Of a stretch of 64,000 nt of DNA, positions 1-64,000 are shown one piece after another. The position numbers and the translations under genes are program-made. Source of the stretch: Microcoleus sp. FACHB-672 (lineage in GTDB: Bacteria; Cyanobacteriota; Cyanobacteriia; Cyanobacteriales; Oscillatoriaceae); assembly GCF_014695725.1 (NCBI RefSeq), contig NZ_JACJOU010000004.1:248001-312000 (forward strand), read 5' to 3'. The notes beneath the pieces are model-generated. The model was not told the DNA's origin. It did no database searches and saw only the letters and a list, made by a program, of their open reading frames with translations. Position 1 is the stretch's first letter. Each line of letters begins with the position of its first letter.

Positions 1-452
1 GGTTTTCCTCGAATCTGCTGCCACTGGCGGAACGGTTTCGGCAAACCGGCATTTATTTGCTAATCGGTGATCCGAGAAATCGTACTTCGATTGTTAGTAC
101 CGATGATTTGGCAAAGATTGCAGTAGATTCCGTGACAGTTGAGGGGGCAAGAAATCAAATTTTGTCGGTTGGCGGGCCAGAAATTCTGACACGAGAGGAT
201 GTGCCGCGCATCTTTGGCCGAGTTTTTAATCGAGAACCCATTATTCTCAATCCGCCGCTACTAGCGTTTGATGGGTTGCGAAATGCGTTAGGGTTTCTGA
301 ATCCTCAGTTGCAAAAGTCTCTGGGAACGCTGCGAGTTTTATTGGCAAATGAGTATTTCTGCAAGCCGGAAGAAATTGCGCGGCTAGAATCGATGTTTGA
401 TATGAAGATGGAGTCTTTGGAGCGTTTTATCCGGCGTTATATGGGAGTTTGA
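1..452 (+). CDS. NmrA-like NAD(P)-binding oxidoreductase, C-terminal part
   Basis: The reading frame is already open at the left edge (first full codon at position 3), so only the last 150 residues or so are present and the Rossmann N-terminus lies outside the window. The visible part carries the TSIVSTDDLAKI stretch, typical of the second half of atypical short-chain dehydrogenases of the NmrA/Ycf39 type. There it is followed by a region that scores the sugar- or protein-like substrate pocket. A late TTG at 57 is not a likely start because good coding sequence precedes it. Such proteins act as redox sensors, isomerase-like enzymes or assembly factors. The exact role cannot be read from this fragment. 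It converges on the small gene at 516-692. Confidence 0.75.
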   Translation, partial: FSSNLLPLAERFRQTGIYLLIGDPRNRTSIVSTDDLAKIAVDSVTVEGARNQILSVGGPEILTREDVPRIFGRVFNREPIILNPPLLAFDGLRNALGFLNPQLQKSLGTLRVLLANEYFCKPEEIARLESMFDMKMESLERFIRRYMGV

Positions 453-515
453 TTTGAGATGGGGTGGCAAGATGTTCACCCTACACAAAAGCCGGCCTTT
501 GTAGTTTTTTTAGTT

Positions 516-692
516 TTACGCCGGCACTGCTTCTTCTGATTCATCTCGGGATTGGAAGTACGACAAGAGGTTAGCAACCGCTAAGTCTGATGCTTCTTGC
601 AAGTTAGTTGGGACTAAATTTCTGTAACCGACAGTTTGGGATTGTCGGCTGATATAAAGTTCAGCTTCTCGGCGCAGTGTCGGGTTCATCAT
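516..692 (-). CDS. small conserved-looking protein of unknown function
   Basis: A 58-residue acidic-tailed protein starting from the tandem ATGs at 692/689. A TTG at 713 would give 65 residues, but its AGGAA motif touches the start codon. I do not recognise the family. It has no signal peptide or membrane segment. The sequence is mainly helical, with a charged end rich in Asp and Glu. It begins about 25 bases after the DUF92 gene on the same strand, so the two are probably co-transcribed. Codon use looks like its neighbours, which favours a real gene over chance. Confidence 0.5.
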   Translation of the reverse strand: MMNPTLRREAELYISRQSQTVGYRNLVPTNLQEASDLAVANLLSYFQSRDESEEAVPA

Positions 693-716
693 AAATCGTA
701 ACCGGCACTTCAATTC

Positions 717-1502
717 CTAAACAGACACCGGCATCCAATAATTCCACGCCAAAGCCAACAAAATCGCCACACCGGCACCAATCAACGTATTAATAATATT
801 CACCACTTCATTCGTCAGCCAATCAAACTTTGATTGCAATGTTGCCCCAATTACACTTTCTAAATTGGTTGCAATAAACGCAGCAATTATACACAAGATA
901 ACTCCTGTCCAATTAATCATCCCAACACCCCAAGCAACCAAGGCGATCAGCGCCGATGCCACGATGCCGGCAAGCGTTCCTTCCAAACTTACTGCGCCTT
1001 CCGTTCCTCGCTCCACCGGCTGCAAGGTGGTAATCAAAAATGTCCGCTTTCCATATACTTTGCCTACCTCACTTGCCGTCGTATCCGACAACTTTGTGCT
1101 AAAACTCGCTACATAGCCCAAGAGGAGAAGTGAGACGAGGGGAATAGAAGCAGGGACAGAAACCGGCAGCAGGGTTCCCAAGGCGCAAAGTGTGCCGGTG
1201 AGTGCTGAACCCCAAACATTTTCTGGGCCTCTAGCACCGGATCGCTTCTCAGCAATACCGGCAGCCTCTTTCTCTGCCATGCCGATGCGCGTAACCGCAG
1301 AACCCACCAGGAAATAAAACATCACCACCGCATAGCCTCGCCACCCCAAAGTCCCCCAAATGATTACCCCTAACACCCAAGCGTGCAACAAGCCTGCCGG
1401 CGTGAGTAACTTCTTTGGCGCAAAATAGGCAACCCCCAACAGAACTGTATTTAATACAACTGCCACCAACCAAGGATTCAGAGAATAAACTGTAGATAAC
1501 AT
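717..1502 (-). CDS. DUF92 membrane protein, phytyl-phosphate kinase-like (VTE6 type)
   Basis: A 261-residue protein that is hydrophobic throughout, with about six or seven membrane segments. It contains the family signature around residues 120-170, where a Ser/Thr-rich polar loop (KLSDTTASEVGKVYGKR) joins two membrane helices. This is the DUF92/TIGR00297 family. In plants and Synechocystis, members (VTE6) phosphorylate phytyl phosphate to phytyl diphosphate, feeding phytol released from chlorophyll into tocopherol and phylloquinone synthesis. The assignment to the family is firm from the sequence; the substrate is inferred from the family. The start at 1502 gives the expected short luminal or cytoplasmic tail before helix 1. 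An NdbB-type quinone reductase lies 3 kb away. Confidence 0.8.
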   Translation of the reverse strand: MLSTVYSLNPWLVAVVLNTVLLGVAYFAPKKLLTPAGLLHAWVLGVIIWGTLGWRGYAVVMFYFLVGSAVTRIGMAEKEAAGIAEKRSGARGPENVWGSALTGTLCALGTLLPVSVPASIPLVSLLLLGYVASFSTKLSDTTASEVGKVYGKRTFLITTLQPVERGTEGAVSLEGTLAGIVASALIALVAWGVGMINWTGVILCIIAAFIATNLESVIGATLQSKFDWLTNEVVNIINTLIGAGVAILLALAWNYWMPVSV

Positions 1503-1530
1503 TTAACTAACCTCTGACAATACCCAAATT

Positions 1531-1962
1531 ATGAACCAAGTTTTATTTCATCTTGCCTTTCCTGTCACCGATATTGCCCAAACAAAAGAATTTTACGGCA
1601 ATGGCTTGGGGTGCGAAATTGGGCGAGAATCTCCGAATTCTATCATTCTCAATCTTTGCGGCCATCAAATTGTCGCCCACGTTACCCGCGAACCTCTAAC
1701 CCCCCAAAGAACGATTTATCCCCGCCATTTTGGGCTGGTTTTTACCGCAGAAGCCGACTGGGAAGCCTTGCTAGAACGAGCGCAAGAAAAACAGCTACTC
1801 TTTAGAGAGCAGCCAAAGCGCCGGTTTACCGGCTTACCCACAGAACACCGCACCTTCTTCTTAGAAGATCCGTTTCATAACTTACTGGAATTTAAATATT
1901 ATTGCCATTCGGAGGCAATTTTTGGGGTTCAGGAATACGCACAAGTTGGTGATGCGGTTTAA
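1531..1962 (+). CDS. VOC (glyoxalase/dioxygenase fold) family protein
   Basis: 143 residues. The N-terminal FHLAFPVTDIAQTKEFYG stretch is the first beta-alpha-beta module of the vicinal oxygen chelate fold, with a metal-ligand-like His near residue 7. The second module ends in FFLEDPFHNLLEFKYY, in which the Glu before the final strand is the usual last metal ligand. It is a single-domain member of the size of many glyoxalase/bleomycin-resistance-like proteins, and the substrate is unknown. It diverges from the DUF92 gene by only 28 bases. Its last 71 bases overlap, tail to tail, the hydrolase gene on the other strand. Confidence 0.8.
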   Translation: MNQVLFHLAFPVTDIAQTKEFYGNGLGCEIGRESPNSIILNLCGHQIVAHVTREPLTPQRTIYPRHFGLVFTAEADWEALLERAQEKQLLFREQPKRRFTGLPTEHRTFFLEDPFHNLLEFKYYCHSEAIFGVQEYAQVGDAV

Positions 1963-2557
1963 CCGGCTCTTTTAAAGCCTCAGCAACTGCCTGCAAACTT
2001 TTAACACTAATCACCATGCCGGCGTGGGCAAATACCTGCACTTTCACCTCTTTGCCCACCGGCATTCTCGAACTGTGTGCCGGCAAAATAATAAAATCCC
2101 AAGGCGTCCAAATCGAGGTAAAATTTACCCGTTCCAGCATCGCCGCATCCTCATTCAAAGCGTCAATAAAAGCACTACCAGGACGCATTTGAATGCAAGT
2201 TGGTTGAGGCAAAAGGTAAGCCATTGATGTGCCGTTATGGGGAGTAGAAATCGTAATAAAGCGCTGCACTCGCTCAATTCCCCCCAACCGCTGCAAATAA
2301 TACCGGCTCACCAAACCCCCCATACTCAAACCCACTAAATCAATAGGCTGTTTCGGGCCAAACGTTTTATCAATATATGCTGCCACTTCTTCAGCTAGGT
2401 GATCAAGTCCCAGATTCGCATCACTGAGAGTCATATTCAGCGCATAAACCGACCACCCAAGCTTACTTAAATAAGGAGACATCCTATTAAAAACGCCCGC
2501 TTGCCTAAAGATTCCATGAACTAATAAGACTGGGTTTCGCTCGTTTGCACTGCTCAT
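1892..2557 (-). CDS. alpha/beta hydrolase, lipase-like (copy 1)
   Basis: 221 residues with the oxyanion-hole motif LLVHGI near residue 12 and a nucleophile elbow GLSMGG near residue 97, so the catalytic Ser is present. A later THPHN/HAG region is a candidate for the catalytic His. It resembles bacterial triacylglycerol-lipase/PGAP1-like hydrolases of about 210-230 residues. It has no signal peptide and so is presumably cytoplasmic or membrane-peripheral. It is a paralogue of the gene at 2790-3422, sharing most motifs, and the pair clearly arose by tandem duplication. The substrate is unknown; lipid or ester hydrolysis is inferred from the fold. Confidence 0.8.
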   Translation of the reverse strand: MSSANERNPVLLVHGIFRQAGVFNRMSPYLSKLGWSVYALNMTLSDANLGLDHLAEEVAAYIDKTFGPKQPIDLVGLSMGGLVSRYYLQRLGGIERVQRFITISTPHNGTSMAYLLPQPTCIQMRPGSAFIDALNEDAAMLERVNFTSIWTPWDFIILPAHSSRMPVGKEVKVQVFAHAGMVISVKSLQAVAEALKEPVKPHHQLVRIPEPQKLPPNGNNI

Positions 2558-2691
2558 AAGTAGGAAATGGAAAGTAGAAACTAAGAATAGGGAAAAACTA
2601 GCAAAAAATGCTTTTTAACCTCAGAACACAACTTTTGCTTATTTAACTGCGGTTTTAACCACCGTCTTAACTAAAAAAAACATCACACTGC

Positions 2692-2771
2692 AAGGCTGAT
2701 TCATTTTATTGAAATCCACCAAGGATTAAACTCCCTGTGGGACTATCACTTTACAAGAATGAATCAGCCTT
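2692..2771. repeat. 14-bp perfect inverted repeat around a 52-base spacer
   Basis: AAGGCTGATTCATT at 2692-2705 is the exact reverse complement of 2758-2771. It lies just beyond the stop codon of the second hydrolase gene and before the start of the first. In the minus-strand transcript it could fold into a long stem, and a run of T follows some 15 bases later, so it may help end transcription. It could also be a tiny insertion remnant, but no target-site duplication is visible. Confidence 0.5.
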
Positions 2772-2789
2772 CCGGCATCGACAGTTTTT

Positions 2790-3422
2790 TTATCTATCTA
2801 TAGTTTCAACCACTGTATTAACTTTAATCGGTGACATTAACGCTTTTGCAACAACCTTCAAACTCCTGGGATCTGTCACCATCTGGGAATGAAGAGGAAT
2901 TGGCAGCACCACCTCTTTGCCCACCGGCATTTTTGAACTATTTGCCGGCACAATCATCAAATCAAACGGTGTCCAAATCGAGGTAAAATTCAACTGATCT
3001 AGCATCTTCACATCTCGATCTAAATCTAGCAAAAATTCGCTTCTTGGACACATTTGTAAATATCCCGGACGCCTGCTGCTGTGCGCTAACCAAGTGCCCT
3101 GATGCGGTGAAGAAATCGTAATAAATCGCTGCACCCGGTTGATGCCTCCCAACCGCTGTACATAATACCGGCTCACAATTCCACCCATGCTAAACCCAAT
3201 CAGATCAAACCGTTGTGCCGACTCAAATATATTGGCTGCGTAATCTGCAACTTGCCTAGCCAATTCATCCAGACCAATATCACAATTATTTGGGATTAGA
3301 TCCAAGCTATACACCGGCCAACCTAGCTTCGTTAAGTAGGCTGTCATTGTGTTAAAAAGGGCGCTGGTGTCCCAGATGCCGTGAATTAGTAAGACTGGGT
3401 TGCGGGTGTTTGAACTGTTCAT
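2790..3422 (-). CDS. alpha/beta hydrolase, lipase-like (copy 2)
   Basis: 210 residues, paralogous to the gene at 1892-2557. It has the same order of motifs: LLIHGIWD at the N-terminus, the elbow GFSMGG with the presumed nucleophile Ser near residue 97, then SRYYVQRLGG and a C-terminal segment with a likely catalytic His. It has no signal peptide. The C-terminal coding sequence, with its run of Val/Thr codons, has a faint echo in the spacer at about 2650-2680, beyond copy 1's start, consistent with duplication of the whole gene plus flank. The function beyond ester hydrolysis is unknown. Confidence 0.8.
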   Translation of the reverse strand: MNSSNTRNPVLLIHGIWDTSALFNTMTAYLTKLGWPVYSLDLIPNNCDIGLDELARQVADYAANIFESAQRFDLIGFSMGGIVSRYYVQRLGGINRVQRFITISSPHQGTWLAHSSRRPGYLQMCPRSEFLLDLDRDVKMLDQLNFTSIWTPFDLMIVPANSSKMPVGKEVVLPIPLHSQMVTDPRSLKVVAKALMSPIKVNTVVETIDR

Positions 3423-3577
3423 CTTGCCTTCATTCTCTTACCTATCTATTTCAAGCTTAGATTGGTACGTTAGCTATGCTCATTCAGGATATGACAGCTC
3501 ATCATCTGGAACCCAGAAGTTTAAAATTAAAATGAAGCCGGGATCAGGAAAGGATGAATGGAACTGTTGAGACTGAT

Positions 3578-3991
3578 TTAAAATTTTTCTGTGGGTGATG
3601 AGATTCGATGTGAGCCAGTACGATCGTCTACGCTGAGTGCGCCCGATCCAAATGCCACTACCATCAGTAAACCACCCATGAGGCCCAGATTTTTCAGAAA
3701 CTGACCTTGTTGCATGGGTTCAGCAAAGTTTGTGTGAAAAATTAAGGTAGTGGGAATTAAGAAGCCGATCAGTCCTAATGCTCCGTATCGAGCTTTAAAG
3801 CCAAGTAATACTGAGAGTCCGCCGGCAATTAAAAGGATGATGGTGGGGACAATTAACACTCCGGGTAAGGGAATTCCTTTCGATGCCATCTGCTGAATAG
3901 TGCTGCCTGGATCGAGCAGTTTATCGATGCCGGCTTTAATAAAGATGAGTGAGAGAAATATCCGCGCTAGCAAGGGAACGTATTTTTGCAT
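3578..3991 (-). CDS. DoxX family integral membrane protein
   Basis: 137 residues with four predicted membrane helices. The opening LLARIFLSLIFIKAGIDKLLDPGST and the mid-protein IPTTLIFHTNF are characteristic of DoxX-like proteins, relatives of the small subunit of quinol oxidases and of thiosulfate:quinone reductase. It encodes no catalytic cofactor motif of its own. Members often support redox or stress functions in the membrane. It diverges from ndbB with a 200-base spacer, so a link to quinone metabolism is possible but inferred. Confidence 0.85.
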   Translation of the reverse strand: MQKYVPLLARIFLSLIFIKAGIDKLLDPGSTIQQMASKGIPLPGVLIVPTIILLIAGGLSVLLGFKARYGALGLIGFLIPTTLIFHTNFAEPMQQGQFLKNLGLMGGLLMVVAFGSGALSVDDRTGSHRISSPTEKF

Positions 3992-4190
3992 TTTGCCTCT
4001 TTGGATATTGTTATATTTGCAACTTCGGTTAATTGGGCCGATATTCAGGGATTTGGAAGTCTTTATCCTGTCACCAAAAATTTTACAGGAATAAAGATTT
4101 AAATTATTATAAAGATTTTAAGAGAATAAATGGATTTTTGCCACTAAATGGTTTTTTCAGCTCGCATTTGCAAATAGGCGGTTGAGTCCG

Positions 4191-5378
4191 ATGAGTCAAA
4201 GTCAGAGTCAGATTTGTATTCTCGGTGGGGGGTTTGGTGGCCTTTACACGGCTTTGTATTTGAATCGTTACCGCTGGAAGCAAAAACCTCAAATTACTTT
4301 GGTTGAGCGCAAAGATCATTTTTTATTCACACCACTGCTTTATGAGTTGGTGACTGGAGAATTGCAAACGTGGCAGATCGCGCCCCGTTTTGCAAAACTT
4401 TTAGCCGGCACTGATATTGATTACCAACAGGGAACGGTTGAAAGTGTCGATCTCGATATGCGTCAGGTGATGCTATCTGGTGGGGAAGTTTTGAGTTATG
4501 ACCGGCTCGTAATTGGAATTGGCAAGGAAACGCTTTTAGACGTGGTTCCGGGTGCTGCCGGTAATGCTCTGCCTTTTCGCAGTTTAGCCGATGTTAACCG
4601 GCTTAAGGAACGGTTGCGATTGTTGGAATTGAGTAATTTGTCACAAATTCGGGTGGCGGTTGTGGGTGCCGGCCCGAATGGGGTGGAATTAGCTTGCAAA
4701 ATCGCAGATCGCTTAAAAGAACGAGGGCGTTTACTGCTCATTAACCGAGGCGACAAAATACTGAAAAATTTTGCCGGTTCCAGTCGAAAAGCTGCGATAA
4801 AAGCACTGAGGAGGCGAGGTGTACAGTTGGAACTTTCAACAACAGTTGAATCGGTTGAACCTGATTTTATTACCCTGGTTCATCAAGCTCAGCCGCGCAC
4901 TTATCCAGTCGATTTGGTGCTTTGGACTATTGGCACGCGAGTGGGAGATTGGGTGCCAAGCATCACAAACGTTCAAAATGACCAACGGGAGCTTCTGGTT
5001 CGTCCCACACTGCAATTGATTGAGCATCCTGACGTTTTTGCCCTAGGAGATATTGCTGCCTCTAACGACGAACACTGGGCACCGGCAACGGCTCAAGCGG
5101 CTTTTCAACAAGCTAAAATTGCTGCAAAAAATATCCGATCTTCTCTAACCGGCAGAACTCTGCGGACATTCCGCTATTGGCACATTGGCGAGATGATTAC
5201 TTTGGGAATTAATGCCTCTGCAATTTCTAGTTTTGGTATCAATCTTTCAGGGCCGGTAGCCGGGGTCATCAGACGGTGGGTTTACCTGCTGCGAATGCCA
5301 ACATTTCGCCATCGTTTTAAGGTTGCGCGTGATTGGTTATCACAATTGTTCCGGGGAGGCATCAAAGCTGATTCGTAA
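4191..5378 (+). CDS. ndbB: type-II NAD(P)H:quinone oxidoreductase, NdbB-like
   Basis: 395 residues from the ATG at 4191; a TTG nine bases upstream is less likely. The first FAD-binding dinucleotide fold is CILGGGFGGLYTA near residue 8. The second (NADH) fold is VAVVGAGPNGVELA near residue 160, and the FAD-contacting ALGDIA motif lies near residue 288. The tail GEMITLGINASAISSFG matches the cyanobacterial NdbB subgroup closely, as far as I recall it. NdbB (slr1743 in Synechocystis) reduces demethylphylloquinone before its methylation to phylloquinone and may act as an NADH:quinone oxidoreductase at the membrane. No receptor-like transmembrane helix is evident, as usual for these monotopic enzymes. 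The gene is transcribed alone. Confidence 0.85.
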   Translation: MSQSQSQICILGGGFGGLYTALYLNRYRWKQKPQITLVERKDHFLFTPLLYELVTGELQTWQIAPRFAKLLAGTDIDYQQGTVESVDLDMRQVMLSGGEVLSYDRLVIGIGKETLLDVVPGAAGNALPFRSLADVNRLKERLRLLELSNLSQIRVAVVGAGPNGVELACKIADRLKERGRLLLINRGDKILKNFAGSSRKAAIKALRRRGVQLELSTTVESVEPDFITLVHQAQPRTYPVDLVLWTIGTRVGDWVPSITNVQNDQRELLVRPTLQLIEHPDVFALGDIAASNDEHWAPATAQAAFQQAKIAAKNIRSSLTGRTLRTFRYWHIGEMITLGINASAISSFGINLSGPVAGVIRRWVYLLRMPTFRHRFKVARDWLSQLFRGGIKADS

Positions 5379-5439
5379 CCAAAACTATAAAGAGCATTTA
5401 ATTTGCCTAAAATTGGGTTCTCGGCTAAATTCAATTTAG

Positions 5440-6021
5440 TTCAATGTCTCAGCAATCAGCACTACTCAACCTCTTTCCTACTCTCTATCGGAAAAACCGC
5501 TGATAAAGGGCGATTACATTTGTGCCATCGGTGGTAACGCCCGAAGTTATGAAACCTTAATGGCAGCAATGGAAAAACTGCCAGATATTTCGCTCGTTCT
5601 TGTTACCATACTTAAGAACCTGCACCACCTAAAAATTCTGCCTAATGTGAAATTCATGGTCAATATTCCTCAAGAGGAGGCCATGAATATCATCAACTAT
5701 TCTCGCTTTATGGTGCTACCGCTTTTAGGTTCGGAGATTCCCTGTGGTCATGTCACTTTAGTGGCGGCGATACATCTGAGCAAAGCATTCATCATCACAA
5801 ATTCGCGGGGAATTAGCGACTATGTGATAAATGATTATAATGCCGTTACTTGCGAGGCTTTTAAACCGGCTGCCTTAACTGATTCAATTCAGACTTTGTG
5901 GGACGATCCTGATAGATGTGAGTATTGGGGTAAAAATGGCTGGCAGTTCGCACAAACCTATTGCTCAGAGAAGCCGGGTGTGAAGTATATGCAGCACTTG
6001 ATCTGGGGAGAAAACACCTAG
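5440..6021 (+). pseudogene. 5'-truncated glycosyltransferase (GT4-like) relic
   Basis: The frame is open from 5440 to the stop at 6021, but only the C-terminal half of a group-1 glycosyltransferase is present. It starts just before the beta-strand GDYICAIGGNARSYETL, which opens the nucleotide-sugar-binding domain in this family. The motif EEAMNIINYSRFMVLPLLGSE and the acceptor-side GHVTLVAAIHLSKA follow. The upstream N-terminal Rossmann domain (about 170 residues) is missing and no acceptable start precedes the conserved region; the first ATG is at 5560. I read it as a remnant, possibly still translated as a fragment of 153 residues. Confidence 0.7.
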
Positions 6022-6542
6022 AGGTTTAGCCTCCGCTTCTATTGCCCAAAACCGCCTTGAGACAGGCTTATAATATGTAGCCAAACTTCGGCTACATATT
6101 ATGTCGTGGCTGCTTTTGAAGTCGGCTGAACTGTATAAGCTCCGTTTTACAACTTCCCTTCCCCATCTCTAAAAAAATTGACGGGTAGCAACCGGCTCCT
6201 GCAATTTCTAGTTCGAGGCAGGCTTTCGCCCTATCTCTGCTTTGCTCGCCTCAAGCAAATTATTACAATTGTTGTAGATTACTGATAAAGAAAATCCCTT
6301 GCATCTTGCTGCCGGCTACGATAAATAGGGGTTTGCGCTCACTGAGTCGTTAAATTTTATTAAAAAATCTCGCTAAATCTTGTAAAGGGGCTTATCAGAA
6401 CTTCATAATTAAGCCTGCATCCATTTATATTTCACCGGCATTTCACAGCGTCAGCGGGTCTTGATATCAGTCCGGCTAGATATTGCATGAGCTGTCTGGG
6501 CTTCAGTAGCGTTCATTAGCATCAACTTTAGGAGTCATTACC
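6022..6542. other. gene-free spacer of about 520 bases
   Basis: There is no coding frame of convincing composition. It contains the perfect hairpin at 6070-6102 and, towards the end, the probable promoter region of the gene at 6543. That gene is preceded by the Shine-Dalgarno-like TAGGAG at 6530-6535. Otherwise I see nothing specific. Confidence 0.5.
6070..6102. repeat. perfect 13-bp hairpin
   Basis: ATAATATGTAGCC (6070-6082) and its reverse complement (6090-6102) flank the loop AAACTTC. It lies about 50 bases after the glycosyltransferase relic. No T-run follows on the plus strand, so it is not a textbook terminator. Confidence 0.6.
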
Positions 6543-6989
6543 ATGTTCGGTTTTATCAAAAACTTGTTCGGCGGCATTTTCGGCTTCATTGGTAAAGTTT
6601 TAGGCTTGAAAAAGTCTGGATACGCCTTAGAATTTGAACCGGCTCAGGGTGAAAAATCAGCACCCGCGAAACAAGACACTTCCGCTCAGAAAAAAATAGT
6701 CGCAACCGCAACTGGCAAAGTGAAGGAGCCGGCGAAACCAGCAGCAACTAAGGCAGAATCGGCTAAAAAACCAGAGCCGGTCAAAGCTCAAACACAAGCC
6801 CCAGCCAAAGAGTCCAAACCGGCAGCCAAAGCCCCAGCCCCCAAAGCAGAGCCGGCTAAATCTCCTGAGCCGGTTGGTGGTTTTGCCACTCGCTACTTGA
6901 CGCCCACTGCAACCTCAACCCGCCGCCGTCCCGGTGCGAATATGAGTTCCTTCCTTGACATGGCACGTCAAGTAAACACAGCCCGATAG
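6543..6989 (+). CDS. amphipathic N-terminus plus Ala/Lys/Pro-rich tail protein
   Basis: 148 residues. Residues 1-25 (MFGFIKNLFGGIFGFIGKVLG) form a hydrophobic, glycine-spaced amphipathic helix likely to lie on or in a membrane. There is then a short segment ending in YALEFEP, a disordered middle rich in Ala, Lys, Pro and Glu, and a basic C-terminus with TRRRPGANMSSFLDMARQ. I recognise this arrangement as a recurrent cyanobacterial hypothetical protein without assigned function. A good ribosome-binding site (TAGGAG) precedes the ATG. The low-complexity middle contains many CCGGC words of the kind that recurs through the window. Confidence 0.75.
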   Translation: MFGFIKNLFGGIFGFIGKVLGLKKSGYALEFEPAQGEKSAPAKQDTSAQKKIVATATGKVKEPAKPAATKAESAKKPEPVKAQTQAPAKESKPAAKAPAPKAEPAKSPEPVGGFATRYLTPTATSTRRRPGANMSSFLDMARQVNTAR

Positions 6990-7094
6990 GATAGTCAGGA
7001 ATCAGAGATTTCAACCCTGAATAGAATAGAAGGGGAGAAACCTTTCTCAGTGTTCTGACTCTTTGCTGAAAGTCCTACATTGAATCGATGCCTG

Positions 7095-7151
7095 GATTTT
7101 AGATTTTGGATTTTGGATTGGCAACCAATTTAAAATTTAAAATCTAAAATC
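7095..7151. terminator. bidirectional hairpin between convergent genes
   Basis: Two arms of 27 bases (7095-7121 and 7125-7151) pair around a CAA loop; the few mismatches are G-U pairs in the plus-strand RNA. The AT-rich arm belongs to a dispersed AAAATCTAAAATC-type repeat seen elsewhere here, including inside rsmE. It sits between genes ending at 6989 (+) and 7155 (-), so it probably terminates both. Confidence 0.7.
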
Positions 7152-7154
7152 TGC

Positions 7155-8255
7155 TTAGCCTTTGTTCTTGAGGAAAACTAAGCAACTATACAAATGGAAT
7201 GCCGCATCCCAATTACTCGGCTCTCTGCGAAATAAATCGATGTAAGGCTTGATTCGTTCCAGCAGTTCGGGATAATCTTGAGCCGTTTCTCCAAAAAAGT
7301 TGAAATTAGCCCACACCGGCGCTTGAGATAGATTGCGATTGAATAAATCGAGCAAAGCATTCCAGTTGAAACGATTCGTCACTTGGCCGGCTTGAGGGGC
7401 ATTTTTCTGAGTTTGAGCCAACTCAATCCCCTGCTGGAAGTCGTAACTAAAATCGCAAAATCGGAGAATGCAGCGTCTGCCTGGTAAATGCAGATCGCAA
7501 AATAGCGCATAATCCTGAGTCGCTTCTTTCCGCTCCACTTCGTTGCGACTCACGTTATACTCCACAATTTGTTCAAAAATCGGCAAAAGTCCTTCCGCAC
7601 GCTGGCTGATTTCCGACCATTGAAACGTTAAAGCACCGAGCCGATCATTTTCATCTTTGCAGACAACAATCGGTTGAGGGGAAACTGCCTGGAAATGACT
7701 GACGCGAAAGACATGAATTTTCTCAATATCCGCTAAGGAGGCCCAAAAGTTGGGAATGCCGCCGCTTAGCAGTTCTTGAGAGTAAACTTTCAGTTCTCCA
7801 ATCGTGCCGGCGCGGTAAGCTCTCCAACCTCGGCTCGGCAAGTGCAACCGCGCCGTATAGGGATCAAGCTTCATAATTCGGGCAAAATTCTGAGCCGCTT
7901 TTGTTTTTGCTTCCGCACTAATCGGTTCTAAGACGAGTAACCCCGGTTCAGCATTTTGAGGGTCAGTTTTCGCTTGAGCAATTGCTTGAGCGTGCTGGTC
8001 TTTTTCCATTTCTTCAAGACGCTGCAACCCCTGACGCGCTTGTACTAAAACCTTGGCAATCGTGGTGCCGCGTAGCAATTGCCGGTAAACTTTTTCTGCC
8101 ATTTGTGGTTTGCCGGTGCCTTCATGCAAGCGCCCGACATAAAACTGCACCCAAGGATCATTCGGCGACTCGTTGAGTAGCTGTTTAAGTAAACCTGCTG
8201 CCGTTCGGTAGTCTTTGCGCTCAAGAGCTTCGGCAACTCGATCAATATCGCTCAT
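7155..8255 (-). CDS. TPR-containing protein of unknown function
   Basis: 366 residues. The N-terminus (residues 1-85) has two tetratricopeptide-type helical pairs (ALERKDYRTAAGLLKQLL and WVQFYVGRLHEGTGKPQMAEK). A charged linker follows, then a domain of about 230 residues with a conserved-looking aromatic core (FWASLADIEKIHVFRV, FCDLHLPGRRCILRFCDFSYDF) and the C-terminal FRREPSNWDAAFHLYSCLVFL. I recall this combination as a conserved cyanobacterial protein without an assigned activity. There is no signal peptide, so a cytoplasmic protein-interaction role is inferred. It is transcribed alone, convergent with the gene at 6543. Confidence 0.8.
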   Translation of the reverse strand: MSDIDRVAEALERKDYRTAAGLLKQLLNESPNDPWVQFYVGRLHEGTGKPQMAEKVYRQLLRGTTIAKVLVQARQGLQRLEEMEKDQHAQAIAQAKTDPQNAEPGLLVLEPISAEAKTKAAQNFARIMKLDPYTARLHLPSRGWRAYRAGTIGELKVYSQELLSGGIPNFWASLADIEKIHVFRVSHFQAVSPQPIVVCKDENDRLGALTFQWSEISQRAEGLLPIFEQIVEYNVSRNEVERKEATQDYALFCDLHLPGRRCILRFCDFSYDFQQGIELAQTQKNAPQAGQVTNRFNWNALLDLFNRNLSQAPVWANFNFFGETAQDYPELLERIKPYIDLFRREPSNWDAAFHLYSCLVFLKNKG

Positions 8256-8551
8256 AAAGGTTTGCCCGGTTCGGGTGGAGAATTAAATACTTGAAACGAT
8301 AATTAAACAGAGGTATTCTTAATTTTTAGTGGCTAATTGTTAATTGTTTATACCAATTTAACTTAATCCTAAAACAGGTAGTTAAGTTTCCCCCCTTTTT
8401 TTACAGTGCTTCATCAAAAAAAATAAAGATAACTCGTCTGTGTCTGCCGGCGCTAGCATCCGCCTATGCCTAACGGCACGCTACGGTATCATCTGTGTTT
8501 ATCTGATGTGGTTAAAAAAAATTTCCCCAACTCTACACAAATAGAAACGTA

Positions 8552-9310
8552 TTAATTTTTTAATTCCCAAGCTGCTGCCAGGAGCGACAAAGCAACAACC
8601 GGCGCAGTCACAGCTCTAAGAATACGACGCCCTAAAGACACAGGTTGAAAACCGGCTGCAATCGCTGCTTCTACCTCTGCCGGCGTCCAGCCGCCTTCAG
8701 GGCCGGTGGCAATCACAATTTTAGATTTTAAATTAGAAATTTGAGGCTTTTCCGCTAACAGACAATCCAGTAAATGGGGAGACTCACCACGAGCGACACA
8801 AATATATTGCCGATCTGTTTCTTTTAAAAAAGAACTCTTGACAAATGACAAACCTGTGGTGAATTCGTTTACTTCTTGAATAGCAGGAATAATTTGGCGT
8901 TCTGATTGCTCAGCTGCCTCTTGGGCAATGCGCCGCCAGCGTTCAAGCTTCTGCGAACTGGGGTTAAGCAGAGTGCGCTCACTCAACACCGGCATCATGT
9001 AACTCACCCCTATCTCTGTACAGTGACGCACGATCTCATCAAAGCCATTGCCTTTTGGCAACGCCACCATCAGCGTCACCTCCACCGGCAGCTCAGTTTG
9101 TGCCGCCGGCATCAGCTCTAAAATTTGCGCTTCTTGGAGCGAGATGAGTTCAGCAAGCCACCATTGCCCCTGTGGTTCCATCGCCACAAAGCGATCACCC
9201 CCCCGCAACCGCAAGACACGTCCCAAATAATGCTGTTGTTCAGCACTCAGGAGAATTTGCTGGTTGTGGAGTTGAGAGGGGGTGATCGCTAGCCGTTGTA
9301 GTTGAGCCAA
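8552..9310 (-). CDS. rsmE: 16S rRNA (uracil-1498-N3) methyltransferase
   Basis: 252 residues of the RsmE/SPOUT class, which methylates N3 of U1498 in 16S rRNA using S-adenosylmethionine. The N-terminal PUA-like domain contains HYLGRVLRLRGGD. The knotted SPOUT domain contains LPKGNGFDEIVRHCTEIGV and the cofactor motif IATGPEGGW. The terminal LGRRILRAVTAP is the family signature. An oddity is a lengthened loop before the GPEGG strand, reading ISNLKSKI, whose DNA matches a dispersed intergenic AT-rich repeat. It appears to be an in-frame captured copy. The gene follows sir on the same strand after a repeat-rich spacer. Confidence 0.95.
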   Translation of the reverse strand: MAQLQRLAITPSQLHNQQILLSAEQQHYLGRVLRLRGGDRFVAMEPQGQWWLAELISLQEAQILELMPAAQTELPVEVTLMVALPKGNGFDEIVRHCTEIGVSYMMPVLSERTLLNPSSQKLERWRRIAQEAAEQSERQIIPAIQEVNEFTTGLSFVKSSFLKETDRQYICVARGESPHLLDCLLAEKPQISNLKSKIVIATGPEGGWTPAEVEAAIAAGFQPVSLGRRILRAVTAPVVALSLLAAAWELKN

Positions 9311-9389
9311 TTAAAAATTGAGGACACAGAGCACAGGATAAAGGATACAAGAAAAGCACTAGCCTTTAGCCCTGGAATCAGCAATGAGG

Positions 9390-9478
9390 GAATAGGGCAA
9401 GGCTGCGCCAACCTAAAGGTAGGGGAATAGGGAATAGGGGAGAAATCCCCTTCTCTTCTCCCTAGCCCCTAGCCCCTC
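9390..9478. repeat. STRR-type heptad repeats and foldback
   Basis: GGGAATA/GGGGAGA units on one arm face CCCTAGCCCCTAGCCCC units on the other, forming an imperfect foldback between sir and rsmE. Heptameric G- and C-rich arrays of this type are known in filamentous cyanobacteria (STRR). The arms could also act as the terminator of sir, whose stop codon is at 9479. Confidence 0.6.
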
Positions 9479-11488
9479 TTACCCCTCTCCCTTGGCAGTT
9501 TTCAGGTAAGATTCGATGATCTCAGTAGCCAGTTGAACCAGGGGCTTAGCCTGACGCTTTGCCTCTGCTTTTAGCTCTGTGTAAACCTCATGGCGAAGGC
9601 TAACGCGATGCCGGATATTCGCATCTGCGGGGGCATTTGCAGAAGTTTCAACTTGGCCGTTTTCCTCGCTGGTGGAGGTAATCTCTTGGTTGTTAGTGTC
9701 GGTAGTCTCGGTAGTCATCGTGGAAGCAGCTGAGTAGGTGGTGGTAAATTGACGGATGGCTTGAAAACCGGCCCGATCACAAAAATCCCCAAAACTTTCT
9801 GCAGGTTGCCGTTCTTTTTTGAAATAAACAAAAATCGGCTCTAGAAAAGTTTCCAGGTCATTGATATGTAGCCGGTCGTCGTAGGTTTGGGCTAGCCGCG
9901 TTTGGCCAGGAGAACCCCCCAGCCAAACCTGATAGGTTTCCGGGGCACGGCCAACAAACCCTAATTCCGCCATGTAAGGACGAGCGCAGCCATTTGGGCA
10001 GCCGGTCATCCGCACGACAAAATGCTCTTGTTCCATGCCCAGCTTGTCCAACAGCGCCCGAATCCGATCCAGTATACCAGGCATCGCCCGCTCTGATTCG
10101 GTCGTGGCCAAGCCACAGGTGGGCAAAGCTGGACACGCCATTGACAAGCGTAGCAAGGGATCGATTTCTTTGAGCTGTTGGATGCCGCGGCTGTTAAGAA
10201 TCTCTTGAATTTCGGCTTGGCTGGCTGGGTCAATATCATACAGCAGAACGTTTTGATGGGGCGTCAGCAGCATCGGCACGTTGAACTTCTGTACAATTTC
10301 CCGCAGGGCAGTTTTTAGCTGGAATTGGTCTTCATCTTTAATCCGGCCATTTTCCACGGAAATGCCCACAAACAGTTTGCCATCTCCCTGTTCGTGCCAT
10401 CCTAGGAAGTCTAAATACTTCCACTCAGGCAGCGGTTTTAAAGGCTGGATCGATTTGCCGAAGTAGCCTTCTACTGTGCTGCGGAATTTCTCAACTCCCC
10501 ATTCCTCAAGGAGATATTTCATTCGCGAATGACGCCGGTCGGCGCGGTCGCCATAATCGCGCTGCGTCGCTACAATGGCTTTCACCAAGTCGTAGACATC
10601 TGCTTTGGCAACATAGCCGATTGGATCAGCTAAACGTGCAAATGTTTCTTCTTTATTATGAGTGCGGCCCAAACCGCCGCCGGCAAATACGTTAAATCCT
10701 TCTAATTCCCCTGCTTCATTGGTCATTACCACCAAGCTGAGATCCTGGGAAAAGAGGTCTACTGAGTTATCGCCCGGTACAGTGACGGCGCATTTGAACT
10801 TGCGCGGCATATAATGAGTGCCGTAAATCGGCTCCACTGTGTCGTGGAAGATAGTGCCGTTACCGTTACGCTGTCTTGCTGCGACAACTTCTGGGTTTTC
10901 TTCAGCAGAAATAACTTTTTCGCCATCCAACCAAATTTCATAATATGCGCCGGTTTGCGGGGTCAGCAGGTCGGCGATGTTATTGGCGTACTCGAAAGCA
11001 TACTGATAGTCACGGCGGTTTCTGTACGGTGCCGGTGGTCCCATCACGTTACGGTTGACGTCGCCGCAAGCGCCTAAAGTTGACCCCATGTTTTTGATGA
11101 TGGAGGAGAAAGCCACTTTGAGGTTTTTCTTTAAAATGCCGTGCAGTTGAACGCCTTGGCGAGTGGTGACGCGAAGGGTGTGGTTGCCGTACTCGTCAGA
11201 CAGTCGGTCTAGTGCGAGATATAGCTGCGGCGGAGTGAAACCACCGGGGTTGCGGGTACGCAGCATGAACTGGTAGTCCTTCTCCTGCCCCTTAACCCGA
11301 TTATCCCGGTTGTCTTGTTGATACGACCCATGAAATTTGAGAATTTGAATGGCATCTTCAGTGAAATGAGTCGTATCTTCTAGTAATTCACTTGCAACAG
11401 GTTCGCGCAAGAAATTGCTGCGTTCCTTAAGACCTTCCACTTTGGAAGGTTTGCGTTCAGTGGGAGTGGGGATGGGAGTTTTAACCAT
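9479..11488 (-). CDS. sir: ferredoxin-dependent sulfite reductase with C-terminal DNA-binding-like tail
   Basis: 669 residues. It reduces sulfite to sulfide in assimilatory sulfur metabolism using ferredoxin, with a siroheme and a 4Fe-4S cluster. The cluster cysteines are visible as C452, C458, C497 and C501 (CPALPTC then TGCPNGC). The N-terminal half carries paired sulfite/nitrite-reductase ferredoxin-like and siroheme domains, including [13 protein letters not shown] and [12 protein letters not shown] near residues 105-165. The core ends near residue 585. The last 85 residues are a Thr/Glu/Asn-rich linker followed by [20 protein letters not shown], which looks like a ribbon-helix-helix element. 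The nearest upstream gene on this strand is 400 bases away, so it has its own promoter region. Confidence 0.95.
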
Positions 11489-11908
11489 GAGAACGATGCA
11501 GTAGAAGTTGGCAAAAGGGCAAGGAGTGGAACAGGGTGTCTCTGTACGTGCGATGATTTCGTCAGGCTGCGCACGATAGAGACTTGCTAGGAAAACAAAA
11601 ATCTACAGACGCCTAACTCTGGGAATACGAACAACGGAAATCCGGTCGGAATTGTGATGAATACTCTAAGTTTATCATTGCCTGTCCTTTACTGGGACTT
11701 TTTTATCAATTATGAGTAAATGTCTAGGGCTAAGCAAATGGGATTGACCGACATTAAGACCTGTTGAGCAGTCTTTCAACAAATTTAATTATATTTTCAT
11801 AAAGCAAGTAGGGTGAGCATTGCCCACCCTACTGATAAGAAGCTGAGAAACCTTTACAGACGTGCCTACTCGGTTTTCTACAAGCTATTTCAAGTTTTTT
11901 GGAAACGA
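11489..11908 (-). promoter_or_regulatory. sir upstream region, no gene
   Basis: This 420-base spacer lies 5' of sir and 3' of the barrel-like gene. It contains the palindrome at 11808-11832. No confident -10/-35 pair or regulator site could be picked by eye, but any sir promoter must lie here. Confidence 0.4.
11808..11832. repeat. dispersed palindrome GTAGGGTGAGCA..TGCCCACCCTAC
   Basis: Two 12-base arms with one mismatch around a single central base. Similar GGGTGGGCATGCCCACCC-like palindromes occur at 55756-55772 and, weaker, at 462-481. It resembles a repeat common in cyanobacterial spacers. It lies downstream of the gene at 11909-12439 and may act as its terminator. Confidence 0.6.
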
Positions 11909-12439
11909 TTAGAAGTGATAACCGGCACCAAATTGGAAGCTAAGAGCAGAGGCTGGACTGTTTTGATAAGCATTAATTCCTAGCTTGGCATCTGAGTAAA
12001 CAACAATGCTTTTAGCGACTTTCGCTTCGACGCCGGTTGTTAGCACGACTGCATCTTTATTGCCGGCAGGCGTAGGTTTTCCATTAGCTTCTACAAAAGA
12101 GTAGCCAACGCCGGCATAAAGATTCGTATTATTGTTAACGGCTAAATCGTAGGAAATAATTGGCATAATTGCACTGGTTTCATTACTGAAAAGCACAGCG
12201 CCACGCAGAGACACCGGTACATTTGGAAGTGCATAACGCCCTTGAATATTTCCGCCAAGTGTAGCAGCATCACCATCTTGTCCACCATTGGTAACGCCAG
12301 CAGAAACGCCGGCACCAATATAGCTAAATTTATGGGGTTCAGGCTGCGCAGACGCTTTGCCGGCAGTTCCAAAAAGAGGTGCCAAAATCAGAGCGGACAA
12401 AGCAGAAATTGTTAAGGCAGACTTGATAGAAAATTTCAT
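11909..12439 (-). CDS. secreted small beta-barrel-like outer membrane protein
   Basis: 176 residues. A clear Sec signal peptide (residues 1-31, ending around GKASA-QPEP) is followed by alternating strands such as FSYIGAGVSAGV, LGGNIQGRYALP, NLYAGVGYSFVEA and a final strand ending in GYHF. The terminal Phe is the usual mark of outer-membrane barrel proteins. The size suggests an eight-stranded barrel of the OmpA/OmpW or attacin-like kind. The function is unknown. It has its own upstream spacer and is followed by a palindrome that may end its transcript. Confidence 0.75.
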   Translation of the reverse strand: MKFSIKSALTISALSALILAPLFGTAGKASAQPEPHKFSYIGAGVSAGVTNGGQDGDAATLGGNIQGRYALPNVPVSLRGAVLFSNETSAIMPIISYDLAVNNNTNLYAGVGYSFVEANGKPTPAGNKDAVVLTTGVEAKVAKSIVVYSDAKLGINAYQNSPASALSFQFGAGYHF

Positions 12440-12815
12440 AGTATTCTCTCCAATCCTTGAGTTATGATTGTGTTCACTTACCTTTAAAGTCGTCTCCTCA
12501 AGTTTAAAAGTTCCAATAATTTTTCAGAAATATATTGACAAAAATCACTAAAAAGACTTTTCTACCTCTCTAAAGTTCCCAAATATTTTTGCTCTCTTGT
12601 TTCCCTTTTGCCGCACCCGATGTAAACTATTGAAATGGCATATTAGAGAGCGAATTATTCCCTGGAAGACCGCTTATAGCGCAGGATTAAGATAGTAACC
12701 ACTGTTAAGAGACTGTTTTTAAACTGTCACAAGTTGCAGCAATATGATTGTTATATGAAATAATTTATAAACAGAAAAACTAGAAGTAACTGAATTAAAA
12801 GACTCACTAGAGAAG
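12440..12815. other. AT-rich spacer, promoter side of the barrel gene
   Basis: No gene seen. Several AT-rich stretches near 12520-12620 could include the promoter of the minus-strand gene at 11909-12439. I cannot assign elements. Confidence 0.4.
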
Positions 12816-12931
12816 CTTTTTATTATTCCAAAGAAGACAAGCGCAATTGCCAAACATCCTAGAGAAGCAGGGACTTTTTATTATTCCAAAGAAGACAAGC
12901 GCAATTGCCAAACATCCTAAAGAAACAGGGA
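12816..12931. repeat. two tandem copies of a 58-base unit
   Basis: The unit 12816-12873 recurs at 12874-12931 with two differences near its end. The copies begin with CTTTTTATTATTCC. A partial third boundary (CTAGAGAAGC at 12807) suggests slippage or an unequal crossover. It lies between the barrel gene and recA and has no convincing coding content. Confidence 0.8.
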
Positions 12932-13004
12932 AACGCAGATAAAAGGCTGGCAGGATGCCGGCACCCCAGATAAATTTTGCGAGGTCACAGCACCGAAAGA
13001 CACA

Positions 13005-13048
13005 AAACCCGCATGACAAAGCCTGGAATTGCTTCATCATGCGGGTTT
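13005..13048 (-). terminator. Rho-independent terminator of recA
   Basis: Perfect 12-base stem (13005-13016 with 13037-13048), AAACCCGCATGA on both strands, with a 20-base loop. Read on the minus strand it is followed by TTTT. It starts about 55 bases after the recA stop codon. Confidence 0.8.
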
Positions 13049-13103
13049 ATTTAACCGCTCACCAGCAGCTCAATAGGAACCTCAAGCGCCGGCAAGATAG
13101 CAG

Positions 13104-14186
13104 TTAGTCTTCCTCAATATAGGCTTCATCTTCTTCATCTTCAGCCTCAATCTGCGTAACCGAGTTTGCTGAAACCACAGCACCGAGTTCCAGTTTTTGA
13201 CGGACGAGCTTCTCAACTTCGTCTGCAACAGCCGGATTGTCTTCTAGATACTTAATCGTATTGTCGCGTCCTTGACCGATGTTATCACCGTTGTAGCTAT
13301 ACCAAGCGCCCTTGCGGACAATCACAGCGGTTTCCTCGGCAATGTCAAGCATACAGCCGACGCGGGAAATGCCCTTGCCAAACAAAATGTCAAACTCGGC
13401 AATCCGGAAAGGCGGGGCAACCTTGTTTTTAGCCACTTTGACTTTGGCACGGATACCAAATTCTTCGGTGCCTTTTTTGAGAGTTTGCGCCCGACGAATA
13501 TCTAGGCGCACCGAGGCGTAGAATTTGAGAGCATTACCGCCCGTTGTGGTTTCTGGGTTGCCGTAGGTAACACCGATCTTTTGGCGCAACTGGTTAAGGA
13601 AAATAACCGTACAGCCAGATTTACCGATGTTGCCGGTGATCTTCCGCAGCGCTTGGCTCATCAAACGAGCTTGTAAGCCCATGTGGGAGTCGCCCATATC
13701 GCCTTCAATTTCAGCACGGGGCACCAATGCGGCGACTGAGTCAACAACGACGATATCAACCGCAACAGAACGGACAAGCTGATCGACGATTTCCAGCCCC
13801 ATCTCACCCGTATCTGGTTGGGAAACCAGCAGATTTGCGATATCGACATTCAGCGCGGCGGCATAGGTGGGATCTAGCGCGTGTTCGGCATCGACGAAGG
13901 CAGCAATCCCACCGGCTTTTTGCACTTCTGCGATCGCGTGCAGCGCCAGAGTCGTTTTCCCAGAACTCTCAGGACCATAAATTTCAATAACCCGTCCCTT
14001 GGGCAAGCCTCCGCCCAAGGCTAAGTCTAAAGTGAGTGCGCCGCTGGGGATGGTCTCCACCTTCATGCGGGTGGCATCTCCAAGTCGCATAATTGACCCT
14101 TTGCCAAAGCTGCGCTCAATTTGGTTGAGCACCATGTCCAAAGCTTTTTGCTTTTGGGCTTTATCAGTGGATTCTGTTGTTGCCAT
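13104..14186 (-). CDS. recA: RecA recombinase
   Basis: 360 residues from the ATG at 14186. A TTG twelve bases upstream would only add MRRG, and GGCGAGG lies upstream of the ATG. RecA polymerises on single-stranded DNA, drives strand exchange and promotes LexA-type self-cleavage. Visible are the Walker A loop [10 protein letters not shown], the conserved [10 protein letters not shown], the Walker B strand [10 protein letters not shown], loop L1 [18 protein letters not shown] and NQLRQKIGV. The C-terminal region ends in an acidic tail ([14 protein letters not shown]), usual for cyanobacterial RecA. It has a clear terminator downstream. No LexA-type box was recognised in the upstream 270 bases. 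Confidence 0.98.
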
Positions 14187-14290
14187 GCCTCGCCTCAAGG
14201 TGAGAATTGTGGGTCGTTTGGATTTGGATGAGAGTTTTATTTTAACGTTTCGCTGGGGGGGTGGGGTGCTGGGAAATACCGAAGAAGAGA

Positions 14291-14337
14291 GGGAGTGTGG
14301 GCGAGGAGGCGAGGGGGAGTGTGGGTGAGGGGGCGAG
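14291..14337. repeat. two G-rich 24-base tandem repeats upstream of recA
   Basis: GGGAGTGTGGGCGAGGAGGCGAG (14291) and GGGAGTGTGGGTGAGGGGGCGAG (14315) repeat with a 24-base period. This purine-rich array belongs to the STRR-like class and lies in the recA 5' region. Confidence 0.65.
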
Positions 14338-14459
14338 GGGCAGATTTAGGGGGCTAAAAGCAAGCTGGTATCTGCGATCTGCGTTTGTTTAAATTTTTGT
14401 TAAGCCTTTTAAGTTTCGCACCGGCACTGAAGCTGGCTAAGTATTTCTGCCCTGTTTGT

Positions 14460-14729
14460 CTACGCTTTTGTCGGCACTTCAGCATCGGTGACAAATTTTT
14501 GCCAAAACCATAGTTCAGGTTCCAATACCAGATGCCGGTTAACATCGCGCACAGCAACGGGGTGATATCCCTGCTGACGCCATTCTTTACGCTTGATATC
14601 AGGCAGGCGAGTCACTAAGACGCAGTGGTGCTTATTGAAGACAGCAACATAAGTGCCGTCGCGCCGGTAAATTCTATCGGCCACCCAAAATCCTTTCACT
14701 TGTTGGGCTTTGACGATTCCTACCGGCAA
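14460..14729 (-). CDS. 89-residue protein of unknown function, TTG start
   Basis: Unrecognised but coding-like. The sequence has a balanced, structured composition with VKGFWVADRIYRRDGTYVAVFNKHHCVLVTRLPDIKRKEW. There is no ATG near the 5' end, but a TTG at 14729 is preceded by TTAGGAGATT, a strong Shine-Dalgarno five to six bases away, which decides the start. The predicted fold is alpha/beta with several strands; no motif or signal peptide is seen. It lies 17 bases after the tiny frame at 14747-14854 on the same strand, so the two may be co-transcribed. It is followed by a 260-base spacer before recA. Confidence 0.6.
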   Translation of the reverse strand: MPVGIVKAQQVKGFWVADRIYRRDGTYVAVFNKHHCVLVTRLPDIKRKEWRQQGYHPVAVRDVNRHLVLEPELWFWQKFVTDAEVPTKA

Positions 14730-14746
14730 AATCTCCTAATTGTTGT

Positions 14747-14854
14747 TTAAATCTTCCTACTCCAGGCCGGCAAGCACCAAACCTCAAAGAATTTACGGGC
14801 CGCTTCCCGCATTAGTTGATAATTGCGTAGATGTTCAGGGGCCAAATCAGCCAT
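14747..14854 (-). CDS. possible 35-residue peptide
   Basis: From the ATG at 14854 to the stop at 14747: a helical, charged peptide (MADLAPEHLRNYQLMREAAR followed by a tryptophan-containing end). The frame stays open for about a dozen more codons upstream, to a stop, without an alternative start, so it could also be the tail of a decayed gene. There is no strong Shine-Dalgarno. It is included because it lies just upstream of, and on the same strand as, the TTG-start gene. Confidence 0.3.
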   Translation of the reverse strand: MADLAPEHLRNYQLMREAARKFFEVWCLPAWSRKI

Positions 14855-15119
14855 TTCGTTGCTGAGTTGGTCAAAGAATCTGTCTGCACCAGACTTCTAC
14901 AGTCTTTTCCGACTGTCTCGAAACAGTCTCAAGCCGATGCGTTCGCCCTGAATATACTGGTGGCACTCACACTGTCTGGTATGCCATTATCCTTTTGTGC
15001 GAATTTTTGTATCATTTAAGCCCCTCGAAAATCTCACACACAAGAATAGTTCCGTGATTCCCCGGTCGCTAGCAGTTAACTCACCCTCAATACTAAAAAG
15101 AGAATTAACTGCTCCAACC

Positions 15120-15419
15120 ATGAAAACAAAGTCCTCGCTTCTACTGATTTTAGCTGTCTTAGCTTCTTCTCTTGCTATTGCGCTACCCGCTAAAGCCATT
15201 TGCAAAGTAACAGACCCAACAGGAACTCCACTTAATGTGCGTGATCGGCCAAGCGGTGAAGTTATAAATACCCTTCGCAACGGTTGGATCGTGTACATTG
15301 AAGACTCAGCAACCGACGACCAAGGCCGTCCTTGGGTTAAAGTAGGCAGCTATTCCGAGGAAGGATACGACTCATGGGGTTGGGTTATTAGAGAGTTTAT
15401 TAGCTGCTACAAGACTTGA
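15120..15419 (+). CDS. secreted SH3-like domain protein
   Basis: 99 residues from the ATG at 15120; a longer frame extends upstream, but its added residues break the signal peptide. Residues 1-25 (KTKSSLLLILAVLASSLAIALPAKA) form a Sec signal peptide. The mature part, ICKVTDPTGTPLNVRDRPSG followed by strands ending in WGWVIREFI, is a bacterial SH3_3 domain of about 65 residues. A Cys pair is present. SH3 domains of this type usually bind cell-wall peptides; a periplasmic wall or protease-associated role is inferred. The neighbouring gene at 15515 is another small secreted protein on the same strand. Confidence 0.8.
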   Translation: MKTKSSLLLILAVLASSLAIALPAKAICKVTDPTGTPLNVRDRPSGEVINTLRNGWIVYIEDSATDDQGRPWVKVGSYSEEGYDSWGWVIREFISCYKT

Positions 15420-15514
15420 ACTCACCTTCCAATTCCAATGAGTTGGACTGCGTCTTTAACACCAGATTTCGGCTGATTTCAGAATATAAATTTTCCTAAT
15501 TTCAGGGAAAATAG

Positions 15515-15895
15515 TTGAATAAACGTTTAATGGGTAAAGCAATGAAAAGAAATTGGCTGATTACACTCGCCCTTGTCTCCATCGCACTTCCTGTTAGGGC
15601 AGAGGAAACTAGATGTGGATGGCTACATAATCCCACGCCTGCAAACTGGTATCTAGACGATAGAGATAACAATTGGGTTATTTCAATGCAAGGAGGATAT
15701 CAAGCAGAGGGAATGGACAATATACCCAGTTTTAACGAACAGGAATATGTTAAAACCAATGGTTACTATGGATATGGCTGTGCTTGTTTGGATGTTGAAA
15801 CAGATAGCAATACGGGGAAAATTCTCACAATTCAGAGTGGTGAAATGTTGCCCTTAAATGCTTGCAGCACAGATCCAAATTTGCCACAAAGATGA
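15515..15895 (+). CDS. DUF4087-like secreted protein
   Basis: Up to 126 residues. Candidate starts are TTG 15515, with AGGG seven bases upstream, and ATGs at 15530 and 15542. The signal peptide LITLALVSIALPVRAEE lies at residues 14-30 of the longest form. The mature protein has RCGWLHNPTPANWYLDDRDN and YGYGCACLDVETD, a pattern I associate with the DUF4087 family, and conserved Cys residues probably forming disulfides. No enzymatic motif is present. It follows the SH3-like gene by about 95 bases and may share its transcript. Confidence 0.75.
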   Translation: MNKRLMGKAMKRNWLITLALVSIALPVRAEETRCGWLHNPTPANWYLDDRDNNWVISMQGGYQAEGMDNIPSFNEQEYVKTNGYYGYGCACLDVETDSNTGKILTIQSGEMLPLNACSTDPNLPQR

Positions 15896-16100
15896 GTTTT
15901 TGAATAAGCTTTAAAGCTTTCTATATATAGCAGTTCTCAATTGGATGAAAAACTGGGGAAAGTCAAAAAGAGCTTGGAGGGAAGCCCCCAAACTCCCTCC
16001 AAATGTGGTGATTTGCTGAGCGGCAAGACCCCCAAAGACAATTGTGAAAGAGCCATTTGGATTTGAAACCCTAGATTGAATACGAACGAGAATTATACGG

Positions 16101-17315
16101 TTAGGCGATGCTGCCGCGCTTGCGGGCTTCTTTATACGATGTGCCCACATTTTGTAAGCCGGCTCTAATCATCTCTCGTTCCAGCAGTGAAAAGAAACGG
16201 GCGCGATCACCTCCTCGCACAACGGCTTGATTGTGAGCTTCTGCAAGTGCAACCGGATAACCATAGCCTTTCTGCACCTGAGCAACGGTTAAACTTAAGG
16301 TGGAGTCTAGCAGGTCGGGGTTTTCAGCCACCCACGCCGGCACCTCTATGCGAGCAATTTCAGTCCCGACATGGACATAGCAGAAATATATCGTGTGAGG
16401 GCCATACTGATCCAAAATGGGGGCAGAACTGCGCCACAGGGGACTTCGCTGCCCCGGTTCCAGCAAGGAGGCCCATAAGGCAGCATCTCGCAAGGGTTCA
16501 AAAACCTGGCAGGGTGCTTTGATCGGTTTGCCGGCAGCGTCTAAAGGCATCGTCGGCGGGCAATGGGTGACGCAGTTAGGAACTTCGTGAGGGCAAGCTT
16601 CCAAGCGCAGAAAGTTGATCGCTTCAATGCTGCGGGAGGCGCTGAGATATCCGACAATCGGAATTTGAGCGGCTTGTAGCTTGTCCCAGGCATCGAGAAT
16701 TGTGCAGAGGATGCGATCGCGTGCCTCAGTTGGCAGCGGTTCTAAAAACCAGTAAATTAGCGAACCGTCCACCATTGCGATGGTTGGCACCGGCAGCGCG
16801 GGAGCTGGTGCCCACACATTACAGGCTAGTTCTGCTAATATCGTTGCCTCCGATGCCGTGCGCCGGTAGCCCATCCACTCTTCTGTGCGAATTCCCCATT
16901 GCCGAGATTCATAAAGGTCTTCGGGCCGGTAGAATACTTCGGGAAGGCTGTCTAAAAGGGGATGCCGACTTTCGCCATAGTGCAATACCACTCTGCCCAC
17001 GTTAATTAAATAGCAGTATGCGATTTCATGGTGGTTCGGGGCAATTTGAGAGCCATCTGTGGCAATGACGGTGTGGACAGGTGGTGCCGGCGCAATGTAG
17101 ACGCGAGTTTGTAAATCCTCAACCGGCTCGGCAGCGGTAAAGATCAGGCGATTTCGCCAAGCTTGTTGTTTCGTGACTAATTCCGCATAATGAGCTTCGG
17201 CTCTGTGCATCAGGTGCTGGGCTAAGTCTAAGCGGTGGCGACCTGCATGGGCCTCTTGGGTGAGATGCTTACTGATGCCGGGAAGTTGCCGTGCGAGTTG
17301 TGTGAGATCAAGCAT
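16101..17315 (-). CDS. NurA-domain nuclease
   Basis: 404 residues with the NurA domain of the RNase H-like nuclease class. The two metal-binding strands are visible: VIATDGSQIAP with Asp87, and TIAMVDGSLIYWF with Asp183. Further conserved residues are in HVGTEIARIEVPAW and RGGDRARFFSLLEREMI near the C-terminus. NurA is a 5'-3' exonuclease/endonuclease that works with the HerA hexameric ATPase in DNA end resection, well studied in archaea and present in some bacteria. A HerA-type ATPase is encoded at 44012-45757 in this same window, 27 kb away. The start at 17315 gives the full N-terminal helical region. It seems to be a single-gene transcript. Confidence 0.85.
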   Translation of the reverse strand: MLDLTQLARQLPGISKHLTQEAHAGRHRLDLAQHLMHRAEAHYAELVTKQQAWRNRLIFTAAEPVEDLQTRVYIAPAPPVHTVIATDGSQIAPNHHEIAYCYLINVGRVVLHYGESRHPLLDSLPEVFYRPEDLYESRQWGIRTEEWMGYRRTASEATILAELACNVWAPAPALPVPTIAMVDGSLIYWFLEPLPTEARDRILCTILDAWDKLQAAQIPIVGYLSASRSIEAINFLRLEACPHEVPNCVTHCPPTMPLDAAGKPIKAPCQVFEPLRDAALWASLLEPGQRSPLWRSSAPILDQYGPHTIYFCYVHVGTEIARIEVPAWVAENPDLLDSTLSLTVAQVQKGYGYPVALAEAHNQAVVRGGDRARFFSLLEREMIRAGLQNVGTSYKEARKRGSIA

Positions 17316-17458
17316 AATAATTCAGGGTTAATCATTAGAGGTGAGTGGTTTTCTCATCACGACTTTGTTCTAAGCCACTAACCTGTCTCATGATTTTATG
17401 CAATTTCAAAGCAAAATGGGATGAAATTTTAGATTGCTATGTTAATCAGCATCTAATT

Positions 17459-17840
17459 TGCCAATTCCTGCCGATTAAAATATCTCCCTCTCTATTTTGC
17501 TTGACATTGTAGAAAATCGGCGTTGCTGGAAAAGAACTTAAAGGTTTCGCTACTGCGATCTCCAATGATCCATGCCAAAATACCTGCCTGTTTGTGGTTA
17601 ACAGCAGTCCAAATCCATAAGTTGTTGCGCTTATTGCCAACAAAGGTCAGGAATCTCTTCAGACTTTGGGACATTTGGCAGTGATAACCCAGCTTCTCGC
17701 ACCCAATGCAAGATGGTCGTCTGGTGGATTTTAGTGACTCGTTCAATCCCTCTGAGTCCCAAGAGAAGAAAGATGCATCTTCAAGTATATTTGCTTGACA
17801 TCGTTGGAATACTGCCAGGGCCGGTAATGCTCAAGAAACT
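17459..17840 (-). mobile_element. decayed IS1-type transposase remnant
   Basis: Two frames on the minus strand, interrupted by frameshifts, each encode pieces of an IS1-family transposase. The first piece reads GLRGIERVTKIHQTTILHW and then VREAGLSLP, the helix-turn-helix. The second piece reads SLKRFLTFVGNKRNNLWIW and then TAVNHKQAGILAWIIGDRSS, the start of the catalytic domain. The downstream catalytic part and both ends are missing, and I found no terminal inverted repeats or target duplication. Bounds are approximate. It is not expected to be functional. Confidence 0.7.
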
Positions 17841-17848
17841 AGCGAGGA

Positions 17849-18067
17849 TTGAGTTATGGTGTACCTTTTATAGACAACCGTTGTCCGGTGCAATTTCCTA
17901 TCCGAGCTACAGCCAATATTGATGAATCCTCCGCACGAGGCATCTACTATTACGAGGATGAAAGGGACGGTGTGGAGGTTTGTTGGTGTTTTGCTAGTCC
18001 AGAGGAAGCAGAAGCTGATACGTTTCGGCGTCCTAAAAAGAAACCACCGAAACAGCAACCTAGGTGA
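17849..18067 (+). CDS. 72-residue hypothetical protein, possibly a remnant
   Basis: There is no ATG; a TTG at 17849 follows AGCGAGGA, a plausible Shine-Dalgarno. The product has two Cys residues near EVCWCF and a basic, Pro-rich end (RRPKKKPPKQQP). Its 5' end abuts the transposase remnant, so the original N-terminus may have been lost. No family recognised. Coding status is uncertain. Confidence 0.3.
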   Translation: MSYGVPFIDNRCPVQFPIRATANIDESSARGIYYYEDERDGVEVCWCFASPEEAEADTFRRPKKKPPKQQPR

Positions 18068-18207
18068 AAGTTAATTACACAGTAAGCACAGAGGGCTAAC
18101 AAGTCAATAAAGCGGTTTTTATTTGGTAGCATAGCGGTTGTTTACCAGCGCTTAGCATTACCGTTTTGCAGCAAAATAATAATTGGTAGCAGTTGATAGC
18201 TTTTAGT

Positions 18208-18630
18208 ATGATTATCGATATGAAGTCACCCAAAGAAGTTCTACACGACTGGGTTGCTGCGTATAACGCTCGCGACCCTTACAAACTTATCGATCTTTAT
18301 CACGATGACGCTATCAACCATCAGGTTGCGTTTGGTGATCCTCTCCAGGGACGCGAGGCACTGCTTGAGAGTTTCATCGCCTTCTTCAACGCTTTTCCAG
18401 ACAACTACACGCATCCTGAAAATATCTTCGAGGATGGTGAGTGGGCGATTATCGAGTGGAGCGGTGGCGGCACATTCTTGGGTGAGCTTGGGGGCAACGC
18501 ACCAACCGGCAAACGTTTCACACTGCGCGGGTGTGGCTTCTTTCAGATCCTTGAGGGCAAAATCTGTTTCCAGCGTGGCTACATCGACAAGTACACTTGG
18601 TTCACGCAAATAGGTTTACCAGTCTCATAA
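18208..18630 (+). CDS. SnoaL-like/NTF2-fold ester-cyclase-type protein
   Basis: About 140 residues. The start is ATG 18208 or ATG 18220; a TTG at 18193 is less likely. The pattern LHDWVAAYNARDPYKLIDLYHDD, followed by an aromatic-rich sheet (WAIIEWSGGGTFLGEL) and a closing FFQILEGKICFQRGYIDK, is typical of SnoaL-like proteins in the NTF2 superfamily. These are cone-shaped small domains acting as cyclases, dehydratases or binding proteins. The substrate is unknown. There is no signal peptide. It stands alone after a repeat-poor spacer. Confidence 0.8.
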   Translation: MIIDMKSPKEVLHDWVAAYNARDPYKLIDLYHDDAINHQVAFGDPLQGREALLESFIAFFNAFPDNYTHPENIFEDGEWAIIEWSGGGTFLGELGGNAPTGKRFTLRGCGFFQILEGKICFQRGYIDKYTWFTQIGLPVS

Positions 18631-18800
18631 ACTTGTAAGTGCTACACAACGGCTAAGTTTAATTGTGCTACTCCAATTCGGCCCTTAATATTGAAGTGTT
18701 CACTGCCTTACTGCTGCACTATTTGAAGTATCGGACAGTTTCTCTTCCTGGTTAAATCATTCCTCCTTTAGGAACGCCAGAAAATCAAATACTGATTCGC

Positions 18801-19583
18801 TTAAGGCCACGCTGCAAACTCTTGAGAGAATTGAGAGAGAGACAGCAGATTGATGTGTGGGGTTGCACCGGCAGCTTCCCGCTCAACGGCTGTATTGTAA
18901 CCCCAATCTGCCAGAAAAAGCCTAACCTGGGTGAGGTCTGGCTGCTGCTGCACGATTTGCAATGTTTTGAGCCGGTCTTCTACAAACCAAATACTCGGTT
19001 CATCAGCCGGCGTTTGTAATAATTCTCGCAGAATAAAGTGCTTAGGACGCTGCACTTCTTTGCCAAAGATACAGGCATCTGGCAGTTCAATGTCTTGTTC
19101 CTGCAGCAGTTGCCGAACGAAACGCCCTTCTTTGGTGGTAATAATGACTAAACGCACCGGCAACTGCAACAGATGCCGCAATCTTTCGATGACACCGGGA
19201 TAAAAGCGGTGGTAACTTAACCAGTCTGCTACATCAGTGGCGATCCATTCATCCCGCAGCCGATCAAGTTGCCTGCCGGTGTCTGAGGGTTGCAGTCCTT
19301 CTTCTAACAACAACTGCGGCGCAATTGTTTGCCACTCCAGCAGGATTTTCTCTTCAGGAACACCTAATACCAAGGCGCGGATTAGCACCGGCATCTCCCA
19401 GCCGGTTTCGATCACAGGTCGTAGCCGGTAAAATATGGGGGCTAACTCTGCCGGTGGTGTGGTGTCTGCCGGTGTCCAGATTTGACAGTAGGTGCGCCAT
19501 GCAGCTTGGAAATACTCAAGCAGTCCATCACAAAGGACGCCATCAAAGTCAAGCGCGAGAATTGTGGGAGGGTTCGCCGGCAT
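18801..19583 (-). CDS. HAD-superfamily hydrolase
   Basis: 260 residues from the ATG at 19583. An upstream extension to 19655 adds Cys-rich residues unlike the family. Motif I is LDFDGVLCDG near residue 14, with the nucleophile Asp and the acid/base Asp. Motif II is ITTK near residue 152. A Lys before RPKH serves as motif III, and motif IV is WFVEDRLKTL. The helical cap lies between motifs I and II. It is probably a phosphatase of small metabolites; the substrate is not readable. It is divergent from the permease-kinase cluster, sharing a 617-base spacer with it. Confidence 0.8.
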   Translation of the reverse strand: MPANPPTILALDFDGVLCDGLLEYFQAAWRTYCQIWTPADTTPPAELAPIFYRLRPVIETGWEMPVLIRALVLGVPEEKILLEWQTIAPQLLLEEGLQPSDTGRQLDRLRDEWIATDVADWLSYHRFYPGVIERLRHLLQLPVRLVIITTKEGRFVRQLLQEQDIELPDACIFGKEVQRPKHFILRELLQTPADEPSIWFVEDRLKTLQIVQQQPDLTQVRLFLADWGYNTAVEREAAGATPHINLLSLSQFSQEFAAWP

Positions 19584-20200
19584 GGTTTGTCGAGATGCAA
19601 CGTCGCTGTCTATGATCGCACAGTTGAGCAAAGCGTAAGTGCAACATATCTGCACTCAGCAAGGCAGTAGGAGAAACTTAAATTATCACTTCAGTATTTA
19701 TCTGGATTTTTGCTCAAAACTTGCATGAGTTTTAATCTCAAAATTTCCTTGCTTGTTTAAATTAAGCAATTCCTACTCTAAAATTTAAAATTCAAAATAG
19801 AAGGCCGGCAGATTAATCGCTGCCTTTTTTTTATCTTAAAGTAAAAAATTATAAATAGCAAAGAAATAGTGAATTAATCTAAACAGTGTTTCGCACCGCA
19901 TCCTAAGTACGAAGATTTACATACATTACTTATCCGTTAAATTACATAGATAAATCTCAATAAATTCACGGATAAATAATAATGATGAGTCTGCTTGTTT
20001 TGTAAAGTTCTGAGTTTCGATAACTTCAGAAAAAAGCTTTTCCTAACGTGTTTTCATGCATAATCTTGCAATCTTCTAGAGCAAGACTTTTAACTCTAAC
20101 GTGAAGTTTTAATGAAGGATAATCTGAATAAAGCACTTAAGTGGTAAAAAAAAGAATCAAGCAATATCACTGCTATTACTTCATATAAATCGCTAATATC
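19584..20200. other. AT-rich divergent spacer before the permease-kinase cluster
   Basis: This 617-base region separates the HAD gene (-) from the first permease-kinase gene (+). It holds the hairpin with T8 at 19807-19832 and otherwise AT-rich sequence. The promoters of both genes must lie here, but I could not place them. No gene with convincing coding character was found. The hairpin has no plus-strand gene upstream of it, which is odd and could mean an untranslated RNA. Confidence 0.45.
19807..19832 (+). terminator. GGCAG...CTGCC hairpin with T8 tract
   Basis: A five-base stem, an eight-base loop (ATTAATCG) and a run of eight T at 19825-19832 form a compact intrinsic terminator on the plus strand. 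No plus-strand gene ends before it, so what it terminates is unclear: a leader RNA, a small RNA or read-through from 18630. Confidence 0.5.
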
Positions 20201-23200
20201 ATGTCAAGCGCGTCACCTGTTAAGGTTAGTTTTAACCAAAAGAATGCAAGGATAAATCAGACCTCAGCCATGCGGCTGCCCCGAAGCCTCAGCGCCCTTG
20301 AAACTTGGGGCTTTGGTCTGACAGGTCACTTGGCATGGATTGGCACCGCACCGCTGATGCACGCTGCGCTTGGCCCCTCTGCAATTTTCGTGTGGTTGCC
20401 GGCGGCAGTTGTGGGGGTGTTACTAAACTTGCAGGTGAAACGCTTAGGGGAAGAGTGGCCAGATGTATCGGGCGGAACCCCTAATTATGCAACCAGGCTG
20501 CTCTCGAAGTATCCAGGTCTGGGTCGCTATATGGCGATCGCATACTTCATCGGCTGGGCCGGCTATTTGCCGATCAACCCAATCATCCTCACGGCGCTGG
20601 TTAAAGCCAACCTAGAACCCTTGGGCATTGCTTGTCCCGAAACCGCTCTCAAAATCGGATTCACGCTAATCGCTTATATTGTGGCGTTGAGCGGCACCCG
20701 CACCTTGGGAATTTTGCATACATTTTTCATTTTCCCAGCCGTGGGATTCTTGCTGGTGTTTTGCGTTCAAGGTTTGGGATGGTTAGCTTTCTCGCCGGCT
20801 AGTCCGGGACTTTTTCCCAGCAGTTTCTCGCCCTTAACCTTTACTGACTGGGCGAAGTGGTTCTTCTTTGCCGTCTACATTGCTTATGCGTGCGAAACAG
20901 GCTCCTCATTTGTCGCTGACAGCCGGCGTCCTGGAGAAACATTGCGAGCTCTCAAGCTGGCCGCTTGCCTAATCCCTGTTGTCGTTCTGGGCGGATCTTG
21001 GGTACTCATGCGTTTAGCGACACAACCGGGGCTAGGCGAGGATACATTTATGAATATGTTCGCCGCAGCTAAGCCATTCTGGGGTGAATCAGCCTCTTTG
21101 ATCGTCACGCTACTAATTGCCTCCAGCAGCCTTCTCGCTTGTGCCACTGCGGTTTCCAACTCTCCCCGCATTTTGTATCAACTAGCCCTAGACGGACACC
21201 TTTCACCTGTCTTCACGATCGTTTCCCGGCAGGGTGTTCTGCAACCGGCCTTAATTTTCTCCCTTTTCATCAGCCTGATTTATTTGGCTTGGGGAGATAT
21301 CTCTCGAATCGTAGTAGTCACCGGCAGTGGCTATATGGCAGCCATGATGTTAGTTCATCTGGGACTATGGCTACGCCGGGATCGGGCAGAAGTGCGCTGG
21401 GGTAAGTGGTCACTCGGCTTCTGCATCATGGAGGCACTTGTCCTGCTAGTGGGAGGCGTTGCTTGGAGTTGGCAAGATGTGCTGATCGGGCTGCTGTGTC
21501 CTGTCGCCATTTTGAGCGCGGATGCCCTTAGTCGCCGCATTGCCTTTCCACCGTTTCATCCAACGTGGTGGATTGAGCGTTACCGCCGGCGGAGTCGTCA
21601 GTTCCAAGATTTTGTTGCCTCTCAGGTACTCATTCTCCTCGTATTAGTTTGTAGTGCAACCGCAATTACCTGGGTGATTCGGGACAAGTTCGAGCGCATC
21701 GATCCCCGTGCCGGCAACAATCTTTTAGTTATTTTGCTCCTAACCAGTGCATTTGTCTCGATTGCCGTTGCCTGCTGGACAAGCTTGCCTCAAGTTGCTG
21801 CCATTGACGAAGCCCGTCAACACGCTGAAAATCTTTTTATTGCTGCCCTTGACACGGTTCCAGATACGATTCTCGTCGTCGGTGAAAACGGGGAAATTGA
21901 TCAGGCAAACCCAGCCGCAGAGGCACTCTTCGGCTTAAATGCCCATGAGTTGCTGGGGGAAAACTTGAACACACTTTTGCCCGGTTTAGGACATTCGCCG
22001 GCTCAATGGTCAAACCAAAGCGAACAAGCATTGGAACGCTATCAAGGCTTACGCATCATTGAAGCGACAGTTTCCGAGCGTTCAAATCGTAATCTTCCAG
22101 AATATATTGTCATTCTGCGCGACATTACAGAGCGCAAACACGCCGAGGCGGTTTTGCACGAAAGCGAAGAACGATTTCGCTTAATGGCAGATACCGCGCC
22201 GGTTCTGATTTGGGTTGCCGGCACTGATAAACGCTGTCATTACTTTAATAAAGTTTGGCTAGAATTCACCGGCAGAACAATGGAGGAAGAAGCCGGTCAT
22301 GGCTGGCTCGAAGGTGTTCATCCTGAAGATAGACAACAGTGTTTAGAAACCTATATTACTGAATTTGACGCCCGCCAAAGCTTCCGAATGGAATACCGTA
22401 TCCAGCGTGCTGACGGCGAGTATCGCTGGATCTTGGATACTGGAAATCCTCGGTTTTTACCAGATGGCAGCTTTGCCGGCTACATTGGCTCCTGTATTGA
22501 CATTACTGAACGCAAGCAGATCGAGTCAGCGCTACAAGCATCTAACCAGAGAACTGTAAATATTTTGGAAAGTATCACTGATGCCTTTTTGGCTCTAGAT
22601 CGGCAGTGGAACTTTACTTATATCAACCGACAAGCGCTTCATTTTTTTCAAAGAAGTACACCCGAAGAACTCCTCGGCAAGAATATTTGGCAGGAATATC
22701 CGCAAACAAGCGATTCGCTCTTTTACCATCAGTATCACAAAGCTGTCGCTCAACAAATTCCTGTAGCGTTTGAGAGCTACTCTCCACGTTTAAATATTTG
22801 GCTTGAAGTCCGCGCCTATCCGGCTGAAGATGGGCTTTCTGTTTACTTCCGTGACATCACTGAGCGCAAGCAAGCGGAAGAAGCCCTACAAACATCAGAA
22901 GCTCGTTTGAGAGCGCAAGCAACGCAGCTAGAACAAACACTGCAAGATTTACAGCGAACTCAAACTCAACTGATCCAGACAGAGAAAATGTCAGGTCTTG
23001 GTCAGTTGGTTGCCGGGGTTGCTCACGAAATTAACAATCCGGTTAACTTTATTTATGGCAACATCACTCACGTCAGCGAATACGCTCAGGAACTCCTGAA
23101 TTTAATACACCTTTTCGAGCAGGGTTATAGCTACAGCGATCCTGAAATTCAAGATTCTATTGACAAGATGGATCTTGATTTTATTATTGAGGATATGCCC

Positions 23201-23797
23201 AAGACCCTGTCTTCTATGAAAGTGGGAGCTGAACGTATCCGAAATATTGTGCTGACGTTGCGGAATTTCTCCCGGCTTGACGAATCAGATATGAAGCCGG
23301 TTGACATCCATGAAGGCATCGAAAGCACGCTGTTAATTTTGCAGAATGCGTTGAAGAACAAACCAGATTCTCCTGGTATTGAAATTATCAAGAAATATGA
23401 AGCGTTACCTCTGGTTGAATGTTATGCCGGCCAACTCAATCAGGTGTTTATGAACATCCTCACCAATGCCATTGACGCCTTGCATAAGCATGACAAAGAG
23501 CGAGCACCTGAACAGATCAAAGAGAACCCCAGTCAAATTACAATTCACACGCAAGTGCTGGACAGCAATCGCATAGGAATTCAGTTTAAAGACAATGGGC
23601 CAGGAATGAGCGAAAGCGTTCTGGCGCGAATATTTGATCCGTTTTTTACAACAAAACCTGTGGGAGAAGGCACCGGCTTGGGATTATCCATCAGCTATCA
23701 AATTATCGCTGACAAGCATAAAGGCCGGCTAGAATGTCACTCAGAACCCGGAGAAGGCGCAGAGTTTTGGATTGAAATTCCCATTAAGCAAAGCTGA
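20201..23797 (+). CDS. APC permease-PAS3-histidine kinase fusion
   Basis: 1198 residues. Residues 24-455 are an APC-superfamily (AA_permease_2-like) transporter. It has about twelve membrane helices, the helix-1 unwound GFGLTGH motif and the conserved ADSRRPGETLR loop. Two more helices (about 477-527) lead into PAS1 (545-645), PAS2 with a PAC tail (655-770) and PAS3 (786-892). A coiled coil then precedes HisKA, with the phospho-accepting His942 in AHEINNP. The HATPase domain follows with N-box NILTNAIDAL, DNGPGMS, FDPFFTTKP and GTGLGLS. All catalytic boxes look intact. The likely role is to sense a transported amino acid (or the transport state) and phosphorylate an unidentified regulator. 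First of three tandem paralogues; no adjacent response regulator. Confidence 0.9.
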   Translation: MSSASPVKVSFNQKNARINQTSAMRLPRSLSALETWGFGLTGHLAWIGTAPLMHAALGPSAIFVWLPAAVVGVLLNLQVKRLGEEWPDVSGGTPNYATRLLSKYPGLGRYMAIAYFIGWAGYLPINPIILTALVKANLEPLGIACPETALKIGFTLIAYIVALSGTRTLGILHTFFIFPAVGFLLVFCVQGLGWLAFSPASPGLFPSSFSPLTFTDWAKWFFFAVYIAYACETGSSFVADSRRPGETLRALKLAACLIPVVVLGGSWVLMRLATQPGLGEDTFMNMFAAAKPFWGESASLIVTLLIASSSLLACATAVSNSPRILYQLALDGHLSPVFTIVSRQGVLQPALIFSLFISLIYLAWGDISRIVVVTGSGYMAAMMLVHLGLWLRRDRAEVRWGKWSLGFCIMEALVLLVGGVAWSWQDVLIGLLCPVAILSADALSRRIAFPPFHPTWWIERYRRRSRQFQDFVASQVLILLVLVCSATAITWVIRDKFERIDPRAGNNLLVILLLTSAFVSIAVACWTSLPQVAAIDEARQHAENLFIAALDTVPDTILVVGENGEIDQANPAAEALFGLNAHELLGENLNTLLPGLGHSPAQWSNQSEQALERYQGLRIIEATVSERSNRNLPEYIVILRDITERKHAEAVLHESEERFRLMADTAPVLIWVAGTDKRCHYFNKVWLEFTGRTMEEEAGHGWLEGVHPEDRQQCLETYITEFDARQSFRMEYRIQRADGEYRWILDTGNPRFLPDGSFAGYIGSCIDITERKQIESALQASNQRTVNILESITDAFLALDRQWNFTYINRQALHFFQRSTPEELLGKNIWQEYPQTSDSLFYHQYHKAVAQQIPVAFESYSPRLNIWLEVRAYPAEDGLSVYFRDITERKQAEEALQTSEARLRAQATQLEQTLQDLQRTQTQLIQTEKMSGLGQLVAGVAHEINNPVNFIYGNITHVSEYAQELLNLIHLFEQGYSYSDPEIQDSIDKMDLDFIIEDMPKTLSSMKVGAERIRNIVLTLRNFSRLDESDMKPVDIHEGIESTLLILQNALKNKPDSPGIEIIKKYEALPLVECYAGQLNQVFMNILTNAIDALHKHDKERAPEQIKENPSQITIHTQVLDSNRIGIQFKDNGPGMSESVLARIFDPFFTTKPVGEGTGLGLSISYQIIADKHKGRLECHSEPGEGAEFWIEIPIKQS

Positions 23798-23915
23798 GTG
23801 GGAGTTAAACGAGCGCACTTGATAGCTGAGTTCAAATCCGCAGAAGCGAGCCGGTGCATCCACTCGATAAAAAGCTCAAATAATCATTCAACTTCTAATC
23901 AAAATTTAAGTAAAA

Positions 23916-26900
23916 ATGCCTACGCCGCCTTTTACTGGTGTGGATAATCCTCAGCGCGATTCCACGCGCTTACCCCGTAGCTTGAGTGCGCTGGAAACTT
24001 GGGGGTTCGGACTCACCGGCCATTTAGTAGGATGGGTCACCAATGCGCCGGCAATCCACTTAGCGCTGGGACCGGCTGCCATTTTTGTGTGGTTGCCGGC
24101 AGTATTCATGGGAGTGCTGTTCAACCTGCAAGTGAAACGCTTAGGGGAACAGTGGCCAGAAATGTCAGGGGGAACGCCCAATTATATAACCAGACTGCTG
24201 AGTAACTATCCCGCGCTAGGCCGTTATGCCGCAATCGCCTATTTCTTAGCCTGGGCCACCTTTCCGCCGGCAAGCGCCATCATCCTCACAGAAATTGTCA
24301 AAGCCAACTTAGAACCCTTTGGCATTGATTCCCCCGAACTCATTCTAAAAATAGCGTTTACCCTCATCGTTTACATTGTGGCGTTGAGCGGCACCCGCAC
24401 CTTGGCAATCTTGCAAGCATTTTTCATCTTCCCAGCCATTGGATTCTTGCTAGTCTTTTGCGTTCAAGGTCTGGGCTGGTTAGCCTTCTCACCCAACAGT
24501 CCCGGATTTTTCCCCTCCAGTTGGCCGCACCTAACCTGGGTTGATTGGGGCAAGTGGTCTTTCTTCGCAATTATGAGCAGTTGTGGCTGCGAAACTGCTT
24601 CCTGTTTTGTTGCTGACAGCCGGCGTCCAGGGGAAACCCTACGATTTCTTTCCTTCGCCGCTTGGCTGATTCCTCCCGTGTGTCTGGGGGGTTCCTGGGT
24701 GCTGGCGCGGTTAGCAGCCTCTCCGGGAGTGAATGACAACTCTTACTCGCTTTTAGTAACCTCTGCCACCATGTTTTGGGGCAGTTGGGCAACATTACCT
24801 ATAACACTCCTGCTCGCCTCAAGCTGTCTAGTGATTGCCGCAACTTCCGTCGCCAATGCGCCTCGCGTTTTATACCAACTCGCGCTAGACGGATACATTT
24901 CACCCGTGTTCAGCATCGTCTCTCCAGAGGGCGTTCTGCAACCGGCCCTTATATTCTCCCTTTTCATTAGTCTGATCGCTTTGGGTTGGGGAGATTTAGC
25001 CCAACTTGTCGTACTAACCTGTGCGCCGGCGATGGTAATGTTCATGGCATTGCATCTAGGTCTGTGGCTGCGTCGGCTTCAGCCAGAAGTGCGGTGGGGG
25101 CGGTTGTCCCTTGGCTTCTTCGCCTTTGATACGCTGGTGCTGGTAATGGTTGGCGTGGGATGGGGTTGGCAAGATTTAGCAATTGGGTTGTTATTGCCGG
25201 TGGCAATTGTGGCAGCAGATGCAGTGATCCGCCGTGTTTCCTTGCCACCCTTCTCCCCACAGTGGTGGGTGAGGAAAACCCCTGTGCCTTACCATCGCCA
25301 GTTTAAAGATTTTTTGGTGCTTCAGGTCGTTACCCTACTCGTATTAGTCTGTAGCGCTACGGTTATAGGCTGGGCGCTCAGGGCAATATTAGATAGAAGC
25401 GCTGACAGTGCCGGCAACGATCTTTTAATTGTTTTATTGCTAACAGTCGCCTTTTTTGCGATTGCAATTGCTTGCTGGACAAGCTTGCCTCAAGTTGCTT
25501 CAATTGCTCAAGCGCGGGAACAAGCAGAAAACTTGTTTATTACTGCCCTTGATACCGTTCCGGATACGATTCTCGTCGTGGCTAAAAACGGCGTGATTCT
25601 CCAAACTAACCCAGCCGCATCCACACTTTTTGACACCGGCACCGTTGAACTGGTTGGGCGTCATCTTCATGAGTTTTTGCCGGCAATAACGTTGGAGCCA
25701 GAGTTAGGGCAAAGCCGAAGTGAACAGATATTCAAGCGAAGTGAACAAGAATTACGCACGCTCGAAGCAACGATTTCACACCGAGCGAATCGAAAGCTAC
25801 AAGAATATATTGTGATACTGCGCGATGTGACGGAGCGCAAGCAAGTTGAGTTAGAATTGCGGCAAACATTGCAACTTAAAGAAGAACTTGCTGCCACGGC
25901 AACTGAGCAAGCCGAACAATTAGAAGGAGCGTTTCAGGAATTGCGGCAAACTCAAGAGCGGCTGCTTCAATCTGTAGAATCTGACCGAGTTTTAACGCAC
26001 GTTACAGACCAAATTCGCAGAACTTTAGATTTAAAGACAATTCTGGAAACAATTGTGCGAGAAGTCCTCGCGTTACTTCTCACAGATCGAGTTGTCATTT
26101 ACCAATTCACCCAAGATTGGAAAGGCAAAATTGTTGTAGAAACCGTCAGCGGGGAGTGGCAATTACTTCAGGGAGAGGAGTATGCAGATGAATGTTTTCC
26201 CACAGAGTACGCCCGCCTTTACACCTACGGACGCGTTAGAGCCGTTGATAATATTGCTGAGTCAGATTTAAATCCCTGTCATAAAAAGTTTTTGCAAGAA
26301 CTTAACATTAAAGCCAATCTTGTTGTACCGATTCGGATTGATTATTATTTGTGGGGATTACTAATCGCGCATGAATGTTCTGAGCCTAGGGTTTGGCAGC
26401 CGGCAGAAATTGAATTGCTGCAACAATTAGCTAACCAAGCAGCAATTGCGATTCAGCAAGCCGAACTCTATCAACAAAGCTGTTCTGCGGCTCAAACAGC
26501 AACCGCTCAAGCTCAGAAACTCGAACAAGCGCTGCAACAGCTTCAACAAGCTCAGGCTCAATTGGTTCAAAGTGAGAAAATGTCTTCGCTCGGTCAGTTG
26601 GTTGCCGGTGTGGCGCATGAGATTAACAACCCGGTTAATTTCATTTATGGCAACCTCACGTATGTTAGTGATTATACTCAGGCTCTCATGACGTTAATCA
26701 ACCTTTATCAAGAAGGTTATTCCCATACTGACCCAAAAATTCAAGACATTATTGAAGAGATTGACCTTGAGTTTTTGCTAGAAGATTTGCCAAAGACGGT
26801 CTCTTCCATGAAAATGGGAGCGAATCGCATTCGAGAGATTGTTTTAACCTTGCGAAATTTTTCTCGGCTTGACGAAGCAGATATGAAGCCGGTGGATATT

Positions 26901-27413
26901 CATGAAGGTTTGGATAGTACCCTTTTGATTTTGCAAAATCGCTTGAAAGCAAAACCGGAATTACCCGGGATTACAATTATTAAGGAATATGGGGAGTTGC
27001 CGGCAGTTGAATGTTATGCCGGCCAACTCAATCAAGTTTTTATGAATATCCTGGGCAATGGAATAGATGCCCTGCACAAACATGACGAAGCCCGAACACC
27101 TGAACAAATTAAAGACAGCCCCAGTACCATTGCAATTAGCAGCCGAGTTATTGACAGCAATCGCGTAGAAATTCGATTTAAAGATAATGGGCCGGGAATG
27201 ACAGAAAACATTAAAAAACGAGTATTTGACCCGTTTTTTACAACAAAACCAGTTGGTGAAGGCACCGGCTTGGGATTATCGATTAGTTATCAAATTATTG
27301 CAGACAAACATGGTGGGCAGATGAAGTGTAACTCGCAACCGGGCGAGGGGGCAGAGTTTATTATTGAGATTCCTATCAGGCAAAGCGCTTGTGCAAAAGT
27401 GAAGATTAGTTAA
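23916..27413 (+). CDS. APC permease-PAS-cyanobacteriochrome-like GAF-histidine kinase fusion
   Basis: 1165 residues. The transporter domain (20-445) and two connecting helices match the first paralogue. One PAS domain (541-641) is followed by a coiled coil and a GAF domain (about 691-850). The GAF has a DECF motif with Cys760 and a CH motif with Cys788-His789. These are the two cysteines and the spacing, 28 residues, of DXCF-type cyanobacteriochromes such as TePixJ, and the surrounding KANLVVPI and LWGLLIAHECS stretches also fit that family. HisKA follows with His901 in AHEINNP, then an intact HATPase. It is predicted to be a bilin-binding, light-sensing transporter-kinase; chromophore binding is inferred, not shown. 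It lies 118 bases after the first gene. Confidence 0.88.
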   Translation: MPTPPFTGVDNPQRDSTRLPRSLSALETWGFGLTGHLVGWVTNAPAIHLALGPAAIFVWLPAVFMGVLFNLQVKRLGEQWPEMSGGTPNYITRLLSNYPALGRYAAIAYFLAWATFPPASAIILTEIVKANLEPFGIDSPELILKIAFTLIVYIVALSGTRTLAILQAFFIFPAIGFLLVFCVQGLGWLAFSPNSPGFFPSSWPHLTWVDWGKWSFFAIMSSCGCETASCFVADSRRPGETLRFLSFAAWLIPPVCLGGSWVLARLAASPGVNDNSYSLLVTSATMFWGSWATLPITLLLASSCLVIAATSVANAPRVLYQLALDGYISPVFSIVSPEGVLQPALIFSLFISLIALGWGDLAQLVVLTCAPAMVMFMALHLGLWLRRLQPEVRWGRLSLGFFAFDTLVLVMVGVGWGWQDLAIGLLLPVAIVAADAVIRRVSLPPFSPQWWVRKTPVPYHRQFKDFLVLQVVTLLVLVCSATVIGWALRAILDRSADSAGNDLLIVLLLTVAFFAIAIACWTSLPQVASIAQAREQAENLFITALDTVPDTILVVAKNGVILQTNPAASTLFDTGTVELVGRHLHEFLPAITLEPELGQSRSEQIFKRSEQELRTLEATISHRANRKLQEYIVILRDVTERKQVELELRQTLQLKEELAATATEQAEQLEGAFQELRQTQERLLQSVESDRVLTHVTDQIRRTLDLKTILETIVREVLALLLTDRVVIYQFTQDWKGKIVVETVSGEWQLLQGEEYADECFPTEYARLYTYGRVRAVDNIAESDLNPCHKKFLQELNIKANLVVPIRIDYYLWGLLIAHECSEPRVWQPAEIELLQQLANQAAIAIQQAELYQQSCSAAQTATAQAQKLEQALQQLQQAQAQLVQSEKMSSLGQLVAGVAHEINNPVNFIYGNLTYVSDYTQALMTLINLYQEGYSHTDPKIQDIIEEIDLEFLLEDLPKTVSSMKMGANRIREIVLTLRNFSRLDEADMKPVDIHEGLDSTLLILQNRLKAKPELPGITIIKEYGELPAVECYAGQLNQVFMNILGNGIDALHKHDEARTPEQIKDSPSTIAISSRVIDSNRVEIRFKDNGPGMTENIKKRVFDPFFTTKPVGEGTGLGLSISYQIIADKHGGQMKCNSQPGEGAEFIIEIPIRQSACAKVKIS

Positions 27414-27689
27414 TTCTTTGTTAAGGTAATTAACTCTAGCCGGCTCCATACAAAATAACCATTTTCCTTGGCAGAGGCTTCAAGAACCCAATTTCCTCGT
27501 GCCATAAACTGTGACGTCTATAAACGTATACTTTTTGTCGATAAGAGTCTGTGCGGTAAAGCTTTCAAGCCGAAAAATAAAATTAATCGATAACTGAGAA
27601 CTGCTTAGAAAAATTTCATACAAGCATTTACTGAATTATTTATAATGGTGTATTCAAAATATTTAGCTTTTAACACCTAAAAAATAATA

Positions 27690-30593
27690 ATGCCTACGCA
27701 GCCTTTCATGGGTTTAGCCGGCGATCAGCCTATCGCAAAGCCCCTTCCCCGAACCTTAAGCGTCCTAGAAACTTGGGGATTTGGTCTCACTGGCCATCTC
27801 TCATGGCTTTTCAGCGTCCCGACAATCGCTGTAGCCCTAGGGCCATCTGCCATCTTCGTGCTATTACCGGCAGTCATTGTGGGGATGCTGCTCAACCTCC
27901 AAGTCAGGCGCTTAGGCGAACGTTGGCCAGACATTGCTGGGGGAACGCCCAATTATACCGCTAGGCTACTCAACAACTATCCCCGCCTGGGTCGCTATGC
28001 AGCAATTGGTTACTGGAGCGCTTGGATAGCCTTTTTGCCAATCAACGCAATTGGTATTACGGAACTGATCAAGGCCAATCTGGAAACGATGGGAATCGCC
28101 TGTCCGGAGACAATTCTAAAAATTGGCTTTACGGTGATCCCCTTTATCTTGGCCTTTAGCGGCACCCGCGCTTTGGCAATCCTGCACTTGTTTTTTATCC
28201 TGCCGGCGATAGCATTCCTGTTTACCTATTGCCTTCAAGGTCTCGGCTGGTTAGCTTTCTCTCCAGCGTCTCCCGGATTTTTCCCTTCTGTCCAGACTAG
28301 CAGTGTCGCGTCTTTCCAAATCAAAGATTGGATGCAGTGGCTTTTCTTCTCCCTCTGGGCTACCTGCGGCTGTGAAACCGCGTCCTGTTTTGTCGCCGAT
28401 AGCCGCCGTCCGGGGGAAACTCTGCGTTTTCTCACCTTCGCAGCTTGGTTAATTCCTGTGCTGTATCTGGGTGGTTCCTGGGTAGTCATCCGTTTGGCTA
28501 CCGAACCGGGAATTGGCGTCAACCCTTTTAGCATCTTGTTAGTAGCGGCCCAACCTTTCTGGGGCAGCTCAGCTTCTTTTCTGGTGACGCTGTTGATCAG
28601 CTCAGGCTGTCTTCTCGGCTGCGCCACAGTCGTTTCTAATACACCGCGGATCTTATACCAACTTGCCAAAGATGGGCAGATATCGCCAGTATTTGCAGTG
28701 GTTTCCCGCCGGGGTGTCTTGGGTCCTAGCCTTGTGTTTGGCCTTTTACTCAGTTTGGTTTGTTTAATTTGGGGAGACATCACCCGAATCGTTATGGTGA
28801 CGGGGACGGGTGGGTTTGCCTGTACCCTGATTCTGTTTCTAGGATTGTGGCTGCGTCGAGGCCGGCCTGAAGCACGTTCGCGAAACCGGCGTGAAGCTGT
28901 TTGGCCTTGGTGCTGGCTGGGTTTATTTGTATTAGAGGCAGTTGTCTTGATCGTCGCCGGCTTAGCGATCGGCTGGCAAGATATGCTCCTGGGACTTCTT
29001 CTTCCCCTTGCTCTTTTAGGAGTGGATGCCGCAATTCGCCGCATTCCCTTTGCGCCATTCCATCCAAACTGGTGGATCAACCGCGATCAAATCAAGCCTC
29101 AAGGCCATTTCAAAGATTTTGTAGCAGTTCAGGTGCTAGTCTTGCTGATTTTGGTTTGTGGCGCTGCCTCTGCCAGTTGGTTTATTAAGGCAAAGTTAGA
29201 TGGGGACGCTGCTAGTGCCAGCAACGATCTGTTTATCGTTTTGCTTATGACGATTGCCTTTGTGGGAATCGCCATCGCTTGCTGGACGAGTTTGCCCCAA
29301 GTTGCAGCGATTGCCGAAGCGCGAGAAATCGCTGAAAGTCGCTTTATTACAGCGCTCGATACCGTTCCCGATACGGTTCTCGTCATTAATAACAATGGTG
29401 CGATCCGTCAAGCAAACCCAGCCTCCGAGCAACTCTTTGACCTAAAAACCGTTGAGTTAATTGAGCGTCCTCTTAATCATTTCTTTCCACAGTTACCACT
29501 GGTTCCGGATTTGTGGCCTAATCGGAATGAACAAACACTGGATCGCGGTGATCGTGGCTTGCGTTTTATTGAATTAACGATTTCTCAACGAGCCAATCGA
29601 GAGCTATCAGAATATATTGTTATCCTGCGCGATATAACAGATCGCAAACTTTCTGAGGTGGCTTTGCGGGACTCGGAAGAAACTGCAAGGCAGCAAGCCA
29701 CTCAACTAGAACTTACCTTGCAAGATTTACGGCGCACCCAAGCACAATTAATTCAAACCGAGAAAATGTCTAGCCTGGGTCAACTGGTTGCGGGGGTCGC
29801 TCACGAGATTAATAATCCAGTCAATTTCATCCACGGTAATCTCGCTCATATCAGTGAGTACACAGAGGATTTCCTGAGTTTAATTAACCTTTACCAGCAG
29901 GGTTATCGTCATAGTGACCCAGAAATTCAAACCCTTATTGAAGAAATTGATCTTAACTATTTAGTAGAAGATTTACCTAAAATGGTGTCTTCGATGAAAG
30001 TCGGGGCGAATCGCATTCGAGAAATTGTTTTAACCTTGCGTAACTTTTCCCGGCTTGATGAAGCTGAAATGAAGGGTGTTAACATTCATGAAGGTCTTGA
30101 CAGTACGCTGTTGATTTTGCAGAATCGCTTGAAAGAAAAACCAGAACTGCCCAGTATTGAAATTATTAAAAACTATGAGGATTTACCTTTGGTTGAATGC
30201 TATGCCGGCCAACTCAATCAAGTCTTTATGAATATCCTCAGCAATGGAATTGATGCCCTACATAACCATGATAAAGAGCGAACCGCTCAACAGATTCAAG
30301 AACAGCCCAGTACCATTACTATTCAAACGCGATTGTTAGCCAACACCCGCGTGGTAATTAGTTTTAAAGATAATGGGCCGGGAATGAGCGAAATTGTTCG
30401 TAAACGGATATTTGATCCGTTTTTTACAACAAAACCTGTGGGAGAAGGCACCGGCTTGGGATTATCGATTAGTTATCAAATTATTGTAGACAAACATGGA
30501 GGCCGGCTAGAATGTGTATCGCAACCCGGAGGAGGGGCAGAGTTTATTATTGAAATCCCGCTCACGCAGAAGCTAAAGCAGCGCGAGAATTAA
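27690..30593 (+). CDS. APC permease-PAS-histidine kinase fusion (shortest copy)
   Basis: 967 residues, the simplest of the three. The transporter (about 20-460) has a basic loop RPEARSRNRREAVW. It is followed by two helices, one PAS domain (552-655), a coiled coil, HisKA with His705 in AHEINNP, and an HATPase with NILSNGIDAL, DNGPGMS, FDPFFTTKP and GTGLGLS. It lacks the extra PAS domains of copy 1 and the GAF of copy 2, so the sensory linker has been changed while the two ends stay alike. A 276-base spacer precedes it, longer than between copies 1 and 2, so it may have its own promoter. rlmN follows after 56 bases. Confidence 0.9.
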   Translation: MPTQPFMGLAGDQPIAKPLPRTLSVLETWGFGLTGHLSWLFSVPTIAVALGPSAIFVLLPAVIVGMLLNLQVRRLGERWPDIAGGTPNYTARLLNNYPRLGRYAAIGYWSAWIAFLPINAIGITELIKANLETMGIACPETILKIGFTVIPFILAFSGTRALAILHLFFILPAIAFLFTYCLQGLGWLAFSPASPGFFPSVQTSSVASFQIKDWMQWLFFSLWATCGCETASCFVADSRRPGETLRFLTFAAWLIPVLYLGGSWVVIRLATEPGIGVNPFSILLVAAQPFWGSSASFLVTLLISSGCLLGCATVVSNTPRILYQLAKDGQISPVFAVVSRRGVLGPSLVFGLLLSLVCLIWGDITRIVMVTGTGGFACTLILFLGLWLRRGRPEARSRNRREAVWPWCWLGLFVLEAVVLIVAGLAIGWQDMLLGLLLPLALLGVDAAIRRIPFAPFHPNWWINRDQIKPQGHFKDFVAVQVLVLLILVCGAASASWFIKAKLDGDAASASNDLFIVLLMTIAFVGIAIACWTSLPQVAAIAEAREIAESRFITALDTVPDTVLVINNNGAIRQANPASEQLFDLKTVELIERPLNHFFPQLPLVPDLWPNRNEQTLDRGDRGLRFIELTISQRANRELSEYIVILRDITDRKLSEVALRDSEETARQQATQLELTLQDLRRTQAQLIQTEKMSSLGQLVAGVAHEINNPVNFIHGNLAHISEYTEDFLSLINLYQQGYRHSDPEIQTLIEEIDLNYLVEDLPKMVSSMKVGANRIREIVLTLRNFSRLDEAEMKGVNIHEGLDSTLLILQNRLKEKPELPSIEIIKNYEDLPLVECYAGQLNQVFMNILSNGIDALHNHDKERTAQQIQEQPSTITIQTRLLANTRVVISFKDNGPGMSEIVRKRIFDPFFTTKPVGEGTGLGLSISYQIIVDKHGGRLECVSQPGGGAEFIIEIPLTQKLKQREN

Positions 30594-30649
30594 CCGCTTT
30601 TCGACTGAAAATGTCATGATGGAAATACAGCATCAGCCGGCAATTTTTT

Positions 30650-31681
30650 ATGTTAGCAGTTTCAACCTCTAAAACTCCCCTGTTAGGGGCTTCTTTGGCA
30701 GAGTTAACCGAGTGGGTTCAGCAACAGGGGCAACCGGCTTATCGGGGGCAACAGTTGCATCAATGGATTTATCAAAAAGGGGCGCGATCGCTTTCTGAAA
30801 TTACGGTATTTTCTAAACAGTGGCGTGAAACGGTTGCAGATTTCCCAATAGGCCGGTCAACCATTCACTACCGCTCAGTTGCCCCGGATGATACGGTTAA
30901 GTACCTCCTGACGCTGGCAGACGGTCAAATTATCGAAGCGGTTGGCATTCCCACAGAAAAGCGCCTCACGGTTTGCGTGTCTTCCCAGGTGGGTTGTCCG
31001 ATGGGCTGCGATTTCTGCGCCACCGGCAAGGGCGGTTTTAAGCGCAATCTCGCCACTCACGAAATTGTTGATCAGGTTTTAACGGTTCAAGAAGACTTTA
31101 ACCGGCGCGTCAGTCATATTGTCTTTATGGGCATGGGCGAACCCTTGCTGAATACGGATAACGTTCTGGCTGCCTTGCGATCACTCAACGAAGATGTGGG
31201 CATCGGACAGCGAAATATCACGGTTTCTACGGTGGGAATCCAAAATCGCATCCGCCAACTGGCAGAACATAAACTCCAAGTTACCCTAGCGGTTAGCCTC
31301 CACGCGTCTAATCAAGAGTTGCGTGAACAGCTAATTCCCAGTGCGCTGCGGTATCCTTTGCCAGAGCTTATATCAGAATGTCGGGAATATGTCAAAACAA
31401 CGGGCCGCCGGCTCAGCTTTGAATATATTTTGCTTGCCGGCATGAATGACTTGCCGGAACACGCAGTTGAACTTGCGGAGTTAATGCGGGGATTTCAATG
31501 TCATGTCAATTTAATTCCCTACAATCCGATCAGTGAAGCCGGTTATCAGCGTCCCAGCCAGCAGCGGATTCAATCATTTGTGAAAGCATTGCAAGATCGG
31601 AAAGTTGCAGTGAGTGTACGTTATTCTCGCGGTTTAGAAGCGGATGCTGCTTGTGGGCAACTTCGAGCTTCTAAAAGTTAA
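30650..31681 (+). CDS. rlmN: 23S rRNA (adenine-2503-C2)/tRNA methyltransferase
   Basis: 343 residues. RlmN is a radical SAM enzyme that methylates C2 of A2503 in 23S rRNA and of A37 in some tRNAs. The radical SAM cluster motif is [13 protein letters not shown] with C116, C120 and C123. The radical-SAM barrel motifs [10 protein letters not shown] and SLHASNQ are intact. The C-terminal [13 protein letters not shown] contains the Cys that carries the mixed methyl intermediate. The N-terminal helical domain (residues 1-100) has the usual [15 protein letters not shown]. It lies 56 bases after the third permease-kinase and is probably co-transcribed or very near it. Confidence 0.97.
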
Positions 31682-31745
31682 CAATTCCTCGGCTAACTTT
31701 TCCCGTGATCATCTCCTAATCTCAGCTTCTTGCCCAAATATCTAC

Positions 31746-31796
31746 AACTAAAGAGGGATGCAGAAAGTAATTTTTTATCTGCATCCCTCTTTAGTT
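31746..31796. terminator. 19-bp perfect hairpin after rlmN
   Basis: AACTAAAGAGGGATGCAGA at 31746-31764 pairs with 31778-31796, loop AAGTAATTTTTTA. It sits between convergent rlmN and the zinc-ribbon gene and probably terminates both directions. Confidence 0.8.
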
Positions 31797-31953
31797 AAGG
31801 AATAAGTTACCAGGCGAATGTATAGTTTGCTTAAAAACGCGATTCCCTAAATTCCCCTGAAGGGTTTTATCCAGCATTTTCATCCCTGATTCAGCGTCTA
31901 GTTTGGGTGCCGGTAAAGATACCTTTGGTCGTGATGATTTAGGGAGGGAAGAA

Positions 31954-32133
31954 TTACTGGGGGGCGTAGATGCCAGGGGCGTAGGCTTCTACCACTCTGC
32001 CGGTGTCAGAGCAGGTAACCATAAAATAGTCACAGGCGGGGCATTGTGTCCGGGTTAATTGACTAATTAACAGGTAGTGGCGCTCAGCATGGCTGCCACA
32101 GTTTGGACAGTGAATTGTCATTTTTATCTGCAT
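31954..32133 (-). CDS. small zinc-ribbon protein
   Basis: 59 residues from the ATG at 32133; a longer frame to 32226 adds unrelated Cys/Phe-rich sequence. Four Cys in two pairs (CPNCGSH and CPACDYF) form a rubredoxin-like zinc ribbon, followed by VTCSDTGRVVEAYAPGIY. I recall a cyanobacterial family with this sequence often mislabelled as PriA; there is no helicase domain here. Its function is unknown; nucleic acid or protein binding is inferred from the ribbon. It converges on rlmN with a strong hairpin between. Confidence 0.75.
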   Translation of the reverse strand: MQIKMTIHCPNCGSHAERHYLLISQLTRTQCPACDYFMVTCSDTGRVVEAYAPGIYAPQ

Positions 32134-32332
32134 ATTAAACTCTCTCTCTTTAGACGTATACATGAAACAATCTGAAAAAAAAAGGGGTAGAACGTAGCAA
32201 CAGTTACAGTTCCAAAACACACTCAAGAAAACTTAGCTACTCGATTTATTCAGTGACGAATAAGCGAGTCAAGCCTTTTTAACATTATCTTTTATTATGT
32301 CAGTAATAATGCCGAGTGTCAATTTTAGGATT

Positions 32333-32365
32333 GCGGGGATCGCCTTCTGGGTCAGCGATCCCCGC
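32333..32365. repeat. 11-bp GC-rich hairpin
   Basis: GCGGGGATCGC (32333-32343) and its reverse complement (32355-32365) flank an 11-base loop. It contains a HIP1-like GCGATC core but has no T-run. Possible attenuator, role unclear. Confidence 0.55.
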
Positions 32366-32592
32366 GATGGATCAATTCCGGACAGAAATTGTCGAGTTCG
32401 CTTATATCCGAAATGTTACTTAAAAAGCTAGGAAGAAAACATTAAATTTTTTACAGGATAGACGTTTATTTTTACGTTTATTTATAAATATAAAAGTTGT
32501 GTTCTCATGAAAAGCCGGCTGTTGAGTGGGTTGGAATTTAGCTGAGATAAAAACAACAGAAAAGAGCGCAACCAACTTAAGTGATTAAACTG

Positions 32593-32614
32593 GAGACGCG
32601 ACTGAGCGCGTCTC
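32593..32614 (-). terminator. hairpin after the GT2-TPR gene
   Basis: GAGACGCG stem (32593-32600, 32607-32614) with a six-base loop, starting about 15 bases after the stop codon of the minus-strand gene at 32629. A short T-containing stretch (CAGTTTA) follows on the minus strand, so termination is likely but weak. Confidence 0.6.
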
Positions 32615-32628
32615 GCCTATCTATGAAA

Positions 32629-33840
32629 TTAAACCCGCATTCCCATATCTTTCAAACTTTGGCGCAACTGGCTAGCTGCCGGCGACTGACGTTCCTCGTA
32701 AAGTGAAATTGCCTGACGAAACCTGTCTAAACTCTCTACAACATTGCCGGCTTTGAATAAAGCTACGCCCAAATTTTGGTGAGCTTCGGCATAATTTGGA
32801 TTCAGTTCAATCGCTTGCCGATAAGATGCGATTGCCTCCTTTAAGCGTCCCTTCTCTTTCAAGGCAATGCCTAAATTAAAATGAGCCGTGGCTAAATTGG
32901 GTTCTATTTGCAAAGCAGTCTCATAAGCGCTTTTAGCCCCCGTCAGATCGCCGCTTTCCAGCAGTAAATTACCCAAATTGTTATAAGCGCCAAGTTTCAG
33001 TTGAGGCAAGAGTCCTTGCTCAAGGGCAGCCCGATAGTGGGATTTGGCTTTAGATATCTGTTGCCGGCGCGCGTAAGCAATGCCTAAATGGTAGTGAAGT
33101 TCATACAACACTGGTACCTCCACTGATTTGGGTTCACCCCAGCTAGGCACCCCTTTCAATCCCACCTCTAGCAATTGAATGCCGCGTTCGATCTCACCCA
33201 TTTGTACATACAAAGCCCCTAACTTACTGCAAGTGTAAGGATCACAAGGGTGCTGAGCGAGATAGCTTTCCATCGCCTGCCGCGCTCTGGTAAATTTGTC
33301 TAACGCGGCAATCGTCCCCGGTTTGTAGCCTTCATGCAAAATCGCCACCGGCGCTAAATTAACCACCTGCCATCCCTGAGAAGTTTTCAGCAGGTTGGCA
33401 ACGCTGTCATCCACCATCGAATGATAAGGATGAGAGAAATAAATATATGGGTGATTGCGAAATAGCCTGGATACCAGAGAGTAAGGAGATTGTGCGGCAC
33501 CCACCTCTTGACGCATCAAGTTAATTAAGAGGTAGTCCTCATTCTCAATTGCCTCTTTGATCTGCGGCACAACCTCTGGCACCAGCATTTCATCCGCATC
33601 TAAGACTAAAATCCAGTCACCCGTCGCATATTTAAGTGATTCATTTCGCGCCGCCGAATAGTCATCGCACCACTCAAAGTTATAGACGTTTGCCCCAAAG
33701 TCACGAGCAATCTCAGGGGTGCGATCCGTTGAGCCGGTGTCAAGCACCACGATCTCATCCACCACATCCTTAACACTATCGAGACAGCTTGGCAGCGCCG
33801 CCTCCTCATTTTTCACAATCGCGCAAAGGCTCAGTTTCAT
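32629..33840 (-). CDS. family-2 glycosyltransferase with TPR repeats
   Basis: 403 residues from the ATG at 33840; an upstream extension to 33951 has unlikely composition. The N-terminal half is a GT-A fold transferase: SLCAIVKNEEAALPSCLDSV, VVLDTGSTDRTPEIA and the metal-binding LVLDADEML, where the DXD is Asp-Ala-Asp. The C-terminal half, from about residue 220, has several TPR units, the clearest being SAYETALQIEPNLATAHFNLG followed by SYRQAIELNPNYAEAHQNLG. It probably glycosylates an unknown acceptor, with the TPR part binding a partner. A 60-base tandem duplication lies in its 5' region. Confidence 0.85.
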   Translation of the reverse strand: MKLSLCAIVKNEEAALPSCLDSVKDVVDEIVVLDTGSTDRTPEIARDFGANVYNFEWCDDYSAARNESLKYATGDWILVLDADEMLVPEVVPQIKEAIENEDYLLINLMRQEVGAAQSPYSLVSRLFRNHPYIYFSHPYHSMVDDSVANLLKTSQGWQVVNLAPVAILHEGYKPGTIAALDKFTRARQAMESYLAQHPCDPYTCSKLGALYVQMGEIERGIQLLEVGLKGVPSWGEPKSVEVPVLYELHYHLGIAYARRQQISKAKSHYRAALEQGLLPQLKLGAYNNLGNLLLESGDLTGAKSAYETALQIEPNLATAHFNLGIALKEKGRLKEAIASYRQAIELNPNYAEAHQNLGVALFKAGNVVESLDRFRQAISLYEERQSPAASQLRQSLKDMGMRV

Positions 33841-33913
33841 TTTGTGCCGCCATTCCCAAGTTAAAAGCATCGCTGTCATTTTAGAGGCAAACCCACCCCA
33901 CCATAACTCTTGC

Positions 33914-34032
33914 CCTGATTGGGAACGATCCGCCACGTGCCGGTACAACAATTAAAAACATTTAAAAACTCATCCTGATTAAGAGCGATCCGCCACGTGC
34001 CGGTACAACAATTAAAAACTTTTAAAAACTCA
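33914..34032. repeat. two tandem copies of a 60-base unit
   Basis: Units 33914-33973 and 33974-34033 differ at a few positions. Each contains the palindrome CACGTG and CCGGTACAAC. They lie upstream of the minus-strand GT2 gene, where they could duplicate a promoter or operator. Period exactly 60 bases. Confidence 0.85.
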
Positions 34033-34033
34033 A

Positions 34034-34394
34034 ACCATAGTAATTCTCTCGACTGTTCAATTTAGAATTTCAAATTCTAAGCACACCTGCACTTGACACT
34101 CAACCGATCAACCCTTTTGGAGGGGGTTTGGGGGACGCAACCGTCCACCAACGGGGGGTTTGGGGGGAACCCCCCCAATGCCTTTCTGACTTCCCATTTT
34201 TTATAGCAATAAGGAATTAGTACAATGTCTAAAAAATAATCAGATGCTGACCCAGTAACTTTACTCACAATATTCAACATCCCACCCTTGCATTTTTTAC
34301 CCAAGCTGAAAATCCCAACCAGACTTTGTGCCAAGATCGAAATCGATAACAAAGCCAATCACCGGCTTTCCTTCTACCACACCGGATAAAACTC
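34034..34394. other. spacer with G-rich runs
   Basis: No gene seen. Near 34116-34135 and 34150-34190 there are G5-G7 runs, including a stem GGGGGGTT/AACCCCCC around TGGGGGG. Such tracts could form hairpins or quadruplexes. The promoter of the kinase gene at 34395 is expected near the right end. Confidence 0.4.
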
Positions 34395-36014
34395 ATGCTC
34401 GGACAAACCATCGGTGGGCGCTACTCCCTGATCAGCGAATTGGGAGAAGGGGCATTTGGCAAAACTTACCTAGCAGAAGACCGGCATTTACCCGGCAACC
34501 CCGTCTGTGCAGTTAAACAACTCAAACCCGCCAGTACAGATCCCAAGACTTTAGAGGAAGCAAGGCGCTTATTTCACACAGAAGCAGAAACCCTTCAGCA
34601 GCTTGGCCCCCATGAGCAAATTCCCCGGCTTTTAGCTCATTTTGAAGAAAATCGAGAATTCTATTTAGTTCAAGAATTCATCAAAGGTCACGATCTGAGC
34701 TATGAAATGACTGCCGGCAAACAATTGAGCGAATCCTATACCATCGCGCTTTTACAAAACACCCTCAAAGTCTTGGAATTTGTTCACCAGCAGCAAGTCA
34801 TCCACCGCGATATTAAGCCATCCAACCTGATGCGACGAGAACCAGATGGCAAACTGATTCTGATTGATTTTGGTGCGGTTAAACAAATTAGAACGAAGGT
34901 AGTCAATAGTCAAGGAATGACGAGATCGACGGTGCAAATTGGCACATTTGGCTATATGCCCAGCGAACAAGCCCAAGGCCGGCCAAAATTAAGTAGTGAT
35001 ATTTATGCTTTGGGCATGATCGCGATTCAAGCACTCACCGGCATCTTTCCCGATGAACTGCCAGACGATCCTGAGACGGGTGAAATTTGCTGGCGAAACC
35101 TAGTGCCGGTGCGCGCAAACCTGGCAGATATTTTAGACAAAATGGTGCGTTATGACTTCCGGCAGCGCTACCCGTCTGCAACTGAGGCATTACAAGCATT
35201 AGCCGGCTTGGAAACTTCACCCATTTCAATAGTCCCCAATAAAGCCAAAGCTTGGTTAAAACATAGCAAAGTGCTGTATCAAGCTAAACGTTATCAGGAA
35301 GCAATTGCTGCCTGTGAGCAAGCAATTTCAATTAAATCTGACTTTCATGAAGCTTGGGATATGCTTGGCAATGCGCTTTATGAATTAGGCCGGCATCACG
35401 AAGCACTAACATCGTATGACAAAGCTATTCAAATTAAACCTAACTTTCCCGAAGTTTGGAACAACCGCAGCAGAACACTCTTTAGTTTACAGCGCTACGA
35501 AGAGGCAATTTTTGCCTCAGACAAAGCGATTCAACTCAAGCCAGATTTCTATGCAGCTTGGAATAACCGAGGCTTTGCGCTTTTTAGTTTACAGCGTTAC
35601 GAAGAAGCAATCGCTGCCTATGAACAAGCGATTTCTATCAAGCCAGATTTTGCGGAAGCTTGGTTGAATCGAGGTTCGGCGTTTGAGGAATTGCAGCGCT
35701 ATGAAGAAGCCATTGCTTGTTATGACAAAGCCATTCAACTCGAGCCAGATTACCCTCAAGCTTGGAATAGCCGAGGCTTGGCGTTTGATAACTTGCAACG
35801 CTACTCACAAGCTATTGCCTGTTATGACAAAGCGATTCAACTCAAGCCAGATTACTATCAAGCTTGGAATAACCGAGGCGTGGCTTTAGATAACTTGCAG
35901 CGGTATAGAGAAGCCATTGCCTCCTTTAATCAAGCGATTCAACTCAAGCCCGATTTTCAATTAGCCCTAGATAACCGAAACGAGGTGCACGGTAAGTTGC
36001 AATGGTATATATAG
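34395..36014 (+). CDS. Ser/Thr protein kinase with C-terminal TPR repeats
   Basis: 539 residues. The kinase domain (about 8-270) has the Gly-rich loop GEGAFG, the ATP-anchoring Lys41 in AVKQLK, the catalytic loop HRDIKPSN with Asp139, and DFG with Asp158. The activation segment runs to the equivalent of APE (YMPSEQA). The TPR region (about 285-530) has seven repeats of near-34-residue period, each with the same core (AIACYDKAIQLKPDYYQAWNN). The kinase is probably active and binds partners through the TPR. No transmembrane segment was seen. It is a paralogue of the gene at 37394. Confidence 0.92.
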   Translation: MLGQTIGGRYSLISELGEGAFGKTYLAEDRHLPGNPVCAVKQLKPASTDPKTLEEARRLFHTEAETLQQLGPHEQIPRLLAHFEENREFYLVQEFIKGHDLSYEMTAGKQLSESYTIALLQNTLKVLEFVHQQQVIHRDIKPSNLMRREPDGKLILIDFGAVKQIRTKVVNSQGMTRSTVQIGTFGYMPSEQAQGRPKLSSDIYALGMIAIQALTGIFPDELPDDPETGEICWRNLVPVRANLADILDKMVRYDFRQRYPSATEALQALAGLETSPISIVPNKAKAWLKHSKVLYQAKRYQEAIAACEQAISIKSDFHEAWDMLGNALYELGRHHEALTSYDKAIQIKPNFPEVWNNRSRTLFSLQRYEEAIFASDKAIQLKPDFYAAWNNRGFALFSLQRYEEAIAAYEQAISIKPDFAEAWLNRGSAFEELQRYEEAIACYDKAIQLEPDYPQAWNSRGLAFDNLQRYSQAIACYDKAIQLKPDYYQAWNNRGVALDNLQRYREAIASFNQAIQLKPDFQLALDNRNEVHGKLQWYI

Positions 36015-36458
36015 ATTCTCCAGTTTTATGCTTGAGGATTTTCGCTAGCCGGCATTCAGGCTGAAGCTGCCAAATTCCAAGCATTCGAGCGATACCGGGC
36101 GAGCAGCAAAACTCTGATAGCCTTAAACAGATCCGATCCGCTTGAGTCTGCCGGCATACTTAGCTAAAACATACTACGACTTTTGGTAGCTCGCTTCCCA
36201 TAACAAAGCTGAAGCGTTTAATATAAAAGCCATAGAAGACTGCTTTAAATTCTCAACGACTCAAAATTTTTAACAAATACAAACTTTAATCTATCTTTTG
36301 ACCGATTGACAAAAATTAAGTCTAGCGAACGAACTCAAAAAATTCTATTCCTATTGTTTCTTCCCTATGATAGAGGGAATCCCGATTAATCAATTGATAT
36401 TCTTAGGAAAGATAAGACGCAAAGAAAAAAAGAGTTTATCTTTCAAGGAGAAAATGAC
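36015..36458. other. gene-free spacer
   Basis: This 444-base spacer between the first Ser/Thr kinase and the GlsB-like gene contains nothing I can recognise. A promoter for the gene at 36459 is expected; its ribosome-binding site is AAGGAGAA at 36446-36453. Confidence 0.45.
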
Positions 36459-36722
36459 ATGGGAATTCTAGCTTGGGTTGTTTTAGGTTTGATTGCCGGC
36501 GCACTTGCAAAAGCCATTTACCCAGGGCATCAAGGCGGTGGATTTCTAGCAACAACAGCGTTAGGGATTTTGGGTGCAGTTGTTGGTGGTTATTTGGGTA
36601 GTATGTTCTTGGGAACAAGCGCCGCTTCTGGTGCTCTCTCAATTCCTAGTATTGCTTTTGCAGTCTTAGGCGCAATCCTCCTTCTCTTCATCTGGGGTTT
36701 AGTAACTCAACGCGCTGCGTAA
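36459..36722 (+). CDS. GlsB/YeaQ/YmgE family stress membrane protein
   Basis: 87 residues with three membrane helices. The first is GILAWVVLGLIAGALAKAI with the family's GLIAGALAK and a following PGHQGGG loop. The rest, through TALGILGAVVGGYLG and VLGAILLLFIWGL, matches the transglycosylase-associated (Tag1) family, small inner-membrane proteins induced by stress. The biochemical role is unknown. It has a strong Shine-Dalgarno. It is followed 137 bases later by another small stress-type gene on the same strand. Confidence 0.9.
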   Translation: MGILAWVVLGLIAGALAKAIYPGHQGGGFLATTALGILGAVVGGYLGSMFLGTSAASGALSIPSIAFAVLGAILLLFIWGLVTQRAA

Positions 36723-36859
36723 TTGCTTCAAAGCTTCAATGGGTGGTTTAATTCGTCTCAATCCTCCAGCTTGTCGTTGGGGGATTGTTTGTTTTTAGAG
36801 CCAACTGATTGATTGTTTTGAGGAAATTGTTTTCCCTTGAAACGAAGGAAGTGATAACC

Positions 36860-37057
36860 ATGCCTTGGAATAAAAACAATTATCCAGATTCCATGAAAAA
36901 CCTCACCGCTGAAGTGAGGGAAAAAGCGGTTGAAATTGCCAATGCTTTGCTAGAAGAGGATTACGAAGAAGGCAAAGCCATTCCGATTGCGATTGCGAAA
37001 GCAGAAGACTGGGCAAGCCGGCGCGGTAAACAAGTGAAAAAGAAAGATTCTGAATAA
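36860..37057 (+). CDS. YdaT/ChaB-like small stress protein
   Basis: 65 residues from the ATG at 36860; the frame is open further upstream but the family begins at MPW. PWNKNNYPDSMKNL, then REKAVEIANALLEE, YEEGKAIPIAIAKAEDWA and a basic tail are characteristic of the YdaT/ChaB-like stress proteins, small soluble helical proteins. Their mechanism is not known. Its place next to the GlsB-like gene and between two Ser/Thr kinases suggests a stress-response neighbourhood, which is inference. Confidence 0.8.
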   Translation: MPWNKNNYPDSMKNLTAEVREKAVEIANALLEEDYEEGKAIPIAIAKAEDWASRRGKQVKKKDSE

Positions 37058-37393
37058 ATCTGTGCAATCAGAGAAAGTGAGCAGCAACCAACGCAAGCCC
37101 CAGCCGGCCAAACTCGTCAAAGCCGGTTAAGACCCGAACAATTCACGATACAGTGAATAGTGCCGGCTCGCAAAAAACTTGCTAAATTGCATCCAGTAAA
37201 TTTTTCTATCAAAATAGGGACAGCCCCAAAGCCGCGAATCTAGGCTGATCGCCGAAAACTTGCCGGCAGGATGTACAGCCGGCAGCAATCGGGCAACGCC
37301 AAATCCCGGCTTTGAGATCGGAAAATTTACAGGTAGCTAAATGTGGCAAATAGCTGCCTGGAGTGTGCTGCCATTGCTCTCACCCCTACATCT

Positions 37394-39613
37394 ATGGACT
37401 CTTTTTTACTCGGACAAATACTGGCAGGACGGTACAAAATTGTCAGCTTCTTGGGAGGAGGGGCGTTTGGTCAGACTTACATCGCACAAGACTTGCAACT
37501 ACCCGACTACCCACGCTGTGTTGTCAAACAACTCAAACCGCAGACAACCGATCCGCTGACATTAGAAACTGCCAGACGTTTATTTGATACCGAAGCAAAA
37601 GTCCTGCATCAATTAGGCCGGCATGATCAGATCCCTCGTCTGCTTGCTCACTTTGAAGAACAGCAAGAATTTTACCTGGTGCAGGATTGCATAGAAGGGG
37701 AACCGCTCAACCAAGAAATCAAAGTCGGTAAGCGTTTAAGTGAAGCAGAAGTCATCGTTTTATTGCGTGATGTTTTATCAACCCTAGCCTTTGTCCACCG
37801 GCAGAATGTCATCCACCGTGATATTAAACCCTCCAACTTAATCAGACGCAACTCAGACGGCAAAATTGTTTTAATCGACTTTGGTGCAGTCAAACAAGTG
37901 AGTACCCAAGCTGGGGACGATAATTTTACTGTTGCCATTGGCACTCCCGGCTATATGCCAAACGAACAGTTGGGAGGACAACCGCGTCCCAACAGTGACA
38001 TCTATGCGTTAGGTGCGATCGCCATCCAAGCATTAACCGGCATCCTTCCCTCCCGGTTGCGGCAAGACGCGCAAACCGGCGAACTTATTTGGCACAATGA
38101 CGCCCAAGTAAGCGATCGGCTAGCAGCCATTATTGATAAAATGGTGCGCTATCACTTTAAAGATCGCTACCAAACCGCTGAGGAAGCCCTCGCAGATCTT
38201 GAGGATCTGGAAAATTATGCGATGGCTTCAACCATTGCCTCTCACCCCAGCCTAGAAGGGCCAATTGATGCGCCCAGAATGCCGGCTGGCTCAACCCTGC
38301 CTCAACAGGGGGCAACGGTGCATTCAACTCCACCCCGGCAACGCTCTAAAAAGTTGTGGTACATCTTAATACCCGGACTGGTTGCCGGTTTAGTTGTCGG
38401 GTTTTTTAAGTTTTTTCCCACCACCGATTATCTCGCTCAAGCCAATCAATTTCTCGACGCGCAACAACCAGAAGAAGCGATTTCAACCATTGATAAATCT
38501 CTCAGGATTAACCCGAATGAGGCAAAAGCCTGGAAAATTCGCGGCGATGCTCTCTTTTTATTAGAACGCTATGAGGCAGCGCTGGCAGCCTACGAAAAAG
38601 CCAGTCAAATTGACCCAAAAGATCCCAAAGCCTGGAACAACCAAGGGGAAACGCTTTATTTATTGCAACGCTACGAAGAAGCCCTCAAAGCCCACGACAA
38701 GGCGCTAGAACTTGCTGCTAATAATATTCAAGCCGTGAATGGGCGGGGGATTGCCTTGCTTGGTTTGAAGCGTTACCAAGATGCCCTTTCTTCCTTTAAT
38801 AAAGCTCTACAAATCCAGCCGAATGACCCTAAATCTTGGGAAAACCGAGCTTTAGCGCTAGAGTATTTGCAACGCCTCCAAGAATCGCGTAAAGCGTTTG
38901 AAGAAGCGCTGGCTTCTTATAATGACAAAATTAAATTAAATGCTAATGATTTAGAAACTTTGATTAACCGGGGGCGCGTGTTAGGAAAATTGCAGCGTCC
39001 CACAGAAGCGCTCGCTTCTTATGACAGCGCGATCAAAATTAACCCAAACTTTTTTCCCGCCTGGGTGGGGAAAGGCAGTACATTATTTTTTGCCCAGAAA
39101 CCTGAAGAAGCCCTAAAAGCTTATGATCAAGCGCTGGAAATTAGACCAAAATCTTATTTGAGCCGGCATAATCGAGGGTCTTTACTCATGGCAATGCAGC
39201 GCCCCGAAGATGCTATCAAAGATTATGACAAAGCTATCGAAATTCAAAATAACTTTTATCCGGCTTTAAGAGACCGAGGATTTGCACTTTTGCAATTGCA
39301 GAAAACTCAAGATGCAGTCGCTTCTTTTGATAAAGCGATAAAATATGAAAGTAAGGATCATAAATCTTGGGTGGGTCGAGGCATTGCACTCAAGCAGCTT
39401 AAGCGTAACGAGCAAGCGCTAGCAGCCTTAGACAAAGCGATATCGATTGAGCCAAACGATCCGGTTCCTTTGTTCCATCGGGGTTTGACTCTAGAGGAAA
39501 TGCAACGAGATGAAGATGCCCTTAATGCTTATAACCAAGCAATTACAGCGGATGCGACCTTCGCGCCGGCTATCGAAGCTCGTTCTAAGCTACAACAGAA
39601 GTTAGGGCTATAA
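37394..39613 (+). CDS. membrane-anchored Ser/Thr protein kinase with TPR repeats
   Basis: 739 residues from the ATG at 37394, the family-like start (MDSFLLGQILAGRY). A GTG at 37343 would add 17 residues and has a better ribosome-binding site. Kinase domain: GGGAFGQTY, the Lys in VVKQLKPQ, HRDIKPSN and DFGAVKQ, with a following GTPGYMPNEQ activation segment. After a linker rich in Pro/Thr/Ser comes one membrane helix (KKLWYILIPGLVAGLVVGFF). About ten TPR units then fill the rest, e.g. AWNNQGETLYLLQRYEEALKA. It is probably kinase inside, TPR outside. A paralogue of the gene at 34395. Confidence 0.9.
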   Translation: MDSFLLGQILAGRYKIVSFLGGGAFGQTYIAQDLQLPDYPRCVVKQLKPQTTDPLTLETARRLFDTEAKVLHQLGRHDQIPRLLAHFEEQQEFYLVQDCIEGEPLNQEIKVGKRLSEAEVIVLLRDVLSTLAFVHRQNVIHRDIKPSNLIRRNSDGKIVLIDFGAVKQVSTQAGDDNFTVAIGTPGYMPNEQLGGQPRPNSDIYALGAIAIQALTGILPSRLRQDAQTGELIWHNDAQVSDRLAAIIDKMVRYHFKDRYQTAEEALADLEDLENYAMASTIASHPSLEGPIDAPRMPAGSTLPQQGATVHSTPPRQRSKKLWYILIPGLVAGLVVGFFKFFPTTDYLAQANQFLDAQQPEEAISTIDKSLRINPNEAKAWKIRGDALFLLERYEAALAAYEKASQIDPKDPKAWNNQGETLYLLQRYEEALKAHDKALELAANNIQAVNGRGIALLGLKRYQDALSSFNKALQIQPNDPKSWENRALALEYLQRLQESRKAFEEALASYNDKIKLNANDLETLINRGRVLGKLQRPTEALASYDSAIKINPNFFPAWVGKGSTLFFAQKPEEALKAYDQALEIRPKSYLSRHNRGSLLMAMQRPEDAIKDYDKAIEIQNNFYPALRDRGFALLQLQKTQDAVASFDKAIKYESKDHKSWVGRGIALKQLKRNEQALAALDKAISIEPNDPVPLFHRGLTLEEMQRDEDALNAYNQAITADATFAPAIEARSKLQQKLGL

Positions 39614-39660
39614 TTTCTTTCTTCCCCACTCAGCACTCAGCACTCAGCAGTTAAAATACT

Positions 39661-40239
39661 ATGGAATGGAAAAACTTTTTACACCAGCAGCGCCAATTAT
39701 TTTTAGGGACAAGCGCTAGCCTTTTGCTTTTGGGCGCGGGTATTATGGTGCCGGCAACCAACGTCAGCGCTGCTGAAAAAGTGCTGATTAAAGTCAGCGT
39801 TTTTCGAGCTTCAGTTCCCGTCAGCGATATGAAAAACTTCGCTGAAACCGGGGAAGTCTCTGCTTCCCTGCGAGATATTTTCAATGCGACAAAACAAGAC
39901 CCGGAAGTTACTCGCAATGCCTTGACGGAAGAAGTAGCGGTTGATTTTTTGCTCTTAGATCGCGCCCTCAATCACCCGTTTGGTGAAGCTTTATTAGATG
40001 AATTGGGGAAAGTCGTACACACGCGAGCTGATAGCGCCAACCGGCAAGCTTTGCGCTCCGCCATCATCCTGTCGGCAACGGAAGATAAGAAAATATCGTT
40101 GTTAGAAGTTATTCAAAACTATCCGTCACCTGAAGTGCAAGTAGAGGGAGATCGCCTCATCGAAGCTGCTGCCCAACTGCGCCGATTTAGTGATGTGCTG
40201 CAGGTAATTTTACAGCACTGGCCAAATATTTTCCCTTGA
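39661..40239 (+). CDS. DUF1400 domain protein, secreted
   Basis: 192 residues. After a signal peptide (about residues 10-37, ending VSA-AEKV) comes a DUF1400-like helical domain with VSVFRASVPVSDMKNFAET and SAIILSATEDKKISLLEVIQ. In cyanobacteria this domain is usually the N-terminal cap of alpha/beta hydrolases. Here the protein ends before any hydrolase core, so it is a stand-alone cap. It follows the kinase gene by 47 bases on the same strand, so co-transcription is likely. Whether it still functions, perhaps with a separately encoded hydrolase, is unknown. Confidence 0.8.
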   Translation: MEWKNFLHQQRQLFLGTSASLLLLGAGIMVPATNVSAAEKVLIKVSVFRASVPVSDMKNFAETGEVSASLRDIFNATKQDPEVTRNALTEEVAVDFLLLDRALNHPFGEALLDELGKVVHTRADSANRQALRSAIILSATEDKKISLLEVIQNYPSPEVQVEGDRLIEAAAQLRRFSDVLQVILQHWPNIFP

Positions 40240-40293
40240 GAAATTTCCCTTTCAAGATAAATCAGCTCGCCATTACACAGCAAAACAGCCGTC

Positions 40294-40327
40294 CTTAATA
40301 AAGAAGTTAAAATGCTTCTTTATTAAG
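40294..40327. terminator. 13-bp perfect hairpin between convergent genes
   Basis: CTTAATAAAGAAG (40294-40306) pairs with 40315-40327, loop TTAAAATG. It lies between the DUF1400 gene (+) and the fasciclin gene (-), and probably serves both. Confidence 0.75.
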
Positions 40328-40375
40328 ACAAACTGGGAATTTTGTAACTTAGCTCATCAAAAATTTTGGGGAGTT

Positions 40376-40981
40376 TTAGGGTGTTGCCGGCGCTGATTGT
40401 TGAAGATCAGGTGGCATCAAGACTTTGTCAATTACCACGAATGTGATGTTGTTGTTTTTGCCATTCCTAATATTAAATGAATTATCTGTTACTTTTGCAT
40501 CATTCAGCAATAACTCATTAGCACTCGCATTCACTTGAAGTTTTACAAGGCTGCCTTCCACAGTTTTCACCTGTCCCGCTGCGAGATCGGCTTCCGTTAC
40601 TTCGCCGGCAATTACATGATAAGAGAGCAGTTTTGCCAGGTTTTGTTTGTTTTTTGACTTCATCAATTCCTCAAGCGTTCCTGCCGGCAACGCATCAAAG
40701 GCTTCATCCGTTGGCGCTAAAATTGTAAATGGCCCTTCTTGGTTCAGCGTCTTTTCTATCTCTGGGGTTTCATTGAGGGCAGCAGCTAATTTATTAAAAC
40801 CTAACTGCTTAATTTGTCCAATTAGCGGCCCTCGCGTGGGATAATAAGCACCGGGCGTGAAAAAACTTGGCCCGTAATAATACTGCGCCACTACCGGCCA
40901 ACTAATGAAGCTAGTCGCACTAATCACTCCAATAAAGCTTGCAAGCTTTTTTATTAAGTTTTTACGATTCCGGGCACTCAT
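40376..40981 (-). CDS. secreted fasciclin (FAS1) domain protein
   Basis: 201 residues. The signal peptide or anchor spans residues 11-32 (KLASFIGVISATSFISWPVVA). A FAS1 domain follows (about 50-190) with the hallmark PFTILAPTDEAFDALP, the H-motif LLSYHVIAGEV and the closing FVVIDKVLMPP. FAS1 domains mediate adhesion to proteins or polysaccharides; in cyanobacteria they are usually periplasmic or surface proteins. The C-terminus is Pro/Ala-rich. The 5' region is a 343-base divergent spacer shared with the GNAT gene. Confidence 0.9.
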   Translation of the reverse strand: MSARNRKNLIKKLASFIGVISATSFISWPVVAQYYYGPSFFTPGAYYPTRGPLIGQIKQLGFNKLAAALNETPEIEKTLNQEGPFTILAPTDEAFDALPAGTLEELMKSKNKQNLAKLLSYHVIAGEVTEADLAAGQVKTVEGSLVKLQVNASANELLLNDAKVTDNSFNIRNGKNNNITFVVIDKVLMPPDLQQSAPATP

Positions 40982-41324
40982 TGATACCTCTCCACCCTTC
41001 TATCGCGGGATATATTGCAGTTTTCTGACATTTCTGACGTTAATTTTAACTGTTCGTTCCAAGTTTTCATCAAAGTTGCGAACCTGAACAAGTCTTCACA
41101 TTAGTTTAGCTCTTCAACTCGTGCCGGCGCTAACTGCTCAGAACTAACAGGCTTTTGGCCGGGATTAGAGCATTAAGGGATTGAAAACTGGCCGACTTGA
41201 GAGGGTAAGATGATTCGGGATATTTGTCTATTTTAAAATCACATTGTTTTCTTCCGATATAATTTTTCAATAAGTAGATAGGCATCAATAAACCTCAAAA
41301 AATCTCACATTATTTATAATAGCT
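40982..41324. promoter_or_regulatory. divergent spacer between fasciclin and GNAT genes
   Basis: 343 bases without a gene, containing both outgoing promoters. I cannot assign -35/-10 boxes or operators with confidence. Confidence 0.4.
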
Positions 41325-41888
41325 GTGAAAATAAAGGAAGTCTTGGCTGAACTGCCAGATTTAGAAACTGAGCGGCTACTGCTGCGAAAAATGGGTTGGC
41401 AGGATGTGGAAGATATCTTTGAATATGCCTCTATTCCTGCGGTTTCCCAATATACAACTTGGGAACCTCACCAATCTCTTGAAGATAGCCAGCGTTTTCT
41501 TAAGGCTACGATTGAGGGATATAATCAGCACGAAATAGCTTGTTGGGGAATAATAGAAAAAGCCGGCAATAAATTCATCGGTGCTTGTGGGTTTGCAGAG
41601 TGGAGGCCAGATTGTGCGCGGGGAGAAATTGGTTACGTTTTGTCCCCAAAGTATTGGGGAAACGGTTACATGAGGGAAGCTGTGCGGGCAATGATGGGGT
41701 TTGGTTTTTGCCCCATGCAGCTAAATCGCATTGAAGGGAGATGTATGGTTGAAAATACGGCTTCCGCAAGGGTTATGGAAAAAGCCGGCATGAAATTTGA
41801 AGGCGTACTGCGACAGCATCTATTTGCCAAAGGCATCTATCACGATGTAAAAATGTACTCGATTCTCAGGCAAGAATGGATCAAGTAG
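41325..41888 (+). CDS. GNAT-family N-acetyltransferase (RimJ/RimL-like)
   Basis: 187 residues from a GTG at 41325; no better start precedes the conserved N-terminus LETERLLLRKMGWQDVEDI. The acetyl-CoA loop is in RGEIGYVLSPKYWGNGYMRE, of the R/Q-x-x-G-x-G/A type, and NRIEGRCMVENTASARVMEK is the family's substrate strand/helix. It resembles enzymes acetylating ribosomal protein or amino-acid alpha-amino groups; the substrate is unknown. A strong terminator follows within 15 bases. Confidence 0.88.
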   Translation: MKIKEVLAELPDLETERLLLRKMGWQDVEDIFEYASIPAVSQYTTWEPHQSLEDSQRFLKATIEGYNQHEIACWGIIEKAGNKFIGACGFAEWRPDCARGEIGYVLSPKYWGNGYMREAVRAMMGFGFCPMQLNRIEGRCMVENTASARVMEKAGMKFEGVLRQHLFAKGIYHDVKMYSILRQEWIK

Positions 41889-41899
41889 AAAATTTGAAA

Positions 41900-41932
41900 A
41901 AACCCCGTCCTAATAATTTTAGGACGGGGTTT
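41900..41932 (+). terminator. intrinsic terminator of the GNAT gene
   Basis: A 14-base stem built on AACCCCGTCCTA (41900-41913 with 41919-41932) with a short loop, followed by a T/A-rich end. It begins 12 bases after the stop codon. Confidence 0.9.
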
Positions 41933-42136
41933 ATATTTAATTTCACCGATTTCTTTAAAATCCCATTAGTCGCTTTACATCTCAGAAGGCACTATGACCG
42001 GGCCAAACACATAAATCATGCTTTTGCTTACTTTAATGTGCGTTTTGATGGCGTTTTAACCGGCTGCTTTGAGTGATGTTAACGATGTTGGCTTCGCTCG
42101 CTGTTACCAGCTATTTAAAACGTGGTAGCCGGCTGA

Positions 42137-42907
42137 TTACTTAGAAGGCTGGGTGTTTTCCTCTTCTTCAGTTGGTGAGGTCACAGTCCCTTCACTGGAA
42201 GGCTTGTCATCCGATTCCATTCCAGAAGGCATAGTTGCGGGCCGATCTCCAGAAGGCATGGTAGTTGGCTGGTCAACAGAAGGTGTGGTTGCGGGCCGTT
42301 CTACAGAAGGCATGGCTTCGGAATCTTCCCCAGTTGGTGTGGTCATGGGCCGTTCTCCAGCCGGTCTTGCCGAAGGCCGATCTCCAGTCGGTGTGGTCAG
42401 GGGGCGATCTCCAGTCGGTCTTGCCGAGGGCCGATCTCCAGTCGGTGTGGTCAGGGGGCGATCTCCAGTCGGTCTTGCCGAGGGCCGATCTCCAGCCGGT
42501 GTGGTCATGGGGCGATCTCCAGTCGGTCTTGCCGAAGGCCGATCTCCAGTCGGTGTGGTCATGGGGCGATCTCCACTCGGTCTTGCCGAAGGCCGATCTC
42601 CAGAAGGCATGGTGTCGGACTCTGCCCCAGTCGGTGTGGTCGAGGGCCGATCCCCAGCAGGCATGGTGTTGAGTTGTTCTTCTACCGGCGAGGTAACACT
42701 TCCTTCACTAGAAGGCGCGTCATCAGGCCGTTCTAAACTAGGCGTAAGTTCTGGCCGTTCCTGCGTAGGAGTAGTTGTTGGCTGTTGTGCACTGGGGGCG
42801 GATTCTGCTTTAACAGCCGCTGGGAGGCTGAGCAGGAGAGCAGCGCTGGCGGTGCCGGCTATGCTGATTACTTTTTTGCTTAAAACCAGAAAATTCAGTG
42901 TTTTCAT
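42137..42907 (-). CDS. secreted Pro/Thr-rich repeat protein
   Basis: 256 residues. A Sec signal peptide (about 11-34, ending AVKA-ESA) is followed by a disordered region rich in Pro, Thr, Ser, Asp and Arg. Its centre is a tandem array of alternating GDRPSARPT and GDRPMTTPT, nine residues each, with a period of 54 bases in DNA. The chain then ends in acidic residues. No folded domain or anchor is seen. A surface-exposed or extracellular, possibly glycosylated, linker-like protein is inferred. The opposite strand is open over the same stretch because of the repeat; only the minus-strand product has a signal peptide and a sensible composition. Confidence 0.75.
   Translation of the reverse strand: MKTLNFLVLSKKVISIAGTASAALLLSLPAAVKAESAPSAQQPTTTPTQERPELTPSLERPDDAPSSEGSVTSPVEEQLNTMPAGDRPSTTPTGAESDTMPSGDRPSARPSGDRPMTTPTGDRPSARPTGDRPMTTPAGDRPSARPTGDRPLTTPTGDRPSARPTGDRPLTTPTGDRPSARPAGERPMTTPTGEDSEAMPSVERPATTPSVDQPTTMPSGDRPATMPSGMESDDKPSSEGTVTSPTEEEENTQPSK
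42345..42605 (-). repeat. 54-base tandem repeats in the repeat-rich gene
   Basis: Units beginning at 42363, 42417, 42471, 42525 and 42579 encode alternating GDRPSARPT/GDRPxTTPT. Copies are near identical, indicating recent expansion. Confidence 0.85.
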
Positions 42908-43011
42908 GGATATTCCTCCGTTTTTGTGTAAAGATTTTGTAACAACCTGTTAAAGATTATGACATTTTTTGTAGCAGTTGCGAGTTTAGAAAAAACTAAC
43001 AGGAGATTACA

Positions 43012-43809
43012 ATGCTAGAGCTGTACCAATTTGAACTGTCTCAGTACAGTGAAAAAGTGCGCCTAATGCTTGATTATAAAGGATTAGCGTACCGAAAAAT
43101 AGAAGTGACCCCAGGGGTGGGCCAGCTAGAAGTCTACCGGCTATCTGGCCAGCGGCAATTGCCGGTACTCAAAGATGGAAATATTGTTATTGCGGATTCT
43201 ACGGAGATCGCCAAATATCTTGACCAGCAGTATCCAGATCGACCGATGATCCCCACAGCCCCCAAAGAACGGGCGCTGTGTTTGCTCATGGAAGAATGGG
43301 CGGATGAGTCGATTGGTGTGAAAAGCCGGAAAGTGCTGTTTAACGGACTCAGCCAAGATCAGCGCTTTCGCAGCGCTATGTTGCCGGCGAATACCCCTGA
43401 TGTTCTGAAAAATCTGGTTGAATCCGTGCCGTCTGAGGTGCTCAAGACCTTAGGATTTGGGCTGGGAGTCAGTCCTGATGCAGTGAAATCCGCCACAGAA
43501 GCGATTAAGCAAGACTTAGAAGCCTTATGCTTGCTGCTGCGTGAGCAAGCTTATTTGGTAACAGATCATCCAACAATGGCAGATTTGGCCGTAGCTGGGT
43601 TATCGATATTGCTCAAGTTTCCAACCGGCCCTTATTTGGATCTGCCGGCAGAGTTGCGCGGTAAAGGTGTCCCCGGCATTGCCGATAACCCTTTGTATGA
43701 CACATTTTTCACTTGGCGTGATCGCCTCTATGCAGACTACCGCCAGCCGTTAAGTACCGTCAGCGCCAGCGTCAGCGGTAGCCGGCCAACTTCAATCGAG
43801 ATAGATTAA
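43012..43809 (+). CDS. glutathione S-transferase family protein
   Basis: 265 residues. The N-terminal thioredoxin-like domain has LYQFELSQYSEKVRLMLDYKG, with the Ser/Tyr-type catalytic region, and a cis-Pro strand QLPVLKDGNIVIADSTEI. A longer all-helical C-terminal domain (about 85-240) contains the buried Asp region TDHPTMADLAVAGLS. It probably conjugates or reduces electrophiles with glutathione; the exact class is unknown. The C-terminus carries a Ser-rich extension. It stands alone before a repeat-rich spacer. Confidence 0.87.
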   Translation: MLELYQFELSQYSEKVRLMLDYKGLAYRKIEVTPGVGQLEVYRLSGQRQLPVLKDGNIVIADSTEIAKYLDQQYPDRPMIPTAPKERALCLLMEEWADESIGVKSRKVLFNGLSQDQRFRSAMLPANTPDVLKNLVESVPSEVLKTLGFGLGVSPDAVKSATEAIKQDLEALCLLLREQAYLVTDHPTMADLAVAGLSILLKFPTGPYLDLPAELRGKGVPGIADNPLYDTFFTWRDRLYADYRQPLSTVSASVSGSRPTSIEID

Positions 43810-43814
43810 TCTTT

Positions 43815-43946
43815 CGGGCATAGGGCATAGGGCATGGGGCATTGAATGAGAGGGAGTGGGGCATGGGGCATAGGGCATGGGAAGAGTAGGAGAGTTTGCA
43901 ATTCCAAATGCCCAATGCCCAATCCCCAATCCCCAATCCCCAATTC
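43815..43946. repeat. STRR-like foldback (GGGCATA.. / ..CCCAATCCCCAAT)
   Basis: A GGGCATAGGGCATGGGGCATT array on the left faces AATGCCCAATCCCCAATCCC on the right, forming an imperfect foldback. The same arrangement occurs at 62852-63065. Heptad units such as CCCCAAT are typical of cyanobacterial STRR sequences. Confidence 0.75.
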
Positions 43947-44011
43947 TCCGTAACGTGGTTTTAAATCAAAATTCAGCATAAGATCAGCCACAGGGTTAAG
44001 CGATTTGTGGC

Positions 44012-45757
44012 ATGAATCCAGAAAAGCCTTTAGGCTCGGTTATTCAAGGTTCCCTTAGTCAGGGACTCGAAGTGCGACTTCATCCGGATGTATCTGTAGA
44101 AGATATGCGGGTGGGTAAATTTTTGGTTGTTCGGGGCACGAGATCGCACTTTTTTTGTATGCTCACAGATGTTTGTCTGGGAACGTCGAGTGCTCGCATT
44201 GTGGCGAATCCTCCCCTCCCGGAGGACGATTTCTTGCAAGCGGTTTTAGCCGGCAGTGGCACTTATGGCACGATTAGTCTGTCGCCAATGCTGATGCTGA
44301 CTCCAGACGAACTTGAGGAATGGGAGAGAGGCGGAACGGCAGCAGTGCAGCGGCGCGCCGGCTTAGAAGAAAATGATGGTAAAGGGGTACTTGCTTCTTT
44401 TCAGGCGCAAAGTGGCAGGCAGATCGAATTGCTGCCGGTGAAGACAATTCCCAGCCATTTCTCTCAAGTTTTTGACGCCAGTGAACGGGATTTCCGCAGC
44501 GTTTTTGGTTGGGAAGATGACCCCCACCGACGCAATTTTGCGATTGGTAAACCGCTTGATATGGACGTGCCGGTTTGTATTGACTTAGATCGGTTTGTCG
44601 AACGCAGCAACGGAGTATTTGGCAAATCCGGCACCGGCAAATCCTTTTTAACTCGCTTGTTGTTATCTGGGGTGATCCGCAAGCAAGCAGCGGTGAATCT
44701 AATTTTTGATATGCACTCCGAGTACGGTTGGGAAGCTGCAACTGAAGGCAAACAATTTAGCACGGTTAAAGGTTTGCGACAGTTATTCCCCAGCCAAGTT
44801 GAAATTTACACCCTCGATCCCACCTCAACAAAACGGCGTGGGGTGCGAGATGCTCAAGAACTTTATCTCAGCTACGATCAAATTGAAGTTGAAGATATTA
44901 GCCTCGTACAGAGAGAGTTAAATCTTTCAGAAGCCAGCATCGAAAATGCGATCATTCTCCGCAACGAGTTTGGCAAATCTTGGATTACTCAGTTGTTGGC
45001 GATGAGTAATGAAGAAATACAGATGTTTTGTGAGGAGAAGCGGGGTAATAAGTCTTCGATTATGGCGCTGCAACGCAAACTCATGCGTTTGGATGAACTC
45101 AAGTATATGCGGAACAGCAGCCCGAAGGATTATATCGGTCAGATTTTAGAATCGATCACTGCCGGTAAACACATCGTCATTGAATTTGGATCTCAATCGG
45201 ATATGCTGTCTTATATGCTGGCGACGAATATGATTTCTCGCCGCATCCACGCCAGTTATGTTCAAAAATCTGAGCGGTTTTTACAGTCGAAAAATCCCAT
45301 TGATCGCCCCCGCCAACTGGTAATTACCATTGAAGAAGCGCACCGTTTTCTTGATCCTGCGATTGTGCGTTCAACGATTTTTGGCACCATTGCACGAGAA
45401 ATGCGGAAATATTTTGTCACTCTACTGATTGTCGATCAGCGTCCTTCGGGAATTGATAATGAGGTAATGTCTCAAGTTGGCACCCGCATCACTGCTTTGC
45501 TAAATGATGACAAAGATATTGATGCAATTTTCACCGGCGTCTCTGGCGGACAAAGTTTACGCTCAGTTTTGTCTAAGTTGGATTCCAAGCAACAAGCACT
45601 TATTTTAGGTCATGCCGTGCCGATGCCGGTGGTTGTGCAGACTCGTCCCTATGACGAAACCTTTTACAAGGAAATTGGGGAGGTTGCCTGGGAAGAAATG
45701 CCTACTGCTACAGTTTTAAAAGCTGCCGAAGCGGCTAGAGCAGATTTAGGCTTTTAG
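44012..45757 (+). CDS. herA: HerA-type hexameric ATPase (DUF87)
   Basis: 581 residues. The N-terminal barrel (about 1-150) is the HerA "HAS-barrel"-like region, followed by the FtsK/HerA-type ATPase core. Walker A is GVFGKSGTGKSF with Lys210 and Ser211. The Walker B region is LVITIEEAHRFL with Glu441 and Glu442. LLIVDQRPSGIDNEVMSQ is the sensor-like strand. HerA pumps DNA through a hexameric ring and stimulates NurA in DNA end resection. NurA is encoded at 16101-17315. The ATG at 44012 has a weak ribosome-binding site but fits the family N-terminus. It is a single-gene unit. Confidence 0.88.
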   Translation: MNPEKPLGSVIQGSLSQGLEVRLHPDVSVEDMRVGKFLVVRGTRSHFFCMLTDVCLGTSSARIVANPPLPEDDFLQAVLAGSGTYGTISLSPMLMLTPDELEEWERGGTAAVQRRAGLEENDGKGVLASFQAQSGRQIELLPVKTIPSHFSQVFDASERDFRSVFGWEDDPHRRNFAIGKPLDMDVPVCIDLDRFVERSNGVFGKSGTGKSFLTRLLLSGVIRKQAAVNLIFDMHSEYGWEAATEGKQFSTVKGLRQLFPSQVEIYTLDPTSTKRRGVRDAQELYLSYDQIEVEDISLVQRELNLSEASIENAIILRNEFGKSWITQLLAMSNEEIQMFCEEKRGNKSSIMALQRKLMRLDELKYMRNSSPKDYIGQILESITAGKHIVIEFGSQSDMLSYMLATNMISRRIHASYVQKSERFLQSKNPIDRPRQLVITIEEAHRFLDPAIVRSTIFGTIAREMRKYFVTLLIVDQRPSGIDNEVMSQVGTRITALLNDDKDIDAIFTGVSGGQSLRSVLSKLDSKQQALILGHAVPMPVVVQTRPYDETFYKEIGEVAWEEMPTATVLKAAEAARADLGF

Positions 45758-45923
45758 AAGCTAAAAGGTAGAAGGATAAAGCAAAAGCTGTTTCTTTTAC
45801 CTTTTCTTAAAGGATTTATTAAAAAAAACAAAAATTATCAAGAAACCGTGAAGAGTCTGCTAGCCTCTAGGAGTATGGCCTGTGCCCATCAGTTGGCTAA
45901 GATTTTTGTGAGGATAGCAAGTT

Positions 45924-46274
45924 ATGGATCTGGTTTCACTTCTAATTACTTGGCTAATTACTGCTGTTAGTTTGTTCGCCATTTCATACCTACCTATCGG
46001 GGTAGAAATTGACGGATTTAATAAAGCATTACTTTCCGCAGCCGTTTTTGGACTTTTGAATGCTTTTGTGCGTCCGATTCTGGCGTTTTTTGCTTTCCCC
46101 TTTACCTTGCTGACTTTAGGCTTATTCTCGATTATTCTCAACGCGATTATCTTTGGATTAGCCGCTTATTTAGTCACCGGCTTTAGACTGCGCTATGGTT
46201 TTTGGAGCGCTTTACTAGGTGCGTTTTTACTGGCCGTTGTGAGAAGTCTAATCTATCAGTTGCTAAAAATTTAG
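45924..46274 (+). CDS. phage-holin-like four-helix membrane protein
   Basis: 116 residues with four membrane helices. It contains the conserved DGFNKALLSAAVFGLLNAFVRPIL and the following FPFTLLTLGLFSIILNAIIFGL that define the Phage_holin_4_2-like family. In cyanobacterial genomes this is an ordinary chromosomal membrane protein, not evidence of a phage. The function is unknown. It converges on the TamB-like gene with a strong hairpin between. Confidence 0.85.
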   Translation: MDLVSLLITWLITAVSLFAISYLPIGVEIDGFNKALLSAAVFGLLNAFVRPILAFFAFPFTLLTLGLFSIILNAIIFGLAAYLVTGFRLRYGFWSALLGAFLLAVVRSLIYQLLKI

Positions 46275-46324
46275 AAGGTATTAGAAATTTATCTAATACA
46301 CCAAAGTTAGAGATTGCAAGAAAA

Positions 46325-46370
46325 AGGGTAATTTAAAATTAACTATGAAAGTTTAATTTTAAATTACCCT
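46325..46370. terminator. 18-bp perfect hairpin between convergent genes
   Basis: AGGGTAATTTAAAATTAA (46325-46342) pairs with 46353-46370 around a ten-base loop. It sits between the holin-like gene (+) and the TamB-like gene (-) and probably terminates both. Confidence 0.8.
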
Positions 46371-46394
46371 CTATTAACAACAATTTAGATTTCC

Positions 46395-49300
46395 TTAAAA
46401 ACGAACATCATACTCAACGGTTGCGCGACTTTCCCCAGAGAAATCAGTTGAGCCGCGCAATAGAAGTTGCTCGTTGAGCCGGTAGCGGAGACTGAAATCC
46501 GTAGGTTGATCGTCAGTGAGAACCCTTAAAATCGAAGCTGAGATATTGCGAGTGATATCAAAGCCGGCTTCAGCCGCCAAATCCAAACTTGAAGAACTCG
46601 TTCCGTCCTTCGTCGTGATCGTCGGGAATAGACGAAACTCACTAAGTCCCAAAGCTCGACCCAGCACTGATTCAATCGGACTCAGCAAAGCGGAACCGGC
46701 CAAGTTAGCAATTGCCAGCGTCGTGTCTCCTCGTCCCAAAGTATTCACAAAGCCGCCACCCAGCAAACCCACAATCTCAGATTCGCTGCGCCCAGGAGAA
46801 CTCGTCAGCTCCAGATTATCAAACAGTTGGCTTGCCGGCCCTTCTACTTTGGCAATAATCCGAACGGTTTGCGCCTCTCCCAAACCAGTGAGAGCATCAT
46901 TAATCTCAGACGACCCAGCCGTGATAGGCTGCAGGCTTCCCCTCACCTCAGCAACAGACGCCGCCAACCGGACATCCAGATAAGGGTCTAAACCACCCCC
47001 AGGGTTAAATGTCGCCGTCTGTGGGTAGCCACCATCCAGCCTGAACTGAGTGGTAAACAAATTTACTTCGCCGCGCTCTAGACTAATCGTTCCTCTCGGT
47101 TGCAGGTCATAGAGAGGGCCATTAATCGTGAGATTGCCGGTCGCTTGGAAATTCAACACCGGCTGGCGGGTAATTCTGAGATTATCGCCCAGAACCAACA
47201 CCAGTTGGTTAAAGCTCACCTCTGGCCCACCACCACCGCCACCCCCGCCGCCACCGCCGCCTGCACCCCTCGCCGCCGCTTCAGCCAGCAAAACCTGACC
47301 GTCATTGAGCTGAATACGCCCGCTCACTACAGGTTGTAGCGCAGTGTTACCAATTCCAACTAAGCCGGTGACACCGCCGCGATATAACCCTTTGAGATTC
47401 ACCGCCAGCCGATCTAAACTGATTCGCAAAGGATTCTGCCGGCCTGGATCATCGGGTGCAAGTTCAGCCGCAATCGGCAACACACCCTGAGCCATAACTT
47501 GGCCATCACTAAACTGACCTTGAATGCCTTCTACCACAATGCGGTCACGGTTAAACAAAACTCTTCCTGTCACAGCAGTTAAAGGTTCCGGCAGCAGCCT
47601 CGCCTCCAGCGTTGCATTCTGAACCTGAGCGACCCCCGTGATAGTCGGCGCAGTTAAAGTCCCCTCCACACGCACCTGCACCTGTCCCTGACCATCAACC
47701 CATCTGATCTCTTGGCCGCTTAGCACATTTAACAGCGCTAGACCGTCATTTTGCACATTCACAGCCACATTGATCTGGTCGTTCCCAGGCAACGCCGGAA
47801 AAGGCACACTGCCAACCACTTGAATCGGATCGGGACCGGAAACCACCGCCGTCGCCCCAAACTCCAAACGAGCCTGTGAATAAGAGAAACTTGCCTGTGC
47901 CGTTTCAATGGGCGTCCGGTTCAGGGTTCCCTCTTCTAGCCGGATTTCCCCGATTGCTTGCGGATTCAATAAACTGCCGCCCAAAGTCGCCTTCGCATTT
48001 AGCTTGCCGGTGACATCCACCGGCACCTGCCCAAACTGCGCTGCAAACTCCTGCAACGGTTCTACAGGGAAATTTTGTACCTGCAACTGTCCCGATTGAT
48101 TTTCACCACCAATTTTTCCAGAGAAAGCCACCAGCGTCTCTCCCCGTTCAAAGCGCAGGGGTAGCAGTGTCAGCACCCCGCCATCAAAACTGCCATCCAC
48201 AACGACGCGATCTACGGTGTAGCGCCCCCAATTCCAATCTTGGCCTAAGACCTGAAATCTTGCTTCCTCCACCCCAGTCTGCAAGGAACCGGCCACGTTA
48301 ATTTCCGCCCCAAATGTGCCATCCAGCTCAGCTAAATCTGGCAACGGCGAAGACTCTTCTCGCGCCGTCCTTTGCTGGTCTAACAACGCCTGAATTTCCG
48401 AAAACCGGCGCAATTGAGTCAGCAGATCCGCATTCGGCAAACCCACTCCCACAGGGGCTACTTCAGCGCCACTAGCGTAGTCCGGTGGCTCTAGACCTCG
48501 TGTGAGATCCTGTAGCCTAAACACTTGCAGCGATGTCAGAATTTGCTGCAATTTGCCTTGCACCACGCTCACCTGAGCTTGGTATTGCGGGTTCGGGCCG
48601 GCTGTGACGCTGCCGGCTAGCAAATACTGACTTTCTCCAATCTGTAACTCGCCGCCGGTTAGGCTTGCCGCGCCATTGACGAAGCTGAGTTGACCCTCGA
48701 AACTATCCGCTTTGATATAGCCCACACGAGGATCGTCAATCTTAACGGCTCCAGCCAACTGTAGAGACGTGACATCTCGTGTTGCAATGAAATTGCCCAA
48801 ATTCACATCAAAGTTGCCAGAAACGTTGCCAGTGACAAATCCCGGCCCTGCAACTGCCGGCGCAGGTAGCTTTAATGCGGTTAAAGGAAACTGTTCGACA
48901 CTGAGTTGCAACTGATTGCCGGTGCGAGTCCCTCTGGCAAAGGCTTCCGCGCGACGAACCAGAAAATTCGTGGGCAGGTTATTTTCATCTAAATTGAACG
49001 CAATTTGATCTTGTGTGCCAGTGAGTTGCAAGTTAACTTGTTTGCCGGCAGCATAATTTACACTGCCAGTAAGAACCGGCTCGAATGCAACTTGATTCAA
49101 CACCAAGTCATATACCCGCACATCTCCAACCACTTGGGGCGCACTGGGCGTGCCGGTGATGCGTCCGGTAAAATCACTCAGGCCGGTAAACGCCACCGCA
49201 TCGGGAAGTTGTTCCAAAGGCAGGTTTTTAAGATTGAACTTACTCGCTTGTACATTTAAATCGAGACCAGTCAGTTGAGGCGCACCGGCACCTTCTAACT

Positions 49301-52300
49301 GGGCATAGAGAAAGCCTCTGGCGTTTAAGCCGGTAGCCGTTGCCTGGTTAATTTGCACCTTTTCACCATCCCAGACAATCGCAGCCGTCAGCGGATCGGT
49401 GACGATCGCCACGCCCTCAGAAAAACGCACATCGCCTTGAGCGCGAATCGCTGCCGGTGTCAACTGCGTTAAACTACCCGATACATTTAAGTCACCACTA
49501 AATAACCCCCGTAAATCTGGATTAAACCGGCTCAGTTGAACGCCGGTTGGTTCTACATTTGCCTGCCATTGACCATTGGCGACGCGTACATTTTTAGCTT
49601 CAACCGTACCACCGGCAACCCCCAGACGCCCGGAGCCGGTTGCATTGATGGCAGCTACAGTCAAGGAATCGGTACGCCCTGATAAATTAAACGTGCCGGT
49701 TAGTTGTCCTAGCTCATCCGCAATTCCTGCTGCTTGTGCTGGCAAAAAGGGAGCCACCGGCACAGCTGCGGCTGCAACGGTTGCCTGCCATCGGCCATTC
49801 GTGGTTGCCACGCTCAGATCAGCCGAACCTCCTGCTACATCAAGGCTTCCAGACCCATTGACGCGAATCTTTTCAGCAGCAAAAGATTCTGTATTTCCAG
49901 ATAAATTGAAGGTGCCATTAAACCGGCCCAACTGACCGGCCACTGCTGCCGCTTGATTGGGTAAAAAAGGCGTCAGCGGCACTTGGTCAGCGGCAACTGT
50001 TGCCCGCCACTGTCCAGCATTGGTTGCGACTGTCACATTGGCAGACCCATCAGCAACGGCCAGACTGCCGGAACCATTTACACTCACGGTATTGGCGGCA
50101 AAAGAACTGGTGCTGCCGGCTAAATCAAACGAGCCGGTGAACCGGCCCAAGTTTCGGCCATAAGTCCCTACAGACTCTGGCAAGAAGGGATTGAGTGCGA
50201 GCTGATTTGCGTCCACCGACGCCTGCCAGCGACCCTCAGCCACCCGCACATTCTCGATGCTGAGGGTGCCGCCGGCTACCGTCAGATTGCCCCCTCCAGT
50301 TGCATTAATGGATTCAACTGTCAAGCTATCCGTTGTCCCTGACAAATTCACCTGTCCGCTCACTGGGCCAACGCGCGACAAATTATTAGGCAAGAATCGG
50401 CTAATTTGAACTTCCGAACCTTCAACCGACGCTTGCCACTGACCGCCGTCGAGTTGGCCGGCGACGTTAGCCGTACCGCCGGCAACCCTCAAGCTCAGAT
50501 TTCCCTCAGCATCAATGGTTGCCGGTGTCAATTCAGCAACCGGCCCGGAAAAAGTGATTTCTCCGCCCGTCACCTGACCCTGCAACGATGCGAGATTTTC
50601 CTGGGATAAGGGAGATTTGCCCTCCCCTGAGACAGAGGCAGCAATTTGTGATAGTTGGTCTACTTCCAGCCCTGAAGGCGCAACCGACGCCTGCCATTGC
50701 CCCTGATTTAACTCCCCACTCACCTCTGCCGAACCGCCGGCAATACTCACAATTGCCGAACCACTGGCTTCCACGGTTTCTGCTGAGGCATTCTCTGCAG
50801 GGCCAGACAAACGAATTCGACCCCTGAGGACGCGTCCAGGCAAGTTTTTGAACCTCTGGAGGTCTGACACCTCAATATCGGGTGAGACGCTTGCTACCAC
50901 CTCTGGCAGTTCGCTCAAAGCTAGCCCCAAAGGCTCAACCGTTGCTTCCCACCCCTTGCCAATCACCAACTGTCCTTGGGCTGCAACAGTGCCACCGGCA
51001 ACCGTAGCAATAGTATCCCGAAACAAAACACTTTCCCCCACTACAATCGCTGTCCCCTTCGCCGGGTAAGCCGCTTGTGGAGCTTGCCATCGCACCGTTG
51101 TTTGGAGTTTGCTATTAGGGCCAACAATTTCGCCGGCAGCCGCAACCTGCCCAATATTAATCGGTGCAGGGATGTTATAAAGCTGCGCGAGAGCATCCCC
51201 CGGCAGCTTTTCACCTTGAAATACGATATTTAAAACAGGGGGCGCTTGGTCTAAACCCAAGCGAATGGTGCCCTCGCCGGTGACTTGGCCGCCAACGGTT
51301 GGAGTCGCGCGAATATTATCTAAAGCAAGCAGTCCCGGCGTGAACTTAAAGCCGGCACTCAGCCGGTCTAAATTCACTTTGTCAATTAGTAACGGTGGCT
51401 TGTCCGACTGCGCGCCTTCAGGGGTTGTCACGGTTCCAGTCACGACTGGCTCACTAATTTTGCCTCTCACCAGGATGCTGGCTTTGACAATTCCCTCTGT
51501 TGTAAATGGAGTTTCCACCGTCAGTGCTTCTAAGGCGTCTTTCACGTTGACGGGTGGAACTTGGATCGCTAGATTAGAATCTTCCTTGAGTGAAATGAAG
51601 CCTTGAGCTTGCGCCGGCACTTTTCCGTAAATTGTGGTGACATTCTGCACGCCCACATTTTGGCCGGCAAATTGCAGCTGGCCATTTGTTTCAAACAGCG
51701 GTTGTGGCAGGGGATCGATCTTAGCCGTTACGCCTTTAACTTGTGCGGTTCCCCTTAAATCGGCCTGTTCATCCCGTCGCACTTGAACTTCTAAGCTTCC
51801 GTCTAATCTGCCGGCATATAAGGCAATGGGAAGTGTGACCGTCCGTTTTAGTAACCGATCCAAGTCAACTGCCAAAAAATCCCGTGCTTGGATGTTTAAA
51901 TTCGTTGCTAGACTCGGCAGCACCGTATTGCCGGCCACGTTGAAACTGCCGCCGGTAGTAGGCTGGCCGGTTACGTCATAGATAAATCGTTGATTTCGAT
52001 CCCGCAGTTGCAATGAGCCATTAACCGGCGTCAATGTAATCGGAGTATTGGGAGTGGGGGGTAAATTATTCGTCGGCTGACCTTGTGCTGGGTTCGGTTG
52101 CCCTGGTGCTGGAGGCTGCACAGGAACACCGCCTGGAATTGCCTGACCTTTAACTTCTCTGCCCCCACTCGGCAGCAGCACGACGTTAGCATTTCGCACC
52201 CGAATCGTGTCAATTTCGGTTCTGATAGGCCCGGAAGCCTGTCTTTCAACAAGTTTGGGAACTGTAATCCACTCCCCATCCGGATCTTGCTCGATATATA

Positions 52301-52691
52301 TATCCGGCTTAACCAGGGTGATATCTAAAATTAAGTTTCTAGTGGCCAACAGTTGCAGGATGTTAAACCCGATTTCCACTGCTTCCACGGAAGCACGATC
52401 AGGATCGGTGCCAGTCGGGGGAAGCCGTGAGGGGCCAAACCGCAAGCCGGCGGGGGTAAAGCGGTTTACCTGCCCTAGCTGGACGGGTCGCTGTAGGGTT
52501 TCAGTGAGTTCTTTTTCGACGAGTGGAGCCAATTTATTGTTGACAAAATACCACACATAGCCGCCCCCAGCCACCGCTCCAACGCCCAAGGTAAGACCCA
52601 AGGTGATGCCGGCTCGCTTCAATACGATCGGCCAGCGACGCCGATTAGAAGTGGGTTCTGGTTGGTTGCCTGAATTTGGAGAGTTGGTCAT
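46395..52691 (-). CDS. tamB: TamB-like (DUF490) lipid-transport/assembly protein
   Basis: 2098 residues. A membrane helix near the N-terminus (ITLGLTLGVGAVAGGGYVWYF, about 30-52) anchors a very long, strand-rich body of recurring short repeats (FNLSGNTESF, SGSLAVADGSANV). It ends in the conserved C-terminal TamB domain (about 1850-2098), finishing in a terminal Phe (STDFSGESRATVEYDVRF). TamB-family proteins bridge the inner and outer envelope and move lipids to the outer membrane or assist barrel assembly. A Gly11 tract is present near residue 1815. Internal repeats share about 70-residue units around residues 640-1000. Confidence 0.9.
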   Translation of the reverse strand: MTNSPNSGNQPEPTSNRRRWPIVLKRAGITLGLTLGVGAVAGGGYVWYFVNNKLAPLVEKELTETLQRPVQLGQVNRFTPAGLRFGPSRLPPTGTDPDRASVEAVEIGFNILQLLATRNLILDITLVKPDIYIEQDPDGEWITVPKLVERQASGPIRTEIDTIRVRNANVVLLPSGGREVKGQAIPGGVPVQPPAPGQPNPAQGQPTNNLPPTPNTPITLTPVNGSLQLRDRNQRFIYDVTGQPTTGGSFNVAGNTVLPSLATNLNIQARDFLAVDLDRLLKRTVTLPIALYAGRLDGSLEVQVRRDEQADLRGTAQVKGVTAKIDPLPQPLFETNGQLQFAGQNVGVQNVTTIYGKVPAQAQGFISLKEDSNLAIQVPPVNVKDALEALTVETPFTTEGIVKASILVRGKISEPVVTGTVTTPEGAQSDKPPLLIDKVNLDRLSAGFKFTPGLLALDNIRATPTVGGQVTGEGTIRLGLDQAPPVLNIVFQGEKLPGDALAQLYNIPAPINIGQVAAAGEIVGPNSKLQTTVRWQAPQAAYPAKGTAIVVGESVLFRDTIATVAGGTVAAQGQLVIGKGWEATVEPLGLALSELPEVVASVSPDIEVSDLQRFKNLPGRVLRGRIRLSGPAENASAETVEASGSAIVSIAGGSAEVSGELNQGQWQASVAPSGLEVDQLSQIAASVSGEGKSPLSQENLASLQGQVTGGEITFSGPVAELTPATIDAEGNLSLRVAGGTANVAGQLDGGQWQASVEGSEVQISRFLPNNLSRVGPVSGQVNLSGTTDSLTVESINATGGGNLTVAGGTLSIENVRVAEGRWQASVDANQLALNPFLPESVGTYGRNLGRFTGSFDLAGSTSSFAANTVSVNGSGSLAVADGSANVTVATNAGQWRATVAADQVPLTPFLPNQAAAVAGQLGRFNGTFNLSGNTESFAAEKIRVNGSGSLDVAGGSADLSVATTNGRWQATVAAAAVPVAPFLPAQAAGIADELGQLTGTFNLSGRTDSLTVAAINATGSGRLGVAGGTVEAKNVRVANGQWQANVEPTGVQLSRFNPDLRGLFSGDLNVSGSLTQLTPAAIRAQGDVRFSEGVAIVTDPLTAAIVWDGEKVQINQATATGLNARGFLYAQLEGAGAPQLTGLDLNVQASKFNLKNLPLEQLPDAVAFTGLSDFTGRITGTPSAPQVVGDVRVYDLVLNQVAFEPVLTGSVNYAAGKQVNLQLTGTQDQIAFNLDENNLPTNFLVRRAEAFARGTRTGNQLQLSVEQFPLTALKLPAPAVAGPGFVTGNVSGNFDVNLGNFIATRDVTSLQLAGAVKIDDPRVGYIKADSFEGQLSFVNGAASLTGGELQIGESQYLLAGSVTAGPNPQYQAQVSVVQGKLQQILTSLQVFRLQDLTRGLEPPDYASGAEVAPVGVGLPNADLLTQLRRFSEIQALLDQQRTAREESSPLPDLAELDGTFGAEINVAGSLQTGVEEARFQVLGQDWNWGRYTVDRVVVDGSFDGGVLTLLPLRFERGETLVAFSGKIGGENQSGQLQVQNFPVEPLQEFAAQFGQVPVDVTGKLNAKATLGGSLLNPQAIGEIRLEEGTLNRTPIETAQASFSYSQARLEFGATAVVSGPDPIQVVGSVPFPALPGNDQINVAVNVQNDGLALLNVLSGQEIRWVDGQGQVQVRVEGTLTAPTITGVAQVQNATLEARLLPEPLTAVTGRVLFNRDRIVVEGIQGQFSDGQVMAQGVLPIAAELAPDDPGRQNPLRISLDRLAVNLKGLYRGGVTGLVGIGNTALQPVVSGRIQLNDGQVLLAEAAARGAGGGGGGGGGGGGPEVSFNQLVLVLGDNLRITRQPVLNFQATGNLTINGPLYDLQPRGTISLERGEVNLFTTQFRLDGGYPQTATFNPGGGLDPYLDVRLAASVAEVRGSLQPITAGSSEINDALTGLGEAQTVRIIAKVEGPASQLFDNLELTSSPGRSESEIVGLLGGGFVNTLGRGDTTLAIANLAGSALLSPIESVLGRALGLSEFRLFPTITTKDGTSSSSLDLAAEAGFDITRNISASILRVLTDDQPTDFSLRYRLNEQLLLRGSTDFSGESRATVEYDVRF

Positions 52692-53039
52692 CTCATCGTT
52701 ACCTCATAAGGAGGCTTTCCGAATCTGTCCCGTAATTTTTGTCACCTATTCAGGCAATCGGAACGGAAAGCTATTGCAGAGTCTGGAAAACGTGCCAAAG
52801 CTATGTTAACGAAGACTCTGCCTCAGGAAGATCGTTTCAACCGAATTGATCCGTTTTTCTGAGGCTGCCGGTAAACACAGAACTGAAAACCGATCAATTT
52901 GTTTCACTGTTCACCCGAAGAAAAAAGTAACAGCCGGCAAATCGGGCGACATAAGGTGAAAGTGCTTTAATCCCAGAGTTTGAGATAATGTAGTAAAAAG
53001 AATCTAAGGCATTGATTAAGTTTCCAGTGAGGTAAAGCC
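52692..53039. promoter_or_regulatory. divergent spacer between tamB-like and RTX genes
   Basis: 348 bases, no gene. Both outgoing promoters are expected here. A weak Shine-Dalgarno (GTGAGGT) precedes the ATG of the RTX gene at 53040. No operator is recognised. Confidence 0.45.
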
Positions 53040-53867
53040 ATGCCAACTGCTGTTCTCCCAGAGTTCGTGCAAGATAAAGAGTTGCTGGAAGGTTTTTATA
53101 AGGGAATTATCGAGATTCCTGATGGTGCTGTAACCCTTGGCACAACTAGCGGGAATACAGCAGGACAGGGTACAACCGGCGATGATACCCTCACCGGCAG
53201 CGCTGGTGCCGATACGCTTCAAGGCGATTTGGGGGATGACAGTCTTCTTGGCAATGGCGGGAACGATACACTTTTGGGCAGTGATGGCGATGACACAATC
53301 CTGGGAAATGCCGGCAATGACCAAATTTTCGGAAACCGAGATTTAGACTCACTTTTAGGCGGCGAGGGTGCCGACACGATTCTGGGCGGACAAAGTGGTG
53401 ATCAACTCTTTGGTGAAGCCGGCAATGACTATGTTAATGGCAACCGAGATAGTGATACGGTTTATGGTGGCATCGGGGATGATACGGTGCGCGGCGGGCA
53501 AGAGGCTGATAGCCTTCTAGGAGAGGCCGGCAATGATTCGCTGTTTGGCGATCTGGGTCCTGATACGTTAACTGGTGGGGATGGGCTAGACAGGTTTGTG
53601 ATCGGTAAAGGAACCGGCGGTTCATCCCTTACTGGTGCAGACCTCATTGTTGATTTTGTCAATGGTCAAGATGTAATTGTGTTAGCAGACGATCTGACGT
53701 TTGCAGATTTACGAATTTCTGCCGGCACAGAGGCTCAGAATGGCAACGTGATTATTCAAATTCAAGACCCCGATCAAGCCCAAGGCACGAATCTCGTCTT
53801 GGCAATCATCCAGGGTGCGAACACCGGCACCATAAATACGGCTGCTTTCACTCCGCTAGTTATTTAA
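53040..53867 (+). CDS. RTX-type calcium-binding repeat protein
   Basis: 275 residues. There is a short helical start (DKELLEGFYKGII), then about ten nonapeptide repeats of the GGxGxDxLx type between residues 45 and 180 (e.g. LLGNGGNDTLLGSDGDDTIL). A C-terminal segment DLIVDFVNGQDVIVLADD is typical of the region following RTX arrays. There is no Sec signal, so type-I secretion with an uncleaved C-terminal signal is expected. The repeats form a calcium-bound beta-roll. No enzymatic domain is attached. Confidence 0.9.
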   Translation: MPTAVLPEFVQDKELLEGFYKGIIEIPDGAVTLGTTSGNTAGQGTTGDDTLTGSAGADTLQGDLGDDSLLGNGGNDTLLGSDGDDTILGNAGNDQIFGNRDLDSLLGGEGADTILGGQSGDQLFGEAGNDYVNGNRDSDTVYGGIGDDTVRGGQEADSLLGEAGNDSLFGDLGPDTLTGGDGLDRFVIGKGTGGSSLTGADLIVDFVNGQDVIVLADDLTFADLRISAGTEAQNGNVIIQIQDPDQAQGTNLVLAIIQGANTGTINTAAFTPLVI

Positions 53868-53991
53868 ATAGATTAGGGAATGCAAGATTGCCGGCAATTT
53901 TAGAAAGATTGTTTCTGGCAATACGGCAGTGTTGAGCGGATGGTAGGATGTGAAAATATGAGGCAAAGAGTTTAGCAAGTCGTTTGAGGCC

Positions 53992-54360
53992 ATGCGAGTG
54001 TTCGTCTTAATCTTTAACGCCCGAACCGAGAATGAGGGAATTCATACGCTTAAGGATCTGCGATCGCAACGCAATAAAGTTCTTATGTTCGAGTCCGAAG
54101 ACGACGCCACGCGCTATGCATTGCGTTTAGAAGCTCAAGATTTTCCAGCTCCCTCGGTGGAAACGGTAGACGACGACGAAGTTATGGAATTTTGCCGCAG
54201 TGCAGACTATGACTGGGAATTGGTGCCGGCAGGTGAGCTGGCACTTCCCCCAGAAAGCAATGTGGAAGAAACAGAATGGCAAGCCGACAGTGTTGAAGAA
54301 GAAGAGATGACTCAATCTGAACTTGATCGCATTCGCCGGCAATTTGAAGGTCTTTTATAA
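53992..54360 (+). CDS. DUF3110 family protein
   Basis: 122 residues. RVFVLIFNARTENEGIHTL at the N-terminus, then SEDDATRYALRLEAQDFPAPSVE and DYDWELVPAGELALPPE match the DUF3110 family, small soluble cyanobacterial/plant-type proteins of unknown role. The C-terminal 25 residues are acidic and helical. It precedes murQ by ten bases, so the two are likely co-transcribed. Confidence 0.9.
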   Translation: MRVFVLIFNARTENEGIHTLKDLRSQRNKVLMFESEDDATRYALRLEAQDFPAPSVETVDDDEVMEFCRSADYDWELVPAGELALPPESNVEETEWQADSVEEEEMTQSELDRIRRQFEGLL

Positions 54361-54370
54361 AGGATAAAAG

Positions 54371-55294
54371 GTGAAGACTTTGGAGGAACGCGGTCATCTG
54401 CTGACTGAGCAAATCAATCCCAACAGTCGAAATTTAGACCAGTTGAGTTCGCTGGAATTTGTAGATTTGTTCAATCGGGAAGATGCTCAGACGCTTGCGG
54501 CAATTGCAGCGGCGCGGGAAGAACTGGCAAAGGCAATTGACCTGACGGCAGAGAAACTGCGTAGCGGCGGACGTCTGTTTTATGTGGGTGCCGGCACGAG
54601 TGGTCGTTTGGGAGTGCTGGATGCGGCAGAGTGTCCGCCTACTTTCTGCACGGCGCCGGAACTGGTGCAGGGAATTATTGCTGGGGGTGCAGGCGCTTTA
54701 ATCCGCAGTTCTGAAGATTTGGAAGACAAGGCTGAGGATGGATCGGAAGCGATCTCTCACCGGCACGTAACGAAACTAGATGTGGTGGTGGGAATTACTG
54801 CCGGCGGGACGACTCCATTTGTTCATGGTGCCTTGCAAGCGGCGAAAGCACGGGGTGCAACGGCGATTTTGATCGCGTGTGTGCCGGCTGAACAAGTGAG
54901 TGCAGAGGCTGACTTGGATATTCGGCTGATTGTTGGCCCAGAAATACTGGCCGGTTCAACCCGACTGAAAGCCGGTACAGTTACGAAGATGGCGTTAAAT
55001 ATCCTCTCCACCGGCATTATGGTGAAGTTGGGCAAAGTCTACGGCAATCGCATGGTGGATGTTGCGGTTACGAATAAAAAGCTCCATGATCGCGCTTTGC
55101 GAATGCTGCAAGACTTGACAGATCTTAACCGCGACGATGCCGGTTATTTATTAGAGCGCAGTGGTCGTTCTGTGAAGTTAGCGCTGCTGATGCACTGGAC
55201 AGGTTTGGAACGTGAAGCCGGCAATGAGTTGCTCGCTAAGCACCAAGGTAATCTCAGAACAGCTACAGTCAGTTATCAAAATCAACAGGATTGA
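54371..55294 (+). CDS. murQ: N-acetylmuramic acid 6-phosphate etherase
   Basis: 307 residues from a GTG at 54371, ten bases after the DUF3110 stop. MurQ cleaves the lactyl ether of N-acetylmuramic acid 6-phosphate in recycling of the cell wall. The SIS fold is visible with YVGAGTSGRLGVLDAAECPP at about residues 70-90. Glu87 and surrounding residues fit the catalytic acid/base region. The conserved VVGITAGGTTPFVHGAL and GSTRLKAGTVTKMALNI follow. The C-terminal helical bundle ends at the expected length. No other recycling gene is nearby. Tight spacing to DUF3110 suggests an operon. Confidence 0.95.
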   Translation: MKTLEERGHLLTEQINPNSRNLDQLSSLEFVDLFNREDAQTLAAIAAAREELAKAIDLTAEKLRSGGRLFYVGAGTSGRLGVLDAAECPPTFCTAPELVQGIIAGGAGALIRSSEDLEDKAEDGSEAISHRHVTKLDVVVGITAGGTTPFVHGALQAAKARGATAILIACVPAEQVSAEADLDIRLIVGPEILAGSTRLKAGTVTKMALNILSTGIMVKLGKVYGNRMVDVAVTNKKLHDRALRMLQDLTDLNRDDAGYLLERSGRSVKLALLMHWTGLEREAGNELLAKHQGNLRTATVSYQNQQD

Positions 55295-55780
55295 GAATTT
55301 AATTGTAGATGTGCGGATTTGAGATTTTGGAGGGATTTAACCCAATCCAAAACAAGTTTCTGTTTGCTCAATCGAAACTTGCCAAGTCCGCCAATTCCTC
55401 CAATTATTTTGCTCTATCAAGCGGCCTGAATAGCAAAAACTCCCTAAGCTGAGCTATCAAAAATTTACTGAAGCCTATTTGATATTTTGTTAAAGAAGTG
55501 GGTAAATTTTCAGGGAGCAGGGCGGATAACCAGAAATTTATAAGCTTTTTTACTTAACGTTGCCAATTCTTTTTAAACGAGAACTTATGGCAGGTTGCTA
55601 GATTTTAATAGATGCCTGACAAGGTTTTATTTTTTATATGTATTTTGTAATAACTTTTTCAGAAGGAAAACCGGCTCTCATAAAGCTCTGAGGTTTGGGG
55701 AGGCAGGAGCCTCCCAACCCTAGCGCTTAAAATCAACTTGGGAAAGCCAAAGTAAGGTGGGTGATGCCCACCCGACTTTG
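55295..55780. other. spacer with two hairpins
   Basis: This 486-base gene-free spacer between convergent murQ and gnd holds the GC-rich hairpin at 55695-55717 (TTGGGGAGGC facing GCCTCCCAA). It also holds the dispersed palindrome-like GGTGGGTGATGCCCACC at 55756-55772 immediately after the gnd stop codon. Both could end gnd transcription. Confidence 0.55.
55756..55772. repeat. dispersed palindrome GGTGGGTGATGCCCACC
   Basis: A six-base GGTGGG/CCCACC stem around TGATG. It is related to the palindrome at 11808-11832, and lies 9 bases after the gnd stop codon. Confidence 0.55.
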
Positions 55781-57283
<1,503 letters not shown>

Positions 57284-57697
57284 AAGACTCTTTGCTAACT
57301 CTGCACTTTAGGAACCGTCGGTTCTTTTACTCAGGGTAGCCCGATATTTGGGGTTTTCCCGTAAAGAAGACCTTAAGACTCAAGTATCTTGTGTCTGTTC
57401 GGGATAATTCACGGTTCATTGTCATTAAGCACTGACAATGTAAGCATCTGTCAGTCGGCTTGGTTCGTTCAAAAATAATTGCAGTTGTTCCCTGCTACGT
57501 GTGAGTGCCGGCTAGCCCTTTTTTACACAATGAAACTGAGTTATGCGTGGGGGAGAAGGCTGACACAGCAATAATTTTAGCTCGGCAATTCAGTAAAACA
57601 GATGTGTGCGCTCGCCCACTTGGTTAACCTGACTGGGTGTAGCGGCAAGCTCATCGTGCCAGACAAAATTATTTCAGTCCACAACAGTTCTCGTCTT
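57284..57697. promoter_or_regulatory. divergent spacer between gnd and propeller genes
   Basis: About 410 bases with no supported gene. The 32 codons before the ATG at 57698 could extend the propeller frame from a start at 57602, but they look unlike a signal peptide. Promoters for both genes are expected here. Confidence 0.4.
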
Positions 57698-58942
57698 ATG
57701 CATCTCATTCCCAGAATCAAGTTTGGCAAAATTTGCGCTGGTGCCGGCTTGGGAATTGCCATCGTACTAAACACCCTCACCCCTGTAGCTCAAGCAATAC
57801 CGGCACCTCATCCACCGAAACCTCACACAGTCCAGTCGAGTTCTGAAAACTCCGCCGGCCCTCAACGGGCAAGCAGTCAAGCTCAATTACTTGGCGATCC
57901 CGTAGGCTATTCTCTCAATGGACAGCACGTCGTCTACCGGGGCGAAGATGGCCATATCTACGAACTTTGGTTTGACCGTAACGAATGGAAACAGGTCAAC
58001 TTAACGAAAGAAGCTAACGCACCTCTTGCAGCCGGAAACCCCAGCGGCTACTCGTTGGGAAGCTTGCACGTTGTCTACCGGGGCGAAGATGGCCACATCC
58101 ACGAACTTTGGTTTGACGACGATCAGTGGAAGCATACTGACTTAACCCAAGAAGCCCAAGCACCTCTAGCAGCCGGAGAACCTGTGGGATATGTTCTGGA
58201 AAGCCAGCACGTTCTCTACCGGAGTTCAGATGGCCACATTCATGAACTTTGGTTTGACGCGGATCAGTGGAAGCACACCAATTTAACTCAGGAAGCCCAA
58301 GCACCGCTAGCTGCCGGTGATCCATCTGGCTACTCTCTGGGAAGCCTGCACGTCGTCTATCGAGGCACAGATGGCCACATCCACGAACTTTGGTTCGCCC
58401 CAGATGCCCTCAATAACAAGTGGCGTCATGAAGACTTAACAGAGGCAACAAAAGCCCCTTTAGCAGCCGGAGAACCTGTGGGTTACGTCCTCAAAAGCCT
58501 GCACGTCCTCTATCGAGGGACAGATGGTCAGATCCATGAGCTTTGGTTCGACACTAAAGCGTTTAATAAAAAATGGCGTCACAGCAATTTAACTGAAGCG
58601 GCGAAGGCACCTCTAGCGGCAGGAGATCCCACCGGCTATTCTCTGGGAAGCCTGCACGTCGTTTATCGGGGAAACGATAACCAAATCCACGAACTTTGGT
58701 TCGATAACAAAGGATTTAATCAGGATTGGGAGTACACAAATTTAACCGAGGAAGCCAAAGCACCACCGGCAGCCGGAGATCCATCGGGATATGTCCTGGG
58801 AAGCCAGCACGTCGTCTACCGGGGCGAAGATGGCAAAATTCACGAACTTTGGTTTGACAATAAGGCATTTAATCAACGGTGGAAATATGCCAACTTAACC
58901 GAGGAAGCGAACGCGCCGGCATCGGAAACAGGTCAAAGGTAG
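57698..58942 (+). CDS. secreted seven-unit beta-propeller (lectin-like) protein
   Basis: 414 residues from the ATG at 57698; a longer in-frame start at 57602 is less likely. The signal peptide (about 11-32) ends near AQA-IPA. After a Pro/Ser-rich linker come seven repeats of about 47-51 residues. Each carries a GYxLxSxHVVYRGxDGxIHELWF core followed by a W(K/R)-N/D-L-T-x-E-A-x-A-PxAAG strand. Seven units of this size suggest a seven-bladed beta-propeller, such as lectins of the PLL/fungal-fucose-lectin type, though ligand residues cannot be proven. Alternate units (GYSLGSLHVVYRG vs GYVLxSQHVLYRG) point to growth by duplication of pairs. Confidence 0.8.
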   Translation: MHLIPRIKFGKICAGAGLGIAIVLNTLTPVAQAIPAPHPPKPHTVQSSSENSAGPQRASSQAQLLGDPVGYSLNGQHVVYRGEDGHIYELWFDRNEWKQVNLTKEANAPLAAGNPSGYSLGSLHVVYRGEDGHIHELWFDDDQWKHTDLTQEAQAPLAAGEPVGYVLESQHVLYRSSDGHIHELWFDADQWKHTNLTQEAQAPLAAGDPSGYSLGSLHVVYRGTDGHIHELWFAPDALNNKWRHEDLTEATKAPLAAGEPVGYVLKSLHVLYRGTDGQIHELWFDTKAFNKKWRHSNLTEAAKAPLAAGDPTGYSLGSLHVVYRGNDNQIHELWFDNKGFNQDWEYTNLTEEAKAPPAAGDPSGYVLGSQHVVYRGEDGKIHELWFDNKAFNQRWKYANLTEEANAPASETGQR

Positions 58943-58972
58943 TGAGAGGGGGAGACGGCAGGGGGCACTCTT

Positions 58973-60286
58973 TCACTTGATTCCGTCATTCTCAATGCCG
59001 GTGTAGGTGCCGGCGGGGAACAGTCCTAACCAAGGATCGGAACTGGGTGTAAGAAAGAGTTCGGCATAGACGCGCTCGTTTAAGGTTGCTACATCGTCGG
59101 TACTTTCTCCGCGCACAAACCATTCGTGAATCTGCGTGTGAAACAAGTATTCGTTGCGAACGGTATCTAAAGCGATCGCTTGCTCAAAATTAGGCAAAAC
59201 CGGCACTAAAGCATTTTCACCTTTGCCGGCATAGGCTTGCGGATTCTTACTTCGCATCAACGCTTGGCTATTGGCATCGAGACGGGCGTCTGCGGCGTGG
59301 AGTTCGGCGAGTTGTGCCCATTTGGCGTCATCCATGACGGTTGGTAGTGTCTGGAGAGTGGGCGAAATCGCTCGCACAATGGGCAGTTCGACCCTCGATT
59401 TGGTCATTGCCAATTCACCGGCTTCTAAAGCGGTGGGGGGATTGCTTCCCGGCTGAAGATTATTCACGCTTCCCGGCAAGGGTAAGGAGATCCCTAGCTT
59501 CGATAAATCTGCTGTCCAAGCTACTTCAATATCCGCAAGGCGGGCGCTGTGATACTGGCTTAGAAATGCTTGGCGCTGGCTGCCGGCAAGCTGAGATGAT
59601 TGCTTGACAAGTTCTTCTATTTTTGATAGATGTTTCACAAAGGCTTGAGGGCCATACAATCCGGGCAAAGCATCAACGGGGCGTCCATCAGTATCAAGAA
59701 TGTAATGAATACTATTGCCGGTGAGGGTGCGCTCTAACCGGCGTCCATCCCCAAAATCAATCGTGACTCTAGGTGCCGGTCGTACAGATTCCCAGTGCAG
59801 AACAAAGCGATCACGCAGAATATTAGAAACTTCAGCATTTGGATACAGCGCGATGCGGAAAAACCGGCTATTAGCACAACTCAACTCTTCATCGAGCCGG
59901 CCTAACAAACGCAACGACAGAATCGGTTTGCCGGTGGCTTTTGCAACAGCTTTGGCTTGTTCTAAATCCGTGTGCCAGTACAAGCGTGAGGCGTAGCAGT
60001 CTCGCTGCTGGCAAATCGCATCCAGTGCGCTACTGAGTCGTTGCATCTGGGGACGGTTGCCTTGAAGTTGGCTGCGCTGCAACTCACTGCCATAAACTTC
60101 TAAAAACGCCTCAATTCCCTTTGCTCCTTGGGCGCGTAGCGCTGTAATCGCCTTGGCAGATTCAGAAGAACTTTCAGAGATAGCAGCGCGTGCTAGGACT
60201 TGCAGAGGCGTTTGAGCGAAAACCGGCTCTATAAACAGGCCGGCACAAACAAGCATTACAGCAGAAAGCGAACCATTGACTCTCAT
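58973..60286 (-). CDS. secreted thioredoxin-fold-like protein
   Basis: 437 residues from the ATG at 60286; an extra 17 residues upstream do not look like a signal. Sec signal at residues 6-25 (SLSAVMLVCAGLFIEPVFA). The middle of the protein (about 115-260) has a thioredoxin-like arrangement, DLEQAKAVAKATGKPILSLRL ending in a strand and the substrate-side DGRPVDALPGLYGPQAF, but the active site has a single Cys (SCANSRFF) rather than CxxC. The C-terminal 170 residues carry no recognised domain. A periplasmic location is likely; redox function is doubtful. Confidence 0.6.
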   Translation of the reverse strand: MRVNGSLSAVMLVCAGLFIEPVFAQTPLQVLARAAISESSSESAKAITALRAQGAKGIEAFLEVYGSELQRSQLQGNRPQMQRLSSALDAICQQRDCYASRLYWHTDLEQAKAVAKATGKPILSLRLLGRLDEELSCANSRFFRIALYPNAEVSNILRDRFVLHWESVRPAPRVTIDFGDGRRLERTLTGNSIHYILDTDGRPVDALPGLYGPQAFVKHLSKIEELVKQSSQLAGSQRQAFLSQYHSARLADIEVAWTADLSKLGISLPLPGSVNNLQPGSNPPTALEAGELAMTKSRVELPIVRAISPTLQTLPTVMDDAKWAQLAELHAADARLDANSQALMRSKNPQAYAGKGENALVPVLPNFEQAIALDTVRNEYLFHTQIHEWFVRGESTDDVATLNERVYAELFLTPSSDPWLGLFPAGTYTGIENDGIK

Positions 60287-60559
60287 CACAACTCTCCCGT
60301 TGATCGTAGCTTTCCCGTGGTAGCGCCCAAATTGCAAAAATTGTCAGACTTTGTACAGCAAGACGATGTTAACAGTTACGCCCGGTTCCGTCACCGGCAA
60401 GCTAGATAAAATCCTTTGCCCGCAACCACCGTCGGCAAGCCGAGATCACAGCATTGTCCCAAAAGATAGAGATCAAGAGGCTATAGGAACGATAGAATGA
60501 GCCTGATAAGACGAATCGGCGGTTTGTCTAAATAGTTCACAGCGGGAGATACCGGCAAG

Positions 60560-62851
60560 ATGCTTTCATACATTCTGGCGTTGACAGTCGCTCTTGGTAG
60601 CTTCGCCCTTTACATGGCTGCTTTCTTTTTTCCTGAAGTCCATCGTAAAGGGGACTTTATCTGGAGTGGCGTAGGACTGTTTTATGCCTTGGTGTTATGG
60701 TTTTGTGCCGGACGAATTACCGGCGCTGTGCTGTTGGGAGAAACCGCCAGCATTAGCTTACTCGGTTGGTTGGGTTGGCAAACTCTGAAATTAAGAAGGG
60801 AAGTCACTCCCTCCCAAGAGCGCACTCAAATCGCTGAACCAGAGAAGTTAACAGCGGGTGTATCTCAGGTAGGCGGAGGGCTGACAAACCTCTTCAAACG
60901 CAAGTCTAAATCGGCTCCTGTCCCCGTTGAAAATACAGTGGTGCCGACAGCAGATATTCCCCAGCCGGCTCAGATACCCCAGCCTATCGCTGAAGTTGAT
61001 GGTTCCTCTGTTAATCAGTTGGTTGAAACGGCAACTGAGCTACAAACACCGGCTTCTCAGGAAACGATTAGGCAAGAAACGCCTGTCTCAGAAGAAGCCA
61101 TTGCCGTCACAATGGCAGAAACGCTTTACGAGGAAATCGAGCAGGCAGCCAAGTCAGTCGCCTTTGAAGAAATCTTGCCCCCAGAGGCACGCCCAAACGC
61201 AACGCCTGCGCCTGAAGCCTTAGCTGCACCTCCAGAAGAAGTGCTGAATCCGGAAAGCCTGCGCCCAACGCCTGCGCCTGATGCTTTAGATGCGCCTCTA
61301 GAAGAAGTGCTGAATCCGGAAATCCCTTCGGTTAAAGAAGCGTTTATCTCCGCAAGAGAGGAAGTGCTTTCAGCGCCCGAACAAATTGAGCCGGCAAGCG
61401 GAGATACCCAGCCGATCACAACAAATGCGGAAGCACTCGAACAAGTAGAACCGGCAAGCGGAGATACCCAGCCGGTAACAACAAATATTGAAAATATGCC
61501 CGCCGCCGCCGCACTAGAAGGTGCAACCGGCGAATCTGACACATTAGAGGACGACGAATTTGACGATGAGGTGTTTGAGCCGGCACCCCCAACATCGGCA
61601 AAACCGCCCCAGAAGCCAACCGCAGTTAAGCGCCCTCAAGAGTCACGCCCGACTAAACCGACGGCAGCAGCCGATGGTGGGGCAAATCAACTGCTTGCGC
61701 CAGTCGCAGGTTTGATCTCCACCCTGCAAAACGGCATTCAAGGGTTGCTGAATAAAGTTAAAAAACCGAAAACTCAGCCGGAAAGGAAAACACCTTCATC
61801 GGCAAGCGTTTCCAAGCGGGTAGAAGAACAGTCACCCCTGCAAGTGGATGCAGTGCTTGAGGTATCTGTGGTTGACACAGTAATTACCGACGCAGAAATC
61901 GTCTCAGAATCAACAACAATTATCACAGACGCAAATAATCCCGATGCGCCCGTTACTGTTGTTGTTGAAGAATTAACGATTCTAACCGAGCCGGCAACCT
62001 CTACTGATAGCAGCACAGAGACGACAAGCCGGCTGGAAGCAATTCCCCCCAACCCTCCAAGTCCCGAACTCGTAGAAGCCGCCCAAGAATCTGCGAACGA
62101 AGTCACCGATTCCTCACAATCTCAAATCCCGATTGAGGAAATTGCGCCTGAAGTCGAACTCGCACCGCCGGCAGAAGGTTCTGACGAGGAAAACCTGGAA
62201 GTGAGCGCTGAGGCAGAACCTGAGCCGGCAGAAGCGCTTGATATTCCTCCCCTGGAAGCAACCCCGTTAGAATTAGAACCCACCTCATCGGCACTAACAA
62301 CCCCATCTGCATCAGAAGCACAATTCCCGACGCCAAGTATTGAGATCCCAATTCAACCCACCGCGCCAAAGACAGAAACCTCTGAATCAGAAAGCCGGCT
62401 GGAAGCCATTCCCCCCAATCCTCCCAGTCCCGAACTCGTAGAAGCAGCCCAAGAATCCGCCAACGAAGTCACCGATTCCTCACAATCTCAAATCCCGATT
62501 GAGGAAATTGCGCCTGAAGTCGAACTCGCACCGCCGGCAGAAGGTTTTGACGAGGAAAACTTGGAAGTAAGTGTTGAGGCGGAACCTGAGCCGGCAGAAG
62601 CGATTGATATTCCTCCCCTGGAAGCAACCCCAGTAGAATTAGAACCCACTCCGCCGGCATCGGCAACCCCATCTGCATCAGCACCCACCCCGTCGGCACC
62701 GGGAACCCCACCCCAAGCTGCTCAAAAGGATAACGTAGCCAAAGTAATGCGAGCCGGTAGACAAGATCCCGCCCTCGTAGAACCAGCTAAACGCTCCGCC
62801 GAAGCCAAATCTAAGAGCAATCCTAATGCCGACGAGGGAAAAGGGGCATAG
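60560..62851 (+). CDS. ycf66: Ycf66 family protein with enlarged acidic extension
   Basis: 763 residues. The first 85 residues are the Ycf66 core with three membrane segments: LALTVALGSFALYMAAFFFPE, DFIWSGVGLFYALVLW and ISLLGWLGWQTLKL. The remaining 680 residues are disordered, rich in Glu, Pro, Ala, Ser and Thr. They contain a basic patch near 110 (FKRKSKS), a Lys-rich patch near 395-410 and a duplicated stretch of about 88 residues. Ycf66 proteins are conserved in cyanobacteria and some plastids; their role is unknown. Typical members are much shorter, so this extension is lineage-specific. The gene is on its own. Confidence 0.92.
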   Translation: MLSYILALTVALGSFALYMAAFFFPEVHRKGDFIWSGVGLFYALVLWFCAGRITGAVLLGETASISLLGWLGWQTLKLRREVTPSQERTQIAEPEKLTAGVSQVGGGLTNLFKRKSKSAPVPVENTVVPTADIPQPAQIPQPIAEVDGSSVNQLVETATELQTPASQETIRQETPVSEEAIAVTMAETLYEEIEQAAKSVAFEEILPPEARPNATPAPEALAAPPEEVLNPESLRPTPAPDALDAPLEEVLNPEIPSVKEAFISAREEVLSAPEQIEPASGDTQPITTNAEALEQVEPASGDTQPVTTNIENMPAAAALEGATGESDTLEDDEFDDEVFEPAPPTSAKPPQKPTAVKRPQESRPTKPTAAADGGANQLLAPVAGLISTLQNGIQGLLNKVKKPKTQPERKTPSSASVSKRVEEQSPLQVDAVLEVSVVDTVITDAEIVSESTTIITDANNPDAPVTVVVEELTILTEPATSTDSSTETTSRLEAIPPNPPSPELVEAAQESANEVTDSSQSQIPIEEIAPEVELAPPAEGSDEENLEVSAEAEPEPAEALDIPPLEATPLELEPTSSALTTPSASEAQFPTPSIEIPIQPTAPKTETSESESRLEAIPPNPPSPELVEAAQESANEVTDSSQSQIPIEEIAPEVELAPPAEGFDEENLEVSVEAEPEPAEAIDIPPLEATPVELEPTPPASATPSASAPTPSAPGTPPQAAQKDNVAKVMRAGRQDPALVEPAKRSAEAKSKSNPNADEGKGA
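62027..62660 (+). repeat. duplicated segment inside the Ycf66 gene
   Basis: About 265 bases starting at 62027 (AGCCGGCTGGAAGC) recur at 62393, 366 bases away, nearly identical. They encode SRLEAIPPNPPSPELVEAAQ and the following ESANEVTDSSQSQIPIEE. An in-frame recent duplication. Confidence 0.85.
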
Positions 62852-63065
62852 GGGATTGGGCATGGGCATAGGGGATTGGGCATCGGACTCAGCACTCAGC
62901 ACTCAACTTGAGCGGCTGCGGTAGGCGGAGGTGAAAGGAGGCGAGCGAAGCGTAATCTCCATACTGTTTCACTCAGAACTCAAAGCTCTAAACTCAAAAC
63001 TTAAAACTGAGCACTCTACTCTTCCAATGCCCAATCCCCCATCCCCCATGCCCAATTGCCAATAC
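62852..63065. repeat. STRR-like foldback upstream of ileS
   Basis: GGGGATTGGGCATGGGCAT units on the left and AATGCCCAATCCCCCATCC units on the right form a long imperfect foldback. ACTCAGCACTCAGCACTCA direct repeats lie between, as also at about 39630-39650. It covers most of the spacer between ycf66 and ileS. Confidence 0.75.
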
Positions 63066-63133
63066 TCCTAACTGAACTCAAAGCGATAGAATGAGGGTTT
63101 AATTACCCTTCTACTATCGTTCGGGGTTCGATT

Positions 63134-64000
63134 GTGACAGAAGCGAAAACTTACAAAGATACCGTCAACTTGCCCCAGACTAAGTTTGATATGCGAGCTA
63201 GCGCTGTCAAACGGGAACCGGAATTGCAAAAATTTTGGGCAGAGCAACAGATTTATGAGCGGCTGTCGCAGGAAAATCCCGGCGAGTTGTTTATTTTGCA
63301 CGATGGCCCACCCTACGCCAATGGCGCACTCCACATTGGGCACGCCTTAAATAAAATTCTCAAAGACATCATCAACCGCTACCAACTACTACAAGGGCGC
63401 AAGGTTCGCTATGTCCCTGGCTGGGACTGTCACGGCTTGCCGATTGAGCTGAAAGTCTTGCAAGAAATGAAGCAAGAGGAGCGCAAACAACTCACGCCCT
63501 TGCAATTGCGCCACAAAGCCCGTGACTTTGCGGTTAAAACTGTGGAACAGCAAAGCCAGGACTTCCAGCGCTACGGCGTTTGGGGCGACTGGGCACACCC
63601 TTACCTGACTTTAAAACCTGAATACGAAGCTGCACAAATCGGCGTTTTTGGCAAAATGGTCTTGAAGGGCTATATCTACCGGGGACGCAAGCCGGTGCAC
63701 TGGAGTCCGAGTTCAAAAACAGCCCTTGCTGAAGCCGAACTGGAATATCCTGAAGGGCACACTTCGCGCAGCCTCTATGCTGCCTTCCAGATGACAGGTT
63801 TGGCGTCAAGCGTGCCGGCAGAATGGCAGAGTTATTTACCGGCTCTCGGCGTCGCCATCTGGACAACAACCCCTTGGACAATCCCCGCTAACCTCGCCGT
63901 CAGCGTCAACCCTGAACTTACTTACGCTGTAGTAGAAACGGCTGAAGATTCGGTTAAATACAAATATCTAATTGTGGCTGCTGATTTAGTTGAACGTCTT
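63134..64000 (+). CDS. ileS: isoleucyl-tRNA synthetase, N-terminal part
   Basis: From a GTG at 63134 the frame runs off the right edge; 289 residues are seen. The start matches cyanobacterial IleS, which begin with (M/V)[11 protein letters not shown]. The catalytic-domain motif [19 protein letters not shown] contains the HIGH signature near residue 65. The following WDCHGLPIE and the CP1-region entry [20 protein letters not shown] are also visible; so is [15 protein letters not shown]. The KMSKS motif and anticodon-binding domain lie beyond the window. It charges tRNA-Ile and edits valine. The 5' spacer is occupied by the foldback repeat, leaving about 70 bases for a promoter. Confidence 0.95.

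Follow-up and report, generated by a model that had tools for sequence, protein, structure and literature searches.

A cyanobacteriochrome-like GAF domain within an APC permease-histidine kinase of Microcoleus points to a candidate light- and solute-gated sensor

A single gene of Microcoleus sp. FACHB-672 joins a transporter-type membrane domain, a GAF domain of photoreceptor type and a histidine kinase, which raises the question of whether this GAF is a genuine cyanobacteriochrome (CBCR) domain and, if so, whether light would act on transport or on the kinase. The gene lies in the window, by which we mean the whole 64,000-nucleotide stretch that was analysed (contig NZ_JACJOU010000004.1, 248,001 to 312,000), at positions 23916..27413 of the forward strand, and encodes 1165 residues in the order APC permease, PAS, CBCR-like GAF and histidine kinase; features within it are on the same strand. 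The permease domain, of the APC superfamily and LeuT fold (approximately residues 18-440; 23967..25235), was recognized by Pfam AA_permease_2 at residues 41-411 and matched the LAT, AdiC and ApcT transporter folds over approximately 394-430 residues; by both Pfam and fold matches, the N-terminus is an APC permease and not an ethylene-binding domain. At E <= 0.01, Pfam returned AA_permease_2 in place of any SLC5-type family and no PHY match, and it listed no STAC match, the presence of a STAC model in Pfam being unconfirmed. Two extra hydrophobic stretches (approximately residues 461-531; 25296..25508) are predicted, from hydropathy and a model of low confidence, ahead of the PAS domain (residues 545-643; 25548..25844; Pfam PAS_4, E 4e-7). 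The GAF domain (residues 689-858; 25980..26489) was delimited by Pfam (residues 705-846, E 4.5e-22), PDB sequence matches, a model fold match and trees. The kinase comprises a predicted phospho-acceptor, His901, in the motif AHEINNP (26616..26618), within a weak HisKA match (residues 892-987; 22.7 bits, below the Pfam cut-off of 26.9), and a HATPase_c domain (residues 1037-1155; 27024..27380; E 2.7e-22).

The gene belongs to a tandem of three permease-kinases (20201-30593) whose sensor inserts are, in order, a PAS array, PAS plus GAF, and a single PAS; the two paralogues without a GAF occupy 20201..23797 and 27690..30593, both on the forward strand, and rlmN (30650..31681, forward) follows the third. 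In two of the genomes described below, G386 and G388, rlmN directly adjoins the fusion gene. A fourth permease-kinase was found on contig C14 of the same genome, and the claim that only this paralogue has the CBCR-like GAF was borne out for all four. No response regulator was present among the 10 neighbouring ORFs scanned, and no CbrX-like small peptide was found upstream among ATG frames of at least 20 residues on the forward strand in four stretches around gene starts. The whole fusion protein had 163 matches in its own genome (G000), many of those listed being to the kinase part, which suggests that this type of kinase is greatly expanded there. Elsewhere in the window we noted two proteins in which a Ser/Thr protein kinase is joined to a long TPR array (34395-36014 and 37343-39613), a NurA-domain protein (16101-17315, reverse) and, approximately 27 kb away, a HerA-type protein with DUF87 and HAS-barrel domains (44012-45757, forward), and an ORF of 2098 residues (46395-52691, reverse).

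The original prediction had identified a DXCF-type GAF from its motifs, and these were as described: Cys760 of a DECF motif (residues 758-761; 26187..26198) and Cys788 of a Cys788-His789 pair (26277..26282) lie exactly 28 residues apart, and the TePixJ residues with which they were compared, Cys494 and Cys522, are indeed bilin cysteines (PMC6955287). TePixJ (3vv4) aligned to the fusion GAF without a gap through both cysteines (phmmer, E 7.4e-33), which argues that the motif reflects homology and not chance; a chance motif was moreover ruled out by CBCR homology across the whole GAF domain, in sequence and in the fold match of the predicted model. The best solved relatives among PDB sequence matches were CBCRs and, of the matches listed, PPHK (6OAP) was the nearest solved structure both by sequence and by model. 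TePixJ entries were absent from the best 50 model fold matches listed, which we did not count against a likeness to TePixJ. Three TePixJ pocket residues are replaced in the fusion GAF, H498 by E764, W499 by Y765 and Q526 by F792. The combination of DECF and CH ruled out assignment to the red/green (XRG) type, and likewise to the DXCIP type, which is described as lacking the canonical cysteine (PMC5578081). In CBCRs, according to the portions of these sources that were available, the bilin is attached to the canonical cysteine and the DXCF cysteine forms a reversible bond with C10, so that the dark state absorbs blue light and the photoproduct lies in the teal-to-orange range (PMC5578081, PMC6628166, PMC11284453); Cys788, with its adjoining histidine, is the predicted canonical cysteine of the fusion GAF and Cys760 the predicted second, or C10, cysteine.

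A heme oxygenase and PcyA, the latter scoring over the cut-off, are encoded in the same genome, as are at least four other complete DXCF + CH GAF domains (L035, L036, L039 and L040); what is rare is the permease fusion, as DXCF + CH GAFs in themselves are not rare in this genome. In one further domain, L041 (G000 C7:385158-385727), a CBCR-like GAF with DNCF and PCH motifs, an extra stretch splits the match before the LWGLLIAHECS strand, and the matches of L042 and L043 are similarly split. We consider it likely that the fusion GAF binds a bilin.

The fusion was recovered from five genomes spread over two families: its own, two of the same genus (G386 and G387), one of the same family (G388) and one of family f47 (G453). 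Two of the five are metagenome-assembled genomes labelled Microcoleus vaginatus WJT46-NPBG5 and Oscillatoria princeps RMCB-10. Four of the eight genomes of family f1 and one of the six of f47 carry it. When the segment from the permease end to the GAF was used as query, with at most four candidates scored per genome so that the counts are lower bounds, at least 7 of 388 genomes drawn from the order matched, 5 of them over the whole length, and at least 2 of 386 drawn from the phylum, where only the window's own gene matched over the whole length. A match that covered both permease and GAF was found in only 2 of 15 loci, those of the two labelled genomes. Permease-kinases as such are more widespread, being found in 21 of 60 relatives and in at least 35 of the 386 phylum genomes, a lower bound given that at most three candidates were scored per genome and that the window's own gene was missed. 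None of the 30 permease-kinase loci read from the phylum search (29 of them from other genomes) contained a GAF of the fusion type and, among the loci of the 60-relative search, this GAF was present only in G386, G387 and G388 besides the window's own gene.

The four other fusion proteins are 94, 92, 71 and 63% identical to the window protein over their whole length. Asp758, Cys760, Phe761, Cys788 and His789 are identical in all five. The core of the original prediction is thus upheld across the set: each protein is a permease-histidine kinase that contains a GAF of CBCR type in which the two cysteines, the Asp and the His are all present. Tyr765 is replaced by His in the G453 fusion. Of the domains of the G388 fusion, the GAF has changed least, with 85% identity versus 72% for the permease, 48% for the PAS and 73% for the kinase, and in G453 the GAF and kinase are equal at 70%.

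In order to place the GAF among its relatives, a maximum-likelihood tree was built of 57 GAF domains, four weak or duplicate rows having been left out. The window GAF and three orthologues formed one group (support 100/99), which was nested, together with 30 GAFs from other proteins, in a clade supported at 92/87. All seven solved CBCRs fell into an adjacent branch (92/80), apart from this clade, neither of the two supports being strong; among the seven, a DXCF motif occurs only in TePixJ, which sits on a long branch. The nearest relatives of the fusion GAF were 52-61% identical to it (29 of the 38 matches outside its own genome had loci and were read, with at most nine candidates scored per genome). 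A PHY domain lies ahead of the related GAF in all five sister host proteins scanned (of 30), which suggests that the closest relatives, at least in these five, are third GAF domains (GAF3) of knotless-phytochrome kinases. A sister copy in the same genome (C26) matched 6oza/6ozb at about 1e-67, and 6oza we take to be All2699; our provisional naming of the sister kinases as All2699-type rests on the PHY matches, on this match and on that identity.

Within the clade, the equivalents of Cys760, Cys788 and His789 were invariant in all 34 members read, and the DXCF Asp was present in five of these, namely four fusions and L159. The GAF3 domains themselves (L130 and L137-L165) all keep both cysteines and the histidine (30/30), and 29 of the 30 are without the Asp; by sequence they form a coherent dual-cysteine clade without this residue, to which the fusion draws attention. 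A position outside the CBCR families, with loss of the pocket Asp and His, had been named in advance as evidence against a photoreceptor: both residues are kept in the fusion GAF, and its clade forms a branch of its own beside the solved CBCRs. To our knowledge, no member of this GAF clade has been tested for bilin. A 2012 study reportedly described seven blue-absorbing GAF domains of Nostoc 7120, which may have included relatives of the clade. A small literature search, which reached its sources in part, found nothing on the photochemistry of dual-cysteine GAF3 domains of knotless phytochromes; the only mention of a GAF3 that it retrieved for All2699 was a reference on Slr1393, and SyB-Cph1 was described there as a construct without the downstream GAF (PMC11264168).

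These data also bear on the alternative that survives best, in which the GAF descends from a CBCR and no longer binds a bilin, serving instead as a structural or small-molecule relay, its motif kept by descent or for another role, such as sensing of thiol/redox state or of metals through the cysteine pair. The sister GAF3 domains, in losing the Asp and retaining the cysteines, are equally explained by a redox or metal role, and other GAF domains of the genome are without CBCR motifs. Against this, the fusions keep the Asp, Phe and His along with both cysteines in five of five cases, the pocket loop of the fusion GAF is like that of RcaE, and the PHY module of all five scanned sister proteins indicates that the lineage lives in photoreceptors. 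We consider loss of bilin binding unlikely.

The CBCR-like GAF appears to have entered a permease-kinase. The kinases most similar to that of the fusion are those of the permease-kinase paralogues (72% over residues 861-1159 and 74% over 859-1157), and the C26 protein is 59% identical to the fusion over GAF plus kinase (residues 677-1156). The last PAS motif and the phospho-acceptor histidine are 57 residues apart in both window paralogues and 264 apart in the fusion, and a similar linker is found on both sides of the GAF, one copy ahead of it (25908..25982), resembling the one linker that each window paralogue has between PAS and kinase, and one after it (26508..26582). From this spacing and the duplicated linker we infer, as the simplest reading, that a permease-kinase acquired a GAF3 within the linker between its PAS and its kinase. 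In a quick tree that included G453, which was limited to three of the seven PDB references and from which four weak or duplicate rows were left out, the five fusions grouped with 56% support, which rose to 93% once L159 joined them; a single origin of the five is thus likely, not proven.

We reasoned that the fusion is, on balance, a light- and solute-gated histidine kinase, that is, a two-input transceptor with a genuine dual-cysteine CBCR GAF. In this model, whose bilin chemistry, colours, topology, substrate, signal integration and output are all predicted, the GAF would hold phycocyanobilin, possibly isomerized to phycoviolobilin, through Cys788, and Cys760 would bond reversibly to C10 to give a violet- or blue-absorbing dark state, the photoproduct absorbing at longer wavelength (teal to orange). 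The GAF would be cytoplasmic, lying between the PAS and the dimerizing helices of the kinase; the permease would supply a conformational or occupancy signal, either directly or via the PAS, and this signal and the light-induced change in the GAF would converge on the helices that lead up to His901, making the kinase responsive to light and solute. With the GAF placed between PAS and kinase, the most likely role of light is to set the output of the kinase in concert with the permease/PAS signal. The three-part chain, and the retention of so rare a fusion in related genomes, suggest that a single molecule may let the cell sense both a nutrient and the colour of light. Several observations count against the gated-kinase model: the DXCF Asp is replaced in 29 of the 30 sister GAF3 domains, the seven solved CBCRs form a branch that does not include the clade, the five fusions group with only 56% support in the quick tree, the His498, Trp499 and Gln526 positions of TePixJ are occupied by Glu764, Tyr765 and Phe792, and the ten neighbouring ORFs scanned contain no response regulator. 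Its solute half calls for particular caution, as none of the kinase activities of CbrA, in the portion of the report consulted, was significantly affected by histidine (PMC7096432).

That solute half is dispensed with if the bilin GAF works and the permease is a relic, or serves to anchor the protein in the membrane, and senses nothing. The permease has no known substrate, and transporter-like sensors can lose transport, as with Ks-Amt5, which is reported to bind its ion without translocating it (PMC5764959). Such a light-only kinase is nevertheless quite improbable, for the permease still shares 72% and 59% identity with those of the two distant fusions, has transporter-fold matches over approximately 394-430 residues, and persists by itself in permease-kinases of the phylum, none of the 30 loci read having this GAF.

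The name first given to the protein, a light-controlled transporter in which the photostate of the GAF alters transport by the permease to which it is fused, whether or not the kinase also signals, draws on the single polypeptide and the true amino-acid-transporter fold, but the PAS and linker separate the GAF from the membrane and the GAF adjoins the kinase, an arrangement that suggests it is the kinase that is controlled and makes this reading very doubtful. Just as remote is a bidirectional photo-transceptor, in which the bilin state would set both kinase output and the conformational cycle of the permease, so that light colour gates nutrient uptake or sensing.

Should the GAF of the proposed light- and solute-gated kinase bind a bilin, nutrient signals from the permease and light-colour signals would meet on one kinase, providing a natural gate, open to test, that links nutrient status to photosynthetic light, and a scaffold for light-gated nutrient sensing. 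In the literature searched, which lay mostly outside subscription journals and was seen in part, we found no CBCR fused to a permease or transporter, and nothing relevant on a cyanobacterial kinase fused to an amino acid permease. Among characterized systems, TePixJ and other DXCF CBCRs share the DXCF + CH motifs and the spacing of 28 with the fusion GAF, yet they belong to another branch of the tree and differ in some pocket residues. The All2699-type GAF3 domains belong to the same clade as the fusion GAF and share its cysteines and histidine, whereas their host proteins, where scanned, carry PHY and nearly all have lost the DXCF Asp; the fusion is without PHY and keeps the Asp. PPHK of Leptolyngbya JSC-1 is a dual-sensor histidine kinase that combines light and phosphorylation as a logic OR (PMC8584932, PMC11480761); its second input is thus phosphorylation, and it has DQYF in place of DXCF and lacks the second cysteine. 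CbrA of Pseudomonas (SLC5-STAC-PAS-kinase) and Ks-Amt5 (Amt-kinase) resemble the fusion in joining a transporter-type membrane domain to a histidine kinase (PMC13022988, PMC7096432, PMC5764959), although their membrane domains are not of the APC type, and the parts of those reports consulted mention no photoreceptor domain to set beside the CBCR-like GAF. The nearest precedent in layout is SynEtr1/UirS (Slr1212) of Synechocystis, in which a membrane ligand receptor, a CBCR GAF and a histidine kinase likewise form one chain, with a PAS between, by comparison with GeiEtr2, as in the fusion (PMC6682694); UirS is a DXCF CBCR with a known cognate regulator, UirR (PMC5578081). Because this layout was already on record, the suggestion of a new signalling arrangement was too strong. 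The membrane part of SynEtr1/UirS is an ethylene-binding domain and that of the fusion a full APC permease, and the fusion, if it works as proposed, would widen the SynEtr1 principle, in which ligand and light act on one receptor, beyond a gas to sensors of transporter type.
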